A stretch of 40,566 nucleotides of DNA from Candidatus Peribacteria bacterium (lineage in GTDB: Bacteria; Patescibacteriota; Gracilibacteria; Peribacterales; Peribacteraceae). How positions within the stretch are numbered: the stretch's first letter is position 1; each line of letters opens with the position of its first letter. Below the pieces are notes generated by a model, which made no database searches, was not told the DNA's origin, and saw nothing but the letters and a program-made list of their open reading frames with translations. The DNA is taken from contig CALRCM010000005.1 in the NCBI GenBank assembly GCA_943354555.1, positions 1-40,566 on the forward strand, given 5' to 3'. The translations under genes were made by a program, and so were the position numbers. This document shows, piece by piece, positions 1 to 40,566 of the stretch.

Positions 1-729
1 GTGAAGGGGAGGAAGAAAGAGCTCGAACCGGTGTTTCAGCATTTCATGCGGTTTGCAGGTCGCTCCGGACTGGCATCGCTTCTTGTCATTGAAAACCTCG
101 GCCTCAACGATAAGCCCGAACAGCCAAAGGTGCACTGTCTTGCAGGTAAGCCCACCATCACCGAGCGTCTCTTTGACTTGTCCTTTGAAATTTCGCCGTT
201 CTCGTTTTTTCAGACAAACACGTTGGGTGCAGAAAAGATGTATCAGGCGATCGTCGACGGAGCGCAGATCACCCAGAAAGATACGGTGCTCGATGCCTAT
301 TGCGGCATGGGAACCATTGGTCAGTATGTCGCACGCTTTGCCCACAAGGTTGTAGGAGTGGAAAGCCATCCTACGGCTGTAGAAGATGCTCTACGCAGTG
401 CCGGAAAAAACCGCATCGGCAATATCAGCTTCTACAAAGGCCGCATGGAGCAGGTGATCCTCGATCAGCTTTCTCCGAGCGGGAAGCATCAGTTCACCGT
501 CGCCATCGTCGATCCGCCGCGTGCGGGGATGCATCCGAAGGCGCTTGCGGGAGTGCTTGCTCACAAACCCGAAAGACTAGTATATGTCTCCTGCAATACG
601 GCAACCTTCGCCCGCGATCTCGGAGTGATACTCAAAGATGGCTACGATCTACGTACAGTACAGCCTATTGATCTTTTCCCGCATACGTCACATATAGAGA
701 CGGTGGCGGTGTTGCAGAGGAAGGTATAA
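1..729 (+). CDS. 23S rRNA uracil-5 methyltransferase (TrmA/RlmD family), 5' end missing
   Basis: C-terminal part of a SAM-dependent enzyme that methylates C5 of a uridine in rRNA or tRNA. In the 242 visible residues: FFQTN (69-73), the SAM-binding loop around DAYCGMGTIG (98-107), DPPRAG (171-176), and VSCNTAT with the catalytic cysteine at 198; a conserved Glu lies in HIETV near the end. Family members are about 380-450 aa with an N-terminal TRAM/Fe-S part that is absent here. The frame is open at base 1, so the gene almost certainly begins outside the window and the GTG at base 1 is not the real start. Whether the target is the RlmD, RlmC or TrmA position cannot be decided from this fragment. 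Confidence 0.9.
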   Translation: MKGRKKELEPVFQHFMRFAGRSGLASLLVIENLGLNDKPEQPKVHCLAGKPTITERLFDLSFEISPFSFFQTNTLGAEKMYQAIVDGAQITQKDTVLDAYCGMGTIGQYVARFAHKVVGVESHPTAVEDALRSAGKNRIGNISFYKGRMEQVILDQLSPSGKHQFTVAIVDPPRAGMHPKALAGVLAHKPERLVYVSCNTATFARDLGVILKDGYDLRTVQPIDLFPHTSHIETVAVLQRKV

Positions 730-730
730 T

Positions 731-797
731 CAGTTGCTGGTTGCTCATTCCTGGTTGCTGAGCAGGCTTTTTTTAGCAACCATGAATGAGCAACAAG
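731..797. repeat. Inverted pair of heptamer arrays forming a 20-bp hairpin
   Basis: Bases 731-765 are five 7-bp units (CAGTTGC, TGGTTGC, TCATTCC, TGGTTGC, TGAGCAG). An inverted copy follows, so 740-759 pairs with 775-794 at 19 of 20 positions around a 15-nt loop that ends in seven Ts. A short stem CCTG/CAGG (750-753/763-766) before the T run could end transcription of the upstream methyltransferase gene. The unit matches the array inside uvrC at 22007. Confidence 0.8.
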
Positions 798-808
798 GAA
801 TTTCCCTC

Positions 809-1273
809 ATGCACCACATCACCCTCCTCTGCATCGGCTCTCTCAAATTTCCCTGGGCTAAAACTGCATGTGAAGAGTATATCGGTCGACTCAAGCATTC
901 CTTGAAATTTGAAATCGTGGAACTTCCCGCAAGTAAAGCACGCGAGCCGGAGAAGCAGAGGGAAGAAGAATCGGAGCGGATTATTACTGCACTGGAAAAA
1001 CGGAGCGGTATTGTTTGGGTGCTCGATGAACGCGGGAAAGAGATGACGTCGCAGGTGTTTGCAGAAGAATTACAGATGGCAAAGGATCGCGGCGATGAAG
1101 TGACGTTCGTTTTGGGCGGTGCGTATGGGTTGAATGATGCCGTGCGGAAGAAGGCGAATCGATTATTCAGATTAAGTGCGATGACGCTGCCGCATGAACT
1201 GTGCAGAGTAGTGTTTTTGGAGCAGTTGTATAGGGCGATGGAGATCGGGAAGGGGAGTGGATATCACCATTAA
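809..1273 (+). CDS. rlmH: 23S rRNA (pseudouridine1915-N3)-methyltransferase RlmH
   Basis: SPOUT-class methyltransferase of 154 aa, the usual RlmH length; it methylates pseudouridine 1915 in helix 69 of 23S rRNA on assembled ribosomes. Visible hallmarks are the knot region VLGGAYGLND and the C-terminal signature SAMTLPHELCR..EQLYRA..I..GSGYHH, which ends the protein as in all family members. I chose ATG 809 because the family begins directly with this beta strand and AAGGAA (795-800) lies 8 nt upstream; ATG 782 and TTG 734 would translate the hairpin repeat. It follows another rRNA methyltransferase gene on the same strand. This is one of the few starts here with any Shine-Dalgarno-like sequence, and that sequence adjoins the repeat. 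Confidence 0.95.
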   Translation: MHHITLLCIGSLKFPWAKTACEEYIGRLKHSLKFEIVELPASKAREPEKQREEESERIITALEKRSGIVWVLDERGKEMTSQVFAEELQMAKDRGDEVTFVLGGAYGLNDAVRKKANRLFRLSAMTLPHELCRVVFLEQLYRAMEIGKGSGYHH

Positions 1274-1330
1274 GACACTGGATGCCTGAGTTCAGTGTCT
1301 ACTTTCTTTTGTCAGCCAGACAAAAGAAAG
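1273..1330. repeat. Two tandem hairpins downstream of rlmH
   Basis: AGACACTG (1273-1280) pairs with CAGTGTCT (1293-1300). It is followed at once by a perfect 12-bp stem, CTTTCTTTTGTC (1302-1313) with GACAAAAGAAAG (1319-1330), loop AGCCA. There is no T run, so these look like intergenic repeats or mRNA 3' ends rather than a classical terminator. Confidence 0.7.
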
Positions 1331-1348
1331 GGGGAAAGAAAACGCACC

Positions 1349-1372
1349 CTTCGACAAGCTCAGGGCAGGCTG
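1349..1372. repeat. TTCGACAAGCTCAGG-type dispersed repeat
   Basis: CCTTCGACAAGCTCAGGGCA lies in the rlmH/PRMT gap. Related strings occur at 15834-15851 (CTCGACAGGCTCGGG) and 38859-38876 (ATCGACAAGGCTCAGG). The open frame across this gap translates only repeat sequence. Confidence 0.55.
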
Positions 1373-1393
1373 TGGCGCGCGGGGCCCTGCCGG

Positions 1394-2326
1394 CTATGAG
1401 AGGAACCCTCTCCGCATATCCTGACTCAGGGATTTTACAATATTTCCCTTGGCATCTTTCACCATCGTCTTCCACGCCACATTGATCCGCACGTCGTAAC
1501 GGCTATCTACATCGAGCGTCAGCTCCAGCGTTTCATTCGATTTCAACGTAAGTGGCTCGAGTAGTGGAAGATAGATTTGCTGCCAGTGTGTTGGTTTTTC
1601 AAAGGGGCTTGTTGAAAGGGTGATGCCTGGGGCTAGATCCGATTCCCACCAGAGGCAAAAACCATTGCAAATTGCAGATTGCAAAGAGCGCCACTTCACA
1701 CTTAAATGCCGGGTTTCTTTGTTGTGCTTGCTGAAATCAATACTGTCCCATTCCTGTGTTCCATCTTTCAGCAGATCTTCCGGACCGATTTCCTTCACGT
1801 ACATATTGTTCATCGCTGTTTCTCGTGCGGCATTCCATTGTAAATCTCCTTCGATACTTGCCCATGTATCGATGGATTTCTGGATTCTGTCAGTAACGAC
1901 AGGGCAAACATATTGCCGCAGATTTATCGGCATCATCGTGCCGCCTACTTTCAAAAATCTCTTCGCATCATTCATATTTCCAATAATGGATTCCTCCAGT
2001 GCAAAGTTGCCGAAGGTTTCGGAGATCACGAGATCGACCTTGGGGGGACGTTTCACGTCTATTGAGTGCTTATGGCTGAACTGACAGCCGGTGATGCCGT
2101 TTTCCTTGGCAAGTTGTCTGCTGATGTCACTGAGTTCCGACACTTCATAGAGATGACATTCCTTTGCGCCGAGTTTTCGGGCGAGAAAAGAGAGATAACC
2201 CGTTCCTGCACCAATGTCAGCGACTGTTGTTTTCCCCGGGATGATCAGTTTTTTGAGCGCATCCGCAAACGCGCAGTTACGAACCGTATCTGCAAGGATT
2301 GTGCGCTGGTATTCGATGAGGGACAT
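1394..2326 (-). CDS. PRMT-like class I SAM-dependent methyltransferase
   Basis: Protein of 310 aa with a Rossmann methyltransferase core: VADIGAGTG (about 35-43) binds SAM, an acidic residue ends the next strand (YEVSE), and SETFGNFALEES (about 102-113) resembles the double-glutamate loop of protein arginine methyltransferases. The C-terminal half is beta-rich (LTLDVDSRYDVRINVAWK), as in the PRMT barrel. Substrate unknown. ATG 2326 is preferred over ATG 2335 because TACAAT (2339-2334, minus) ends 7 nt before it, the leaderless arrangement seen at many genes here, and because 2335 overlaps that box. A GTAGAGACG hairpin lies just upstream. Convergent with rlmH. Confidence 0.8.
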   Translation of the reverse strand: MSLIEYQRTILADTVRNCAFADALKKLIIPGKTTVADIGAGTGYLSFLARKLGAKECHLYEVSELSDISRQLAKENGITGCQFSHKHSIDVKRPPKVDLVISETFGNFALEESIIGNMNDAKRFLKVGGTMMPINLRQYVCPVVTDRIQKSIDTWASIEGDLQWNAARETAMNNMYVKEIGPEDLLKDGTQEWDSIDFSKHNKETRHLSVKWRSLQSAICNGFCLWWESDLAPGITLSTSPFEKPTHWQQIYLPLLEPLTLKSNETLELTLDVDSRYDVRINVAWKTMVKDAKGNIVKSLSQDMRRGFLS

Positions 2327-2333
2327 GCATGAC

Positions 2334-2339
2334 ATTGTA
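2334..2339 (-). promoter_or_regulatory. -10 box TACAAT of the PRMT-like gene
   Basis: TACAAT on the minus strand, 7 nt before ATG 2326; it overlaps the outer bases of the neighbouring hairpin. No clear -35. Confidence 0.5.
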
Positions 2340-2364
2340 GAGACGTGCCGTTGGCACGTCTCTA
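2338..2364. repeat. GTAGAGACG hairpin, copy A
   Basis: TAGAGACGTGCC (2338-2349), loop GTT, GGCACGTCTCTA (2353-2364): a perfect 12-bp stem. The outer bases are shared with the copies at 13913, 35869 and 35907; the inner four pairs here are TGCC/GGCA. Confidence 0.85.
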
Positions 2365-2385
2365 GGAATTATAATTTCGAGGGTA

Positions 2386-2508
2386 TTACGGGAGAAGCGA
2401 CGCCAACTGGCCGGTGCTATCGAGGAGGAGCGTGCTGTAATACACGCAGAGTCCTGCGAAGGCTGCCGTGAAGGCATTAATGCTTTTCTGATGAGAGAAG
2501 AGCTTCAT
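2386..2508 (-). CDS. Putative 40-aa membrane peptide
   Basis: Unrecognised small reading frame of 40 aa: basic start MKLFSHQKS, then one hydrophobic stretch (residues 11-30, rich in Ala, Phe, Leu, Tyr) long enough to cross the membrane, and a short tail. It is below usual gene-calling length. The case for it is the promoter: TTGATA (2562-2557), 16-bp spacer, TATAAT (2540-2535) with an extended TGC. The string TGCTATAATAG is identical to the promoters of the 25.9 and 30.1 kb genes. The leader of about 20 nt is pyrimidine-rich with no Shine-Dalgarno, again like those genes. The alternative is a short non-coding RNA from the same promoter. Confidence 0.5.
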   Translation of the reverse strand: MKLFSHQKSINAFTAAFAGLCVYYSTLLLDSTGQLASLLP

Positions 2509-2534
2509 AAAGAAAGGGGGTTGATATTGATGCT

Positions 2535-2562
2535 ATTATAGCATTTTTCCTGAAAATATCAA
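2535..2562 (-). promoter_or_regulatory. Promoter TTGATA-16-TATAAT for the 40-aa frame
   Basis: -35 TTGATA (5/6 to consensus), 16-bp spacer and consensus TATAAT with extended TGC, in the gap downstream of the PBP1C stop codon. The -10 sits in a small palindrome, TGCTATTATAGCA. Confidence 0.7.
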
Positions 2563-2569
2563 AATACCT

Positions 2570-4927
2570 CTAGGGCTCGAGAACAGAAATATCTATTGAA
2601 TCGATTATTTCTAATGAAAATACTGTAATGGAATGTTTTCCTGATAGCGGCTTCCACTTCATACGAAAATCCGGAGCCGAGGCATTGCCGATGGATTTTC
2701 CGTCGATGCGCCATTCAACGGTTTGCACGCCGGCAGGTGCTCTTGCCTCGAGAATAATCTTTTCATGCGTATCCGGAATCAGGGGATCGAGGAGAAAACT
2801 GTCGCCGTCATGGGGACGGGTGATAGTGAGGCCTTCTGCGGAAGGAGGGGCAAGATCTGTCTGCGGACAAAGAGGAGAATATTGCACTGGTGGTTCGTTG
2901 TACCCGTTTTCCCGTGCCCATGGTCGAAGTTCGGGAGGAAAGATCGTGAACGGTTGTGCCATAACTAATGCTTCGGGGCAGTCGTCTCCTGCCAGCAGGT
3001 GATTTCTCCGGTCGATGCGTACCATGCGATGCATATCATCGGGTTCCTTCGGTTCGGTGCCCGCTACGAAGTATTCTTCGATGGTATGGGGACAGGCGGG
3101 TGCGGGCAGCTTTCCTGAGATGCTGCAGATCGTGCGTTTGGTGATACCTGTTGGCATCGGAAATTCCTTCGGAGCGATGCCTTCCAGTGCGGCTTCCATC
3201 ACATCATGAAAGATCGGGCCGGCTCCTGTCACTCCTGATGTCCCCTTCATCGGCGCATTATCGGCATTGCCTACCCATACCCCCACGATGCGATCTGAAG
3301 TGAAGCCCAGCACCCAGTTGTCGCGGGCGTTGCGCGTCGTACCGGTTTTCGCAGCGACACGATAGGGAGGAACAGACAGTGGTGTATCTTCACCGAATTC
3401 CGCGAGGCGTGCAGAAGGGTCACTGAGGATATCGCTGATGATCCACGCAATCTCCGGATCGAGGATTACGGTTCCGGCATCTGCCGGCTCATCGAGCAGT
3501 GCCCGTGCATGGAGTGTCTTTCCGCCTCTTGGAAATATTCCGTACGCTTCTGCAAGTTCTAAAAGCCGCACTTCGCCGCTGCCGAGGGTAAGCGCAAGGC
3601 CGTAGAATTCCGGATCTTTTGTGAGCGTAGTGATCCCCGCAGCCCGCAGAAAATCGAGCAGCGTCTGCACGCCGATTTTTTCTAGAACTTTCACCGCCGC
3701 GATGTTGTAGGAATTGGCGAGCGCTTCACGGTACCGCGTCAATCCATGTAGATCGTAGTCGTAGTTTCTGGGCGTGTAGGGATTTCCTTCTTCGGTAAGG
3801 AGCTGCACTTCGGTATCCGCAACCGTTGTCGCAGCTGTGTCACCCCGACTCAAAGCGAGGGCGTACGTAAAGGGCTTGAGGGAAGAGCCGGGTTGGCGTG
3901 CAGAGACCGCAACGTTTACCGCGCCATCGTGCAGAGTATCGAAGTAATTGCGTGATCCCACCATTGCGAGGATATCTCCGTTATGTGCATCCAATACGAT
4001 GACTGCCGCCGATGTCGCATTCTTCTCTTTCAGTTCTTCCAGTTTGCGCGAGACGATATCTTCCACTGCATCCTGTAGATTTCCATCGAGCGTGGTTACG
4101 AGAGCAGAGCCGGGAAGAGCACGGTCGTCGTAGTGTTGCATCACCCAGAAGGAAAAATGCGGTGCGGCGATGTCCGTTTGGTCCGGTGCAAGAGAGATGG
4201 CTTCTTCCCCCGCTGCAAGCATTTCCTCTTCGGTGACAGCACCCGTATCACGCATGGCCTGCAGCACGATGCGGCGTCTTCGCTTCGCTCCGTCCATATT
4301 TTCAAAGGGGTCGAGACTGACCGGAGATTGGACAATACCGATGAGTAGAGCAATTTCGCCCAAGGAAAGCTCGCGTGGCTCTTTGCCGAAATACATGTCT
4401 GCAGCACTGCGGATTCCGTACGCCTGATGGCCGAAGTAGACCGATGAAAGGTATTGCTCGAGAATTTCATCTTTGGAAAACCTCGCATCCGTTTTAAAAG
4501 CGAGGAACATTTCTCGGAGTTTATACAGGACTGTACGTTTCTTTGGATTGAGCCGTATGCGTACCAGCTGCTGCGTGAGTGTGGAGCCTCCGGAAACGAT
4601 GCCTCCTGATCGGATATTCTGTACCGCTGCGCGGGCAATCCCCCGCATACTGACCCCATGATGACGCATGAAGGACCGGTCTTCGGTGGCGATGAGTGCA
4701 TCGATCACCGGTCGTGGAATTTCCTCCAGCTTCAGGGATTGTTGGGATCCAAAATCCGGTTGCCTTGCTTCGTAGAGGAGGTTGCCGCTGCGATCGAGAA
4801 TGCGTACCGGAGCACGCGGCTCGGGATGGGAGATGGAGCGAGGGAGGGGAAGCAGTAATGCAAAGATGCATGCTACAGAACATGTTGCTATAACGATCAG
4901 CCATTGGCGGTGGGAGAGGACATTCAT
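2570..4927 (-). CDS. pbpC: Bifunctional penicillin-binding protein 1C
   Basis: Class A PBP of 785 aa that polymerises glycan strands and cross-links peptides in periplasmic peptidoglycan. N-terminal anchor (about 10-30); GT51 transglycosylase with the catalytic Glu in EDRSF (E82) and GGSTLTQQ (113-120); transpeptidase with SxxK in PGSSLKP (active Ser 348), SYN (406-408) and KTGTT (527-531); then a PBP1C-type beta domain over the last 90 residues or so. Start: ATG 4927 leaves a typical anchor, while GTG 4951 adds 8 polar residues and falls in a palindrome. The alpha-2-macroglobulin gene lies just upstream on the same strand, the pairing known as pbpC-yfhM, which suggests defence or repair of the envelope when the wall is breached. 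Confidence 0.95.
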   Translation of the reverse strand: MNVLSHRQWLIVIATCSVACIFALLLPLPRSISHPEPRAPVRILDRSGNLLYEARQPDFGSQQSLKLEEIPRPVIDALIATEDRSFMRHHGVSMRGIARAAVQNIRSGGIVSGGSTLTQQLVRIRLNPKKRTVLYKLREMFLAFKTDARFSKDEILEQYLSSVYFGHQAYGIRSAADMYFGKEPRELSLGEIALLIGIVQSPVSLDPFENMDGAKRRRRIVLQAMRDTGAVTEEEMLAAGEEAISLAPDQTDIAAPHFSFWVMQHYDDRALPGSALVTTLDGNLQDAVEDIVSRKLEELKEKNATSAAVIVLDAHNGDILAMVGSRNYFDTLHDGAVNVAVSARQPGSSLKPFTYALALSRGDTAATTVADTEVQLLTEEGNPYTPRNYDYDLHGLTRYREALANSYNIAAVKVLEKIGVQTLLDFLRAAGITTLTKDPEFYGLALTLGSGEVRLLELAEAYGIFPRGGKTLHARALLDEPADAGTVILDPEIAWIISDILSDPSARLAEFGEDTPLSVPPYRVAAKTGTTRNARDNWVLGFTSDRIVGVWVGNADNAPMKGTSGVTGAGPIFHDVMEAALEGIAPKEFPMPTGITKRTICSISGKLPAPACPHTIEEYFVAGTEPKEPDDMHRMVRIDRRNHLLAGDDCPEALVMAQPFTIFPPELRPWARENGYNEPPVQYSPLCPQTDLAPPSAEGLTITRPHDGDSFLLDPLIPDTHEKIILEARAPAGVQTVEWRIDGKSIGNASAPDFRMKWKPLSGKHSITVFSLEIIDSIDISVLEP

Positions 4928-4950
4928 CGATAGCAATATGTCGCATGTCA

Positions 4951-4986
4951 CTCCGTAGCGGAAGATCGCGATCTTCCGCTACGGAG
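4951..4986. repeat. Perfect 36-bp palindrome between the A2M and pbpC genes
   Basis: CTCCGTAGCGGAAGATCG (4951-4968) is followed directly by its exact reverse complement (4969-4986), with no spacer. In RNA it would form a stem of about 16 bp with a 4-nt loop, between the A2M stop (4998) and the pbpC start (4927). It shares the terminal GTAG/CTAC with the GTAGAGACG family. No T run, so not a standard terminator. Confidence 0.9.
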
Positions 4987-4997
4987 ACAGCCCTTGT

Positions 4998-7900
4998 TCA
5001 TTGCTGGTCCCGTATCTCCACCACCGCACTCTCCGTATTTCCGAACACCTCCGGGAAGTACATCTCGTACGCGCGGGCAGGGCGCCAGAGGAAGGTGCCG
5101 GGGAGCGTTGCGCGCACAAGGTACTCGTAGCGGTAGACGCCTGCAGGGAGATTTTCCGCGAAGAGGAACACCTGATCATCGCGGAATTCCTTGTGCGTGA
5201 AGTACCACGACGGGTCCCACCACCATCCCTGACTGTCCTGCATGCCATTTACTTCATCCTGAAGGTGCTGCTGGCTGGTTTGCAGCGCGAAGTCGATCCC
5301 TTCATAGCCTGCCGGGTGCGGGCTTTCGATGGCGACGAAGTGGCGCTCCTCCGGTACGGTGATCGTAAGGTGCACTTTGTACGTTCCACCGACAGTTGGA
5401 TGGACGGGTGATCCTGCAATAGGGGTGACCTCACGGATCACGCTGATACCTTCTTCCGCAGGAAGAATTTCGCGTGCCTTCCAGAAGTAGGACAGCAGGA
5501 GATCGTAGTAGAGCCGGCCCTTCCCCTCCTTGCCGATTTCCAGTGCATTGAACTGTCCATGCTCAAGGGACTTTTCCGGAATTGCAAATTCCTGCTTTGT
5601 GAGAATCGACGAGGCGTCGAAGGCGGCCTTTCCCACCTCTGCTTCATTCACGCTGATGGTTGCGGAAAAGTCGCCCTCCAGTTCCTTTGTGAACTTCAAG
5701 TAGTCCACAAGCGCGAAGATGCTTGCGGTTGTGGATTGCGTCGTATCCCAGTGACCCTGATCGCGCGCAAGAAGCATCGAGCGGACGATCTTGGGCGTGA
5801 GTTCGTTTTGCGGATCGATCCGCAGAAGCGCCTGCAGGACGATCGCATTGGTACGTTGGTTCGTATTCATGAGACCGCGGTACCACCAGTTATCCTTCTC
5901 TTCAAACTGCACGCCACGCGGGCTGACTTTTGCCTGAGCGAGAATAGTGTGTAGAAGATCGGTGGCGCGGCGGTGATCGCCGGCTTTTTCGAAGCTCATG
6001 GCAAGGTATGCCTTACCGAAGAGTGAGAGGTCTTCGCGCTTGAGGTAGAGATTGCTGAGCAGGCTTATGTCTGGTGCACCCGTCTCACTCAGGACATACA
6101 GTATGTAGGCTCGCTCCGAGACGGCAACAGTCTTTTCGTACTTGCGGATGCGTAGTTCTTTTTCGAGATATGCCTTCGTGCGTGAGAGGAGAGCGGTATC
6201 GATGCTGTATCCCGCTGCCTGGGTCAGATGCAGAGCATGGAGGATGTAGGCGGAGAGATAGGCGTTGCTTTCGCGGCTATCGGACCAGTAGCCAAACCCT
6301 CCGTCACTTCTCTGGAATGTGAGCAGGCGCTCGATGCCAGCGGTGATCTTCGTCTTGAGTTCTTCGTCAGTCACGACTTGGAACGCATCGAAGCCCTGCA
6401 GGGTGCTCACAGCGATATTGGGCAGGAAGCTTGATACCGTCTGCTCCGCACATCCGTAGGGGAATTTTACAAGATACTGAAGCCCTTTCGGGAGGTACGT
6501 TGCAAGCGTGGGGGAGACGGTAAGATTGGCGTGTAGCGCAGTGACTTCCTCCTCTACAGGGACAAAGATCTGCTCAGTGGTGGATTCTTCCGTAAAGCCC
6601 GACGTAGCCGTGGACTGGGGAATGCCGAAGGGATAGAGAGGGATAGATTCACGTACTTCATCGCGCATGCCCTCTGTCTCTGCAGTGAAGATGAAGGAAG
6701 CATTGTCTTCGTACCCGAACGTTACAGGGAAGCGGACCTTTTCCTGCCCGCCCGCTTTTACCGTTACCGTTTGAGCTGCACTTGCTCCCGTGAATCCTTT
6801 GCCCGTGAGACGGACGGTGAATGTCTGACTTTCCTCCGTTCCGTTATGCACAAGTGCCGCAAGCTCGATGCGGTCTCCATGAACGGCGAACCGTGGGCGT
6901 ACCGGCCGGACGATTACACGCTTCGTTTCGATGATTTCCGTAGTCATCGAACCGACAAGGCTGTCTTTCGTGTTGGCTATGGCAACAAGTTTCCATGTTG
7001 TGAGATTATCCGGCAGGGTAAAAGTGACCGTTGCCCGCCCGTTTGCATCCGTGATGATGGACGGATTCCAGTACGCGGTGTCTTTAAATGTGCCGCGCGC
7101 ATGCTCCTCCAGATCCCCTCCGCCTCCGCCTTTGGATCCCGGCTTGAAGCGCTCAAGGAGGTATAGGAGATTGATAGCAGTGCGCACACCAAGTCCCCGT
7201 TCGCTATAGAACGTCGCGAGGAGATTCGGCAGCTGGTAACCCGTAAGCGCAAGGACGCTCATGTCCACAGCAGAGAGCGAAACTTCTGCGGAGACCGGCT
7301 TTCCGGTGTGATCTTCCGTTGCGACGGTTACGGAGACGGTTTCCCCCGGAAGGTAGCGGCGCTTGTCGGGTTCGATTCCGACTGTAAGTCCCTTGGACTG
7401 GTTTTCCACTTTGAGTTTGGCATAGCCGATGCGGAACGCAGGAGCACCCGTGTCGAGACCGTTTTCGTTGAATGTTTCTCCGATGCGCGGTTTCACGACG
7501 ACGACGGAGACATAGGCATTGGGGATGAGATCTTCCGTAATCGGAATATCGATTGCCTGCGCAGAGCTCTTTACGGTGATTACTGTTCTTTTGATGATGC
7601 CTTCGCGTTCGATGGTGACGAGTGCGGAGACATTCTCTCCCTGGAAAGGGGACTGGATGAGAATCTTCGCCGTATCACCTACTTTGTACTCCGGCTTGTC
7701 CGCAAGCACGGTCATCCGGTTGCTATTGGTATGCGGCCAGTTCACGTAGGTGGATGACCATGCATAGACGGAGGTATCGGCCTGCGCTTCACGGCCGGAC
7801 TGGTCACGAACCACCGCAAGAATGCGGAACTGTCCGCCGGAAGGAATCTGCACTTTTGCCGTCGTCTTGCCATCACCTTCTGTCGTGGCGGTGTGCGAGG

Positions 7901-10900
7901 AAACCTTTTCGTCTTTCGGCGTGTTGTCGTAGTAGTACTGACCGTCCACGCCTTTCTTTCTCGTTGTATTCCATGTGCGCTTGAACACGGTAATGTCGAT
8001 GCGCTGTCCTCCGACTGGCGAACCGTCAGGCCGCACCGTGACAAGGCCGATTGGCGCCTCCTGACCGGGTTCGATGGCATATTCTTCAGGGCGGATACCG
8101 ACGTAGATTCCTGCTTTGTGGACGGGAACCGAGGCGCGCATGCTCACGACCTGATTGCTTTTGTCCGTCACATCGACATCGAGTGAGAGAACCTGACTCA
8201 AAACCTTGTCTTCCATTGGGAGAGGCACATCCACGGTAAATGTTCCGTCCGGTTGCAGTTTGCCATCGCCACTGCTGATTATTCCGGATTCGCGCTCGCA
8301 GTTATACCAGCACCAGTTATCCTCCAGACTGAAGCTGTACCATCCGTCCGTAAATCGGTTGAAGAAGTAGTCCGTCGACATTGCGCGCCAGCTCACCGAA
8401 GCTTCCCCCATCGGCATACCGAAGTAGTACGCACCTGTAACTTTTGCATGTGCGGTATCTCCTGCGTAGTAATTCTCCTTATCAAAGGTGACGTCCACTT
8501 TATATTCGGGTTTGCGGTAAGCGAGGATCTGGAAGGTCGTTGATCCGTAGTTATTTGCTACGTCCATACTTTCCTCGAGTGCGATGTTCATCCAATACAT
8601 ACCAAGCGATGCATGTACATCAGTGGGCAATTTTGCGGAGAAGCTTCCGTAGGTATTGATCGGAAGCGACTCGCTGTAGATGGTGTTGCCCCCTGCATCA
8701 TTAATGTCCACGCGTACTCTGCGGGTGGATTTCGGGGGTAGGAGTACTCCATTTTTATCCTTGAGACGCACGATCCCCTTAAACTGGACCGTATCGCCTG
8801 CGCGGTAGATCGGCCGGTCTGTATAGAGCTCGCTCATCATCCACATGCCGTCTCGGTTCGGGTTCCACTCCTCATTCATGCCGAATTCATAGGCTCCCAT
8901 GCCGCTCGTCCATGAGCTTCCGACGAACGCGAAATCGGTAGCGGTTTTTGCACTGACCCAGATCTCTGGTGTCCACGTATTGCCGTCGATAGCGAAATCC
9001 TCGGCATTGATGCTCGTCTCAAAGAAACCTTCCGTATCGGTTTTCCCATTCACTTTACTCTTGCCCTGCAGATCGTGGAGGGCGACCTGTGCGCCTGTCA
9101 CTGGTGCTCCGGTTGCCATATCTGTCGCCCATACCAGTGCCTGATGGCCGCTGTACTTTATGGTGAGTGCAGTACCGCTGATGCTGAAATAGATCTTCTC
9201 CGTATATTGTCCATTGTTGTACGTATCTTTGTACTCCGGTGCAGTTAGCGTGAGGGCGTAGATGCCGGCAGGGAGTGATGTACCCAGCTTTTCCTCCAGA
9301 TCGAAGGGGATGGACTTCCATTCATTCTCCTTTGTTCCCGGAACAATCGTCCAGTGATGCTCCATATCTTTTCCTTTCAGATTCGGTACATGCTGCCAGT
9401 CGTTCACTCCCGCTTTCTGCTCCGCGAGAAATTCCTCCAGCGTCAGGTGTGCAAATCCGACTTCCATTTTGCTTACGTTTACAGCATTGAGATAGTAGAC
9501 CGGAGCAAAGCCCTTCTCGAAGACGCCGAAGTTTCCGTTGCTATGTATAAAGACTCGCGGAGTGATCGCTTGCGTTTTGAAGGTTAAGGTTTTGCCCGAC
9601 ATCGAACTCTGGCCGAACGTATCCTTGAGAGCGGTATTGGTCGTTACGGAATATTTCGTGCTCGGTTTGAGCGTGGGGTAGAGATACAGCGTCGTTCCTT
9701 CCCAGACATTATCTTCAAGTGTGAGGTCATCCCATCCTGCGGGCTTCGGCGTGATGGTCACGCCCTTTTTTATGGAGGCAGAGTCGTAGGGATTGCTGAA
9801 TTCGAGGACAATCGCTCCGAATTCTTCACGTACAGCACGGACTTCCATCGGTCCTGCCGTATGAAACCGTACGATGCTTTCCTCAGCTGTACCCAGTGTT
9901 CCGCCGATAGCGGTGATTTCTTTACCGGCAACGAGGGCGTACTGGGTATTGAGCGTGAGCGCGCTTACAGGCTTCACGATGATCACACTGCGGTCCGTAC
10001 CTTTTTTGCCATTCTCCTCTTTGGTTCCGTAGGAGAGTGTTACAGGGACGAGTGTTGCGACAGCGGGATCTGGTGATGTTCCGCGCATTGCCCCGAGTGC
10101 TTCATCACTCAGATCTTCTTTTACAGCGCGAACCAGCACGATATGGGACTTTACGCTTTCCAGATCCATGGGGAGATTGAATTCCAGAACGATGTCTGTT
10201 TTAGGAGAAGAGTTGGAGAAGCCATCGTACGGATTCGTTCGGTCAATCTGCGGTTTTTGAGTTGTGAAGTTCCAGGAGTAATCTTCTGTTGTGACTTCGC
10301 CTTGTATTGTTTTTATGCCGGAAGGCACGTTCACGCGGTAGACAGTTGCCGGTGCAAAGCCCTTCTTCGGGGAAAACTCCGCAGTCGTTGTGGAGAGCCA
10401 TTTCCATGTCCCGTCGATAGTCGGCGTAATGGTGACAGGCCAGTCCGTGAATTGATTCTGGCGCTGCGAGAGGGTGGTGAGCGCCACCATAGGGCGGTCG
10501 AAGACAAGCGTGACGGACTGATCGAGGGCGACGCCCGCTTCTTCCTGAGGCGGCAATTGCTGACTGACGCGCGGAGGTCCCGCGACGAAATAGCGCATGA
10601 CGATGGCTTTGCCGAGGACGGCTTTATCACGTCGTACGGCTTCGGGGGAGATCGTCAGGGTGTAGGTGCCACTTCGGCTCAAGGGGGAAGCAGGCTGGAA
10701 GACCATTGTCTGATGGTTGCTCCACTCCGCCGTCCCTTCGATCTTCGGCTCAATGACCATATGCTCTTTCACACTCTGCTCGTCCATCGGCACGGAAAAT
10801 TGCACCGAAAGCGGGCTTGCTTCGCTAATGCGCTGGTTTCTATCGCTTGCTGCGGCATTGGATGCACCCGTGCTCGGATCTGTTTGGCCTGTCATCCAGG

Positions 10901-10973
10901 CAAAACCGGTGGCTATGAGGATGCCCAGAGTGACCAAACCGGGTGCGAGAAATTTTCTGGGAGGAAGAGACAT
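4998..10973 (-). CDS. Bacterial alpha-2-macroglobulin (large thioester protease trap)
   Basis: Very large envelope protein (1991 aa) of the YfhM/MagD type, which entraps proteases by a bait region and a reactive thioester. Visible: basic N-terminus and membrane segment (about 12-30), a bacterial Ig-like repeat with SVQFSVPMDEQSV near residue 80, MG-type beta domains, a YTDRPIYRAGDTVQFKG macroglobulin motif, and the thioester GCAEQ with Cys 1508 and Gln 1511, followed by the alpha-helical thioester domain. There is no lipobox cysteine after the hydrophobic stretch, so it is probably membrane-anchored and not a lipoprotein as in E. coli. ATG 10973 is chosen because it gives the signal anchor; earlier in-frame codons add untypical sequence. 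Cotranscription with pbpC is likely. Confidence 0.95.
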   Translation of the reverse strand: MSLPPRKFLAPGLVTLGILIATGFAWMTGQTDPSTGASNAAASDRNQRISEASPLSVQFSVPMDEQSVKEHMVIEPKIEGTAEWSNHQTMVFQPASPLSRSGTYTLTISPEAVRRDKAVLGKAIVMRYFVAGPPRVSQQLPPQEEAGVALDQSVTLVFDRPMVALTTLSQRQNQFTDWPVTITPTIDGTWKWLSTTTAEFSPKKGFAPATVYRVNVPSGIKTIQGEVTTEDYSWNFTTQKPQIDRTNPYDGFSNSSPKTDIVLEFNLPMDLESVKSHIVLVRAVKEDLSDEALGAMRGTSPDPAVATLVPVTLSYGTKEENGKKGTDRSVIIVKPVSALTLNTQYALVAGKEITAIGGTLGTAEESIVRFHTAGPMEVRAVREEFGAIVLEFSNPYDSASIKKGVTITPKPAGWDDLTLEDNVWEGTTLYLYPTLKPSTKYSVTTNTALKDTFGQSSMSGKTLTFKTQAITPRVFIHSNGNFGVFEKGFAPVYYLNAVNVSKMEVGFAHLTLEEFLAEQKAGVNDWQHVPNLKGKDMEHHWTIVPGTKENEWKSIPFDLEEKLGTSLPAGIYALTLTAPEYKDTYNNGQYTEKIYFSISGTALTIKYSGHQALVWATDMATGAPVTGAQVALHDLQGKSKVNGKTDTEGFFETSINAEDFAIDGNTWTPEIWVSAKTATDFAFVGSSWTSGMGAYEFGMNEEWNPNRDGMWMMSELYTDRPIYRAGDTVQFKGIVRLKDKNGVLLPPKSTRRVRVDINDAGGNTIYSESLPINTYGSFSAKLPTDVHASLGMYWMNIALEESMDVANNYGSTTFQILAYRKPEYKVDVTFDKENYYAGDTAHAKVTGAYYFGMPMGEASVSWRAMSTDYFFNRFTDGWYSFSLEDNWCWYNCERESGIISSGDGKLQPDGTFTVDVPLPMEDKVLSQVLSLDVDVTDKSNQVVSMRASVPVHKAGIYVGIRPEEYAIEPGQEAPIGLVTVRPDGSPVGGQRIDITVFKRTWNTTRKKGVDGQYYYDNTPKDEKVSSHTATTEGDGKTTAKVQIPSGGQFRILAVVRDQSGREAQADTSVYAWSSTYVNWPHTNSNRMTVLADKPEYKVGDTAKILIQSPFQGENVSALVTIEREGIIKRTVITVKSSAQAIDIPITEDLIPNAYVSVVVVKPRIGETFNENGLDTGAPAFRIGYAKLKVENQSKGLTVGIEPDKRRYLPGETVSVTVATEDHTGKPVSAEVSLSAVDMSVLALTGYQLPNLLATFYSERGLGVRTAINLLYLLERFKPGSKGGGGGDLEEHARGTFKDTAYWNPSIITDANGRATVTFTLPDNLTTWKLVAIANTKDSLVGSMTTEIIETKRVIVRPVRPRFAVHGDRIELAALVHNGTEESQTFTVRLTGKGFTGASAAQTVTVKAGGQEKVRFPVTFGYEDNASFIFTAETEGMRDEVRESIPLYPFGIPQSTATSGFTEESTTEQIFVPVEEEVTALHANLTVSPTLATYLPKGLQYLVKFPYGCAEQTVSSFLPNIAVSTLQGFDAFQVVTDEELKTKITAGIERLLTFQRSDGGFGYWSDSRESNAYLSAYILHALHLTQAAGYSIDTALLSRTKAYLEKELRIRKYEKTVAVSERAYILYVLSETGAPDISLLSNLYLKREDLSLFGKAYLAMSFEKAGDHRRATDLLHTILAQAKVSPRGVQFEEKDNWWYRGLMNTNQRTNAIVLQALLRIDPQNELTPKIVRSMLLARDQGHWDTTQSTTASIFALVDYLKFTKELEGDFSATISVNEAEVGKAAFDASSILTKQEFAIPEKSLEHGQFNALEIGKEGKGRLYYDLLLSYFWKAREILPAEEGISVIREVTPIAGSPVHPTVGGTYKVHLTITVPEERHFVAIESPHPAGYEGIDFALQTSQQHLQDEVNGMQDSQGWWWDPSWYFTHKEFRDDQVFLFAENLPAGVYRYEYLVRATLPGTFLWRPARAYEMYFPEVFGNTESAVVEIRDQQ

Positions 10974-11007
10974 GAACGGATGGTGAAAGCACAATAAAAC
11001 ATTCCCG

Positions 11008-11013
11008 ATTGTA
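11008..11013 (-). promoter_or_regulatory. -10 box TACAAT upstream of the A2M gene
   Basis: TACAAT on the minus strand would place the transcription start about 28 nt before ATG 10973. The leader (tcaccatccgttc before ATG) has no Shine-Dalgarno. Confidence 0.4.
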
Positions 11014-11037
11014 CTGTGCTTTTTACCAGTGGCGTAT

Positions 11038-11463
11038 CTATTTCCCGCCAATCACACGGTCGAGGCTCCACTTGCCGCCGCCGGCGAGCGTGAGTGCAAG
11101 CGAGGTTCCGACAATGAGCAGCTGGTACTCAAATCCTCCGGCTCCTGCGGAGAACCCGTTCTTCCCATGCACGAGAGCGATGGCGCCGATCATGATGATA
11201 CCGATGGAGGCGGCGCAGAAGCGCGTGAGAAACCCAAGAATCAGTGAAAGTGCTCCTACGGATTCTCCAATAATAACGAGAGCGGCGATGATTGCGGGGA
11301 TACCCATTCCGGTCAGAAACCCCATGCTGCCTGCCCAGTTGCCATCACCCATCAGCCCGATTTTCTGCAGCCCGTGCGGGAGCATGATGCCTCCGACGGA
11401 TAGGCGCAGTACAAGAAGAGACCAAGAATCGGACGTTCTGAGGAATTTTTGGAGGGAACACAT
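11038..11463 (-). CDS. DoxX family membrane protein
   Basis: Integral membrane protein of 141 aa with four hydrophobic helices. It carries the DoxX pattern of a first helix with VLRLSVGGIMLPHGLQKI, Gly-rich helices (IPAIIAALVIIGESVGALSLILG; FCAASIGIIMIGAIALVHGK) and a last helix ending GGGKWSLDRVIGGK. DoxX-like proteins are linked to redox or thiol stress and to quinone-linked oxidation, but the activity of this one is unknown. ATG 11463 is preferred over ATG 11502: an extended -10 (TGtTACACT, 11499-11491 minus) lies inside the longer version, giving a pyrimidine-rich leader of about 20 nt. Divergent from the RlmI-like gene. Confidence 0.85.
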   Translation of the reverse strand: MCSLQKFLRTSDSWSLLVLRLSVGGIMLPHGLQKIGLMGDGNWAGSMGFLTGMGIPAIIAALVIIGESVGALSLILGFLTRFCAASIGIIMIGAIALVHGKNGFSAGAGGFEYQLLIVGTSLALTLAGGGKWSLDRVIGGK

Positions 11464-11507
11464 AAGAGAAAGGGGGAAAGTTACAGGCGGAGTGTAACAC
11501 ATTTCGC

Positions 11508-11513
11508 TAGGCT
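11508..11513 (+). promoter_or_regulatory. -10 box TAGGCT, 6 nt before GTG 11520
   Basis: TAGGCT then gtcttc then GTG. The same hexamer acts as -10 at the rplY gene, where a TTGACC -35 stands 17 bp upstream. Confidence 0.4.
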
Positions 11514-11519
11514 GTCTTC

Positions 11520-12704
11520 GTGTCGAGCTATCCCATCCTCACCCTCAAGCCAGCGGCAGATGTCCACCTGCGCAATCATCACCACGCCATTTTTCGGTCA
11601 GCAGTGGACAGAGATCCCGCATGTGAAGATGGTGCGATTGTGGAGGTGCGAAGCTTCAAAGGGGAATTCCTGTGTTTCGCGCATTGGAACAGCAAGGCAT
11701 ATATCAGCGGCCGTGCTCTTTCATTTGTGGAAGGCGATCCATTGGATGCATTGCAAAAAACTATCCGCTCTGCGATAGCTCTGCGCGAGCAGTTCTTTTC
11801 CCGTGAAGACACGACGGCGTACCGGTTGATCAATGCGGAAGGCGACGGCATCCCCGGTCTCATTGTCGATCGCTACGATTCCATTCTCGCCGTGCAATTT
11901 ACGACGCTCGGCATGGACCGCATGCGCGATGCCATCGTTGCGACATTACAAGAAGCATGCACGCCATCCGGCATCTTTGAAAAATCCGGCGGATCCTCAC
12001 GCAAAAAAGAAGGACTTCCGGAGAAAGAGGGATGGATCTTCGGCAGCGGCGAAGCATCGATTCCGGTCACGGAACGCGGCATGCAATTTCTCATCACACT
12101 TTCAGGAAGTCAGAAGACGGGATTATTTCTGGATCAGCGTGAGATGCGTTCGCTGGTCCGTTCTCTTGCAAAGGGCAAGACCGTTCTGGATTGCTGCAGT
12201 TACGTCGGCGGGTTTTCTCTTGCCGCATTGCTCGGAGGAGCTGTTGCCGCTGATGCCATCGACTATGACAAAGATGCATTGGTTCAAGCTGACACACACA
12301 TGGCGATGAACGGCGTCGATTCACAAAAATTCTCCTCATATGCTGAGGATGTCTTTACTTTCCTGCGTCGCTCCCCAAAGCCCCGTGCCTATGACTTTAT
12401 CATCCTTGATCCTCCTGCATTTGCGAAGCGCAGTGCAGATCTTGAGCCTGCGAAAAAGGCGTACGGCGATCTGAACCGTCTTGGCATGCAGACTCTCCCG
12501 AAGGAAGGGGGACTCCTTCTCACCTGCTCCTGTTCGTATCAGATGGATTCTGTCACATTCCAAACAATGGTTTTCCATGCAGCGCGTCAGGCGAAGCGTT
12601 CGGTGCGCATTCTCCAGCGGCATCGCTTGGCGATCGACCACCCAGTGAATCTGTTTCACCCTGAAACGGAGTATCTCAAAAGTTTGCTTCTGTGGGTGGA
12701 GTAA
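11520..12704 (+). CDS. RlmI-like 23S rRNA (cytosine-C5) methyltransferase
   Basis: 394 aa. N-terminal PUA-like RNA-binding part (about 1-75), a middle domain with GDGIPGLIVDRY, and a C-terminal Rossmann methyltransferase with FLDQR..R, the SAM loop VLDCCSYVGGFSL (about 220-232), the active-site motif LDPPAFAK (about 296-303) and GGLLLTCSCS carrying the catalytic-type cysteines. This is the layout of RlmI (m5C1962 of 23S rRNA) and of the C-terminal half of RlmKL. The GTG start gives the expected PUA beginning (ILTLKPAADVHLRNHHHAIF) and lies 6 nt after TAGGCT, so the mRNA may be leaderless. The third rRNA methyltransferase in this window. Confidence 0.9.
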   Translation: MSSYPILTLKPAADVHLRNHHHAIFRSAVDRDPACEDGAIVEVRSFKGEFLCFAHWNSKAYISGRALSFVEGDPLDALQKTIRSAIALREQFFSREDTTAYRLINAEGDGIPGLIVDRYDSILAVQFTTLGMDRMRDAIVATLQEACTPSGIFEKSGGSSRKKEGLPEKEGWIFGSGEASIPVTERGMQFLITLSGSQKTGLFLDQREMRSLVRSLAKGKTVLDCCSYVGGFSLAALLGGAVAADAIDYDKDALVQADTHMAMNGVDSQKFSSYAEDVFTFLRRSPKPRAYDFIILDPPAFAKRSADLEPAKKAYGDLNRLGMQTLPKEGGLLLTCSCSYQMDSVTFQTMVFHAARQAKRSVRILQRHRLAIDHPVNLFHPETEYLKSLLLWVE

Positions 12705-12715
12705 GCATCCTCCGA

Positions 12716-13888
12716 TTATATTTCTAGCGGCACTGTCATGCCGTTATAAGTGCGTGTACCCCGGTACTCGATTCCTTGCTCATGCATGCCGTTGAACATA
12801 TGTCGCATGAAGTCGTGATCCCTGCCGAGGGTTTCGGGTGCGAGAATTCCTGCGGTTGTGAGGTTTCCGTCGAGAATACGACGTGCGACGAGTGCCGCGG
12901 TTAATCCCGTGGTGCGAGCCATGGAATGCATATTGGTTACCATGTCTTTCTGGTCTTCGAGAGTGAAGGTGACCTGATTGCCATGGTCATTGGCGACATG
13001 CACTCTCATGACTGTGCGATCGGGATCGTTGCCCAGTGCCCAAGCCTGCTTCAATTCCTGGATCGTTTCAGGGAGTGCCTCCGGAGCAAAGCGCTCTTCG
13101 TTGCGGTATTTCTTCATGAGGGCCAAGTGCCCGGGATTTCGTAGTGTCCACTCGGTCATATTTCGGATGTGCGACATGGTTTTAAGCAGGGTGCGCAGGC
13201 CGTCCGATCTGAATGCTTCGAATGACCCGATGTCGGGCACATCGATGACTTGGATGTCTGCAAGAGGATCTGCCCACAGAACGGTTCCATCTTTCATGTA
13301 CCCAGCTGAACGCAGGTACTCATCGATGACACTTTCCGGTGCAAACGGAGCCTGATAGAAATGCGGAGCCTTTGGTTCTTGTGGTAGTCCTCCCACATCA
13401 ATGCGGGCAGATGACGATTGGCCATTGAGCAGGCTATCGGCGTATCCGATCAGCATATGCGACATGCCCGGAGCGACACCGCAGTCGACTGCTACCGGGA
13501 TACCTTTTTGTTTTGCAAGATCATCAAGCACAAAGGCATCTTCTTCTCCGAACGAGATGTCCACCGCTGCTCGTTGTTCATCAATGATGGTCCGGAGCAT
13601 CGCATGCCCGAATTTTCCGGGGAGGGCGTTTACCGTGAGATCGTGTTCATGGATCAGTCTTCGTGTGTCCGCTTCTTTTCCCGAATATTCAAAAATATCC
13701 GGTTGCACCCCCATTCTATTAAACAACTTCTGTGCCCGGATCAGTGCTTCATAGTTGATATCCGTAATGGTCACATGCCCTTTTTCCGCCAAAAAACCTG
13801 CGATCGACGGACCAATGAGACCTGCGCCGAGAACGAGAGCTTTGGGAGCCAAAGGAATGGATTGTAGGTTGGTGTTCTTCGCAAGCAA
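12716..13888 (-). CDS. Saccharopine dehydrogenase family oxidoreductase
   Basis: 390 aa with an N-terminal NAD(P) Rossmann fold: VLGAGLIG (19-26), an acidic strand end TDIN, and NALPG as in the Lys9/Lys1 group. It then has VDISFGEEDAF and VDCGVAPGMSHML, which are typical of saccharopine-dehydrogenase-like and carboxynorspermidine-synthase-like enzymes. The specific reaction cannot be read from sequence; lysine- or polyamine-related amino-acid chemistry is the usual context, and no pathway genes lie nearby. No Met precedes the Rossmann motif, so the start is a TTG at 13888. No Shine-Dalgarno is visible. Confidence 0.85.
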   Translation of the reverse strand: MLAKNTNLQSIPLAPKALVLGAGLIGPSIAGFLAEKGHVTITDINYEALIRAQKLFNRMGVQPDIFEYSGKEADTRRLIHEHDLTVNALPGKFGHAMLRTIIDEQRAAVDISFGEEDAFVLDDLAKQKGIPVAVDCGVAPGMSHMLIGYADSLLNGQSSSARIDVGGLPQEPKAPHFYQAPFAPESVIDEYLRSAGYMKDGTVLWADPLADIQVIDVPDIGSFEAFRSDGLRTLLKTMSHIRNMTEWTLRNPGHLALMKKYRNEERFAPEALPETIQELKQAWALGNDPDRTVMRVHVANDHGNQVTFTLEDQKDMVTNMHSMARTTGLTAALVARRILDGNLTTAGILAPETLGRDHDFMRHMFNGMHEQGIEYRGTRTYNGMTVPLEI

Positions 13889-13912
13889 TGATAATCATTG
13901 GAAAATACAAAT

Positions 13913-13941
13913 GTAGAGACGGCACAGCGTGCCGTCTCTAC
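13913..13941. repeat. GTAGAGACG hairpin, copy B
   Basis: GTAGAGACGGCAC (13913-13925), loop AGC, GTGCCGTCTCTAC (13929-13941): a perfect 13-bp stem in the gap between two minus-strand genes. The inner four pairs are GCAC/GTGC. Confidence 0.9.
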
Positions 13942-13965
13942 GGTAGATGTTTCACAGGATCGCCA

Positions 13966-14949
13966 TCATTCCACCACAATCGTTCCCTGAAACTGCGAAC
14001 TCAAATGATTGTGATAGCCCCAGCTGCCGATCTGCGTGAACGTGTACATGTACGTTTCACCGTTGATTAGCGTGCGGTTGGCATCAAGACCGACGAGCGC
14101 TGTGTGCGCGGGGTGAGGATTACTTGCGACCCAAAGGCCATTGTTGCTCGTGTTCTTGAAGATGACGGTGTCACCCTTCTTTACGCGGAGGATCATCGGG
14201 GAAAATCCGTCCTCGGTGTAGGTCACGATATTCTCTTCGTTCTCTGTGCCACCTTGTTCTTCGGAAGGAAGGCGACCTAAGCCGGGGGTGCCGTACTTCG
14301 CGCGGGCTTGCATGACGATCTTCGCCACTTCCGCCCGGTTGATATTATCGGTCGGACGGAATGTTCCTGTCGCCTGGCCTTCGATGTCGGTGTCTCCTGA
14401 GACGACTGTATCGCGGCTTAGAGATTCGATGGAAGCAGCGAACTCGGTGCTGGAAGAGACATCATCGTAACGCGTATCGATCTGCGTACTCTCCATATTT
14501 ACATGGAATGCGGAGGTGAAGATGGCAGCGACCTCGGCGCGCGTGGCAGCCTTATCGAGTCGTGTCCGCTGATTGATGACAAGAAATGTTTCACCTTTGG
14601 CGACGGAGACATAGGGCGAAGCCCAGTGGAGGAAGCCGCTCTGGATTTTACTGGCATAGAGATCCTCATCGTACCCTGCGCCTTCCACGGCGATTTTCAG
14701 CGCCTCGCCGATGGTGATGTCGTTGGCCGGACCGTACTTGCCGGTGAGATTTCCGCGACTGTCTTTGTAGCCGCTCACGATGCCCGCCTCAGCTGCAGTG
14801 CGAACGTGGGTAGCGAACCACGCTGATTGCGAGACATCTGTAAAGACGACGGTTTTGCCGTCGATGATCACCTGAATGCCCATCGCCTGGGCCAGGATTG
14901 GGATTGTAAGAGCGATTGCCGATGCTACGGAGAGAAGGCGGTGATTCAT
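13966..14949 (-). CDS. Secreted SLH-repeat protein with C-terminal cupredoxin-like domain
   Basis: 327 aa. Signal peptide 1-22 (ends AQAMG). Three SLH-type repeats follow: about 36-80 (FTDVSQSAWFATHVRTAAEAG), 105-150 (ATRAEVAAIFTSAF) and 160-215 (FRPTDNINRAEVAKIVMQA), which normally tether proteins to cell-wall polymers. A short acidic linker leads to a cupredoxin-like beta sandwich (about 240-327) starting VTYTEDGFSPMILRVKKGDTV. Potential metal ligands are H279, H282, H313 and H315 (NPHPAH; WGYHNHLSSQFQG). The Cys of blue copper proteins is Asn 314 and the usual axial Met is missing. It is therefore a wall-attached, probably non-blue copper-binding or structural domain. The cognate polymer is unknown. 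Confidence 0.85.
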   Translation of the reverse strand: MNHRLLSVASAIALTIPILAQAMGIQVIIDGKTVVFTDVSQSAWFATHVRTAAEAGIVSGYKDSRGNLTGKYGPANDITIGEALKIAVEGAGYDEDLYASKIQSGFLHWASPYVSVAKGETFLVINQRTRLDKAATRAEVAAIFTSAFHVNMESTQIDTRYDDVSSSTEFAASIESLSRDTVVSGDTDIEGQATGTFRPTDNINRAEVAKIVMQARAKYGTPGLGRLPSEEQGGTENEENIVTYTEDGFSPMILRVKKGDTVIFKNTSNNGLWVASNPHPAHTALVGLDANRTLINGETYMYTFTQIGSWGYHNHLSSQFQGTIVVE

Positions 14950-15015
14950 GATGAATGGGGGAATATGCCAGTGAGACGAATCAATCCATATTTTCTTACC
15001 GGCTTCCTGTCCCAG

Positions 15016-15043
15016 TTGCCCTTCTTCCTCCTCTCTGTATCAT
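15016..15043 (+). promoter_or_regulatory. Promoter TTGCCC-16-TATCAT of the DedA gene
   Basis: -35 TTGCCC (15016-15021), 16-bp spacer, -10 TATCAT (15038-15043), which ends 7 nt before ATG 15051. Confidence 0.5.
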
Positions 15044-15050
15044 CCCGGAG

Positions 15051-15710
15051 ATGTTTGAAGGCATTATTGCGTGGCTGACACACATGGCGCAGACGGTGCC
15101 ATTGCCTTTGTACGTTACTGTCGGTGGCGTCGTGGAAGAGATCATCGCGCCGATTCCTTCTCCGCTGGTCTCCACACTTGCTGGAAGTGCAGTGGAAGCG
15201 CAGCAACTGGGGTTTGTCTATCTTCTCTGGATCTGTGCGCTCGCTACCCTCGCCAAGACCTTTGGTGCGTGGATCTTTTATGTGCTTGGGGACAAGCTTG
15301 AAGATCTCGCGGTGCCGCGCTTCGGAAAGTACATCGGTGTGGATCATGAAGATCTTGAGCGCTTCGGGGAGCATTTCAAGGGAACGAGCCGCGATGAGCT
15401 GATGCTTCTCTTTCTCCGCTCGATTCCCGTGATGCCCTCTACGCCGATCTCGCTTCTCTGCGGCATCCTCAAGATCCGCATGCGCACCTTCCTACTCGCA
15501 ACATACGGAGGATTTTATCTACGCAATCTCACGTTTATGCTGATCGGTTACACCGGTCTTTCTGCGATGGAGTCGCTGATGCAGGGGGTCGATACTGCGG
15601 AGACTATTTTGAAGATTGCGATTGTTGGCGGTGGTGTAGCCGTTCTCGGTTGGCTTTATTGGCGGAGAAAAACAGGACATCCGGCGAATTTGTTTAAGAG
15701 GAAGGATTAA
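15051..15710 (+). CDS. DedA/VTT-domain membrane protein
   Basis: 219 aa. The VTT (SNARE-associated) core is seen in EEIIAPIPSPLVSTLAG with the re-entrant P-x-P segment, the long polar stretch GKYIGVDHEDLERFGEHF, and FLRSIPVMPSTPISLLCGILKIRMRTFL, followed by membrane helices and a basic tail (WRRKTGHPANLFKRKD). DedA proteins flip or transport lipid carriers such as undecaprenyl phosphate and support membrane potential; which lipid is used here is unknown. ATG 15051 gives a normal family N-terminus. TATCAT lies 7 nt upstream, so the GGAG touching the ATG is too close to be a useful ribosome site and the mRNA is probably leaderless. Confidence 0.85.
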   Translation: MFEGIIAWLTHMAQTVPLPLYVTVGGVVEEIIAPIPSPLVSTLAGSAVEAQQLGFVYLLWICALATLAKTFGAWIFYVLGDKLEDLAVPRFGKYIGVDHEDLERFGEHFKGTSRDELMLLFLRSIPVMPSTPISLLCGILKIRMRTFLLATYGGFYLRNLTFMLIGYTGLSAMESLMQGVDTAETILKIAIVGGGVAVLGWLYWRRKTGHPANLFKRKD

Positions 15711-15731
15711 TCCTTATTGAAGCAATTGTTT

Positions 15732-15807
15732 GACTGCCGCAGGCAGAAAGCCTGCTCCCTAATTTTAGGAAATCAGCATATTGGGAGCAGCCTTTCTGGC
15801 TGCGGTC
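15732..15807. repeat. Imperfect inverted repeat, arms about 26-28 nt
   Basis: Arm 15732-15760 (GACTGCCGCAGGCAG..., ending GCTCCCT) pairs with 15782-15807 (TGGGAGCAG...GCGGTC) with two internal mismatches and a 3-nt bulge, loop about 22 nt. It lies between convergent genes. No T run on the plus side. Confidence 0.75.
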
Positions 15808-15820
15808 GGAAAAAATCATA

Positions 15821-15858
15821 TGTCATCCTTTGATCCCTCGACAGGCTCGGGATGACAA
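15821..15858. repeat. TGTCATCC...GGATGACA inverted repeat with CTCGACAGGCTCGGG core
   Basis: TGTCATCC (15821-15828) pairs with GGATGACA (15850-15857). The core belongs to the same dispersed family as 1349 and 38859. Together with the preceding inverted repeat it fills the gap between the DedA and phytanoyl-dioxygenase genes. Confidence 0.65.
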
Positions 15859-15863
15859 ATGCT

Positions 15864-16847
15864 TTATTTCATCATTCTCCGCGCTCTCTCCATAAGTCTT
15901 TTGAGTACATCCTTTGATGCGACCGCGGCGCTCTGTACCGGTGTCGCCGGTTCCGGCACTGCATCAATGACTCTTCCTCCGTAGCGATTCGGCACAAGCT
16001 GCCCTGTGCGCATGTCGGTGATATTGCGCAGGTGCATCTTTCCGATATACGGATCGGAATTCATCGGCGTGTAGTAGAGGCAGTTTTCGAAGTAGTAGTG
16101 CGTCACCTGACTGTGGCGGGTACTTCCTGCCCGCTTGATCGGTTCGCCTCCGTGCAGCAGCGTCGCTGCCCAGATCACCGCCTGTCCTTTTTTCAGTGTA
16201 ACAATGTGTTTCTTGAGTCCTACAGCTTGCACATAGGCTTCCATACAATTTTCGTAGCGTGCGTAGGATTCCCGTCCGGAAGAAAGTCCCAGATCATGAA
16301 AGTCCCACGCCGGCATACGGTGACTTCCGGGGTACACATGGAGCGGGCCGGAGTCTTCGCCGATATCTTCCAGAGCGATCCATACGCCGCACATGAATCC
16401 GTGTGGAACAGAGTGAAAGTGGACGGTGTCGCTGTGGGTATGTTGCTGTGTTCCCACAGGGAAGTTCAGCGTCTGAAAGGGGATCGGATCGCGCTGGTAG
16501 AAGAGCCGCAGCACGCGGTCGATTGCGGGCAGAGTCGCGAGCATTTTTACGTCGTTGTCACTCTTCCATGCATCTTGTACACGCCCTATACCGGCGTACT
16601 TCGGTGCAAGAGTGTTGATGATGCGTGTACAGACAGCATCCAGATCCGCAATTTCCGTATCGATGATCGCATACCCGTCCCTCGCAAAAGCTTCGATCAG
16701 TGTACGGTCCGCTACAGGAAGATTGGCTTCATTGAGTAGCGTCGGAAAAAACGGCGTCATGAACCACGGCATGTTCATCTGCCGGAGACTTGCTTCCGTA
16801 GAGTCGGGACTTGCCATGATCGCCGCTGCAGTTCGCTGGATGTCCAT
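15864..16847 (-). CDS. Phytanoyl-CoA dioxygenase (PhyH) family Fe(II)/2-oxoglutarate oxygenase
   Basis: 327 aa with the double-stranded beta-helix of PhyH enzymes. The iron triad is visible as H138-S-D140 (QQHTHSDTVHF) and H232 (WAATLLHGGEPI), with R244 for 2-oxoglutarate; GVWIALEDIGEDSGPLHVYPGSH is a PhyH signature. Substrate unknown; bacterial relatives hydroxylate small molecules, lipids or natural products. The frame is open upstream to 17174, but that extra N-terminus is low-complexity antisense to the next gene, so ATG 16847 is preferred (ATG 16817 is also possible). It is divergent from the small membrane gene, with a gap of only 27 bp, so the two promoters must overlap. Confidence 0.85.
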   Translation of the reverse strand: MDIQRTAAAIMASPDSTEASLRQMNMPWFMTPFFPTLLNEANLPVADRTLIEAFARDGYAIIDTEIADLDAVCTRIINTLAPKYAGIGRVQDAWKSDNDVKMLATLPAIDRVLRLFYQRDPIPFQTLNFPVGTQQHTHSDTVHFHSVPHGFMCGVWIALEDIGEDSGPLHVYPGSHRMPAWDFHDLGLSSGRESYARYENCMEAYVQAVGLKKHIVTLKKGQAVIWAATLLHGGEPIKRAGSTRHSQVTHYYFENCLYYTPMNSDPYIGKMHLRNITDMRTGQLVPNRYGGRVIDAVPEPATPVQSAAVASKDVLKRLMERARRMMK

Positions 16848-16862
16848 CGGGTGATTGGAGAG

Positions 16863-16868
16863 TAGGAT
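16863..16868 (+). promoter_or_regulatory. -10 box TAGGAT, 6 nt before ATG 16875
   Basis: TAGGAT then acacct then ATG; the leaderless arrangement. Confidence 0.45.
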
Positions 16869-16874
16869 ACACCT

Positions 16875-17123
16875 ATGTCTTACGCTTTCCTTACGATCGC
16901 CGCCGCCGGCTACACGATTCTCATCGGAGCGATCATCCTGAATATCCTCGCCACTACTCTTGGGATTGTGACGTGGTACGGATTTCTGGAGAGCGCCGCG
17001 GCACACGGGTTTTTCGGTGCCATACGTCAGTCGGGCATCATCTCTGTTGTATATCTCTTTGCTCTCTATCCGCTGCTTCTCGGATGGATGGCGTGGGGAG
17101 TGATGGTTTGGGTAGCCAAATAA
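16875..17123 (+). CDS. Small two-helix membrane protein, unrecognised
   Basis: 82 aa with two long hydrophobic segments, about 5-35 (ILIGAIILNILATTLGIVTW) and about 54-82 (VVYLFALYPLLLGWMAWGVM), joined by a short polar loop (ESAAAHGFFGAIRQSG). The helices are rich in Trp and Tyr, suggesting a full membrane span each. No catalytic motif and no family recognised. The start is supported by TAGGAT 6 nt upstream. Divergent from the PhyH-family gene and upstream of the structured RNA at 17175, which has its own promoter beginning 17 bp after this stop. Confidence 0.75.
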   Translation: MSYAFLTIAAAGYTILIGAIILNILATTLGIVTWYGFLESAAAHGFFGAIRQSGIISVVYLFALYPLLLGWMAWGVMVWVAK

Positions 17124-17140
17124 GCCGGATTGACATACAT

Positions 17141-17168
17141 TTGACAATATGTGAAAATAATATATAAT
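17141..17168 (+). promoter_or_regulatory. Strong promoter TTGACA-16-TATAAT
   Basis: Both hexamers match the consensus exactly (17141-17146 and 17163-17168) with a 16-bp AT-rich spacer; start expected near 17175. Nothing downstream on this strand is coding. Confidence 0.85.
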
Positions 17169-17174
17169 ACTCAA

Positions 17175-17417
17175 TAGTTCCTTTTCGCATGGGCTTCATG
17201 CTCACAATGGGCTTCGAAAGTCTCCCGGCTTTCTCACCGCGGCACCTGCCGCACTCTGTAGCGGGAGATGGCGGAACATCTTTTTGTTCGCGCACACTGT
17301 ATGGCACCACACAGTGCGAAGATTCCTGTGAAGTTCAGGAAAAGGGATAGGACTCGCTTGCCTCTCAAAAACTTTGTGCAAGCACTATGTCCCCCAGCCG
17401 CTTCTCGGCTGGGTTTC
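17175..17417 (+). ncRNA. Candidate structured non-coding RNA of about 240 nt, unassigned
   Basis: From the consensus promoter to a GC-rich terminator the DNA has no convincing reading frame but is dense in helices: GCATG/CATGC (17187-17191/17197-17201) inside CTTTTC/GAAAG; CTCCCG/CGGGAG (17222-17227/17262-17267) enclosing GCGGCA/TGCCGC; GCGGAACA/TGTTCGC (17271-17278/17285-17291); CACTGT/ACAGTG (17295-17300/17311-17316); TTCCTG/CAGGAA (17323-17328/17336-17341); GGGATA/TGTCCC (17345-17350/17389-17394) enclosing GCTTGC/GCAAGC. The motifs of RNase P, tmRNA and SRP RNA that I know are absent, and 6S RNA should be one long hairpin. A lineage-specific RNA or a very divergent known one are both possible. 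Confidence 0.7.
17394..17417 (+). terminator. Terminator of the structured RNA
   Basis: CCCAGCCG (17394-17401), loop CTTCT, CGGCTGGG (17407-17414), then TTT. The T run is short, but the stem is perfect and it faces a convergent gene ending at 17435. Confidence 0.65.
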
Positions 17418-17434
17418 CCTATGCAATCAATAAG

Positions 17435-17650
17435 CTATGTATCAAGAATTTCAATGCCAAGTTCTTTAATCGCACTCCGAACATTCGCTATATCCGCTGT
17501 ATGTATCTGCTTAATGGTTGCGTGAAAGATCCCATTAGGTTGTTCATCATGGATGCACAGAGCTCTCCAGCCTGCCGCTTGCACAAGTTGTGGATAGATA
17601 TCTCCGTCCCAATGCTCCGGTAATTTTCCGGTGAAGCTATATGAAGACAT
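17435..17650 (-). CDS. 71-aa protein of unknown function from a leaderless mRNA
   Basis: Unrecognised 71-aa soluble protein. The sequence is of normal composition (WDGDIYPQLVQAAGWRAL; IHTADIANVRSAIKELGIEIL), with mixed alpha and beta character and no membrane segment. The reason to accept it is its promoter: TTGACA (17685-17680), a 17-bp spacer and TATAAA (17662-17657), with only six bases between the -10 and ATG 17650, so the RNA should start at or next to the start codon. It converges on the structured RNA at 17175, 18 bp apart, and diverges from the TMEM175 gene. Confidence 0.7.
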   Translation of the reverse strand: MSSYSFTGKLPEHWDGDIYPQLVQAAGWRALCIHDEQPNGIFHATIKQIHTADIANVRSAIKELGIEILDT

Positions 17651-17656
17651 GTTGAT

Positions 17657-17685
17657 TTTATAGCATTTTATATGATATATGTCAA
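17657..17685 (-). promoter_or_regulatory. Promoter TTGACA-17-TATAAA for the 71-aa gene
   Basis: Consensus -35, ideal 17-bp spacer, 5/6 -10, six bases to the ATG: the clearest leaderless promoter in the window. Confidence 0.85.
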
Positions 17686-17694
17686 TTTCAGGGG

Positions 17695-17704
17695 ATGGTA
17701 CAAT
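17695..17704 (+). promoter_or_regulatory. Extended -10 TGgTACAAT, 6 nt before ATG 17711
   Basis: TACAAT (17699-17704) with TG one base upstream, then tttctc and ATG. Confidence 0.6.
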
Positions 17705-17710
17705 TTTCTC

Positions 17711-18286
17711 ATGAAGACCACTCGCCTCGAGGCATTCAGTGACGGCGTCATCGCCATATTCATCACCGTTATGGTTCTTGCATTCAAGATTCCTGAAGGT
17801 GACGATATCGCAGCGCTCGGACCGACGTTGCCGCTGTTTCTCGCCTACGTCCTAAGCTTCGTGTACCTCGCCATCTACTGGAACAACCATCATCACCTGA
17901 TGCAGGTTACCGATCACGTCGATGGACGCATTCTCTGGGCAAACATGCATCTCCTCTTCTGGCTTTCCCTTGTGCCGTTTGCAACTGCTTGGATGGCTCA
18001 AACACACTTCGCCATGATTCCGACAGCATTGTATGGCGTGATCCTCCTCCTCGCTGCGCTCGGGTATTCCTTTCTGGTCATGGCGATCACCGCTCACGGT
18101 GACGCCAATCATCTCTTGAGAAAAGCCATAGGGCGTGACTACAAAGGAAAGATCTCCCTCGTGATCTATGTCCTTGCCGTTGCGCTCACGGGTGTTCACC
18201 AGTGGATCTCTCTTAGTCTGTACGCACTCGTCGCCATTATTTGGCTCGTTCCTGATCGCAGAATCGAGAGAGTGCTGGGGCATTGA
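17711..18286 (+). CDS. TMEM175-family (DUF1211) potassium channel
   Basis: 191-aa membrane protein with six hydrophobic helices. The family signature RLEAFSDGVIAIFIT (R5, F9, S10, D11) opens the first helix, which lines the ion path in TMEM175-type potassium channels; NNHHHLM and LFWLSLVPFATAWM match the rest of the family. One six-helix repeat per chain implies a homotetramer, as in other bacterial members. The start at ATG 17711 begins the family domain directly and lies 6 nt after TACAAT; an upstream ATG at 17672 would lie within the promoter. The stop is TGA followed at once by TAG. Confidence 0.9.
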   Translation: MKTTRLEAFSDGVIAIFITVMVLAFKIPEGDDIAALGPTLPLFLAYVLSFVYLAIYWNNHHHLMQVTDHVDGRILWANMHLLFWLSLVPFATAWMAQTHFAMIPTALYGVILLLAALGYSFLVMAITAHGDANHLLRKAIGRDYKGKISLVIYVLAVALTGVHQWISLSLYALVAIIWLVPDRRIERVLGH

Positions 18287-18584
18287 TAGTTGGATCAGAG
18301 AGGTCGAAGGCCACGCATCTCGGCTCATCCTCACTCCGTTCGGATTCGGTCGAGGCACTCGACCTCTGTTTCTCTTACAACAGAGAGGGCCGTAGGCCAC
18401 GAGCGAGCGTAGCGAGTCGAGTGGTAGACCTCATCCAAACTCATTGGAACATCTTGATACCCTACATGGAGCAAATAGCTGCACTCATGCAGGAAAAGCT
18501 CAATGCGGCTGATCTTCTCAAGGTGAGGACAAGAGCCGCTCTTCCTGCTCTTGCTACGCTCGGAGAATAGAACACAGGAGATTG
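18287..18584. other. Gap with repeats and one doubtful 34-aa frame
   Basis: Contents: GAGGTCGAAGGCCACG-like repeat sequence (18299 on), a hairpin CTCTGTT/AACAGAG near 18365-18386, the tRNA-flank repeat at 18388-18430, and an open frame from ATG 18466 to 18570 (34 aa, MEQIAALMQEKLNAADLLKV...). The short frame is helical and continuous with repeat-derived codons upstream; it may be a gene remnant. I do not accept it as a gene. Confidence 0.4.
18388..18430. repeat. tRNA-flank repeat, copy 1
   Basis: GGCCGTAGGCCACGAGCGAG, then CGTAGCGAGTCGAGTGGTAGACC. Its CCAC...GTGG part is an imperfect palindrome. The second copy abuts the 3' end of tRNA-Glu (19596-19636); here no tRNA can be seen beside it. 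Confidence 0.65.
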
Positions 18585-18593
18585 TGGTATGAT
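18585..18593 (+). promoter_or_regulatory. Extended -10 TGGTATGAT of the lipoprotein leader RNA
   Basis: TATGAT (18588-18593) with extended TG; seven bases later is G18600, the first base of the P1 helix of the leader RNA. No clear -35. Confidence 0.65.
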
Positions 18594-18599
18594 TTTGCC

Positions 18600-18733
18600 G
18601 ACCCGAACAATGAGTGGACTGCCATGTCCACGTTTATCTGATCAACGCAAAAAGGGGCATCCATGCCTCGGTCAAGCGTTGATGTAGGGAAACCTACTCA
18701 ATTGTTTGGGTCATCCGAGCGGGGGTGCCCCTT
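18600..18733 (+). ncRNA. Candidate riboswitch-like leader: four-way junction with long pseudoknot
   Basis: Four helices fit almost without linkers. P1: 18600-18613 with 18698-18712 (GACCCGAACAATGA against TCAATTGTTTGGGTC, one G-U and one bulge). P2: GTGGAC/GTCCAC (18614-18619/18626-18631). P3: ATCAACGC/GCGTTGAT (18641-18648/18676-18683). P4: GTAGG-GAAA-CCTAC (18684-18697), with a GNRA loop. The large P3 loop then pairs with the 3' tail: AAGGGGCA with TGCCCCTT (18652-18659/18726-18733) and CTCGG with CCGAG (18667-18671/18715-18719). The predicted RNA start coincides with P1, and the lipoprotein ATG is 32 nt past the tail. It matches no riboswitch class I know. Confidence 0.7.
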
Positions 18734-18764
18734 CTTGGTTACTCATTCCTTTCCCCCTCCACTC

Positions 18765-19184
18765 ATGACCAGATGGCCCCTCTACCCTCTTATGGTGCTC
18801 TGTGCCGTATCGCTGGCCGCATGTACGACGAAGCAAAAAGAGTCTGACGATAGCGAAGAGACAACGCTTGAAACGTATTCCGTCAAAGTCGCGCAGGAAG
18901 GCGGCGGTGATTCCGAGTATTCCACGATGGAAGTGTCAGGCTTGAACGAGGGCGACGAACGCGAAGCGGACGAATTTGTCTCTGTCGACTTCGGATGGCC
19001 CGAAGAATACGTGGATGCCAATCCCCAGAAGAACGTCATGTGGGTGCAATGTATGGAGGGGTATCGCATCAGTAGCTGCGTGAGCAAGACAAGTATGCTC
19101 ACTCCCACAAGCAACAATACGTGCGGCCTCATCATCGAAGACCAGCCGAAGAACATCGTGAGCTTCGACTGCGAGAAACGATGA
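18765..19184 (+). CDS. Small lipoprotein with four C-terminal cysteines, unrecognised
   Basis: 139 aa. A basic start and hydrophobic stretch end in the lipobox SLAAC, with lipidated Cys 20, so the mature protein is anchored to the outer face of the membrane. An acidic, Ser/Glu/Asp-rich linker (about 22-75) precedes a small domain with four cysteines (WVQCMEG, SSCVSK, NTCGLI, SFDCEK), probably two disulfides. No family recognised. ATG 18765 gives the exact lipoprotein signal; earlier in-frame codons would translate the structured leader. The leader before the ATG is pyrimidine-rich (tttccccctccactc). It is the only gene here with a long structured 5' leader, so its expression is likely controlled by that RNA. 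Confidence 0.75.
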   Translation: MTRWPLYPLMVLCAVSLAACTTKQKESDDSEETTLETYSVKVAQEGGGDSEYSTMEVSGLNEGDEREADEFVSVDFGWPEEYVDANPQKNVMWVQCMEGYRISSCVSKTSMLTPTSNNTCGLIIEDQPKNIVSFDCEKR

Positions 19185-19251
19185 AAAGGACGAATTGATG
19201 ATGCCAAGATCGGATGATTATTGATTTGATCAAATTACCACAATTTTGTTC

Positions 19252-19512
19252 TTATCCCTTCGTGGGATGTTTCCCCGAAGCCAGATTTTCTTTCTTCATC
19301 CTATTCCATGGTTTCACTTGCGCCTCTCGTCTACGCGCTTCCACAAGTGTTTGGTATTCTTCGGAATATAGAATACGAACAGGTCTTCGGTGTTGGGTAT
19401 AAATAGCGCCCGTTCCTTCATTGTGTCTTGCCTCTCGCGCTTTCAGATCATTACATGAGCCGGTATAGAGCGAACCGTCTGCACAGCGAGCGAGGTAAAA
19501 GTAATGAGACAT
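19252..19512 (-). CDS. Single-domain GIY-YIG endonuclease-like protein
   Basis: 86-aa stand-alone GIY-YIG domain of the UPF0213/YhbQ type: YFYLARCADGSLYTGSC (first and second motif strands), then LKAREARHNEG with the catalytic-type Arg, YTQHRRPVRILYSEEY and the EA..RE...K Glu-containing helix. Such small nucleases are widespread with poorly known roles; the usual GxTND is GSCND here. ATG 19512 is chosen because it opens the domain and TATACT (19527-19522) lies 9 nt upstream; the frame is open farther up but there runs into repeat and tRNA-flank sequence. It lies directly downstream of tRNA-Glu on the same strand. A second GIY-YIG domain in the window belongs to UvrC. Confidence 0.85.
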   Translation of the reverse strand: MSHYFYLARCADGSLYTGSCNDLKAREARHNEGTGAIYTQHRRPVRILYSEEYQTLVEARRREAQVKPWNRMKKENLASGKHPTKG

Positions 19513-19521
19513 TGGTTTGTG

Positions 19522-19527
19522 AGTATA
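19522..19527 (-). promoter_or_regulatory. -10 box TATACT, 9 nt before ATG 19512
   Basis: TATACT on the minus strand, predicting a leader of about 2-3 nt for the GIY-YIG gene. Confidence 0.5.
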
Positions 19528-19595
19528 GCCCCTCGGTTCGCTAGCGCTCACTCGGGGCACTCGTCTCGGCGTGATGCAGAAACTCAAATCGAAGA

Positions 19596-19636
19596 GGCCG
19601 CAGGCCACGAGCGAGGCCGAAGGCCGAGTCGAGTGG
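19596..19636. repeat. tRNA-flank repeat, copy 2
   Basis: GGCCGCAGGCCACGAGCGAG followed by GCCGAAGGCCGAGTCGAGTGG, running into the CCA end of tRNA-Glu. Compared with copy 1 the inner stem differs (GGCC-GAA-GGCC in place of CGTAGCG) while the outer bases are kept. Confidence 0.7.
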
Positions 19637-19708
19637 TAGCCCCACGGAGAATCGAACTCCGCTTTCCTGGATGAGAACCAAGTGTCCTAACCGATAGACG
19701 ATGGGGCC
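19634..19708 (-). tRNA. tRNA-Glu, anticodon CTC
   Basis: 75-nt cloverleaf on the minus strand: acceptor GGCCCCA with TGGGGCT (one G-U), discriminator A, encoded CCA (19636-19634), D arm with GGTTAGGAC, anticodon stem CTTGG/CCAGG around loop TTCTCAT (anticodon CTC at loop positions 3-5), and T arm CGGAG-TTCGATT-CTCCG. It reads GAG codons. The body resembles standard bacterial tRNA-Glu genes. The GIY-YIG gene follows it. Confidence 0.95.
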
Positions 19709-19804
19709 GCCGGAGAACAAAAAGAACGTAACTGGCAGCGGCATACGGGCTGCATGCGAAATTGTACGGAGAACAAACAGGTGTTGCAAAAAGAATGTAC
19801 GAGA

Positions 19805-19810
19805 TAAGCT
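19805..19810 (+). promoter_or_regulatory. -10 box TAAGCT, 7 nt before ATG 19818
   Basis: TAAGCT then atgccct then ATG; the leaderless spacing. Confidence 0.4.
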
Positions 19811-19817
19811 ATGCCCT

Positions 19818-20393
19818 ATGCGCTTCTTTGCACTCGATACCCGCATCGCAGAAAAGATCCGTCAGCGTTACTGCACGGAAGGGGAGGAGGAGGTGCTGCT
19901 TACGCGGTATCACTGGATGTCTTTTCTTTTTCGCACGGTCCGTGAGATCTGTATCACGATTGCTTTGTTTGTAGTCATTTTTCTGGCCCTCGAATACGAG
20001 TGGCCCTTGTACGAGATCATCGGATCTGCGGCTGCGGTCTGGATTGTCTTCGTATTTTTTCATGTCCTCCGCGATTACATCGACTGGCGCTACGACATGA
20101 TATTGCTGACGACGGAGAAGATGGTGCTTGTCGATCAGACGTCATTCATCCGTCACGAGGAAAAGCCGATTCATCTTGAGAATGTGGGAGGTGTCAGCTC
20201 CTCGACGCAATTTCTCAATCTCTTTCCCTTTGGTACGCTGACGTTGAATCTCAAAGAAGGGCTTGGAGGGGATGCACTCACCCTTCGGTACGTACCCCAC
20301 GCAGAACGCGTGGCTTCTCTCATTTCCGATGTGGTGACGAAGTATCAGCGCAAGGGGCATCTGAAGGAGGGAGATCCTGCAGCTTCTTTATAA
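19818..20393 (+). CDS. Membrane protein with bacterial PH-like domain
   Basis: 191 aa. Two membrane helices (about 38-60 and 64-86; EICITIALFVVIFLAL, IIGSAAAVWIVFVFFHVL) are followed by a cytoplasmic bacterial PH (YdbT/DUF304-like) domain: YDMILLTTEKMVLVDQ, a short strand, ENVGGVSSSTQ, and FPFGTLTLNLKEG. These proteins are common in CPR genomes; the function is not known beyond membrane association. ATG 19818 begins a polar N-terminus; the longer open frame upstream overlaps the tRNA gene in antisense and is rejected. The stop overlaps the uvrC stop by a few bases (convergent genes). Confidence 0.8.
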   Translation: MRFFALDTRIAEKIRQRYCTEGEEEVLLTRYHWMSFLFRTVREICITIALFVVIFLALEYEWPLYEIIGSAAAVWIVFVFFHVLRDYIDWRYDMILLTTEKMVLVDQTSFIRHEEKPIHLENVGGVSSSTQFLNLFPFGTLTLNLKEGLGGDALTLRYVPHAERVASLISDVVTKYQRKGHLKEGDPAASL

Positions 20394-22544
20394 TGCAGAT
20401 TCAAAAGCGCGGTGCTTTAGGCGCTTCTCTCTGTGCGCGTTGCTGAAGCGATGTGCTTCGTCCCGCAGACGCATAAGGAGGTACTTCGCAGGGGATTCCT
20501 GCGGGAGAATCAGCGGATCTTTTCTGCCGCGCACATATACATCTTCCTGTTTTTTGGCGAGAGCGATGACGGGAAGATCAATGTCGATGATCGCCATGGC
20601 ATCGAGTGCGGCGCTCAGTTGTCCTTTGCCGCCGTCGATGACGAGGAGATCGGGACGTGCGGTAAGCGAGGAGTCGACAGTGCTTTTATGTGCTTCGATC
20701 ATCATCGGTATACCGGCAGATCCGCTCGGGTTGCATGCATCTGCAATGTTTTTCGGGGCATTTTCTATGGTGAGAAATCCAATTTCACTCAGAAGATCGT
20801 GCATTTCAGTAGTTGCCGCCGCATAGATTTTTCCAGTTGTTCTTGTGTGGAGAAGAGCGCGGATGATGGCAATTTCCAGCCGTTTTTTACGATACGCTTC
20901 AGCGATCCACATCGCGGAGAGCATCGCGGTCTTTGCATCACAGAGCGTGAGCTTTGCGCAGCCGATGATTGCACCGTCACTGTCGCGGGCGACCATACAC
21001 AGGAAGCCGGTTTTTGCATCTTCCTCGATTGTCGGGAGAATTTTTTCGATGTGTTCTTTGTCTTTTTTTAGAGCCTTGGCAATCGTGATGCCCTTTGCTT
21101 TCCACTGCCCGCGTTCGTCTACGAGGTATCGGAGTCTCCTGCGGAGCACCTCCCGCAGAGATTTGTAATCATCGATCTCCCCATCTTTCACTGTTCGGAG
21201 TGTGAAAGACCGGTACTCCTTGTTTGCTGGCTTGCCGTTCTCCATCACGACCATGCACCCAACCGTCTCGGTTCCGCCGAGGTGCGAGATGTCGTAGCCT
21301 TCGATCCGCTTGGGTGGAGCGTGGAGGTTGAGGGATGTTTGCAGTTCATTGAGCGCGTCTTCGAGGTTGCGTGCCGCTGCTTCCCACGCCGTTTCCTGTG
21401 CACGGAGCTTTTCTTGCGCATTGTTCACTGCTAGTTCAAGCAGATGAGACTTCTTGCCGCGTTCAGGGATGATGATGCGCAGTCTCTTTCCACTGCGTGA
21501 AGTGCACCACGCCTCGAGGAGCAGACGGTCGGGAATATCTTCAGCAATGATGATCACGGGTGGCAAGTCCGTTTGTGCTTCGGTGTACTGCGCAAGGAAT
21601 GCATCGAGTGCTTCGGCAACGGAGTCCGGTTGCCCCTGCAGCGGATGGGATTCTTCATGAATCAGTTTGCCTCCGCGGACTTTCAGCACGACGGCAACGG
21701 ACCGGTTGTTGCTGAGGGCTACAGCGATGACATCGAGATCGGAACCATGAGGATCGGAGACGATCTGGCCTTCTTTTTGATGTTCGATAAAGGCCAGAGC
21801 ATCACGCAGTTTCCCTGCACGCTCGAATTTCTTATCCGCTGCAGCTTTTACCATCAAATCACGTGCTGTGGCGGCAACAGTTGCACGATTCCCTTTGAAG
21901 AAATCCATGACGGCATCGATGCGCTTGCGGTATTCCTCCGGCGTGATTGCCGCGATGCAGAGTCCGTTGCATTTACCGATTTGGTATTCGAGGCAGGGCT
22001 TGAGATTAGTTGCTAGTTGCTGGTTGCTAGTTGCTGATTTGTTACAACGATCAAGCCCGCGTTTGCATGCCTGAAAGCCAAGAAGTAGCTGTAGAAGTTC
22101 CAGACTACGGCGCACTTCCCAGCCTGAGAGAAACGGGCCGAAGTAGCGTGCATGATTGTTCTCCATTTTGCGGACTACTGCGATTGCCGGGCAGATATCG
22201 CGCACGGCTACTTCAAGATACACATAGTTTTTGTCGTCTTTCATCATGACGTTGTACTTGGGTTTGAGCGTCTTGATGAGATTAGTTTCGAGGATCAGCG
22301 CTTCAAGGTCCGAGTTCGTCACCGTCCATTCGATGTCCGCCAGATGTTTTCGTAGTGCCAGTTTCCACGGACCGACGGAGAGGTCCACCTTCGCCTGAAC
22401 GTAATTTCGGAGGCGTTCGCGGAGATTCTTTGCTTTTCCCACGTACAGCACTTCCCCCTTTTCGTTTTTCCAGCGGTAAATGCCGGAGCACGTTGGCGCT
22501 TTTGCGACGCGCTTACGGAGGAGGGGAAGATGGGGGTTGTCCAC
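20388..22544 (-). CDS. uvrC: UvrC excinuclease subunit with inserted GNAT-like domain and no C-terminal HhH
   Basis: Incision subunit of UvrABC nucleotide excision repair. Numbered from TTG 22550 (720 aa; GTG 22544 is codon 3): GIY-YIG nuclease 15-100 (SGIYRW, LYVGKAKNLRERL); Fe-S cysteines C162, C186, C194, C198; UVR motif near 238-255; RNase H-like nuclease with D420 (GYDISHLGG), D639 (VIDGGKGQLSAAL) and H700 (RDEAHRF). Odd features: about 155 residues (477-631) inserted in the second nuclease domain between LREVLRRRLRYL and RPDLLVIDGG, reading as a GNAT fold; 12 extra residues (171-182) in the Fe-S loop encoded by a heptamer array; and an end 20 residues after H700, so the tandem HhH is missing. 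The start could be GTG 22544 or TTG 22550. Confidence 0.93.
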   Translation of the reverse strand: MDNPHLPLLRKRVAKAPTCSGIYRWKNEKGEVLYVGKAKNLRERLRNYVQAKVDLSVGPWKLALRKHLADIEWTVTNSDLEALILETNLIKTLKPKYNVMMKDDKNYVYLEVAVRDICPAIAVVRKMENNHARYFGPFLSGWEVRRSLELLQLLLGFQACKRGLDRCNKSATSNQQLATNLKPCLEYQIGKCNGLCIAAITPEEYRKRIDAVMDFFKGNRATVAATARDLMVKAAADKKFERAGKLRDALAFIEHQKEGQIVSDPHGSDLDVIAVALSNNRSVAVVLKVRGGKLIHEESHPLQGQPDSVAEALDAFLAQYTEAQTDLPPVIIIAEDIPDRLLLEAWCTSRSGKRLRIIIPERGKKSHLLELAVNNAQEKLRAQETAWEAAARNLEDALNELQTSLNLHAPPKRIEGYDISHLGGTETVGCMVVMENGKPANKEYRSFTLRTVKDGEIDDYKSLREVLRRRLRYLVDERGQWKAKGITIAKALKKDKEHIEKILPTIEEDAKTGFLCMVARDSDGAIIGCAKLTLCDAKTAMLSAMWIAEAYRKKRLEIAIIRALLHTRTTGKIYAAATTEMHDLLSEIGFLTIENAPKNIADACNPSGSAGIPMMIEAHKSTVDSSLTARPDLLVIDGGKGQLSAALDAMAIIDIDLPVIALAKKQEDVYVRGRKDPLILPQESPAKYLLMRLRDEAHRFSNAHREKRLKHRAFESAL
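22007..22041. repeat. Five-heptamer array (TAGTTGC) inside uvrC
   Basis: TAGTTGC, TAGTTGC, TGGTTGC, TAGTTGC, TGATTTG: 35 bp. On the coding strand it gives KSATSNQQLATN, between the first and second Fe-S cysteines. Confidence 0.9.
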
Positions 22545-22550
22545 GAACAA

Positions 22551-22585
22551 AATTGAAAATTGAGAATTGAAAATTGAGAATTAAT
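22551..22585. repeat. Five-heptamer array (AATTGAR) next to the uvrC start
   Basis: AATTGAA, AATTGAG, AATTGAA, AATTGAG, AATTAAT: 35 bp touching the first codon of uvrC. On the minus strand the string TCAATT falls 6 nt before GTG 22544. Confidence 0.9.
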
Positions 22586-22611
22586 CGCTACCGTCAATAC
22601 TAGACTCTTTT

Positions 22612-22646
22612 CATTCTCCATTCTCCATTCTCCATTCTCCATTCTC
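22612..22646. repeat. Five-heptamer array (CATTCTC) before the glycosyltransferase gene
   Basis: CATTCTC five times without change, 35 bp, ending 2 bp before TTG 22649. TAGACT (22601-22606) followed by six bases precedes an in-frame ATT at 22613, so the array might itself be translated. Confidence 0.9.
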
Positions 22647-22648
22647 AA

Positions 22649-23458
22649 TTGCCACTCGTCTCAGCCATCGTTCTTACCTACCGCAGTCCGCGTGACACGC
22701 TTGCCTGCGTCAGGGCTTTGCTCGCGCAGTCCATCGGCGACCAACTGGAGGTCATCGTTGTCGACAATCACTCCGATACGGACAGTATCGGCATTCTGCG
22801 GACACAGCTGCCGGCTGATTCCCGTTTGCGGATTGTCGAAACGCGGAAGAATCTTGGTTATGGCAAAGGCAATAACTTCGGAGCGCGGTTTGCCAATGGC
22901 GAATATTTACTGATTATCAATCCTGACAATGTCACCCCGCCAGATGCACTAGAAAAGATGATTGCTGCAATGCACGCCGATCCGACAATCGGGATTCTTG
23001 CTCCGAAGTTAGTGTTTCCAAGCGGCCTGGTACGGGATTCGGCGAGGGCATTTCCCAGTTTTGCCGATGTCTTCATTAAGCGGACGTTTCTCCGGTATAT
23101 GTTTCCCCGTAAAATTGCTGCGTACACAAAAGGTAGTGTTTCCATGGAGCATCCGTCAGAGAGCAATTGGGTTGCAGGTGCTTGTCTGCTGCTCCGGCGA
23201 TCATTCTTTGAGGAACTTCAAGGATTCGATCCCCGATTTTTCCTATTTTTTGAAGATATCGATCTCTGCAGGCGCTGCTGGCAATCCGGCAAACGCGTCG
23301 TCTACGATCCGCGGATCGCTGTCGCTGACCGGGAGCATCGACTCAGTGAGGGGGGGATTATGTCTATTTTTACGAAAAAGACCGTTCGGTGGCACCTGCT
23401 CAGTGCGGTGAAGTATTTTTGGAAGTGGAGGGGGGTACCAGCGCCACATTCCAGGTAG
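22649..23458 (+). CDS. GT2-family glycosyltransferase, rhamnosyltransferase-like
   Basis: 269 aa, GT-A fold, predicted to transfer a sugar from a nucleotide sugar during cell-surface polysaccharide synthesis. Motifs: PLVSAIVLTYRSPRDTL (strand 1), VIVVDNHSDTDS, NLGYGKGNNFG, LLIINPDN (the DxD-like site), NWVAGACLLLRRSFFEELQGFD and FFEDIDLCRRCWQSG with the catalytic-type ED. It has the size and order of WbbL-type rhamnosyltransferases; donor and acceptor are unknown. The start is uncertain: TTG 22649 directly before PLVSAIV, or ATT 22613 within the heptamer array. It is divergent from uvrC across about 100 bp that hold two heptamer arrays. Confidence 0.88.
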   Translation: MPLVSAIVLTYRSPRDTLACVRALLAQSIGDQLEVIVVDNHSDTDSIGILRTQLPADSRLRIVETRKNLGYGKGNNFGARFANGEYLLIINPDNVTPPDALEKMIAAMHADPTIGILAPKLVFPSGLVRDSARAFPSFADVFIKRTFLRYMFPRKIAAYTKGSVSMEHPSESNWVAGACLLLRRSFFEELQGFDPRFFLFFEDIDLCRRCWQSGKRVVYDPRIAVADREHRLSEGGIMSIFTKKTVRWHLLSAVKYFWKWRGVPAPHSR

Positions 23459-23588
23459 TTTGATGGGCTTACAAAAGCTTCCAGTGCATCATCCTTTGGT
23501 GCGCGACCTATGATATTTCTCATTGCATGGCGCGCACGTAGGAACGTGCGCTGGGTGTGTTGTATTCTCCGCAAACCTCTGATTCTCG
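23459..23588. other. Non-coding gap with an 8-bp hairpin
   Basis: GCGCACGT (23532-23539), loop AGGA, ACGTGCGC (23544-23551): a perfect stem, possibly the 3' end of the glycosyltransferase mRNA, followed by TG-rich but not T-run sequence. Nothing else recognised. Confidence 0.5.
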
Positions 23589-23617
23589 TTGACCGCCCTC
23601 CCGCCCTCCTTTAGGCT
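23589..23617 (+). promoter_or_regulatory. Promoter TTGACC-17-TAGGCT of rplY
   Basis: -35 TTGACC (5/6), 17-bp spacer, -10 TAGGCT; 9 nt to ATG 23627. The good -35 and spacing support TAGGCT as a working -10 in this genome. Confidence 0.75.
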
Positions 23618-23626
23618 CTACCGGCA

Positions 23627-24322
23627 ATGGATATGGTTCCCCTAAAAGCAGCGGCTCGTACGGCAGTGCTCAAGCCTAAGGCATTGAGAAAGTTGGGAAA
23701 GGTGCCGTGTGTGGTGTACGGAGCAGGGATCAAGACTGAGTCCATCGAGTGTGAGAAGACTGAGCTGACTCGTGTCTATACCAAGGCCGGGGAGAGCACC
23801 CTCGTGGAGCTTACATTGGGGGGGAAGACGGTCCCCGTTCTTGTTCATCAGGTAGATCTTGATCCTCTCAGCGGTCATATTTCGCACGTGGATTTCTATG
23901 CTGTCGATATGACCAAAGAGATCGATGCGAAGGTTCCCGTTCGGTTTACCGGCGAAGCTCCGGCGATCAAGGAGCACGCGGCCATCTTCGTCGTTGCACA
24001 TGATCACGTTACCGTGAAGTGTCTGCCAAAGGATCTCCCACACGAGCTTCTGGCGGATATCTCTGGCATGAAGGAATTTCACGATGTCTTGACTGTTGCG
24101 GGGCTTCAGGTTCCTGCTGGGGTAAAGATCAAAGAGGCTGCGGACATGGTCATCGCTGTTGTTCAGCAGCCGCGTGAAGAGGAAAAGGTTGAGGTTGTTG
24201 CTCCTGTAGGCGTGGATGGTGCCGCTGTTCCAGGCGTGGAGGGTGCAACTGCAGAGGGTGCTGCTGCACCAGCAGCCGGAGCGGATGCTGCCGCCGCCAA
24301 GAAAGAAGAAAAGAAGAAGTAA
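23627..24322 (+). CDS. rplY: Ribosomal protein bL25 (CTC/TL5 type)
   Basis: 231 aa; binds 5S rRNA in the large subunit. The L25 domain (about 1-92: LRKLGKVPCVVYGAGIKTESIEC, VHQVDLDPLSGHISHVDFYAV) is followed by the TL5 beta domain (about 95-185: VPVRFTGEAPAIKEHAAI, CLPKDLPHELLADIS, ADMVIAVVQQPREEE) and a low-complexity tail rich in Ala, Gly, Glu and ending in Lys. The two-domain form is the general-stress CTC type. The start is set by the domain and by the promoter, with only about 2-3 nt of leader. It is followed 13 bp later by the DUF3048 gene. Confidence 0.95.
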   Translation: MDMVPLKAAARTAVLKPKALRKLGKVPCVVYGAGIKTESIECEKTELTRVYTKAGESTLVELTLGGKTVPVLVHQVDLDPLSGHISHVDFYAVDMTKEIDAKVPVRFTGEAPAIKEHAAIFVVAHDHVTVKCLPKDLPHELLADISGMKEFHDVLTVAGLQVPAGVKIKEAADMVIAVVQQPREEEKVEVVAPVGVDGAAVPGVEGATAEGAAAPAAGADAAAAKKEEKKK

Positions 24323-24335
24323 ACATCATACTGCT

Positions 24336-25364
24336 ATGCACCGTATTGCTCCCGCGATCGTCATCATGTTCTCCGTTGTTTTTGCTGGGGTGATTGCTGC
24401 GCTGTTTGTCGGTGCATTTTCTCTGCTTCCTGTGATTCATACAGAGCCGGAAGATGTTGCAGTGCAGGACGAGCACACAGAATTTTCCCTCGCTCCCCCA
24501 AGTTTTCTTCTCCGTCTCAGTCTTTTTCCCGAGGGGCAGCGTCACCGGTCCGTCGTCGGGGTGATGATCGAGAATCAGGAGGATGCTAGGCCATATCAAT
24601 TGGGGTTAGAGAAGGCTTTATTTATTCAGGAATTTCCAGTGGAGGGCATGATTTCGCGCTTCCTTGCATTGTTCGATCGCAGCGATCTGCCTGCATCTAT
24701 TGGTCCGACGCGTTCGCTGCGACCGTACTTTGTAGATGCTTCGCAACCATGGACCGGAGCGATCATGCATGCGGGAGGCAGTCCGGATGCTTATGAGCGG
24801 GCGAAAGTTTTCGATGATCTGACGACCGTCAATGTGCTGCATTTCGATGACGAGAAATATGCACTACGCAGGAGCGATGTTCCTGCACCGCATAATTTGT
24901 TTTTGTCTAAGGCTATTATGGAAGAACTTCTTCCGGAGGAGATCGCAGATGTGTCGTGGCCGCCGTACTCTACGGGTGGTCCTCCGGTTTCCGCATCGGG
25001 CGCATCCACGGTCCGCATAAATTTTCTGAGCGGGCTGCATAATGTGGAGTACCGTCTGCAGCCGGATGGTTCCTATCGTCGAAACAACGGCGGCATCGTG
25101 AGTGCGCTTCAGCCGCACAATGTAGTCATCCTTCAAATACCCATTACCGGCATTGGAGAATTCGGTCGATTGACCATCCCTCTTGAGGGCAAGGGCCCCT
25201 TGCTGCTTTTTCGTTCGGGCTATGCAATTCCGGGTACATGGCATAACAAGGGTCCTGATACAGGATTCACCTTTCTTGATGCGCGCGGTCAGCCGTTACG
25301 TCTTGCTGCAGGTGCAACGTGGATGACGGTGGTACCGGATATGGGGAGGGTGGAGTGGGAGTAA
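24336..25364 (+). CDS. DUF3048 (YerB-like) membrane-anchored protein
   Basis: 342 aa. N-terminal membrane anchor (about 8-30: IVIMFSVVFAGVIAALFVGAF), then an extracytoplasmic DUF3048 region: GVMIENQEDARPYQLGLEKALFIQEF, SRFLALFD, IGPTRSLRPYFVDASQPW, HAGGSPDAYE, LHFDDEKYALRRSDVPAPHNLF, and the C-terminal half with GTWHNKGPDTGFTFLDARGQPLRLAAG..W. The family lies at the cell surface of Firmicutes and CPR; its role is unknown. The frame is open upstream through the end of rplY, but ATG 24336 gives the signal anchor and follows the rplY stop by 13 bp, so the two are probably cotranscribed. Confidence 0.9.
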   Translation: MHRIAPAIVIMFSVVFAGVIAALFVGAFSLLPVIHTEPEDVAVQDEHTEFSLAPPSFLLRLSLFPEGQRHRSVVGVMIENQEDARPYQLGLEKALFIQEFPVEGMISRFLALFDRSDLPASIGPTRSLRPYFVDASQPWTGAIMHAGGSPDAYERAKVFDDLTTVNVLHFDDEKYALRRSDVPAPHNLFLSKAIMEELLPEEIADVSWPPYSTGGPPVSASGASTVRINFLSGLHNVEYRLQPDGSYRRNNGGIVSALQPHNVVILQIPITGIGEFGRLTIPLEGKGPLLLFRSGYAIPGTWHNKGPDTGFTFLDARGQPLRLAAGATWMTVVPDMGRVEWE

Positions 25365-25367
25365 ATC

Positions 25368-25715
25368 TTATTTCCCATGTCTCCTCTCCACTCTGCTCCT
25401 TAGACTGGGCGTGTGCTTTTCCTTATAGCGCTTCACCTGCGGTTCCAGCTTTTCAATGCAGCGGTCGAGTGCTTCTACGGGATCTTTGCGGCGGGACTCT
25501 GCACGTAGTACAGCATTGGGAAGATCGAGTGTGATCATGACCTTCACTTCATCGCGGTCTTTCTTGGTCGCTCTGCGGTCGGACTCCACGCGGATGACGG
25601 ATGACTCGTCTTTCATCCGCTTGCAGTAGGTAGCGAGCTTGCCGATCTTGCGGGCGACAATAATCAATTGTGCATCGCTGTAGGCAAATCCCTGTTCGAA
25701 GTGTTGGACGTTCAT
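25368..25715 (-). CDS. hpf: Ribosome hibernation-promoting factor (short HPF/YfiA type)
   Basis: 115 aa: an S30AE domain that binds at the A and P sites of the small subunit and silences ribosomes in starvation. Visible: FEQGFAYSDAQLIIVARKIGKLATYCKRM (helix 1), VIRVESDRRATKKDRDEVKVMITLDLPNAVLRAES (beta strands) and RRKDPVEALDRCIEKLEPQVKRYKEKH (helix 2), with a basic tail. No long C-terminal dimerisation domain. The start is ATG 25715. A five-heptamer array begins 6 bp upstream, with TCAATT 6 nt before the ATG, the same spacing as at uvrC. Convergent with the DUF3048 gene, 3 bp apart. Confidence 0.9.
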   Translation of the reverse strand: MNVQHFEQGFAYSDAQLIIVARKIGKLATYCKRMKDESSVIRVESDRRATKKDRDEVKVMITLDLPNAVLRAESRRKDPVEALDRCIEKLEPQVKRYKEKHTPSLRSRVERRHGK

Positions 25716-25721
25716 AAGAAG

Positions 25722-25756
25722 AATTGAGAATTGAAAATTGAAAATTGAAAATTGTC
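25722..25756. repeat. Five-heptamer array (AATTGAA) before hpf
   Basis: AATTGAG, AATTGAA, AATTGAA, AATTGAA, AATTGTC (last unit partial): 35 bp. Almost the same unit as at 22551 and 35206. Confidence 0.88.
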
Positions 25757-25826
25757 AGTGCAATGCCTTCTATGACGCATTCTCTATTCTCCTTTGTACA
25801 CTTTCAACTGCGCATTTCGCGCTATA

Positions 25827-25860
25827 TTGTCCAAATAGCCTTTTTTTGCTATAATAGAGG
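25827..25860 (+). promoter_or_regulatory. Promoter of the unknown cluster (TTGTCC-17-TATAAT)
   Basis: -35 TTGTCC (25827-25832), 17-bp spacer, extended TGC and TATAAT (25850-25855). The 20-mer TTTTTTTGCTATAATAGAGG (25841-25860) is repeated exactly at 30039-30058. Confidence 0.85.
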
Positions 25861-25880
25861 CGAAATACACATACCCACCC

Positions 25881-26108
25881 ATGATGGATCTCGCAGTACT
25901 GCAGACGATGATTCGTGAGAGTTTGCTCCTCACGGATGCCGAGCGTGCCTACTGGCTCGCCGGTCTCGCCCGCATGACCCCTCCGCAGATGGACCGGCTC
26001 AAATCCATTCTCGACCGCGCACGCGCTATTCCGTGGAATGCGGCACTGAAGCAGACCGTTGAAAAAATCGCTGGTGCCGCTGTGCAGGCCGCGACTACAG
26101 CCAAATAA
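25881..26108 (+). CDS. Cluster gene A: 75-aa helical protein, unrecognised
   Basis: First gene of the cluster. It encodes a small soluble helical protein: MDLAVLQTMIRESLLLTDAE, then RAYWLAGLARMTPPQMDRLKSILDRAR, and an Ala-rich end (KIAGAAVQAATTAK). The AERAYWLAGLARMTPPQ part resembles short helical hairpins that mediate protein contacts, but I recognise no family. ATG 25881 or 25884 may be used; the leader of about 20 nt (cgaaatacacatacccaccc) has no Shine-Dalgarno. It is followed 16 bp later by gene B, so cotranscription is likely. Confidence 0.7.
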   Translation: MMDLAVLQTMIRESLLLTDAERAYWLAGLARMTPPQMDRLKSILDRARAIPWNAALKQTVEKIAGAAVQAATTAK

Positions 26109-26124
26109 CATAACCCCATTTTTT

Positions 26125-27075
26125 ATGGCAAAAGAAAAAGCAGAACGCCAAGAGCTCACACCCGATCTTCGGAAGAAGAAGGAGGTCATACAGGAAGTAC
26201 AAGATCAGCTCGGCGAGCTCCGTAAGGAATTGAGTGTGCGCAACCGCAATACAGGAAAGCAGGATAAAGCGCCGGAGACAAAGCTGCAGGATTCTGATGT
26301 GCTGAAAGCACTGAAAACCGCGTGGTCGGACGCTTTTAAGGAGCACCAAAAAGAAGGTACTTCAAAAATGAAAGGCTTTAAGCAGTGGCAGGATTTTGAA
26401 AAAGAAATGGGTGGACTCGGTGCAGCCGATGATTTAGATAAGCTTCTTATTGCACTGGCGGATGCTTCTTCTGAGGGTGAGCAGGTCAAGGCTGAGGTGC
26501 CCTTGCGTCTTGAGCTAAACCAACTCAGTCAGGAGATCAGTACAGGACAGAAATACCTGGATACCTTTCCAGCGGCTCCGCTTGCGGAGCGTGCCGTAGA
26601 GCAGGTGGACAAGCTTCTAAGCAAACTTCCTCCGGAAATGCAGGAGTTTCTCCGCGCAGTCATTTTGGACTTCCTCGCGAACTTCGGTGAATCCTTTGGT
26701 ATGCTGGATTTCAGCGGCAGCATCCGCTTCCGCTCAGCCATGGAGCAGGCAAAAGGGGATACGGCAAGTCTCAAGAATTTGAAACCAGAGGAACAATTGG
26801 AAGTTGAAAAGGCGAGAGTCGATCCCGTTGTACGTTCCGCTCTTGAGGGCAAGTGGAAAGTGCTTCATAAGAAGTGGGCTCAGCGAAAGAAGACGTTTGA
26901 ATCGTCTGCACAGGGTCAAAAGTTTGCGGAATTCCCGCCGACGATTTTCGATGTCTATAAGAAAGAGGAAGTGAAGCCGACGCCTGCGCCTGCCACGACT
27001 CCTGCAATTACGGCTTTGCCTGGAACTCCTCCCAATGCTCCGTCAACGGTCACGGTCACTCCGGGTACTCCATAA
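26125..27075 (+). CDS. Cluster gene B: 316-aa coiled-coil protein with Pro/Thr tail, unrecognised
   Basis: Soluble, highly charged protein with no signal peptide and no membrane helix. N-terminal coiled-coil (about 5-45, LRKKKEVIQEVQDQLGELRKEL), a middle helical region with KQWQDFEKEMGGLG and LDKLLIALADASSEGEQ, one more hydrophobic patch at PPEMQEFLRAVILDFLANFGE, then a low-complexity tail (about 280-316) of Pro, Thr, Ala and Val that looks flexible. ATG 26125 is chosen: the frame is open upstream but overlaps gene A. The leader (cataaccccatttttt) lacks a Shine-Dalgarno. Function unknown; perhaps a scaffold for the membrane partners in the cluster. Confidence 0.75.
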   Translation: MAKEKAERQELTPDLRKKKEVIQEVQDQLGELRKELSVRNRNTGKQDKAPETKLQDSDVLKALKTAWSDAFKEHQKEGTSKMKGFKQWQDFEKEMGGLGAADDLDKLLIALADASSEGEQVKAEVPLRLELNQLSQEISTGQKYLDTFPAAPLAERAVEQVDKLLSKLPPEMQEFLRAVILDFLANFGESFGMLDFSGSIRFRSAMEQAKGDTASLKNLKPEEQLEVEKARVDPVVRSALEGKWKVLHKKWAQRKKTFESSAQGQKFAEFPPTIFDVYKKEEVKPTPAPATTPAITALPGTPPNAPSTVTVTPGTP

Positions 27076-27108
27076 ACGAATCCGCCAAAAACCAACAACC
27101 CCTAATAT

Positions 27109-28593
27109 ATGGCAGAAGAAAAAAATACACTAATATCGGCACCTAATGCCCCGCAACCTGATCCTATAAGGCAGGCGCTTGAGCAGTACAAGAAGGACAT
27201 GACCAAACCAGCCGATGCCGTGCAGAAACTGACGCGTATCGATTTGGTAAAATCTTCGTCATCTGTGAATACTCCGGATGCTTCTGCTCCTGCAATACAA
27301 CCACCAAAAACTAAACAGGATCGCGCCGGCGATGCACTGAAAATTCTGACGGCTGATGTCACCAAGTCTTCAGATGCAGTACAGCTTCTCACAAAACACG
27401 AGGAACTCGAAGCCTTGGCGAATAGTCTCCAGCCGGAACTTGCAAATAAGCGGCTCAATATGACCAAGGAACAGCTGGAGAGACTTACGTTTGATGCGAA
27501 TTTACAGGCTCTCGCTCTTAGGTCGCAGACAATAGAAGAGATCGTTGCTGCTTCAAAAGAAGAAGATAAAGATTCAAAAAAAACAGAAGGACTACACAGG
27601 CTAGATGCAGAGCAAAGCGTGGATGGAAATATCTCTTCACTCGAACAGCGTTACAAAACTCTCGAGCAATATGCAGATCGCAGGCCGGATTGGGTGCGGA
27701 AAACCGAAGGAACTGCCACAAAAGCATGGCAGGAGTTTCGCAAGCTTCCTGGTGTAGGAGACACACTGGATTGGATTGGAGGCATGACGGGGAGAACTCT
27801 CAACTCCGCAGGTGATCTCTGGGCATGGGTGAAAGGTGCAGTACTAAGCTCCGTTGCCAATGGCGATTTCACGAAGAATAAAAAGGTTATGGATTGGGCA
27901 AACATGAAGCTCAATGAAGAGGCCGTTGCTGAGGGCATTCAATTCGCTGTGAATAAAGCGAAGAAAGGACAGACGATCACTAAGATGCAAGGAGATAAGA
28001 AAGAAGGGGTGCCTCTCAAAGTGAAATTCGAACCGAAGTTCTCAGCAGATGACATCCGCGCATGGGAGGGCGTGCTTACGATAGGGAATTGGGGGAAGCT
28101 CACGCCTGCTGTAGCCACAGAGTACGTTGATGCGTATATCAGGAAATATGCCAATCAATACAAGGACAAAGAAATGCCGCTTTCCGTCGATGCTCTGGTG
28201 AAAGAAGGCCTTACAAAAAATCAACCGATTGCCGGTCCGCAGGCTGTACCAGAGGTGCAGTTCTCAGGAATTCCAAATCTAAAACTGAAGGTGAATCAGC
28301 GGTCTCAGCTTGAAGGACCTACGCCAGAATTTGATCTCAATGATGGGAAGGCAACGAAGGTGATTCTTGATAAAAACACTATTACTCTTAATAAGGATAA
28401 ATTTTCTGTGAAGAAAGACATGGGCGCTATTAGTGCTACCCTTGAGCCCAAGTCAGCAAATACTGGCGAACTTTTGGTGTACTGGGATGGAGCAACCCCT
28501 TTGAGACTGGATTACCTTGTTGCACAACTTACAAATACCCCGCCCAACCTCACAATTGGTGGATTCAGCTTTGACAAAATACCTACTACTTAA
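27109..28593 (+). CDS. Cluster gene C: 494-aa protein, unrecognised
   Basis: No signal peptide. The helical, charged N-terminal half has two similar stretches (PADAVQKLTRIDLVKSSSS near 35 and SSDAVQLLTKHEELEALA near 88), a possible internal duplication. An amphipathic or weakly hydrophobic part follows at about 210-255 (LPGVGDTLDWIGGMTG, AGDLWAWVKGAVLSSVA), then a region with KFSADDIRAWEGVLTIG, and a beta-rich C-terminus (about 385-494; IPNLKLKVNQRSQLEGP, KVILDKNTITLNKDKF, GELLVYWDGATPLRLDYL). A helical N-terminus plus a small C-terminal beta domain recurs in genes D and F. Start ATG 27109, no Shine-Dalgarno; 33 bp after B. Function unknown. Confidence 0.75.
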   Translation: MAEEKNTLISAPNAPQPDPIRQALEQYKKDMTKPADAVQKLTRIDLVKSSSSVNTPDASAPAIQPPKTKQDRAGDALKILTADVTKSSDAVQLLTKHEELEALANSLQPELANKRLNMTKEQLERLTFDANLQALALRSQTIEEIVAASKEEDKDSKKTEGLHRLDAEQSVDGNISSLEQRYKTLEQYADRRPDWVRKTEGTATKAWQEFRKLPGVGDTLDWIGGMTGRTLNSAGDLWAWVKGAVLSSVANGDFTKNKKVMDWANMKLNEEAVAEGIQFAVNKAKKGQTITKMQGDKKEGVPLKVKFEPKFSADDIRAWEGVLTIGNWGKLTPAVATEYVDAYIRKYANQYKDKEMPLSVDALVKEGLTKNQPIAGPQAVPEVQFSGIPNLKLKVNQRSQLEGPTPEFDLNDGKATKVILDKNTITLNKDKFSVKKDMGAISATLEPKSANTGELLVYWDGATPLRLDYLVAQLTNTPPNLTIGGFSFDKIPTT

Positions 28594-28607
28594 TTCCCTA
28601 TCATTTT

Positions 28608-29735
28608 ATGGCATCTCCCGAAAAACCAGTACCCACTCCTCAGACAATTGTTGATAGCTTTACTGTTGCAGGTTCGCTTGAAGCAGCACAAGGTCTTCTC
28701 AATACCATTCCAACAACAAAAGCAGAGTTAGTTGTTTTGAAAGATGCAGCCATGGCTCGGTCAGAGCAACTGAAAGCATCTGCTGAAGGGCAGATCAATA
28801 CGGGATTGGCTTTCTTAGAGAAGCAGCTTGCTGACCGTCTAAAACAGTTTGAAAAGAGGCCGATTGATGCTGTCGGAAACGTGCTTGGTGATGCAGTAAT
28901 TGGCGCAGGCAATATCACTGGAGAAACCATCAAGACTTCCGGTGAGCAACTGGGAAAAGCCTTTGATACAGCGAAGCAGGTTGTCTATAACGAAGCAGAA
29001 GCATTTAGCAATAAATCTGGTTGGGAGCGTGCACAGCAAGTTGGTGGTCTTACGGCTCTTGCCGTCCTTGTTGGCTATCCTATCTATAAGCTTGCCGAAA
29101 AAATTTCGAATGCTGGAAAAAAAGACGGCGAGAAGCCGGGATTCTTCCGTAATTTCCTTAAAGTTACTGGCATTCTTGCGCTCTCCACAGCTGCCGTGAA
29201 TTTCCTTGGTCCGCGCGTGCTTGCGGCACAGCAAGGGGGTGGAAAGCAGAGTCCGGATGCTTCAAAAACCAAGGTGGATAAACCTAAGGATGATGCCAAG
29301 CCCAATCCACCGCCTGAAAATGAGCCAAAAGATCCGGGTGTTTCTTCTACAGATAAAAAGAATAATTTTATTGGGAGAGCATTCGAGTTCGATGGTAAGA
29401 AAATGGGGATTGTTGATTTAGGTGGAAAGAAGCTTCTTAAAGTTGATGGAAAGACGTATGCCGTACATTTGATTGGCAATGGTTTTATAGAAAACGCTCA
29501 ATTCTCTTTAGTGGGTAATGTCATTAATCGTATTACTGATCTGCAGTTTGCCTTAACAAATTTACGGCTTTCGTATGATGGGCTCAGTGGGAAGCCCGGA
29601 TATGTCAGTATTGGAGAGCAGGAGTGTAAACGTCTTGTTCGAGACATTGTCGTGAGAAAAGTCATGAAAATATCTGTGAATCACAATGGCAAGGATGAGA
29701 ACGTAGCTCTTGAATTTATTCCTACAAACTCATAG
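28608..29735 (+). CDS. Cluster gene D: 375-aa two-helix membrane protein, unrecognised
   Basis: Helical N-terminal part (about 1-140, with KASAEGQINTGLAFLEKQLADRLKQ), then a membrane hairpin: TM1 145-166 (VGGLTALAVLVGYPIYKLAEKI without its last residues), a basic loop (NAGKKDGEKPGFFRN) and TM2 183-201. A Pro/Lys/Asp linker (about 207-245) leads to a C-terminal beta domain (FIGRAFEFDGKKMGIVDLGG, LLKVDGKTYAVHLIGNG, NHNGKDENVALEFIP). The hairpin with its basic loop of about 15-20 residues matches the first membrane hairpin of the giant protein F in layout. No enzyme motif seen. Starts 14 bp after C, with no Shine-Dalgarno. Confidence 0.78.
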   Translation: MASPEKPVPTPQTIVDSFTVAGSLEAAQGLLNTIPTTKAELVVLKDAAMARSEQLKASAEGQINTGLAFLEKQLADRLKQFEKRPIDAVGNVLGDAVIGAGNITGETIKTSGEQLGKAFDTAKQVVYNEAEAFSNKSGWERAQQVGGLTALAVLVGYPIYKLAEKISNAGKKDGEKPGFFRNFLKVTGILALSTAAVNFLGPRVLAAQQGGGKQSPDASKTKVDKPKDDAKPNPPPENEPKDPGVSSTDKKNNFIGRAFEFDGKKMGIVDLGGKKLLKVDGKTYAVHLIGNGFIENAQFSLVGNVINRITDLQFALTNLRLSYDGLSGKPGYVSIGEQECKRLVRDIVVRKVMKISVNHNGKDENVALEFIPTNS

Positions 29736-29741
29736 CAAATC

Positions 29742-29999
29742 ATGATCAACACCCCAACACCAAACATCGATACTCCGCAGTCACAATCCGCTGTAGGGTG
29801 GATGCTGCGCCAAACGCGCGATGGGATCCGGCAGGTGCTTGTGGGTGCGGGTACTCTTCTTGCGACGGGTGTAGGTGGGGTGGTCGGTGCGAGTGGGAAG
29901 ATTATCGGAGGGGCGCTCGATGGTACCAGCCGTGGAATACGCGATGCGCTTGGGGGTGGACAGAGATCGGGCTCTCCATTGGCCCCACAAGGGGCTTGA
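29742..29999 (+). CDS. Cluster gene E: 85-aa glycine-zipper protein, unrecognised
   Basis: A polar N-terminus (MINTPTPNIDTPQSQSAVGW) and an amphipathic helix (MLRQTRDGIRQ) lead into a Gly-rich hydrophobic stretch (about 32-66; VLVGAGTLLATGVGGVVGAS, then KIIGGALDG) with repeated GxxxG spacing, followed by a polar Gly/Ser tail. Glycine zippers pack tightly in membranes and occur in pore-forming or assembly subunits. It begins 6 bp after D and is probably the last gene of the first operon; a GC hairpin (GCCCC-ACAA-GGGGC, 29982-29995) overlaps its end. Function unknown. Confidence 0.7.
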   Translation: MINTPTPNIDTPQSQSAVGWMLRQTRDGIRQVLVGAGTLLATGVGGVVGASGKIIGGALDGTSRGIRDALGGGQRSGSPLAPQGA

Positions 30000-30038
30000 T
30001 GGCATGAATTAAAAATGGAATACGTGGTTAAAAGAGTG

Positions 30039-30058
30039 TTTTTTTGCTATAATAGAGG
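30039..30058 (+). promoter_or_regulatory. Second copy of the cluster promoter, upstream of gene F
   Basis: The same 20-mer as at 25841, with TATAAT at 30048-30053 and extended TGC. The -35 is weak (near 30024-30030). Predicted leader about 17 nt (ttaaacacatcacac before the ATG), no Shine-Dalgarno. Confidence 0.8.
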
Positions 30059-30076
30059 GATTTAAACACATCACAC

Positions 30077-33000
30077 ATGACACAACCTGCTGCACCAGAA
30101 ATCCTCGAAAAACAGGCAACATCTATCGTCGATGCACTCTGTATTGATCAAGACACAGATGCGAAACGCAAAGCGCTTCTGGAGTCCATTCAGACAGCGC
30201 GGGCAAAGGATCCCTCTATTTGGATCACCATTAGCAAAAAACTTTCTTCTATGGAGAAGGGGCCGCAGCGAGATATAGCGAATACAAATCTAGGTAAATT
30301 GCGTGATCGTATTGATGCAAATGTTGGGTTTGCGGATGCTGAGGTTGCTGTACAAACATTGCGCGATGAACTTGATCTTCTCCAAAAAAATCTTTCTTCA
30401 CCGGTTCCATCTACCGCAAATGCGGCAACAGAAAATAGCGCTCCAAAGACGGATCAGGCGCCAAAAACATTACCAGCCATAACGAAAGGTGTAACGTATG
30501 AGGGGGAGTTTCTGCCTTCGTCGGAGAAGCCACCTGCAGCAGATCTTGCAAAGACAGAGGTGGTGTCACCGCTGCAGCAAAAGAAATCTGAGACGTTATT
30601 TGACCCAACTTCATGGTCTCCCGAGCATCAGCAGCAGGCGAAGGATATTGCGATTGTGGGGGGGGTGGTGGTGGTCGGAGCAATTGTCCTGAGTAAGCTT
30701 TCCAGTAAAGCAAAGGGTATCTTTGGGAAGATTAAGATGGCTATAGGCGTAGGCGTGGCCGGATTTATTGGATATTTCGGCTTAAAAGCACATCGTGAAA
30801 TTCAGGCAGCGAAGGAGGAAATTGAAGCAGCAAAGCAAGCTTTGGAAAAAGGGAGGAAGGCCATAGAGAAGACAGGGGAAAACGCTGCCCAGCTTGTTGC
30901 GGAGGCGAAGGTTCGTGCTCCAGAGGTTCGCGAACAAACCGAAGATGCTGCCGAAGTTCTAAAATACAATATGCTCGCGCGAGGATTACTGATTTTTAAC
31001 GAGCAGCAGAAGAGTGAAGCAGATGTGGGTGATGAGGAAATAGACCAAGACGGAGTGTCAACCGCTCTGCAGGCATTGCGAGGTCAGAAGTTGGGAGAGC
31101 TTGAGAATGTTGCCAGTCCTGAGAAAACGACTTCTCAGATCGATGCAGGGTATCGCTTTGCCAAGGCCGTAGCTTCCGAATGGCTTTCCAAACACCCTGA
31201 CCAAAAAGATCGAACATTGGGTGACGTCATTCAACCCATGCGTGCATCCATGCGCATATTGGCAAATGCAGAGGATATCGCGAAAAAAGGTGGTTCCATC
31301 ATACCTTCTCCTCAGGAGTGGCAGCAGGATCTGCGGACACTTTTTTCCGGTGTTATGGATGAGTTTAAGGAAAATGCTGATGCATATGATGAAGCTCTCA
31401 ATTCTTTGGATGTGCCAAGGAAAGACCGAGTAGCACTTCTTTCCTACTGTGCCACACATAAGGACGATCCTTTGTCGGGAAATCATGAAAAATTTGCACC
31501 AGTACTTACGCATCTCTCTCAAAGGCTATCGACAGATGGTGAGTGGGTGGCACAACTCGCTCAGTATGGTCATCTGGAGAAGTTTAAGAATGTATTAAAT
31601 ACGGCCTCAGAAAATCTGAGTATTGGTGAAGCTTTGCAATTACATCTACTTTTGCAGTCAGTACCGAAAGAGAATGAAACGGGAAAGTATTCTTCCGTTT
31701 CCGATACAGATCCGCATATTGCCTTTGGACTTCAGATGCTGGCTATGTCGATGGTGGGGAGGAGAAACGAAGAACTTTCTGAGGAGATGAAAGTGATGTT
31801 GCTTGTGAAGGGCGTGAGTCAGGCAGGGGAGCTTGCGGCTGACAAGATCGAAGATGTTAACTTGCCTCCTGAAAGTTGGCAGCTTCTCAGTAAAACGTCC
31901 GGGTTCATCATGAAAGGATTTTGGGACCGCCTAAAGCATCTTGGAAACCTGTCTTACTATGGTATCAACTATGCATATCAGGAGGCTCCGGTTCCAACGA
32001 GTGTGCTTGCGGGTGCAGGCGGATTATATGCAGCACCAAAGATTATGAGGGGTGCACAAAGAGTTGCTGGTGCATTGGAACATAACGCTGTAGAAAGCTT
32101 TGTTTCTGCTGGGGATGATGCCGTGTTAAAGGCAAGGGCAGCGAAATATGGGATCACCAACCTTCGTGATGCTAAGAAAGTGCAAAAGGCGGCTCAGGCA
32201 TTTCGTGGTGCAGAGGGTCTCAAGTCGCCCCTTAGAATGATTCCAGGTTATGGAATTTATAATGAGCTCATGGGGACCAGGGCCGTAGCACTGCGCACAT
32301 TTAGGAAGACGCTTGATGATGCAAAAAGGGTGGCACCTTGGCAAAAAGCAATGTTCCGTACGGCACTCGTTGCCCAGGCAGCAGGAACCTATGCGGATTA
32401 TCAGGAATACAAAGAGCAAGGTCAGCAGCGTCAGGCTGTCGAAAAGCATGCCAACGAATCTTTGCGGGATCTACAGAAGCAATTCAGCAATTCACAAATC
32501 TATGAGAATCTTGGCAATGGAATGTATAAGCATAAGGAGTCTGGTGTGGAGATTTCCCTGCAGCAGTCCAAGCGCGAGCTTAAGGGTGCAGGCACAGTCA
32601 TGGATGCGCACGAAAATGCGCAGATTGCACGGATGACCTCTTCCGGGGGATTTCTTGTGCTTACTGCTTGCCTTGGTGCTGCGCGTATCGCAGGTCCCGT
32701 AGGACTTGTAGTTGCTGGAACAGAAGTTGTGGTACGCATTGGCATCAATGCATGGGAACAGGGGAAAGTGCGTACATTTCTCAAAGATTGTCCGCCGTGG
32801 GTTCTGGTCACACTGGGTGCTCAGGGACTCACCAATATGTCGGAATACGACCTGATGACGAAGGCATCGGGGTGGATGGTGTCGGATATGTATCCTTCTC
32901 TCGATGATAAGGATAAGCCTGAGATACGGAAGAAGATGTTCTTCGCTCTCTTTTGTAGTGACTTGCAGCGTTATGCTCCTGAGGCTGCAGCTGAGATTAT

Positions 33001-35011
33001 GGCAGGTATGGAGAATGGACCGGCGCTTGATGCTTTCTATGCGAATGATTTTGAAAAAATTGTTCTGCCACTTCTTGCCGTACAGCTCTTTCAAGCTGCA
33101 AAAGACGGCGGTGTCTCCTGGGAGGCATTTCGCGCAGGGGATATCGACTCGGGAAACATTCTCAGTAATCCGGACGTTTCCCTTGTGGAAGTCCGTCAGG
33201 CAATGCGTGAAAGTACCATCCTCTATCTGCAGCACGTGCGCGAGAAGAGGTTCCTTGATCATGTAGAACTCCTTAAAAAGAGTGCAAACGAGGAAGGCGA
33301 AATCGATGAGCTGCTTCTGGAAGTCACTGAGGAGCTCGGCGAGGAGAAGGTATTTGGAAAAACGCTCAATGAAGTGAATGAAGATCTGCAAAAAAACAAA
33401 GGCGCTACCCGTACAGAGCTTCTTCTCTCAACAATGCAAAGTCGGTTGAGCACTTCTGCCAGTGATACTCGAGCGGAAAAGCTATCGAAGAATCCCACAT
33501 TGTTTTCTATAACTTCCAGAGAGATTTCTGGTTTGTCGCAAGAGTTCAATCTCGCTAACCGTGCTTCACTTATTGCGCTCATCCATGATCCTATTTTACG
33601 CGAGAGGATGGGTACAGTCTTTCCCCAGACAACCGATGAACCAGAGGGGCGCATTTATGAGCCTTGGTGGAGCACCTCTCCGGAAGCCATGCGACAGAAA
33701 TTAGAAGCTCCTGTTGGCGTAGATCGTGGAACAGATGTTCTTCTTGCGCGTGTAGCAGCAAACAATGTTCTTGCCCCACTTGGTCGCAAGGTTGCCGACA
33801 ATGCCACTGCGCAGGAGGCCGAATACAATATTACCGAGGGGGCAGTCGAGTCTCTATCTAAGCGCGGAGAGTCGCCTAGCCACACGCAAGACGATACGCT
33901 GGGAGGTCAACTCTATAGTGGAGAAACTGTTCGGCCTTTGGTTTTCTCCAAGCTGGAGCCGCGTTTCAATATTTCTTCAGATGAGCCAAAGCTGAGATCC
34001 CTCTGCAGGATGGTAAGCCGGCCCAACGCGAAGGACGAAGCATTCGCTTTGAAAAACGCCAAGGCAGTGTTTTTCGAAGGAAATGTGCTTCCCAGTGGGC
34101 ATGTCGTTGTTCTTGCGACATTTGTATACGCTGATCTTGATCGTGCGAAAGATGCAAAACCATCACTGCAGGTTGTTCAGCAGGCAGCGGCAACGGCGGC
34201 ATCTGCCAATGCTGATTTTCAAGGGAGAGGCCAGGCCATTGCTCTTTCTTCTGGTGAGTTTCTCAAGCAGAAAGGGGCAGAGGCTATGCTCAAGCAGACG
34301 GGGGATGTGTGGGAGAAAAACCGTCCACAGCGTGAGGCCCTCGCAAAGCTTAAAGAAGATAAGAAAGCGCAGCGTGAAGCAGCCGAAGCAACCCGCGTCA
34401 AAACAGAAAAAGAACAGATGCAGATCGACAGTAAAGATGCACAGGCAAAAGCGAAGGAGAAGCCGGGAACGCTGTTCAAGGATCCGGAGGGGCGTTGGTA
34501 TGTTGGGTATCACAAGGATCATGGACTTATCTACATTCAACCTCCCGATAGCTCAACTGCACCGGCATTTACCACCGCAGAGGCAGAACGGGACAAGACC
34601 TACACCATCGTTGAATATAAGGATAAGGCTTACAAACTTAATTCTCTCTATGTAACGAAAATTGAGCAACAGGCAGGTATTTCTTCGGACGTCATCAATC
34701 AGGTATTGGCCATGCCGATACCCGGTAAGCCAGAAGAGTCCGTAGAAAAAGTTCTCACCGTATTCGTGAAAAATATGCACTCCCGCGAAAGTGCTCAGAT
34801 TTTCCGATCGGTTCTCGGTCTCTATAAGCAACTCCAGACAGACGATGAGCGGAGGCTTTTCCTGAGCGATCTTCGAGCACGTATCTATAGTGAAACGCGC
34901 GTCGGGAACAAGGAAGGTGAGTACCTTTCACAGAAGGTGTTTCAAGCACAGATATTGCCTGCTCTGCTGAAACGCATTGCTTCTTTTGGAGAGGAAAGAA
35001 AAGCAGCATAA
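30077..35011 (+). CDS. Cluster gene F: giant 1644-aa membrane protein, unrecognised
   Basis: No family recognised. Order of parts: helical charged N-terminus (1-110), Pro/Ala/Thr linker (about 111-185), membrane hairpin TM1 191-206 and TM2 221-236 separated by a basic loop (KLSSKAKGIFGKIK), coiled coil 237-300 (AAKEEIEAAKQALEKGRKAI), a long helical region with a hydrophobic segment near 642-657 (SVLAGAGGLYAAPKIM), a strong membrane region about 857-893 (GGFLVLTACLGAARIAGPVG and onward), another mostly helical domain to about 1400, a Lys/Glu/Ala coiled stretch (about 1425-1465) and a small beta domain (about 1468-1530; LFKDPEGRWYVGYHKDHGLI, YTIVEYKDKAYKLNSLYV). No signal peptide or catalytic motif. 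It shares its promoter with the A-E operon. A run of eight Gs (30658-30665) lies in TM1. Confidence 0.85.
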   Translation: MTQPAAPEILEKQATSIVDALCIDQDTDAKRKALLESIQTARAKDPSIWITISKKLSSMEKGPQRDIANTNLGKLRDRIDANVGFADAEVAVQTLRDELDLLQKNLSSPVPSTANAATENSAPKTDQAPKTLPAITKGVTYEGEFLPSSEKPPAADLAKTEVVSPLQQKKSETLFDPTSWSPEHQQQAKDIAIVGGVVVVGAIVLSKLSSKAKGIFGKIKMAIGVGVAGFIGYFGLKAHREIQAAKEEIEAAKQALEKGRKAIEKTGENAAQLVAEAKVRAPEVREQTEDAAEVLKYNMLARGLLIFNEQQKSEADVGDEEIDQDGVSTALQALRGQKLGELENVASPEKTTSQIDAGYRFAKAVASEWLSKHPDQKDRTLGDVIQPMRASMRILANAEDIAKKGGSIIPSPQEWQQDLRTLFSGVMDEFKENADAYDEALNSLDVPRKDRVALLSYCATHKDDPLSGNHEKFAPVLTHLSQRLSTDGEWVAQLAQYGHLEKFKNVLNTASENLSIGEALQLHLLLQSVPKENETGKYSSVSDTDPHIAFGLQMLAMSMVGRRNEELSEEMKVMLLVKGVSQAGELAADKIEDVNLPPESWQLLSKTSGFIMKGFWDRLKHLGNLSYYGINYAYQEAPVPTSVLAGAGGLYAAPKIMRGAQRVAGALEHNAVESFVSAGDDAVLKARAAKYGITNLRDAKKVQKAAQAFRGAEGLKSPLRMIPGYGIYNELMGTRAVALRTFRKTLDDAKRVAPWQKAMFRTALVAQAAGTYADYQEYKEQGQQRQAVEKHANESLRDLQKQFSNSQIYENLGNGMYKHKESGVEISLQQSKRELKGAGTVMDAHENAQIARMTSSGGFLVLTACLGAARIAGPVGLVVAGTEVVVRIGINAWEQGKVRTFLKDCPPWVLVTLGAQGLTNMSEYDLMTKASGWMVSDMYPSLDDKDKPEIRKKMFFALFCSDLQRYAPEAAAEIMAGMENGPALDAFYANDFEKIVLPLLAVQLFQAAKDGGVSWEAFRAGDIDSGNILSNPDVSLVEVRQAMRESTILYLQHVREKRFLDHVELLKKSANEEGEIDELLLEVTEELGEEKVFGKTLNEVNEDLQKNKGATRTELLLSTMQSRLSTSASDTRAEKLSKNPTLFSITSREISGLSQEFNLANRASLIALIHDPILRERMGTVFPQTTDEPEGRIYEPWWSTSPEAMRQKLEAPVGVDRGTDVLLARVAANNVLAPLGRKVADNATAQEAEYNITEGAVESLSKRGESPSHTQDDTLGGQLYSGETVRPLVFSKLEPRFNISSDEPKLRSLCRMVSRPNAKDEAFALKNAKAVFFEGNVLPSGHVVVLATFVYADLDRAKDAKPSLQVVQQAAATAASANADFQGRGQAIALSSGEFLKQKGAEAMLKQTGDVWEKNRPQREALAKLKEDKKAQREAAEATRVKTEKEQMQIDSKDAQAKAKEKPGTLFKDPEGRWYVGYHKDHGLIYIQPPDSSTAPAFTTAEAERDKTYTIVEYKDKAYKLNSLYVTKIEQQAGISSDVINQVLAMPIPGKPEESVEKVLTVFVKNMHSRESAQIFRSVLGLYKQLQTDDERRLFLSDLRARIYSETRVGNKEGEYLSQKVFQAQILPALLKRIASFGEERKAA

Positions 35012-35041
35012 GAATCGTCTTGCAATGTCTGCAGTGCGGAT

Positions 35042-35047
35042 TACGCT
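35042..35047 (+). promoter_or_regulatory. -10 box TACGCT, 6 nt before GTG 35054
   Basis: TACGCT then tggatt then GTG; TTGCAA (35020-35025) lies 16 bp upstream. The same -10 hexamer serves the 38165 gene. Confidence 0.5.
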
Positions 35048-35053
35048 TGGATT

Positions 35054-35872
35054 GTGTCTCTGAGCTTCAGCCAACTTTCTTGCTATAAGCGCTGTCCCTG
35101 TCAGTACGAGTATTGCTACATAAAAAAAATTCCCAAAGGTGTTTCCGAGGCAGAGGCGTTCGGGTCGGCAATCCATAATACGTTGAAAAAGTGGGGGGAG
35201 TCGGAAATTGAAAATGGAAAATTGAAAATTGAAAATTCAGAAAAGCAATTGGAGATGTTTGCGAAAGAGATTCCTTCTGAAAGTCGACAATTGACAGCTC
35301 AAAGCCTGATCGCCCTTTGGCACCAGAGTTGTCCGACGAATGCGTACGCCACACGTTTTGAAGCCGATGCGGCGCGGATGCGGGGAGAGCAGTTGATGGA
35401 ATTGTTTTATACATGGTGGAGTGAGCGGCCACGCGAGGTTGTTGCGGTGGAGAAGGGATTCTCGATCGCAATAAATGATTCGTCACAGAATCAACCATTG
35501 CAGAAGATTATTCTCACGGGCCGCTTCGATCGCATCGCGCGCACACCGGAAGGTTTGCATGTCATCGATTTCAAGACCTCACTGCCACGTACTCAGGATG
35601 ACGTGGATGCCGATTTGCAGCTGAGTATCTATGCACTTGCGTTGCAGCAGGATTTCGGTGAGCTTCCTACTGCATTATCGTTTTTGCATCTGACAGAAGA
35701 CGGCATTGTGGAAATGCATACGCATCGTAGTGAAGGACAGGTGCGAGATTCCATCAAACAGATCACGGCATTCCATGGGCGGATGGAGAACAAGGATTTT
35801 CATCCGACACCGTCATTGATGGTATGCAAGAGGTGTCCCTACAGAGGGATTTGTGATGTGGCGGCGGTGTAG
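35054..35872 (+). CDS. RecB/Cas4-like PD-(D/E)XK nuclease with Fe-S cysteines
   Basis: 272 aa, single-domain exonuclease-like protein. The nuclease core is seen in LTGRFDRI (D159) and VIDFKTS (D172, K174), then QLSIYALALQQDFG. Four cysteines placed as in Cas4/AddB Fe-S nucleases: one near the N-terminus in SCYKRCPCQYEY (C14) and three at the end, C258-x2-C261-x5-C267 (CKRCPYRGIC). No CRISPR array or cas gene is nearby, so a role in DNA repair or recombination is more likely. A five-heptamer array at 35206-35240 is translated as SEIENGKLKIENSE near residues 51-63. GTG start; the reading frame ends with the TAG supplied by hairpin copy C. Confidence 0.88.
   Translation: MSLSFSQLSCYKRCPCQYEYCYIKKIPKGVSEAEAFGSAIHNTLKKWGESEIENGKLKIENSEKQLEMFAKEIPSESRQLTAQSLIALWHQSCPTNAYATRFEADAARMRGEQLMELFYTWWSERPREVVAVEKGFSIAINDSSQNQPLQKIILTGRFDRIARTPEGLHVIDFKTSLPRTQDDVDADLQLSIYALALQQDFGELPTALSFLHLTEDGIVEMHTHRSEGQVRDSIKQITAFHGRMENKDFHPTPSLMVCKRCPYRGICDVAAV
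35206..35240. repeat. Five-heptamer array (AATTGAA) inside the nuclease gene
   Basis: AATTGAA, AATGGAA, AATTGAA, AATTGAA, AATTCAG: 35 bp kept in frame, encoding a polar charged stretch. Confidence 0.9.
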
Positions 35873-35897
35873 AGACGCAACGCTGTTGCGTCTTTTT
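35869..35897 (+). terminator. Terminator made from GTAGAGACG hairpin copy C
   Basis: GTAGAGACGCAAC, loop GCT, GTTGCGTCT, then TTTTT: a 9-bp stem (35873-35881/35885-35893) plus a T run. The right arm ends CTTTTTAC where the other copies have CTCTAC, turning the repeat into an intrinsic terminator. Its left arm provides the nuclease stop codon TAG (35870-35872). Confidence 0.85.
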
Positions 35898-35906
35898 ACG
35901 TATTAC

Positions 35907-35933
35907 AGAGACGTCACAGCGTGACGTCTCTAC
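35907..35933. repeat. GTAGAGACG hairpin, copy D
   Basis: AGAGACGTCAC (35907-35917), loop AGC, GTGACGTCTCT (35921-35931), then AC. Tandem with copy C. The inner four pairs are TCAC/GTGA. Confidence 0.88.
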
Positions 35934-35950
35934 GGTGCACGGTTTTATTG

Positions 35951-35956
35951 TACAAT
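35951..35956 (+). promoter_or_regulatory. -10 box TACAAT, 6 nt before ATG 35963
   Basis: TACAAT then ccttcc then ATG; leaderless spacing, just downstream of hairpin copy D. Confidence 0.6.
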
Positions 35957-35962
35957 CCTTCC

Positions 35963-36388
35963 ATGCACCTCCTCCTTCGCAATCTCCTTCACGATTACCT
36001 CTTCACGATTCCGCTTGCTGTTCTTGTCCTCACGGAGATCGTTAAGATGTTCATCGAGGATTTCCGGTCGGGTCACTGGCATATGGCGCTGTTTCGTCCG
36101 GGGGGGTTTCCAAGTTCGCATTCCGCTTTCGTTACGTCCCTGCTCATTATTGTCGGGTACAAACTGGGTCTGCAATCTGTGGAGTTCGCCATCGCCTTCG
36201 TCTTTGCCGGTGTCGTGTGGTATGACGCGATGAGTGTGCGCAGGGCAGTAGGGGAGCAAGCGAAGGCTCTCAATCAGCTCCAGCACTTTAGGCATTTCGC
36301 CGAGCGGCTGGGGCATTCGTTTGTGGAGGTAGCTGGGGGCATTGCGTTTGGGGCCATTGTGACGGCAGTGGGAATAGCAGTGAGCTAG
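35963..36388 (+). CDS. Divergent PAP2-family membrane protein (DUF212/YuiD)
   Basis: 141 aa with about four membrane segments. The DUF212 signature is complete: LLTEIVKMFIED-like first helix (LVLTEIVKMFIEDFRSGHW), RPGGFPSSHSAFVTSL with the phosphatase-like SSH motif, VVWYDAMSVRRAVGEQAKALNQL, and LGHSFVEVAGGIAFG. Divergent PAP2 proteins are presumed to act on polyprenyl or lipid phosphates; this is not shown directly. ATG 35963 gives the family start; TACAAT 6 nt upstream implies a leaderless mRNA. The stop codon lies inside the heptamer array that precedes proS. Confidence 0.9.
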   Translation: MHLLLRNLLHDYLFTIPLAVLVLTEIVKMFIEDFRSGHWHMALFRPGGFPSSHSAFVTSLLIIVGYKLGLQSVEFAIAFVFAGVVWYDAMSVRRAVGEQAKALNQLQHFRHFAERLGHSFVEVAGGIAFGAIVTAVGIAVS

Positions 36389-36420
36389 AGCTTTGAGCTA
36401 TGAGATTTAAGCTTTAAACT
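36386..36420. repeat. Degenerate five-heptamer array that includes the proS promoter
   Basis: TAGAGCT, TTGAGCT, ATGAGAT, TTAAGCT, TTAAACT: 35 bp. The first unit holds the DUF212 stop codon and the last holds TAAACT, the likely -10 of proS, with TTGAGC 16 bp before it. Confidence 0.65.
36415..36420 (+). promoter_or_regulatory. -10 box TAAACT, 6 nt before ATG 36427
   Basis: TAAACT then gtctac then ATG; -35-like TTGAGC at 36393-36398. Confidence 0.5.
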
Positions 36421-36426
36421 GTCTAC

Positions 36427-37668
36427 ATGTTGCAGTCTCAGCTTTTCACCAAAACATCGAAAGATACGCATGCCGACAGCGACAGCATCAATGCGGATCT
36501 TCTTACACGTGCGGGGTTTATCAGCAAAACCATGGCGGGGGTGTATTCGTTTTTGCCTCTCGGGTACCGCGTCATCCGCAAGATCGAGCAGATCGTGCGT
36601 GAGGAAATGGACGGCATCGGTGGGCAGGAGATTTTGATGTCGGCACTTGCTCCGAAGGCAGTCTGGGAAAAGACCGGACGGTGGAAGACCATGGATGTGC
36701 TCTTCAAAGTTCCCGCCGCAGGAGATCAGGAGTACGCGCTCAATCCCACGCACGAGGAGATTGTCGCACCGATCGCACGCACGTTCCTGCGTTCGTACCG
36801 CGACCTTCCGTTCGCCTGTTACCAGATCCAGACAAAGTTCAGAAACGAGCTTCGTGCCAAGTCCGGAGTCCTTCGTGGTCGCGAATTCATTATGAAAGAT
36901 TTGTATTCCTTCCATCAGGATATCGCTGATCTCGACAGATATTATGCCATTGCTCAGGGTGCCTATGACCGTATCTTCGCACGATTGGGATTGGAGAATC
37001 GCACCTTCCTTACATACGCATCCGGTGGAACGTTCTCGCAGTATTCTCATGAGTATCAGGTGGTGCTGCCGCAGGGGGAAGATCAGATCTTCGTGAGCAT
37101 TGAAGCCGAGAAACAGGGAAAACGTATAGCTGTGAATAAAGAGATTTTTGAAGAGGGGAAAACAGTTTGTCCTGTGACGGGAGGAAAAGAATTCCGTGCC
37201 GAGAAGGCGTCCGAGGCGGGAAACATCTTCAAGCTTGGGACAAAGTTCTCTGAGCCTTTCGAGCTGCAGTTCGCCGACGAAGCAGGCAAGCTTTGTACGC
37301 CGGTGATGGGGTGCTATGGCATTGGCATCTCGCGACTTATGGGAATAGTTGCGGAAGCATGTGCCGATGAGGCAGGTCTTCGCTGGCCTGAGGCCATTGC
37401 GCCCTATCGGGTGCATATTCTTTCACTTGCACGGTCCCGCGATGAAGAGTCCTGGAAGCTTGCTCATGATCTTGCGAAGAGATTGCCGGAAAGTCTCCTC
37501 GATGATCGCATCGATCTCGGAGCAGGGGCACGTTTTGCCGACAGTGACCTCATCGGCATTCCGCGACGCATCGTCATTTCCCCAAAAAGTCTGACGGCTG
37601 GTGGAGTTGAAGTGAAAGATCGTATGACGGGCGCTGTCAACATCGTTGCGTTGGATGCTTTGGTGTGA
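36427..37668 (+). CDS. proS: Prolyl-tRNA synthetase, short form without editing insertion
   Basis: 413 aa; charges tRNA-Pro. Class II motifs in order: motif 1 around GVYSFLPLGYRVIRKIEQIV, motif 2 TKFRNELRAKSGVLRGREFIMKD, motif 3 GCYGIGISRLMGIVAE, then the anticodon-binding domain (VHILSLARSRDEESWKLA, GAGARFADSDLIGIPRRIVI). After FSQYSHEYQVVLPQGEDQIF the enzyme lacks the INS editing domain of about 180 residues found in long bacterial ProS, so Ala-tRNA-Pro proofreading would need another protein. Standard length for the short form. ATG 36427 lies 6 nt after TAAACT. The stop is TGA. Confidence 0.95.
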   Translation: MLQSQLFTKTSKDTHADSDSINADLLTRAGFISKTMAGVYSFLPLGYRVIRKIEQIVREEMDGIGGQEILMSALAPKAVWEKTGRWKTMDVLFKVPAAGDQEYALNPTHEEIVAPIARTFLRSYRDLPFACYQIQTKFRNELRAKSGVLRGREFIMKDLYSFHQDIADLDRYYAIAQGAYDRIFARLGLENRTFLTYASGGTFSQYSHEYQVVLPQGEDQIFVSIEAEKQGKRIAVNKEIFEEGKTVCPVTGGKEFRAEKASEAGNIFKLGTKFSEPFELQFADEAGKLCTPVMGCYGIGISRLMGIVAEACADEAGLRWPEAIAPYRVHILSLARSRDEESWKLAHDLAKRLPESLLDDRIDLGAGARFADSDLIGIPRRIVISPKSLTAGGVEVKDRMTGAVNIVALDALV

Positions 37669-37675
37669 GGGGGTG

Positions 37676-37681
37676 TATAGT
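37676..37681 (+). promoter_or_regulatory. -10 box TATAGT, 9 nt before ATG 37691
   Basis: TATAGT just after the proS stop; predicted leader 2-3 nt. Confidence 0.5.
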
Positions 37682-37690
37682 GCAGAAACT

Positions 37691-38068
37691 ATGAAAAAAT
37701 TCTCTCTTCTCGTCGGCGCGCTCGGCGGCACACTCGCTGGGTATCTCTTTTCCAACCAGACGCTCCGTGATCAGCTCTCCAAGGCAAAAGATGCCGAGGC
37801 TGCAGCCAAGATCCTTGGTAAACATCTCAGTCATGATGGCAAGAAGATCGCCAAAGAGGTTCAGGCATTTGTGAATAGTGATGAAGTGCAGCATAATTTG
37901 ACGAAAGCCAAGAAGTTTGCAGAACATAAATTGGACCTAGCAAAGCGCGAAGTAATGGAAATGATGGATAGTGGAGTGAAAGAGGCCAAGCGCGCAGTGA
38001 AGAAGGGGGCAAAAGAAGCAAAAGTATCCGTGAAACGTATGAAGCTCAAGGTCCGGCGCGTGGGATAA
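37691..38068 (+). CDS. YtxH-like small membrane-anchored protein
   Basis: 125 aa. A short N-terminal membrane segment (MKKFSLLVGALGGTLAGYLF) is followed by a long, charged, helical tail rich in Lys, Ala and Glu (SKAKDAEAAAKILGKHLSHD; GVKEAKRAVKKGAKEAKVSV) and a strongly basic end (KRMKLKVRRVG). The layout matches YtxH-like/gas-vesicle-like proteins, which are membrane-tethered helical rods with possible stress roles; the match is by style, not a firm motif. The start is fixed by TATAGT upstream and the membrane segment; the frame is open farther up into the proS end. Confidence 0.7.
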   Translation: MKKFSLLVGALGGTLAGYLFSNQTLRDQLSKAKDAEAAAKILGKHLSHDGKKIAKEVQAFVNSDEVQHNLTKAKKFAEHKLDLAKREVMEMMDSGVKEAKRAVKKGAKEAKVSVKRMKLKVRRVG

Positions 38069-38103
38069 AGGCGTACCACTGAGAAAATCCACTATCAGAG
38101 CGC

Positions 38104-38132
38104 TTGCGTATGCATGCAGCCACTACTACGCT
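38104..38132 (+). promoter_or_regulatory. Promoter TTGCGT-17-TACGCT
   Basis: -35 TTGCGT (38104-38109), 17-bp spacer, -10 TACGCT (38127-38132); predicted pyrimidine-rich leader of about 27 nt before ATG 38165. Confidence 0.6.
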
Positions 38133-38164
38133 GGCGTTGTCCTTTTTTCTTTACCCCCGTTTTT

Positions 38165-38596
38165 ATGAGATCGTTCACACGAATGTTCATTGCAGCAGGA
38201 ATCTCCCTCTCGCTTGCAACTCCCGGATTCGCATACATTTTTAGCGGTACAAAGGTGTCTGAGCACATGAGTCGCCGCACCATTAAGTCAGAGGCTCGCG
38301 CCGATAACAACATCGGTGTCCGTCTCTCGTCTTCCAGACGTGTTCGCCGTCAGGCGGATACTCAGGAGACCGGGCTCAGCAAACTACGCCGTGCAGAGGC
38401 TCGTATGTCCCGCGGTATGAACCGCAAACCGAAGGCAGGAACGGATCGCTACCGCATGCTGCATCCTAACCAGCGTAGTCTGCGTAGGGCTGCCGGTATG
38501 GAGTCGATGCTTCCTCCGAGCCTTATTCAAACTGGCGGTCTCTACGATCGCCCAACACGCCGCGATATTGTTGGAGCAAAGGAGATGCTTCAGTAA
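38165..38596 (+). CDS. Secreted Arg-rich basic protein, unrecognised
   Basis: 143 aa. A clear Sec signal peptide (about 1-23, MFIAAGISLSLATPGFA then cleavage before YIF) is followed by a mature part unusually rich in Arg and Ser with few hydrophobic residues (SRRTIKSEARADNNIGVRLS; SSRRVRRQADTQ; RRAEARMSRGMNRKPKAG; MLHPNQRSLRRAAGM). It should be disordered and strongly positive outside the cell membrane, where it might bind DNA, anionic wall polymers or the membrane. No family recognised. It has its own promoter and terminator. The leader (tttacccccgttttt) lacks a Shine-Dalgarno. Confidence 0.75.
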   Translation: MRSFTRMFIAAGISLSLATPGFAYIFSGTKVSEHMSRRTIKSEARADNNIGVRLSSSRRVRRQADTQETGLSKLRRAEARMSRGMNRKPKAGTDRYRMLHPNQRSLRRAAGMESMLPPSLIQTGGLYDRPTRRDIVGAKEMLQ

Positions 38597-38617
38597 TTTT
38601 GGCATTGCTCGAAAAGG

Positions 38618-38650
38618 ACGCCGGTCAGCCCAGGCTGATCGGCGTTTTTA
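38618..38650 (+). terminator. Intrinsic terminator after the Arg-rich protein gene
   Basis: ACGCCGGTCAGCC pairs with GGCTGATCGGCGT (38618-38630/38633-38645; one G-T pair), loop CA, then TTTTT. Confidence 0.9.

Positions 38651-40566
<1,916 letters not shown>

Follow-up and report, generated by a model that had tools for sequence, protein, structure and literature searches.

The intergenic stretch at positions 17141-17420 of the window, i.e., of the whole 40,566-nt stretch of DNA analyzed here from a tiny, lake-dwelling member of Candidatus Peribacteria (genome G000 below), is, as judged from its sequence, a stand-alone small RNA gene with its own transcription unit. This RNA, which is present in a single copy in its genome, is best explained as a regulatory RNA that probably acts in trans and presents a conserved loop to a partner. 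It looks like a young, lineage-specific, and fast-evolving RNA, real and new but of a familiar kind, that of the small RNAs. The noncoding RNAs of candidate-phyla bacteria have hardly been charted; the syntenic pair described below, with its compensatory changes, allows a first covariance model to be built and offers RNA biology a clean anchor in a lineage that is uncultured. The features of the RNA are collected in Table 1.

Table 1. Predicted features of the small RNA gene (window positions)
Feature	Position	Strand	Basis or remark
Sigma-70-type promoter TTGACA-16-TATAAT, 12/12 consensus	17141..17168	+	Genome-wide count; G004 counterpart
Stand-alone structured noncoding RNA, predicted transcript of ~240 nt	17176..17418	+	Fold z -4.7; syntenic homologue
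P1 closing stem, 5' strand	17177..17186	+	Pairs with 17339-17348
P1 closing stem, 3' strand	17339..17348	+	Pairs with 17177-17186
P2 stem	5' strand 17190..17199, pairing with 17328-17337	+	Counterpart present in G004
Multiloop hairpin	17200-17212	+	Fold
Variable module: two multiloop hairpins, 17220-17269 and 17271-17293	17220..17293	+	No clear G004 counterpart
Hairpin CACUGU-AUGGCACCAC-ACAGUG, 10-nt loop	17295..17316	+	Loop identical in G004; two compensatory pair changes
3' hairpin GCUUG(C)/(G)CAAGC, large loop	17356..17383 (17350-17392 overall)	+	Two pairs changed on both sides
Intrinsic-terminator-like hairpin, weak U-tract	17393..17420	+	Two compensatory pair changes in G004

Transcription Unit and Flanking Genes

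The -35 box of the promoter (17141-17146) and its -10 box (17163-17168) are separated by a 16-nt spacer. The initial annotation had ranked this promoter as the best of the window, and it is indeed the sole 12/12 match within these 40 kb; a count over the entire genome (1,164,754 bases) gave just four such promoters with spacers of 16-18, the one of the RNA included. Such a promoter suggests that the RNA would be strongly transcribed and abundant. At the other end, the GC-rich terminator hairpin, CCCAGCCG-CTTCT-CGGCTGGG (17393-17413), is followed by the tail TTTCCCT, which is a poor U-tract. The terminator initially reported at this place stands as far as its hairpin is concerned, with a pairing kept in the congener G004, but its U-tract is weak and a standard simple scan made no terminator call. 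On these sequence grounds, a promoter and a terminator hairpin of its own, both conserved in G004, would make the locus an independent transcription unit of the kind expected for a trans-acting small RNA.

The two flanking genes are those described at the outset, namely a small membrane gene upstream (an 82-aa ORF, DUF7672, 16875-17123) and a convergent 71-aa ORF downstream (17435-17650), the latter without any family. Since this downstream ORF is convergent, the RNA is not its leader; in G004, the lipoprotein-like gene located downstream of the RNA likewise reads towards it. DUF7672, for its part, was found in only one of 40 genomes, its own, and is absent from the G004 site, which indicates that the RNA is not tied to it.

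Predicted Fold of the RNA

The minimum-energy fold of 17170-17420 reaches -98.2 kcal/mol and contains at least eight helices, as had been counted in the initial annotation over about 240 nt. Dinucleotide-shuffled versions of the same stretch gave -75.7 +/- 4.75 kcal/mol, and none of the 200 was as good (z -4.7), while the part of the RNA up to 17350 taken alone still has a z-score of -4.65. In a z-score scan of the whole 40 kb, no more than three other stretches (18501, 35751, and 4751) reached a strength comparable to that of the RNA, and in the last two of them perfect single hairpins predominate. As expected, the opposite strand has a fold of about the same quality; the strand was assigned because of the order of the promoter and the terminator, both of which are conserved.

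A Syntenic Homologue with Compensatory Changes

Synteny enabled a homologue to be found in one congener, G004 (Candidatus Peribacteria bacterium isolate K_Offshore_120m_m1_009), at L039:11292-11140(-), or G004:C3:41139-41291 in genome coordinates, on contig VGKY01000003. The conserved blocks VTT-PhyH and tRNA-Glu-PH-uvrC keep their order in this genome and lie close together, the counterpart of the RNA being located within the ~800 bases that separate PhyH from the tRNA side. It displays, in this order, a promoter, the stems P1 and P2, a variable hairpin that is short, the hairpin whose AUGGCACCAC loop is identical, the 3' hairpin, and the terminator hairpin. More precisely, the promoter (TTTACA-16-TATGAT) occupies the matching position and P1 starts 8 nt after the -10 box, compared to 9 nt in the window, while a single short hairpin stands where the window RNA has its 17220-17293 module. 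What stays constant is the outer frame together with the last hairpin, and what varies is the multiloop. The AUGGCACCAC loop is identical at 10 of 10 positions and constitutes the longest identical stretch, which makes it the best candidate contact site; besides, the two genomes have the bases CUC and ACUU..UG of the 3' hairpin loop in common.

When 304 kb of DNA from relatives was searched with R3, a covariance model for which only the window sequence (17295-17421) was used, the G004 locus scored 46.1 bits (E 5.7e-10) and the next-best match had an E of 0.5; the G004 match covers only the 3' half of the homologue there. The model R2, in which the middle hairpin is offset by one column, matched G004 with an E of 1.4e-8; the model R1 was derived from both sequences and necessarily matches each of them. 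In the three hairpins compared between the window and G004, all 19 pairs are kept and six of them are changed on both sides. For this count, the alignment had been made gapless by removing a few unpaired bases and one unpaired window stretch. Pairing falls to 26-45% once the partners are shifted against each other by one to three columns. As for P1, the eight compared pairs are all kept, one having changed on both sides and three others on a single side. This amounts to seven pairs changed on both sides, with none of the compared pairs broken. This covariation amounts to a single evolutionary comparison, between the only two sequences known, albeit a strong one. Synteny and covariation, by which the initial annotation had proposed to check its reading among relatives, were therefore both found in G004.

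In this context, it could be argued that the stretch is a long bidirectional terminator or an untranslated region between convergent genes rather than an RNA gene, given that it sits upstream of a convergent ORF, that its hairpins lie 3' of DUF7672, and that both strands fold equally well. This is hardly credible in view of the 12/12 promoter that the RNA has for itself and whose position is conserved in G004, of the invariant loop and the compensatory pairs located far from the terminator hairpin, and of the existence of a homologue without DUF7672.

Distribution in the Genus and Beyond

A search of 144 genomes with R1, under strict filters that may lose weak matches, retrieved only the genome of the window and G004, which leaves the three remaining congeners and 139 additional relatives without a detected copy. 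Conservation in close relatives, on which the initial reading had been made to depend, therefore holds for one of four congeners. The weak matches (E 0.4 to 5) that R1 gave in five more genomes were rejected, as they resemble coding sequence or chance. In the same line, BLAST of the RNA against 59 relatives gave the locus itself and otherwise only chance matches, and a loop-based pattern run over 74 genomes of the family found only G004, its gap limit excluding the copy of the window. A scan of 84,980 species with a pattern combining the conserved loop and the 3' loop yielded one true match, again G004; of 22 matches of the pattern in genome contigs, the stem was present in L245 only. Finally, 2.9 million viral contigs contained no structured match, their pattern matches being due to chance.

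At the corresponding site of the congener G003, a search with filters off revealed no diverged copy, and an unrelated ORF takes the place of the RNA, while the contigs of G001 and G002 end in other ORFs at this site, the one of G001 being a serine recombinase fragment. The presence of other ORFs in G001-G003 shows that the spot beside tRNA-Glu is plastic. The stretch from PhyH to tRNA-Glu(CUC) is a variable spot of the genus in terms of length as well, with 2.7 kb in the window (16847-19541) and 0.8 kb in G004.

A further possibility would be that the RNA is carried by a mobile or variable island next to tRNA-Glu and works for this element instead of the host cell, for example as an accessory RNA of integration or immunity. 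The variability of the tRNA-Glu(CUC)-PhyH stretch, with its large serine recombinase fragment in G001 and unrelated ORFs in G002 and G003, and the patchy presence of the RNA go in this direction. This reading is nevertheless doubtful, since both carriers have the RNA at the same place, on the PhyH side, since no recombinase or transposase is adjacent to the window RNA, and since the viral contigs delivered no structured match.

Comparison with Known RNA Families

No Rfam 15 family matches 17141-17420, even at E values up to 5, and the whole window contains only a tRNA at gathering thresholds; the region of the G004 homologue is equally devoid of Rfam matches. The absence of a known family, as first proposed, is thereby upheld, as is the absence of recognizable tmRNA, RNase P RNA, and SRP RNA at this locus. 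Within the searches made in the genome (about 740 kb of 1.16 Mb for cmscan), the only RNAs recognized are tRNA, 16S rRNA, and RNase P RNA. The latter is of class A and lies at G000:C32:5284-5693 (165.8 bits); as one such gene is expected per genome, an RNase P RNA identity was rejected for the window RNA.

The size of the window RNA is in the range of the large bacterial form of SRP RNA (RF00169/RF01854), but it is devoid of the domain IV motif, and its class has no detectable Ffh. Indeed, the Ffh M-domain (PF02978) was detected in none of the 59 genomes of the class, the own genome included, whereas the 14 controls were all positive. An SRP RNA identity was therefore rejected, neither RF00169 nor RF01854 having a match in the genome; RF00169 was absent from the five genomes of the class tested, and RF01854 from 40. 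SRP subunits are reported as missing in many candidate-phyla bacteria (PMC8080830).

With 6S RNA (RF00013), the window RNA shares a promoter of the abundant type, a long closing stem, and a similar length; however, 6S RNA is a rod with a central bubble, whereas the window RNA is a branched multiloop with a patchy occurrence in the genus. A 6S identity was rejected on the folds of both homologues, which are branched multiloops without long rod or wide central bubble; the 6S model had no match in the genome either, a result of limited power since only 4 of 14 controls exceeded the cut-off. As to tmRNA, ARAGORN found none in the window, and the RNA has neither an Rfam match nor tRNA-like ends. 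ARAGORN also reported no tmRNA gene in the genome as a whole, which is 93% complete (L260-L349 and the window).

Were the locus a housekeeping RNA, be it 6S, SRP, tmRNA, or RNase P RNA, that has diverged beyond recognition by Rfam, a strong promoter and a size such as those seen would be expected, and 6S RNA, SRP RNA, and tmRNA are all three unrecognized in the genome. Such an identity is still very improbable: RNase P RNA is encoded elsewhere, the class is without detectable Ffh, neither fold resembles 6S RNA, the ends are not those of a tmRNA, and the RNA is undetected in three of the five genomes of the genus, besides the 139 further relatives. From the first interpretation of the locus as a housekeeping or regulatory RNA of this lineage, the stand-alone structured RNA outside known families is thus retained, a housekeeping role appears unlikely, and a regulatory role would be the best reading.

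Proposed Function and Candidate Partners

In the proposed mechanism, the strong sigma-70-type promoter would drive the synthesis of a transcript of ~240 nt, the 5' end of which would fold into a long closing stem (P1-P2) enclosing a multiloop of hairpins, followed by a further hairpin and then by the intrinsic terminator. This armored fold would yield a stable and abundant molecule, acting in trans as a regulatory RNA and presenting the invariant AUGGCACCAC loop, together with the partly conserved 3' loop (CUC...ACUU..UG), to its partner. The latter would most likely be an RNA-binding protein, sequestered or scaffolded by the RNA, and less likely a small number of mRNAs with which the loop would pair. 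Several traits are those of bacterial trans-acting small RNAs, i.e., a sigma-70-type promoter and a terminator hairpin of its own, a length in the range of 150-250 nt, a strong fold, an intergenic location, and a patchy distribution. Unlike many of these, however, the RNA has no sequence or model match, its 5' end is buried in a stem, no target was found, and its genome contains no Hfq that could be found by similarity.

The seeds of base-pairing small RNAs are often conserved while the remainder diverges. An antisense-type small RNA, in which the AUGGCACCAC loop or the 3' loop would pair with the translation starts of target mRNAs, would accordingly fit the identity of the loop at 10 of 10 positions while the rest of the molecule diverged. 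If the loop paired with mRNAs, its complement would be expected to recur at the same genes. The occurrences of GUGGUGCCAU elsewhere, five in G000 and one in G004, are nonetheless not shared between the two genomes, and all of them lie inside or antisense to long open frames; for the complete 10-nt loop, no target conserved in both was found. In addition, over 674 orthologous candidate start regions, the duplex energy of neither loop beats that of shuffled loops; as this calculation was based on mechanical ORFs and on ~55% of the genome of G004, it speaks only weakly against base-pairing. Considering also that no Hfq was found and that the organism scarcely uses Shine-Dalgarno sites, the usual target, base-pairing keeps a modest share of the probability. 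Since it gained no support and Hfq was not found, a protein-binding regulatory RNA is favored, this preference, like the trans action, the expression level, and the type of partner, being inferred.

Among RNA-binding proteins, a CsrA homologue is encoded at L288:1006-1197 (+) on contig C28 of G000 (PF02599, E 2.5e-21). The window RNA resembles CsrB/RsmY-type RNAs in its multiple hairpins, its similar size, and this CsrA homologue in the genome, but differs from them in that GGA is neither significantly enriched nor exposed in loops. More precisely, five GGA triplets are seen for 2.9 expected (p 0.16), and all five are paired with a probability of at least 0.73, none being within an unpaired loop. 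A CsrB-like sponge of CsrA is therefore unsupported, and CsrA, albeit present, is not an obvious partner.

Going one step further, the RNA could be the founding member of a new class, namely an abundant protein-binding scaffold RNA in a class lacking SRP and with Hfq undetected, for which the AUGGCACCAC loop would be the docking site and the multiloop hairpins would be exchangeable, a speculation to which only a slim chance is given. The syntenic pair also makes it possible to test how a small RNA might exert control in a lineage that scarcely has Shine-Dalgarno sites, lacks SRP, and contains no detectable Hfq.

Additional Observations

The 3' end of the 16S rRNA of this organism (L260, minus strand, about 1-80; also L323) reads GGAUGGAACAUUUCCUU and lacks the anti-Shine-Dalgarno core CCUCC, and GGAG is found in no more than about 4% of the candidate start regions. 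Peribacter riflensis is listed among the organisms without this core (PMC10783764).

A second strongly folded candidate, either an RNA or a leader, lies at 18599-18745 (+) of the window, with a z-score of about -4.9. It has no Rfam match and no homologue among the loci searched, and the AUGGCA/UGCCAU loop-loop match between the RNA and this candidate at 18.6 kb was dismissed as one of many chance 6-mers. Its closing stem, GACCCGAACAAU/AUUGUUUGGGUC, surrounds three hairpins, and the candidate is located just upstream of a predicted lipoprotein, with a probable ATG at 18768.

Follow-up and report, generated by a model that had tools for sequence, protein, structure and literature searches.

Within the 40,566-nucleotide stretch of DNA analyzed here (the window), a short region immediately upstream of a gene for a small lipoprotein-like protein had been described in an earlier note as an undescribed, riboswitch-like leader RNA, and this raises the question of what kind of RNA it is, how widely it occurs, and what it might do for the gene that follows it. 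We tentatively favor the view that it is a cis-acting 5' leader with its own promoter, belonging to a family outside Rfam, that would control the gene located about 25 nt downstream as a two-state attenuator, a reading held, as a whole, with a little less than even confidence. The term undescribed is used here in the sense of no Rfam match and nothing in the literature searched. A scan of the whole window at the Rfam gathering threshold gave no match except a tRNA, and a permissive scan (E <= 10) of positions 18500-18850 found no known RNA; these scans rule out a known RNA family as the identity of the window RNA. Searches of the literature on Peregrinibacteria together with riboswitch or noncoding RNA found nothing, no regulatory RNA of Patescibacteria turned up in the literature searched, and the excerpted text of PMC11665869 mentions riboswitches only as a tool.

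The folding energy of positions 18585-18764 is -71.6 kcal/mol, compared with -50.8 kcal/mol (sd 3.8) for 200 dinucleotide shuffles (z -5.4), none of which folded as low. The minimum-energy fold of the RNA contains helices P1 to P4 with the lengths given in the earlier note and with P1 and P2, P3 and P4, and P4 and P1 directly abutting (Table 1); P1 consists of 12 + 2 bp with one bulged base, and the 5' end GACCCGAACAAU pairs with 18701-18712. The extended -10 element ends six bases ahead of the first base of P1, and transcription is therefore expected to start at or adjoining G18600, which agrees with the earlier placement of the RNA start at the first base of a four-way junction. Among the homologues described below, 29 of the 34 representatives have their best -10 hexamer 3-10 nt upstream of the RNA; in shuffled sequences the mean is 8.3 and the maximum 16. 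The complementarity between the large P3 loop and the tail behind P1, first noticed as two blocks of 8 and 5 bp, stands as a pairing but not in its extent, since it comprises 21 bp with small bulges (duplex energy -33.7 kcal/mol) between arms that are 43 nt apart. In the fold, the small hairpin within the P3 loop is a competitor of this pseudoknot; the tail is also able to form a hairpin by itself, and the 5' strand of P4 has an alternative partner located 5' of P3.

Table 1. Positions of the leader RNA, its predicted elements and the neighboring genes in the window.
Feature	Position	Strand	Basis or remark
Extended -10 promoter element TGGTATGAT	18585-18593	+	Sequence; position conserved in homologues
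Leader RNA	18599-18738	+	Full-length match of covariance models R1-R3
P1, 5' strand	18600-18613	+	Pairs with 18698-18712; minimum-energy fold of 18599-18738 and covariation
P1, 3' strand	18698-18712	+	Minimum-energy fold and covariation
P2 hairpin, 6 bp	18614-18631	+	18614-18619 x 18626-18631; minimum-energy fold
P3 hairpin, 8 bp, 27-nt loop	18641-18683	+	18641-18648 x 18676-18683; fold and covariation
Pseudoknot 5' strand (P3 loop)	18648-18671	+	Pairs with 18715-18737, 21 bp
Small hairpin within P3 loop (GGGGCA x TGCCTC)	18654-18669	+	Fold only
P4, 5 bp, GAAA loop	18684-18697	+	18684-18688 x 18693-18697; fold and swap test
Tail (pseudoknot 3' strand), end CCCCTTCTTGG	18715-18738	+	Fold and covariation
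Lipoprotein-like ORF, 139 aa (MTRWPLYPLMVLCAVSLAAC)	18765-19184	+	Start 26 nt past the RNA; without Pfam match
SLH plus cupredoxin-like protein	13966-14949	-	Neighbor
PhyH-like protein	15864-17174	-	Neighbor
TMEM175-like channel	17672-18286	+	Neighbor
Small GIY-YIG protein	19252-19608	-	Neighbor
tRNA-Glu(CTC)	19634-19708	-	Neighbor

The search of genomes of the Candidate Phyla Radiation (CPR) for which the earlier note had called revealed homologues across the Peribacteraceae and, more sparsely, elsewhere in the Patescibacteria. When 74 family genomes were searched at the DNA level, 13 had matches at E <= 0.1, several of these matches being short chance hits. The covariance model R1, built from 11 sequences, detected the RNA in 20 of 74 family genomes at E <= 0.05; within the genus of the window, two of five genomes carry it, and its distribution is patchy. 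At E <= 0.02, the second model, R2, matched 28 of 353 genomes from the class, of which 21 belong to the family and seven to seven other families; in a sample of 379 genomes from the phylum it matched 16 at E <= 0.01. The third model, R3, found 19 of 361 genomes at E <= 0.001, one of them by way of a LOOT RNA (L185). By name, the contigs with matches are from Candidatus Peribacteria, Peribacteraceae and Peregrinibacteria. A phage origin was discarded, as the loop pattern occurs in four viral contigs, none of which scored with R1 at E <= 1, and a spread to other phyla was rejected on the basis of 117 genome contigs carrying the loop pattern: ten scored over the full length, all named as Peregrinibacteria or Peribacteria, an eleventh contig so named (L152) had a score confined to the loop, and the remaining 106 reached at most 17.3 bits. 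Copy numbers per genome are lower bounds, as only the first candidates of each genome were scored. Two LOOT RNAs (L184, L185) are among the 42 members counted below, and one (L184) is among the 34 representatives; left out beforehand were L040/L175 (one truncated place), L170 (the same place as L047) and L044/L179. One row of alignment A4/R3 (L047, minus strand, 19.9 bits) is likely spurious. In L044/L179 (contig 55 of genome G015) only the P3 loop region is left, and this is likely a decayed copy.

Compensatory changes among these homologues, another check that the earlier note had asked for, were found in P1, P3 and the tail pairing. On an alignment of 26 sequences, 36 pairs were counted, 14 of which are pseudoknot pairs that were not used to build or fit the alignment. 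Standard pairs occupy 93.9% of the cells, versus 72.9 after shuffling and 38-48 when partners are slid by 1-3 columns; both sides have changed in 30 of the 36 pairs, compensatory cells number 166 versus 43.6 in shuffled data, and the covariation score is 0.541 versus 0.171. Both-side changes are seen in all 11 modelled pairs of P1 (95.0% of cells paired) and in six of the seven modelled pairs of P3, counts that lean towards the model because these two helices, together with the P3 extension, are what alignment A3 was fitted to. The pseudoknot played no part in that fit; its central eight pairs are 99.0% paired, five of them with changes on both sides.

A swap test, which is free of any alignment, compared each strand with its own and with foreign partners among the 34 representatives, which are at or below 80% identity. 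Own partners pair better than foreign ones for P1 (-23.2 versus -8.7 kcal/mol), P3 (-20.5 versus -11.4) and the loop/tail helix (-30.6 versus -23.1), in each case with 0 of 20,000 permutations reaching the observed value, counts that are not probabilities because the members are related. When the loop was selected independently of the tail that belongs to it, the loop/tail result was again 0/20,000; the P4 test reported below was likewise run without selecting the hairpin by its own pairing. The loop/tail pairing spans 16-24 bp among homologues, for instance GUGGGGCA x UGUCCCAC in L045 and AAGGGCCGUC x GACGGCCCUU in L039, and all six R3 loci from outside the training set of R3, two of them nearly identical, possess it as well (17-25 bp). 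P2 is not a universal helix, its region being better folded than shuffles (p <= 0.05) in only 14 of the 34 representatives. In L223, L224 and L228, a GGAC(AC) segment 3' of the tail could pair with GUCC of the tail, and L223 and L224 contain GGAGG in the same short region.

Two partners are possible for the strand immediately 3' of P3: the strand just 5' of P3, with which it forms an extension of P3, or the strand that follows, with which it forms the GNAA-capped P4. Both pairings were retrieved by the swap test among representatives with a recognizable P4: the P3 extension gave -9.83 versus -6.56 (0/20,000; 19 representatives) and P4, tested with a fixed anchor, -6.18 versus -3.94 (1/20,000; 15 representatives), while the control pairing, the third combination of these strands, was null (9204/20,000). 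Among 27 members for which duplex energies were compared, 21 favor the extended P3 over P4; the window RNA is not one of these, its P4 being stronger (-7.2 versus -5.2 kcal/mol for the P3 extension). Judged by these comparisons, there are two conserved alternatives, of which the four-way junction is only one, and because P4 and the P3 extension compete and both covary, the RNA looks bistable. From A-form geometry, we infer that a 21-bp helix is too large for the 27-nt loop closed by P3, so that full loop/tail pairing should open P3. Deleting one helix at a time raises the energy of the fold by 11.6 kcal/mol (P3), 10.7 (the small loop hairpin), and 6.9 and 9.8 (the two parts of the tail hairpin); by a crude estimate, these costs and the -33.7 kcal/mol of the loop/tail duplex would be roughly balanced. 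The earlier note had seen in the loop/tail pairing an expression platform; the pairing is conserved and the design is switch-like, with a coupling to expression that is hypothetical, as is the status of the leader as a candidate riboswitch.

Taken together, comparative sequence analysis establishes the position of the promoter, P1, P3, the long loop/tail pseudoknot, the mutual exclusivity of P4 and the P3 extension, and the narrow distance to the start codon; a cis-acting leader is well supported, and the competing helices support switching. In the attenuator that we envision, P3 would be extended and the tail folded on itself in one state; in the other, the tail would invade the P3 loop over about 20 bp, P3 would open at least partly, and P4 would form. 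The tail/loop helix together with the U-rich stretch would then most likely act as an intrinsic terminator-like element or a strong pause before the gene, and the balance between the two states would be set by a signal, be it a small molecule, a protein or stress. In 31 of the 34 representatives, the five nucleotides that follow the pairing block include at least four U, which fits a terminator made by tail and loop. The U-rich stretch of the window is broken (TTCTTGG), and L045, with ACCTTGG, has lost the U run but retains the pairing; it is thus conceivable that pairing with the A-rich loop, and not termination, is the real constraint. Further points against an attenuator are that the RNA is patchy and dispensable, that the genes downstream of it lack a shared pathway, and that one copy, L181, has no ORF behind it at all.

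The earlier note had also speculated that the ligand might be something sensed or handled by the lipoprotein, an idea that the downstream genes do not support. The 139-aa protein, which carries what we take to be a lipoprotein-type signal, has no relatives in the 58 other genomes searched, and homologues of the RNA precede unrelated genes. Pfam-type families found downstream are DNA methylase, MBOAT, SNase with SLH domains and DUF4011 helicase, with GDSL and a NucS-like protein below the curated cut-off, and zinc-ribbon and unknown membrane proteins are also among the products; no common pathway was seen among them. This family scan covered 20 of 37 downstream proteins and 10 LOOT-associated ones, and the PADLOC library (10 proteins) matched the methylases, a PDC-S37 protein and a PDC-S11/S18-like protein. 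In the set of downstream products, the L027 protein begins one codon too late. The products are mostly predicted membrane or secreted proteins: a strongly hydrophobic stretch is present in 25 of 37, versus 22 of 92 neighboring ORFs (p 5e-6). The window lipoprotein and the L023 product, which look secreted, fall just below the hydrophobicity cut-off and are uncounted; L028, L048, L176, L181 and L186 of the 42 members and three of the 30 LOOT loci have no usable ORF and were left out. One methylase gene has four homologues in the family, two of them preceded by the RNA, and one homologue with 57% identity lacks it; the leader is thus a module and not obligatory. L181, a copy without a downstream ORF, is followed by a terminator-like hairpin and is possibly a stand-alone RNA. 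In L021, L022, L024, L029 and L030, a CUGCUC-like element and an AUGAGC-type start, 0-40 nt past the RNA, are common to methylase and membrane-protein leaders, so that conservation reaches into the first codons.

The membership test places the window RNA outside LOOT RNA (RF03000): it stays below the gathering threshold, there is no LOOT match at E <= 10 in 18500-18850, and R2 fails to detect any of 30 classical LOOT loci. R2 does match L184 and L185, which are LOOT RNAs above the Rfam gathering score, and judging from the sequences, architecture and part of the gene repertoire are common to both types. LOOT RNA is present in 51 of 239 sampled Patescibacteria genomes, none of the 51 from the class of the window, and in 0 of 14 control genomes; four genomes (G400, G528, G546, G569) carry both types. 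Both are patescibacterial, and in both the P3 hairpin is directly followed by a GNAA-capped hairpin, the tail pairs with the P3 loop, the end is U-rich, and an ORF begins soon after. Unlike the window RNA, which has the closing helix P1 instead, LOOT RNA begins with a local 5' stem-loop (UGCCUAAACC...GGCAUGGCA, consensus), and it possesses an extra hairpin between P4 and the tail. Its loop/tail pairing lies outside the Rfam model and was found in this analysis: just 3' of the RF03000 match in loci L189-L218, a tail pairs with the apical region of P3 over 17-23 bp in 29 of 30 loci and over 13 bp in L207, with -27.7 kcal/mol for own versus -18.7 for foreign partners (0/20,000; 29 representatives). 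The control segment taken 3' of the tail gave a signal instead of a null result (1/20,000), at least partly explained by copies of a P3 arm: in six of the 30 loci (L189, L190, L193, L204, L211, L217), an exact copy, 10-16 nt long, of the 5' arm of P3 contains the downstream ATG or lies at most 3 nt from it, so that the 3' arm could pair with the start region. The same test was null for the window type (3560/20,000). An ORF starts 15-60 nt past the approximate tail end in 26 of the 30 LOOT loci; type III methylase, SNase, NucS-like proteins and two zinc-ribbon groups occur downstream of both types, and the proteins downstream of L177 and L206, one of each type, are 58% identical. LOOT RNA is mentioned for its covariations in the excerpted text of PMC7657543.

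The main rival to the attenuator is control at translation, in which the tail, or a hairpin formed by it, would govern access to the start codon; we consider this unlikely, yet worth serious attention. The ATG is close (median gap 23.5 nt), hairpins lie over the start in L043 (z -3.9), L045 (z -3.2) and L183 (z -5.5), the leaders of methylase and membrane-protein genes have a CUGCUC...GAGCAG-like element around the AUG, and the arm copies at LOOT start codons would allow the 3' arm of P3 to cover them. The spacer of the window, however, is almost unfolded (-2.2 kcal/mol, z 0.5), the window type gave the null result for arm copies, and no start hairpin common to the members was found. Less probable still is a constitutive structural element that senses no signal and serves message stability, protection of the 5' end or ribosome recruitment; the unrelated gene partners would suit it, as would an RNA that begins at the predicted transcription start with P1 capping its 5' end, but a static cap has no need of two mutually exclusive covarying helices.

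That the RNA acts in trans as a small RNA, its position before genes being incidental, strikes us as quite improbable. The Rfam type of the related LOOT RNA is sRNA, and L181 would fit such a role, but 24 of 33 representatives have, 15-45 nt past the tail, an ATG that opens an ORF of 40 codons or more, versus 4.4 on average at random positions in the same loci (maximum 10 in 200 trials), and membrane or secreted products are enriched downstream. A chance fold or a recent functionless duplicate, for which the patchy distribution and the one decayed copy might be cited, we regard as having next to no likelihood: the shuffling controls and the covariation rule out a chance fold, and the compensatory changes exclude this explanation unless the alignments are wrong.

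Returning to the attenuator, a broader but rather doubtful proposal is that LOOT and the window type form a widespread patescibacterial class of leaders, in which a loop/tail pseudoknot of about 20 bp would serve as a regulated terminator and one signal, perhaps phage attack or host-cell contact, would set a regulon of surface, secreted and DNA-defense functions through RNA alone. Knowledge of how Patescibacteria regulate their genes is scant; to this the analysis adds a leader RNA that is supported by covariation, along with its predicted switch, promoter and target genes, and the structural link provides LOOT with a missing 3' half and a likely role in cis. It raises the question of which signal opens these leaders and why genes for surface proteins, secreted nucleases and methylases share them.

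With pseudoknotted riboswitches, the window RNA shares its position as a 5' leader, mutually exclusive helices and a tail just upstream of the gene, and a conserved structured leader ahead of a coding region is what one expects of a riboswitch. Genes tied to one metabolite or signal were not found downstream, and the lack of one shared pathway among them is unusual for a metabolite riboswitch. The loop/tail helix is, in addition, far longer than in the familiar examples of such riboswitches. Intrinsic-terminator attenuators, in turn, resemble the window RNA in having a G+C-rich helix followed by a U-rich stretch, with an ORF about 25 nt later; unlike in these, the U stretch of the window is interrupted, and the arms of its helix lie tens of nucleotides apart, one of them inside the loop of another hairpin.

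Follow-up and report, generated by a model that had tools for sequence, protein, structure and literature searches.

A GNAT-fold domain inserted in the RNase H nuclease domain of Peribacteria UvrC and its apparent exchange between genera

The housekeeping nuclease UvrC is usually considered to have a conserved architecture. The window analyzed here, a 40,566-nucleotide stretch of Candidatus Peribacteria bacterium DNA (contig CALRCM010000005.1, GenBank assembly GCA_943354555.1), contains on its minus strand an open reading frame at 20388..22550, which starts with TTG and encodes excinuclease ABC subunit C (UvrC) with an inserted domain (720 amino acids plus stop). The full-length family profile TIGR00194 scores 445.5 bits against this protein, above its cut-off of 285.45, and this uvrC match is the only one within the 1.16-Mb, 70-contig genome. 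On the same strand, the gene encodes a GIY-YIG nuclease domain (residues 22-100, 22251..22487; PF01541, E 4e-11; structural match 1yd6, Z 15.2), a weak match to the UvrB-binding UVR motif at residues 228-258 (PF02151, 16.3 bits vs a cut-off of 21.5), and a UvrC RNase H-like region (residues 271-384, 21399..21740; PF22920, E 2e-24). The RNase H endonuclease domain that follows is matched by PF08459 in two pieces (E 2.5e-44) with residues 473-633 in between; part 1 (residues 405-472, 21135..21338) contains D420, and part 2 (residues 633-711, 20418..20654; structural match 8b0q) contains D639 and H700. The inserted segment (residues 473-633, 20652..21134) begins after R472, the end of an LRRR sequence, and extends up to P633 of P633DLLVIDGGKGQL. 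It is absent in insert-less relatives, which have 10-32 residues at this site (L052, L053, L057, L116, and L117). According to the alignment and the model, the insertion loop lies on the RNase H surface, between the helix after the D420 strands and the strand bearing D639. In an alignment of 60 relatives, D420 and D639 are invariant and H700 is conserved in at least 90%, and the window protein has the complete catalytic D-D-H set; a reading of the DNA made from the sequence alone (the sequence-only reading) had noted that these residues are kept in an open frame, and both UvrC nucleases are indeed intact.

The neighboring genes encode a phytanoyl-CoA dioxygenase-like protein (15864-17174, minus strand) and a TMEM175-like potassium channel (17672-18286, plus strand), and no operon link of either to uvrC was seen. 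Short tandem repeats with a 7-base period (TAGTTGC, AAAATTG, CATTCTC, and AATTGAA) are present in the window at 22007-22035, 22549-22582, 22612-22650, 25722-25754, and 35205-35237. The repeat at 22007-22035 lies in frame inside uvrC, in the variable linker of a Cys-rich region (TSNQQLAT), and those at 22549 and 22612 constitute a 24-nt inverted repeat immediately upstream of the gene.

Canonical UvrCs, such as those of Thermotoga maritima (2NRT), Deinococcus radiodurans (8B0Q), and E. coli, resemble the window UvrC in having GIY-YIG and RNase H nucleases with their catalytic residues. They differ from it in that the window RNase H domain is split by a segment of about 160 residues with a GNAT fold, and in that the C-terminal HhH domain is missing in the window species, where the protein stops at residue 720, before the HhH, as had been stated from the sequence. 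Among the relatives surveyed here, the C-terminal (HhH)2 is common but repeatedly lost, and it was not counted as required for UvrC membership; L001 and L002 lack it, and the congeners L003-L005 have it. The (HhH)2 is also missing in various other UvrCs, with or without the GNAT domain, and is kept in most of the GNAT-bearing ones. The suggestion that the GNAT domain substitutes for the missing HhH is thereby ruled out, as the two vary independently and L069 has lost the HhH without having a GNAT domain.

The insert, which the sequence-only reading had placed at residues 477-631 (about 155 residues) and described as GNAT-like, was delimited correctly to within a few residues, and the GNAT-fold domain proper covers residues 487-621 (20688..21092, minus strand; AlphaFold2 model, Foldseek, and VIA-align). 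The AlphaFold2 model of the insert, built with 51 relatives, shows the GNAT order of elements (pLDDT 88.9, pTM 0.82). A Foldseek search with this model returned acetyltransferase-fold entries throughout the top 50, the best being 3d8p (E 9.5e-7), and VIA-align superposed the model alone on GNAT structures with Z 15.1. In the model of full-length UvrC (pLDDT 90.6, pTM 0.71), residues 487-621 match GNATs with Z 14.8, and the RNase H half aligns with 8b0q over 163 residues at 1.6 A (Z 24.7; model residues 395..711) with the insert skipped. The insert profile also picks up solved GNATs from sequence alone (ElaA, E 1.2e-8). PF00583, the Pfam GNAT family, matches 43/51 inserts, with a best GNAT-family E of 1e-13; the window insert on its own is borderline (E 0.0004, 21.0 bits vs a cut-off of 20.7). 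As judged from its recurrence as a homologue in relatives and from the PF00583 matches, the insert is far beyond chance, and the models allow the window insert to be assigned to the GNAT fold with confidence.

The fold and order of elements in the insert are those of GNAT acetyltransferases (3d8p, 5jph, GCN5/PCAF, RimI, and ElaA; Z 13-15), from which it differs in being situated in a nuclease. A further difference is found in the CoA-binding motif of GNATs, R/Q-x-x-G-x-G/A, whose central Gly is K, R, or H in 41/68 UvrC inserts and Gly in only 9/68, vs Gly in 13/15 stand-alone GNATs. By the numbering of the L006 insert, R71 is kept in 47 of the 68 UvrC GNATs, G72 in 46, G76 in 46, and Tyr104 in 56; all four core residues are found in 41/64 inserts, and two or fewer in 18/64. 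In the window copy, neither of the two motif glycines nor the Tyr is present. Its acetyl-CoA loop, correctly read beforehand as RKKRLE (residues 554-559, 20874..20891, minus strand), is degenerate where most relatives have R-G-x-K-L-G, and the general-acid Tyr before GF is replaced by Leu (L-L in place of Y-Y). The congener L002 has also lost the motif and the Tyr, and the congeners L003-L005 are intact. The window insert is thus very probably a pseudo-acetyltransferase, as its residues indicate. The remark that the domain may be non-catalytic is therefore probable for the window copy, but cannot be extended to the family, since R-G-x-K-L-G and the Tyr persist in most relatives; their inserts probably can still bind acyl-CoA. 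Accordingly, it is conceivable, though somewhat unlikely, that in most of the class the domain is an active or sensing acetyltransferase, which would bind acetyl-CoA, acetylate UvrC, UvrB, or another NER partner, and tie incision to the acetyl-CoA level, the window copy being a recent loss. The joint retention of R, G, G/A, and Tyr in the 41 complete inserts is consistent with such an activity, as are the nearest folds, which are acetyltransferases, some solved with CoA. The basic residue that mostly replaces the central Gly argues against it, as do the loss of the core in 18 inserts and the several outright losses of the domain.

The insert is found well beyond this one assembly. Within the class, 276/288 genomes match the protein, many over its full length with the insert, and the insert is carried by extracted UvrC sequences from many families of the class. 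In the window's family, 71 of the 74 genomes searched have a match, and most of the family's UvrCs contain the insert; together with the many families of the class, this rules out an artefact of a single assembly. A homologue survey of this kind had been proposed as a check, and neither of the two contrary outcomes named beforehand, the lack of a GNAT fold and an insert in one assembly only, occurred. In a scan with a narrower profile, 9/10 of the named loci bearing the insert were from Peregrinibacteria, Peribacteria, or Peribacteraceae. In a phylum-wide sample of 380 genomes, the profile of the insert with its flanks was matched over its full length only within the class and in two genomes of family f50; elsewhere in the phylum, among the matches listed, UvrCs that match the whole of TIGR00194 have open frames of about 540-770 amino acids. 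The two f50 proteins (L081 and L082, genomes G305 and G341) are GNAT-bearing UvrCs outside the class, this being the sole such family in the phylum sample, and may reflect either transfer or deeper ancestry. In a tree that combines the class inserts with stand-alone GNATs, 3 label changes are needed, which is compatible with a single origin as well as with several. The GNAT module is old in the class.

Inheritance of the insert within the window's family departs from that of the surrounding gene. Same-genus pairs fall into two classes: in some, the insert identity is similar to that of the flank (0.91/0.91 for L070/L139, 0.88/0.91 for L146/L148, and 0.79/0.86 for L028/L142), and in others it is far lower, as in the discordant pairs L003/L004 (0.39/0.86), L027/L030 (0.38/0.82), L147/L150 (0.38/0.83), and L130/L143 (0.44/0.82); overall, the discordant same-genus pairs show 0.28-0.50 in the insert vs 0.7-0.86 in the flank. 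Along 28 discordant pairs, identity is about 0.9 before RR; 5-10 residues beyond RR it has fallen to 0.36, and at PDLL it is back at 0.95, so that the borders of exchange coincide with the domain borders. In the backbone tree, from which the insert was left out, 15/15 multi-member genera of the window's family hold together, and two insert-length control segments of UvrC keep the genera together with 13 changes for 14 genera, which is the minimum. The insert tree requires 21 changes in a careful analysis or 19 in a quick one and splits 7/14 genera (g1, g8, g11, g16, g19, g20, and g32). In AU tests, genus monophyly of the insert is rejected for six genera, with p values as follows: g16 (9e-7), g20 (4e-4), g8 (1e-3), g32 (0.010), g19 (0.015), and g1 (0.03); the genus labels were given beforehand and the genera for these tests were picked after the tree had been seen, and of the seven considered only g16, g20, and g8 pass strict correction. 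Strongly supported insert groups unite members of different genera, namely L010 (g20) with L140 (g465) and L141 (g16) at 100/99, and L021 (g29) with L147 (g32) at 100/98.

An account without exchange, in which vertical inheritance combined with very fast and uneven evolution of the insert makes same-genus copies look unrelated, is very unlikely. The end branches are indeed longer in the insert tree than in the backbone (medians 0.40 vs 0.17), and long branches of decayed, faster-evolving inserts could mimic exchange. However, the four discordant pairs named above have intact motifs and other same-genus pairs are fully concordant, and the cross-genus groups and the AU rejections for several genera also speak against this account. 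These data show statistically that, in the window's family, relatives of the inserts of other genera have repeatedly taken the place of the resident insert, and that the rest of the gene is inherited normally. Weighing against exchange, the analysis found neither a very recent swap between a near-identical donor and acceptor nor any recombination machinery or mobile-element ends. The GC content of the insert is on average about 5 points below that of the rest; this was ruled out as a mark of swapped copies, being a general property of the inserts.

The same loop has other contents in some relatives. In L055 (1981-2553, genome G006), it contains an aminoglycoside-adenylyltransferase-like nucleotidyltransferase domain (PF10706, 28.7 bits, cut-off 21), and G128, a member of the same genus, shows an almost gapless junction at the loop without the nucleotidyltransferase. 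In L051 (2042-3037, genome G142), two tandem GNAT domains are present in a UvrC open frame of 1082 residues. Genus g13 and a neighbor (L029, L126, L131, L135, L137, and L153) share a highly diverged insert of about 146 residues with weak GNAT similarity left. Short loops of 13-27 residues are found in L052, L053, L057, L069, and L145, and shortened relics or partial inserts in L068 and L138. This repeated loss argues for dispensability of the insert. A nearly neutral passenger is one possible reading, though an unlikely one: the loop would accept whatever compact domain lies in frame, with the insert arriving, decaying, and leaving much as in an intein-like or homing-like cycle and having no function in repair. 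This reading fits the variety met at the one site, which holds domains of different types, relics, or almost nothing; it also fits the insert-flank discordance and the open frames of decayed copies. On the other hand, frames remain open, the GNAT core is kept in most inserts across class-level divergence, and no endonuclease or splicing motif was seen in the inserts; moreover, the few pairs with a computable dS gave insert dN/dS values of 0.09-0.21, dS being saturated in most insert pairs inside the window's genus. A tentative proposal, less likely than not, is a variable domain slot, in which whole folded domains (GNAT variants, tandem GNATs, and a nucleotidyltransferase) are swapped into one loop of a repair nuclease that is otherwise inherited vertically. 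Selection would then favor variation at the loop itself, for instance as a means of retuning incision or of evading a UvrC inhibitor.

The explanation that we favor, with a probability somewhat better than even, is that the permissive RNase H loop of a two-nuclease UvrC hosts an exchangeable, repeatedly decaying GNAT-fold module with an auxiliary contact or regulatory role. The RNase H surface loop would tolerate the accessory module, and its replacement would presumably proceed by import of DNA from relatives, followed by recombination in the conserved flanks. As far as sequence and models indicate its function, the module would most likely serve next to the 5' nuclease as an auxiliary surface for contact or regulation, directed toward DNA phosphates or a partner protein. 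As the window insert has neither the CoA loop nor the catalytic residues, any role left to it would be by contact and not by acetylation. Basic residues are suggestive in this respect: positions 50, 74, and 81 carry a basic residue in 60-74% of inserts vs 0-7% of stand-alone GNATs, the window copy has K/R at positions 9, 50, 74, 81, and 91 (K, K, R, R, and K) despite its lost core, and positions 9, 81, and 91 remain basic in 67-94% of decayed copies (n=18). The retention of these insert-specific positions in decayed copies hints at a contact role with DNA; the basic residues could instead serve UvrC-internal contacts or bind the CoA phosphate.

The exchange of target-recognition domains in HsdS of type I restriction systems likewise replaces single domains in a gene that is otherwise conserved. 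The UvrC case differs in that the insert has no known recognition function, the host gene encodes a repair nuclease, and exchange occurs between genera. In a 2006 survey of GIY-YIG proteins, UvrC was described as C4-UvrBb-EndoV-HhH, and the word acetyltransferase is absent (PMC1564403). A conserved signature insert specific to Deinococcus UvrC consists of 16 residues in a surface-exposed loop (PMC5867870); it also lies in a surface loop of UvrC, but is too short for a GNAT-like domain. Neither a GNAT-bearing UvrC nor a UvrC insertion in the Candidate Phyla Radiation was found in open-licence literature, and an exchangeable inserted domain in UvrC is undescribed within the open-access literature searched; earlier notice elsewhere is possible. 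In H. pylori, short recombination imports need UvrC (PMC9426483), and a link to DNA import is therefore conceivable, if speculative. The hosts are a group of ultra-small uncultured bacteria (Peribacteria/Peregrinibacteria), and their UvrC indicates that exchangeable modules can be part of a core repair enzyme, in this case a folded, enzyme-like domain in the 5' nuclease that is old in the whole class and yet replaced between genera with domain-precise borders. Two questions are thereby made testable, namely, whether incision is regulated by acyl-CoA or by a contact module, and which forces lie behind the exchange of domains in minimal, uncultured bacteria.

Follow-up and report, generated by a model that had tools for sequence, protein, structure and literature searches.

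The window, by which we mean the whole 40,566-nucleotide stretch that was analyzed, is contig C5 of a Peribacteraceae genome of 1.16 Mb in 70 contigs. It contains a row of six open reading frames, here called A to F, and the features of the locus are as follows.

25368..25715, minus strand: HPF/S30AE gene, conserved left flank of the locus.
25841..25860, plus strand: extended −10 promoter copy before A, TTTTTTTGCTATAATAGAGG.
25881..26108, plus strand: gene A, 75 aa, small and helical; the best conserved member, with 73-88% identity in the genus.
26125..27075, plus strand: gene B, 316 aa counted from the ATG at 26125; helical, with a Pro/Thr-rich tail.
27109..28593, plus strand: gene C, 494 aa; relatives occur both with and without F.
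28608..29735, plus strand: gene D, 375 aa; helical N-terminus, then a membrane hairpin, then a variable C-terminal domain.
29046..29207, plus strand: predicted membrane hairpin of D, aa 147-200, with basic loop GKKDGEKPGFFRN.
29742..29999, plus strand: gene E, 85-aa hydrophobic glycine-rich peptide with five GxxxG steps at about aa 35-57.
30039..30058, plus strand: second copy of the 20-mer, before F, TTTTTTTGCTATAATAGAGG.
30077..35011, plus strand: gene F, giant protein of 1644 aa.
30644..30769, plus strand: predicted membrane hairpin of F, aa 190-231, with basic loop KLSSKAKG.
32288..34471, plus strand: alpha-type core of F, aa 738-1465.
32558..32788, plus strand: second hydrophobic helix pair, in the F core, aa 828-904, around ARIAGPVGLVVAG.
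35054..35872, plus strand: stand-alone PD-(D/E)XK nuclease gene of the Cas4/AdnAB type with four invariant Cys; the usual end of the row.
35921..36388, plus strand: DUF212 gene, conserved right flank, followed by ProRS at 36427-37668.

Open reading frame calls placed all six genes on the plus strand at the sizes and positions given in a sequence-only reading of the window, with B counted from its ATG. That reading had set the cluster at 25827-35011, which holds for the six genes and leaves out a usually adjacent seventh, the nuclease gene at 35054-35872. Genes A to E are tightly packed, as had been claimed, with gaps of 6-33 bp, and 77 bp separate E from F. The two promoter copies are identical over all 20 bases, and a scan allowing up to 4 mismatches found no third copy in the window; the idea that A and F share the same promoter was thereby confirmed. 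The F promoter copy was also present in other species of the genus; in other genera, it was not seen before the giant or next gene of the relatives inspected. Moreover, the GxxxG steps of E and the Pro/Thr-rich stretch of B agree with the earlier description of a glycine-zipper peptide and a flexible tail, respectively.

A profile search with each protein had been named beforehand as a possible refutation of one shared machine, and it did not assign the genes to unrelated known families. Neither A to F nor their orthologues from other genera matched a known family; for A to F, no score in Pfam, NCBIfam, PHROGs, or PADLOC reached its cutoff, and the best in the first three fell far short. There was accordingly no match to phage families in PHROGs or to anti-phage system models in PADLOC, where the top score was PglZ for C (E = 0.033). 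A ZapG-like match (E = 0.039), NifW, and similar matches were discarded as subthreshold, and F peptides scanned against the genome's contigs gave no match. AlphaFold2, run from 17 sequences, modeled F aa 738-1644 with a pLDDT of 79. Foldseek found nothing significant for this model in PDB or among viral models (BFVD), or in PDB for a model of a C relative from locus L113 (best E values of about 1 and 0.1, from multidomain models whose domains were not searched singly). A second look with VIA-align returned long-helix matches only, with Z below 8, which is chance level; rows for Tc-type toxin, SMC/Rad50, prefoldin, and 14-3-3 were left unused as long-helix or helical-bundle matches at that level. 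No subunit has a signal peptide, and A to D and F have no N-terminal hydrophobic segment, in agreement with the earlier statement that none has a signal peptide. We conclude that A to F, no part of which falls in a described family, are new by sequence. Orphan operons restricted to one family are common in these organisms, and giant variable membrane-associated CPR proteins, like module-exchanging loci between conserved flanks, are already known in general terms.

The row recurs at one chromosomal site. The closest genome, G004 of the same genus, contains all of A to F, ordered as in the window and with its counterparts of the nuclease and ProRS after them; identity to the window was 54% for F and 59% for D, which points to fast change in these two, and 90%, 88%, and 76% for ProRS, HPF, and the nuclease. 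Across genera, the site is bounded by HPF on one side and by the nuclease, DUF212, and ProRS on the other, and the flanks enclose an A-like small gene, with which the operon starts, genes in the B, C, and D positions, a small gene in the E position, and a giant gene. Profile comparison recognized relatives of B in other genera, and hhalign between genera linked B, C, and D relatives in matching positions (B16-D64, 97.5%; C28-C14, 96%; D29-D47, 96%). Of 74 family genomes, 29 have the alpha-type F core; across 379 genomes of the phylum, no genome beyond the family has it. The C profile matched in 17 of the 74 and in no other genome of the class. In family f3 (L158), the neighbors by eye were dUTPase, RelA/HD-, Xer-, and ComEC-like genes, with no A-F-like genes among them.

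A further set of 36 nuclease-anchored Peribacteria-type loci was fetched independently, and the genomes found through the nuclease bear the names Candidatus Peribacteria, Peribacteraceae, or Peregrinibacteria. An open reading frame of at least 999 aa lay upstream of the nuclease on the same strand in 21 loci, in 19 of them immediately before it; by core type, seven were alpha, eight beta, and six neither. Most other loci had shorter rows, several with A-C, B-C, or A-B-C and no giant, and two were ended by contig ends. F was ruled out as an obligatory backbone because A-B-C(-D) persists without the giant gene in several genomes. The genes are thus not scattered among relatives, the other finding named beforehand as a refutation, but keep the same order in the same place, and we conclude that the recurrence of this order in several genera exceeds chance.

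We note several further arrangements in the family. A second, paralogous alpha-core giant lies in the same genome as the first, at L024 3631-8310 (minus strand), adjoining LepA, with a gene at 8320-9066 (minus strand) upstream; in several genera, a D-like membrane protein precedes this second giant site, in some cases together with a 140-aa gene. In locus L155 (3105-17796; G366), the nuclease is preceded by three large genes of 1245, 955, and 2675 aa, of which the second and third fall in the F cluster. A 133-aa protein at L121 1931-2332 (plus strand) contains an A-like domain (ERxYWxxxLPxMTPEQ), an A-like stretch recurs within open frames of about 110-250 aa in many family genomes, and such proteins may be the source of gene A. 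A contig labeled Kiritimatiellales (L182, from 9995 onward and upstream) encodes both a nuclease of Peribacteria type (48% identity) and a beta giant and is probably misbinned Peribacteria.

D and F appear to be built on one plan. In F, the hairpin (aa 190-231) is followed by a helical middle, the core with its second hydrophobic pair, a small beta unit at about aa 1464-1521, and the last helices, and family members range from about 955 to 3052 aa. D repeats this plan in small, with a helical N-terminus, the hairpin, and a variable C-terminal domain, and in each protein two hydrophobic segments surround a K/R-rich loop. D loops in the window's genus read GEKPGFFRN and GEKPGFLRK, and those of five F relatives from other genera read EKPGFLRK, EKPGFFKK, EKPGAVRR, ENPGAVRR, and EHPGFVRR; among all called open reading frames of the examined loci, the EKPGFxR-type motif was limited to D and F. 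Moreover, hhalign matched D to those F proteins at 79% over the hairpin stretch. The membrane hairpin with basic loop that D and F had been said to have in common is therefore upheld by the motif and by hhalign, although it is visible through relatives and not within the window. A C-terminal beta domain common to C, D, and F, also proposed earlier, did not withstand comparison: profile-profile comparison found no mutual link among the three, the C-terminus of C matched only the C-terminus of B proteins from other genera (92%), D matched D, and the beta unit of F is not at its end.

The core of F differed between sister species. In the window's genus, g1, the F proteins of G001 and G003 aligned with the F group of the window only over the N-terminal 150-230 residues, and their cores are of a different family. 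The alpha and beta core profiles matched disjoint sets of proteins, with an hhalign value between them of 12%. Genus g1 has alpha in G000, G004, and G002 and beta in G001 and G003; genus g349 has alpha in G422 and G424 and beta in G423, with N-termini 42% identical. We conclude, from the sequences compared, that F combines a related N-terminal anchor with a core of at least two unrelated types, and that within at least two genera these types replace one another at the same locus.

The other subunits varied with the core. In g349, identities of A, B, C, and D were 81, 55, 59, and 62% between the alpha species and 62-63, 28-29, 34-35, and 27-28% between alpha and beta species, whereas the flank controls were 63 versus 67% (nuclease) and 77 versus 77-79% (ProRS). 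In this one triad of species, divergence of the predicted A to D proteins tracks the F core type and that of nuclease and ProRS does not. The pattern in g1 was more mosaic than that in g349: C of G002 (L030 6009-7652, minus strand) joins a G001-like middle to a C-terminal part similar to that of the window. Together, the g349 and g1 patterns point to recombination between conserved flanks combined with coupling among subunits. As context for A to F, it is mainly the very large proteins that vary between strains of Ca. Peribacter riflensis (PMC4736985).

If A to F were independent orphan genes that are merely co-transcribed, with synteny that is inherited and not functional, it would fit that E- and D-position genes are barely similar between genera. 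The order held across genera despite very low identity, the hairpin motif of D and F, and the divergence of A to D with the F core type all speak against this, and we consider it highly improbable. The same lines of evidence, namely order and site, the D-F motif, and the g349 divergence, support the earlier proposal of one membrane-associated machine. We conclude that A to F probably build one complex in which the proteins are physically associated.

Membrane topology was approached through charge and cysteine content. In 32 automatically found hairpins, a few of them doubtful, the mean charge was +3.2 in the loop and +0.4 and +1.2 in the flanks; by the positive-inside rule, the loop would therefore be cytosolic and both ends outside. 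A to F contain 7 cysteines in 2989 residues, where 37 were expected at the window's own rate, and median cysteine content was 0.36% in the F family and 0.00% in the B/C/D group, against 1.25% in the background. Equally cysteine-poor were 3% of soluble non-membrane background proteins versus 28% of those with an N-terminal hydrophobic segment. Cysteine depletion and basic loops thus hint, short of proof, at an extracytoplasmic location. A, B, and C, however, have neither an export signal nor a membrane segment, and for these three the depletion cannot be read simply as a sign of export. Moreover, the hairpins of D and F begin at about aa 147-190, and placing the ends outside needs N-terminal tails of 145-190 residues that cross the membrane without a signal. 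A composition classifier scored F as cytosol-like, a result given little weight for its poor cross-validation (45% of exported proteins recognized). On balance we lean, without certainty, toward D and F lying in the envelope or outside.

Elsewhere in the window, two proteins of 2017 aa (4998-11051, minus strand; cysteine-poor, at 0.20%) and 793 aa (2570-4951, minus strand) have an N-terminal hydrophobic segment and are likely large exported proteins, and an S-layer-homology protein with a cupredoxin-like domain is encoded at 13966-14949 (minus strand).

A lineage-specific structural complex of membrane or wall, serving as an envelope or cell-shape scaffold with no part in recognition, would be consistent with giant, mostly helical proteins, membrane hairpins, and cysteine depletion, as well as with the vertical site and with the second, paralogous locus that several species have in their genome. 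A housekeeping part, however, should neither swap its core for unrelated types within genera nor be missing from related species, and we regard such a scaffold as rather unlikely.

The nuclease that ends the row matched PDDEXK_1 (E = 3e-33) and Cas4 (E = 4e-7) in Pfam, Cas4/DruK nuclease models in PADLOC, and AdnAB-type UvrD helicase-nucleases in PDB. Residues H41, D159, D172, K174, and Q181 and cysteines C14, C258, C261, and C267 were invariant in 14 relatives, such that the gene is predicted to encode the PD-(D/E)XK catalytic residues plus the four cysteines of the Cas4/AdnAB-type iron-sulfur nucleases. Catalytic and four-Cys positions are thus common to the Peribacteraceae nuclease and to Cas4 and AdnAB-AddB, but the former has no fused helicase and, in the examined loci, no adjoining cas genes, its neighbors being HPF, DUF212, and ProRS. 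It stands alone as a gene in Peribacteraceae (45 of 74 genomes), and outside the family, in the same class, the domain lies within open frames of about 950-1000 aa. Nuclease and gene A co-occurred with an odds ratio of 5 (Fisher p=0.004 over 74 genomes, with no correction for relatedness). A role as an obligatory subunit was dismissed, as the nuclease occurs without the cluster (G015 and L156) and the cluster without the nuclease (G027 L031 and G427 L164). We conclude that the nuclease often accompanies the cluster in the operon but is at most a candidate subunit.

The main rival to an envelope location builds on this partner: F and D would form a scaffold on the inner membrane face that recruits the nuclease against incoming phage or imported host DNA, as a cytosol-facing complex for DNA handling or defense. 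The nuclease follows the cluster in most loci with gaps mostly under 60 bp, its catalytic and four-Cys positions are intact, its co-occurrence with the cluster is as given above, A to F lack signal peptides, and fast evolution fits defense too. Zorya-type systems combine a nuclease with membrane complexes that have long intracellular tails, and they share with A to F a membrane anchor, a long helical part, and a nuclease in the operon. Unlike Zorya, however, A to F match no PADLOC model, and the site is a fixed core-genome place and not a defense island. The separate occurrences of nuclease and cluster, and the nuclease relatives within longer frames in other families of the class, also count against this rival, which we judge unlikely. 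Were the location cytosolic and the nuclease involved, the locus would point to an undescribed membrane-bound DNA-handling system.

The alpha core contains a glycine-rich hydrophobic helix pair, and hydrophobic peaks occur at the corresponding place of the beta cores. One use of such a pair would be delivery or pore formation, in which the pair inserts into the membrane of a target and the complex transfers material from cell to cell; a host-dependent lifestyle has been proposed for the group (PMC4736985). No secretion ATPase, tube, or effector domain was found nearby, however, and the structural matches are the long helices at chance level described above, making this reading improbable.

Where a part meets partners that change, be they neighbor cells, hosts, or phages, unrelated cores are expected to replace one another at a single site, and for this reason we prefer a role in envelope recognition or attachment. 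The likeliest of the readings considered is an envelope complex under diversifying selection that faces other cells or phages. A to F would be subunits of one lineage-specific, membrane-tethered Peribacteraceae complex in which D and F grip the cytoplasmic membrane by related hairpins with basic loops, E may be a small glycine-rich membrane partner, and A, B, and C may be partners outside the membrane. F would carry a large, mostly helical core with the second hydrophobic helix pair, which sister species appear to have swapped for an unrelated type at the same locus. The complex might be placed chiefly at the outer face or within the envelope and serve recognition of, attachment to, or exchange with partner cells or phages, and cassettes swapped between the conserved flanks would diversify it. 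We give this best explanation as a whole, a membrane-tethered complex mainly of the outer face or envelope with a diversifying role in recognition, attachment, or exchange, a probability of roughly 0.4. The envelope-facing recognition or attachment role taken by itself is tentative: the usual operon neighbor is a nuclease of cytosolic type, and the searches brought up no domain for adhesion, sugar binding, or reception.

A to F could also be an undescribed, membrane-anchored six-subunit machine specific to Peribacteraceae, with a giant scaffold whose exchangeable cores (alpha, beta, and probably more) set the partner or target, A to D co-adapted to it, and the nuclease processing captured or admitted material. 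This is conceivable but doubtful, and that the function of A to F is none of the known ones is likewise open to considerable doubt.

Polymorphic loci such as those for surface polysaccharides are exchanged between conserved flanks. The A-F site shares with them a variable block between conserved genes and unrelated alternative modules behind a related anchor, but it encodes a putative protein complex with a giant protein, and no effector/immunity pair was seen. F further resembles the very large strain-variable proteins of Ca. Peribacter riflensis (PMC4736985) and the giant membrane proteins of Vampirococcus lugosii (PMC8080830) in its size, membrane association, variability between strains or species, and occurrence in host-dependent CPR relatives. 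Signal peptides, known adhesion domains, or a high Cys content characterize most of those giants, whereas F has no signal peptide or known domain, is Cys-poor, and lies in a conserved multigene operon. The locus thus offers a defined candidate for how CPR bacteria, most of whose large proteins are unassigned, recognize, hold, or exchange material with partner cells, with a fixed chromosomal address, co-evolving subunits, a hairpin signature, and natural alternative cores in sister species. Two predictions are that the core type tracks the partner or phage and that D and F co-purify.

Finally, a multi-spanning membrane protein and a large partner, which constitute protein clusters 9 and 10 and occur in several genera, lie next to the A-F site and in most cases on the other strand (L030 7989-11792, L031 2-3674, and L038 1727-5604).
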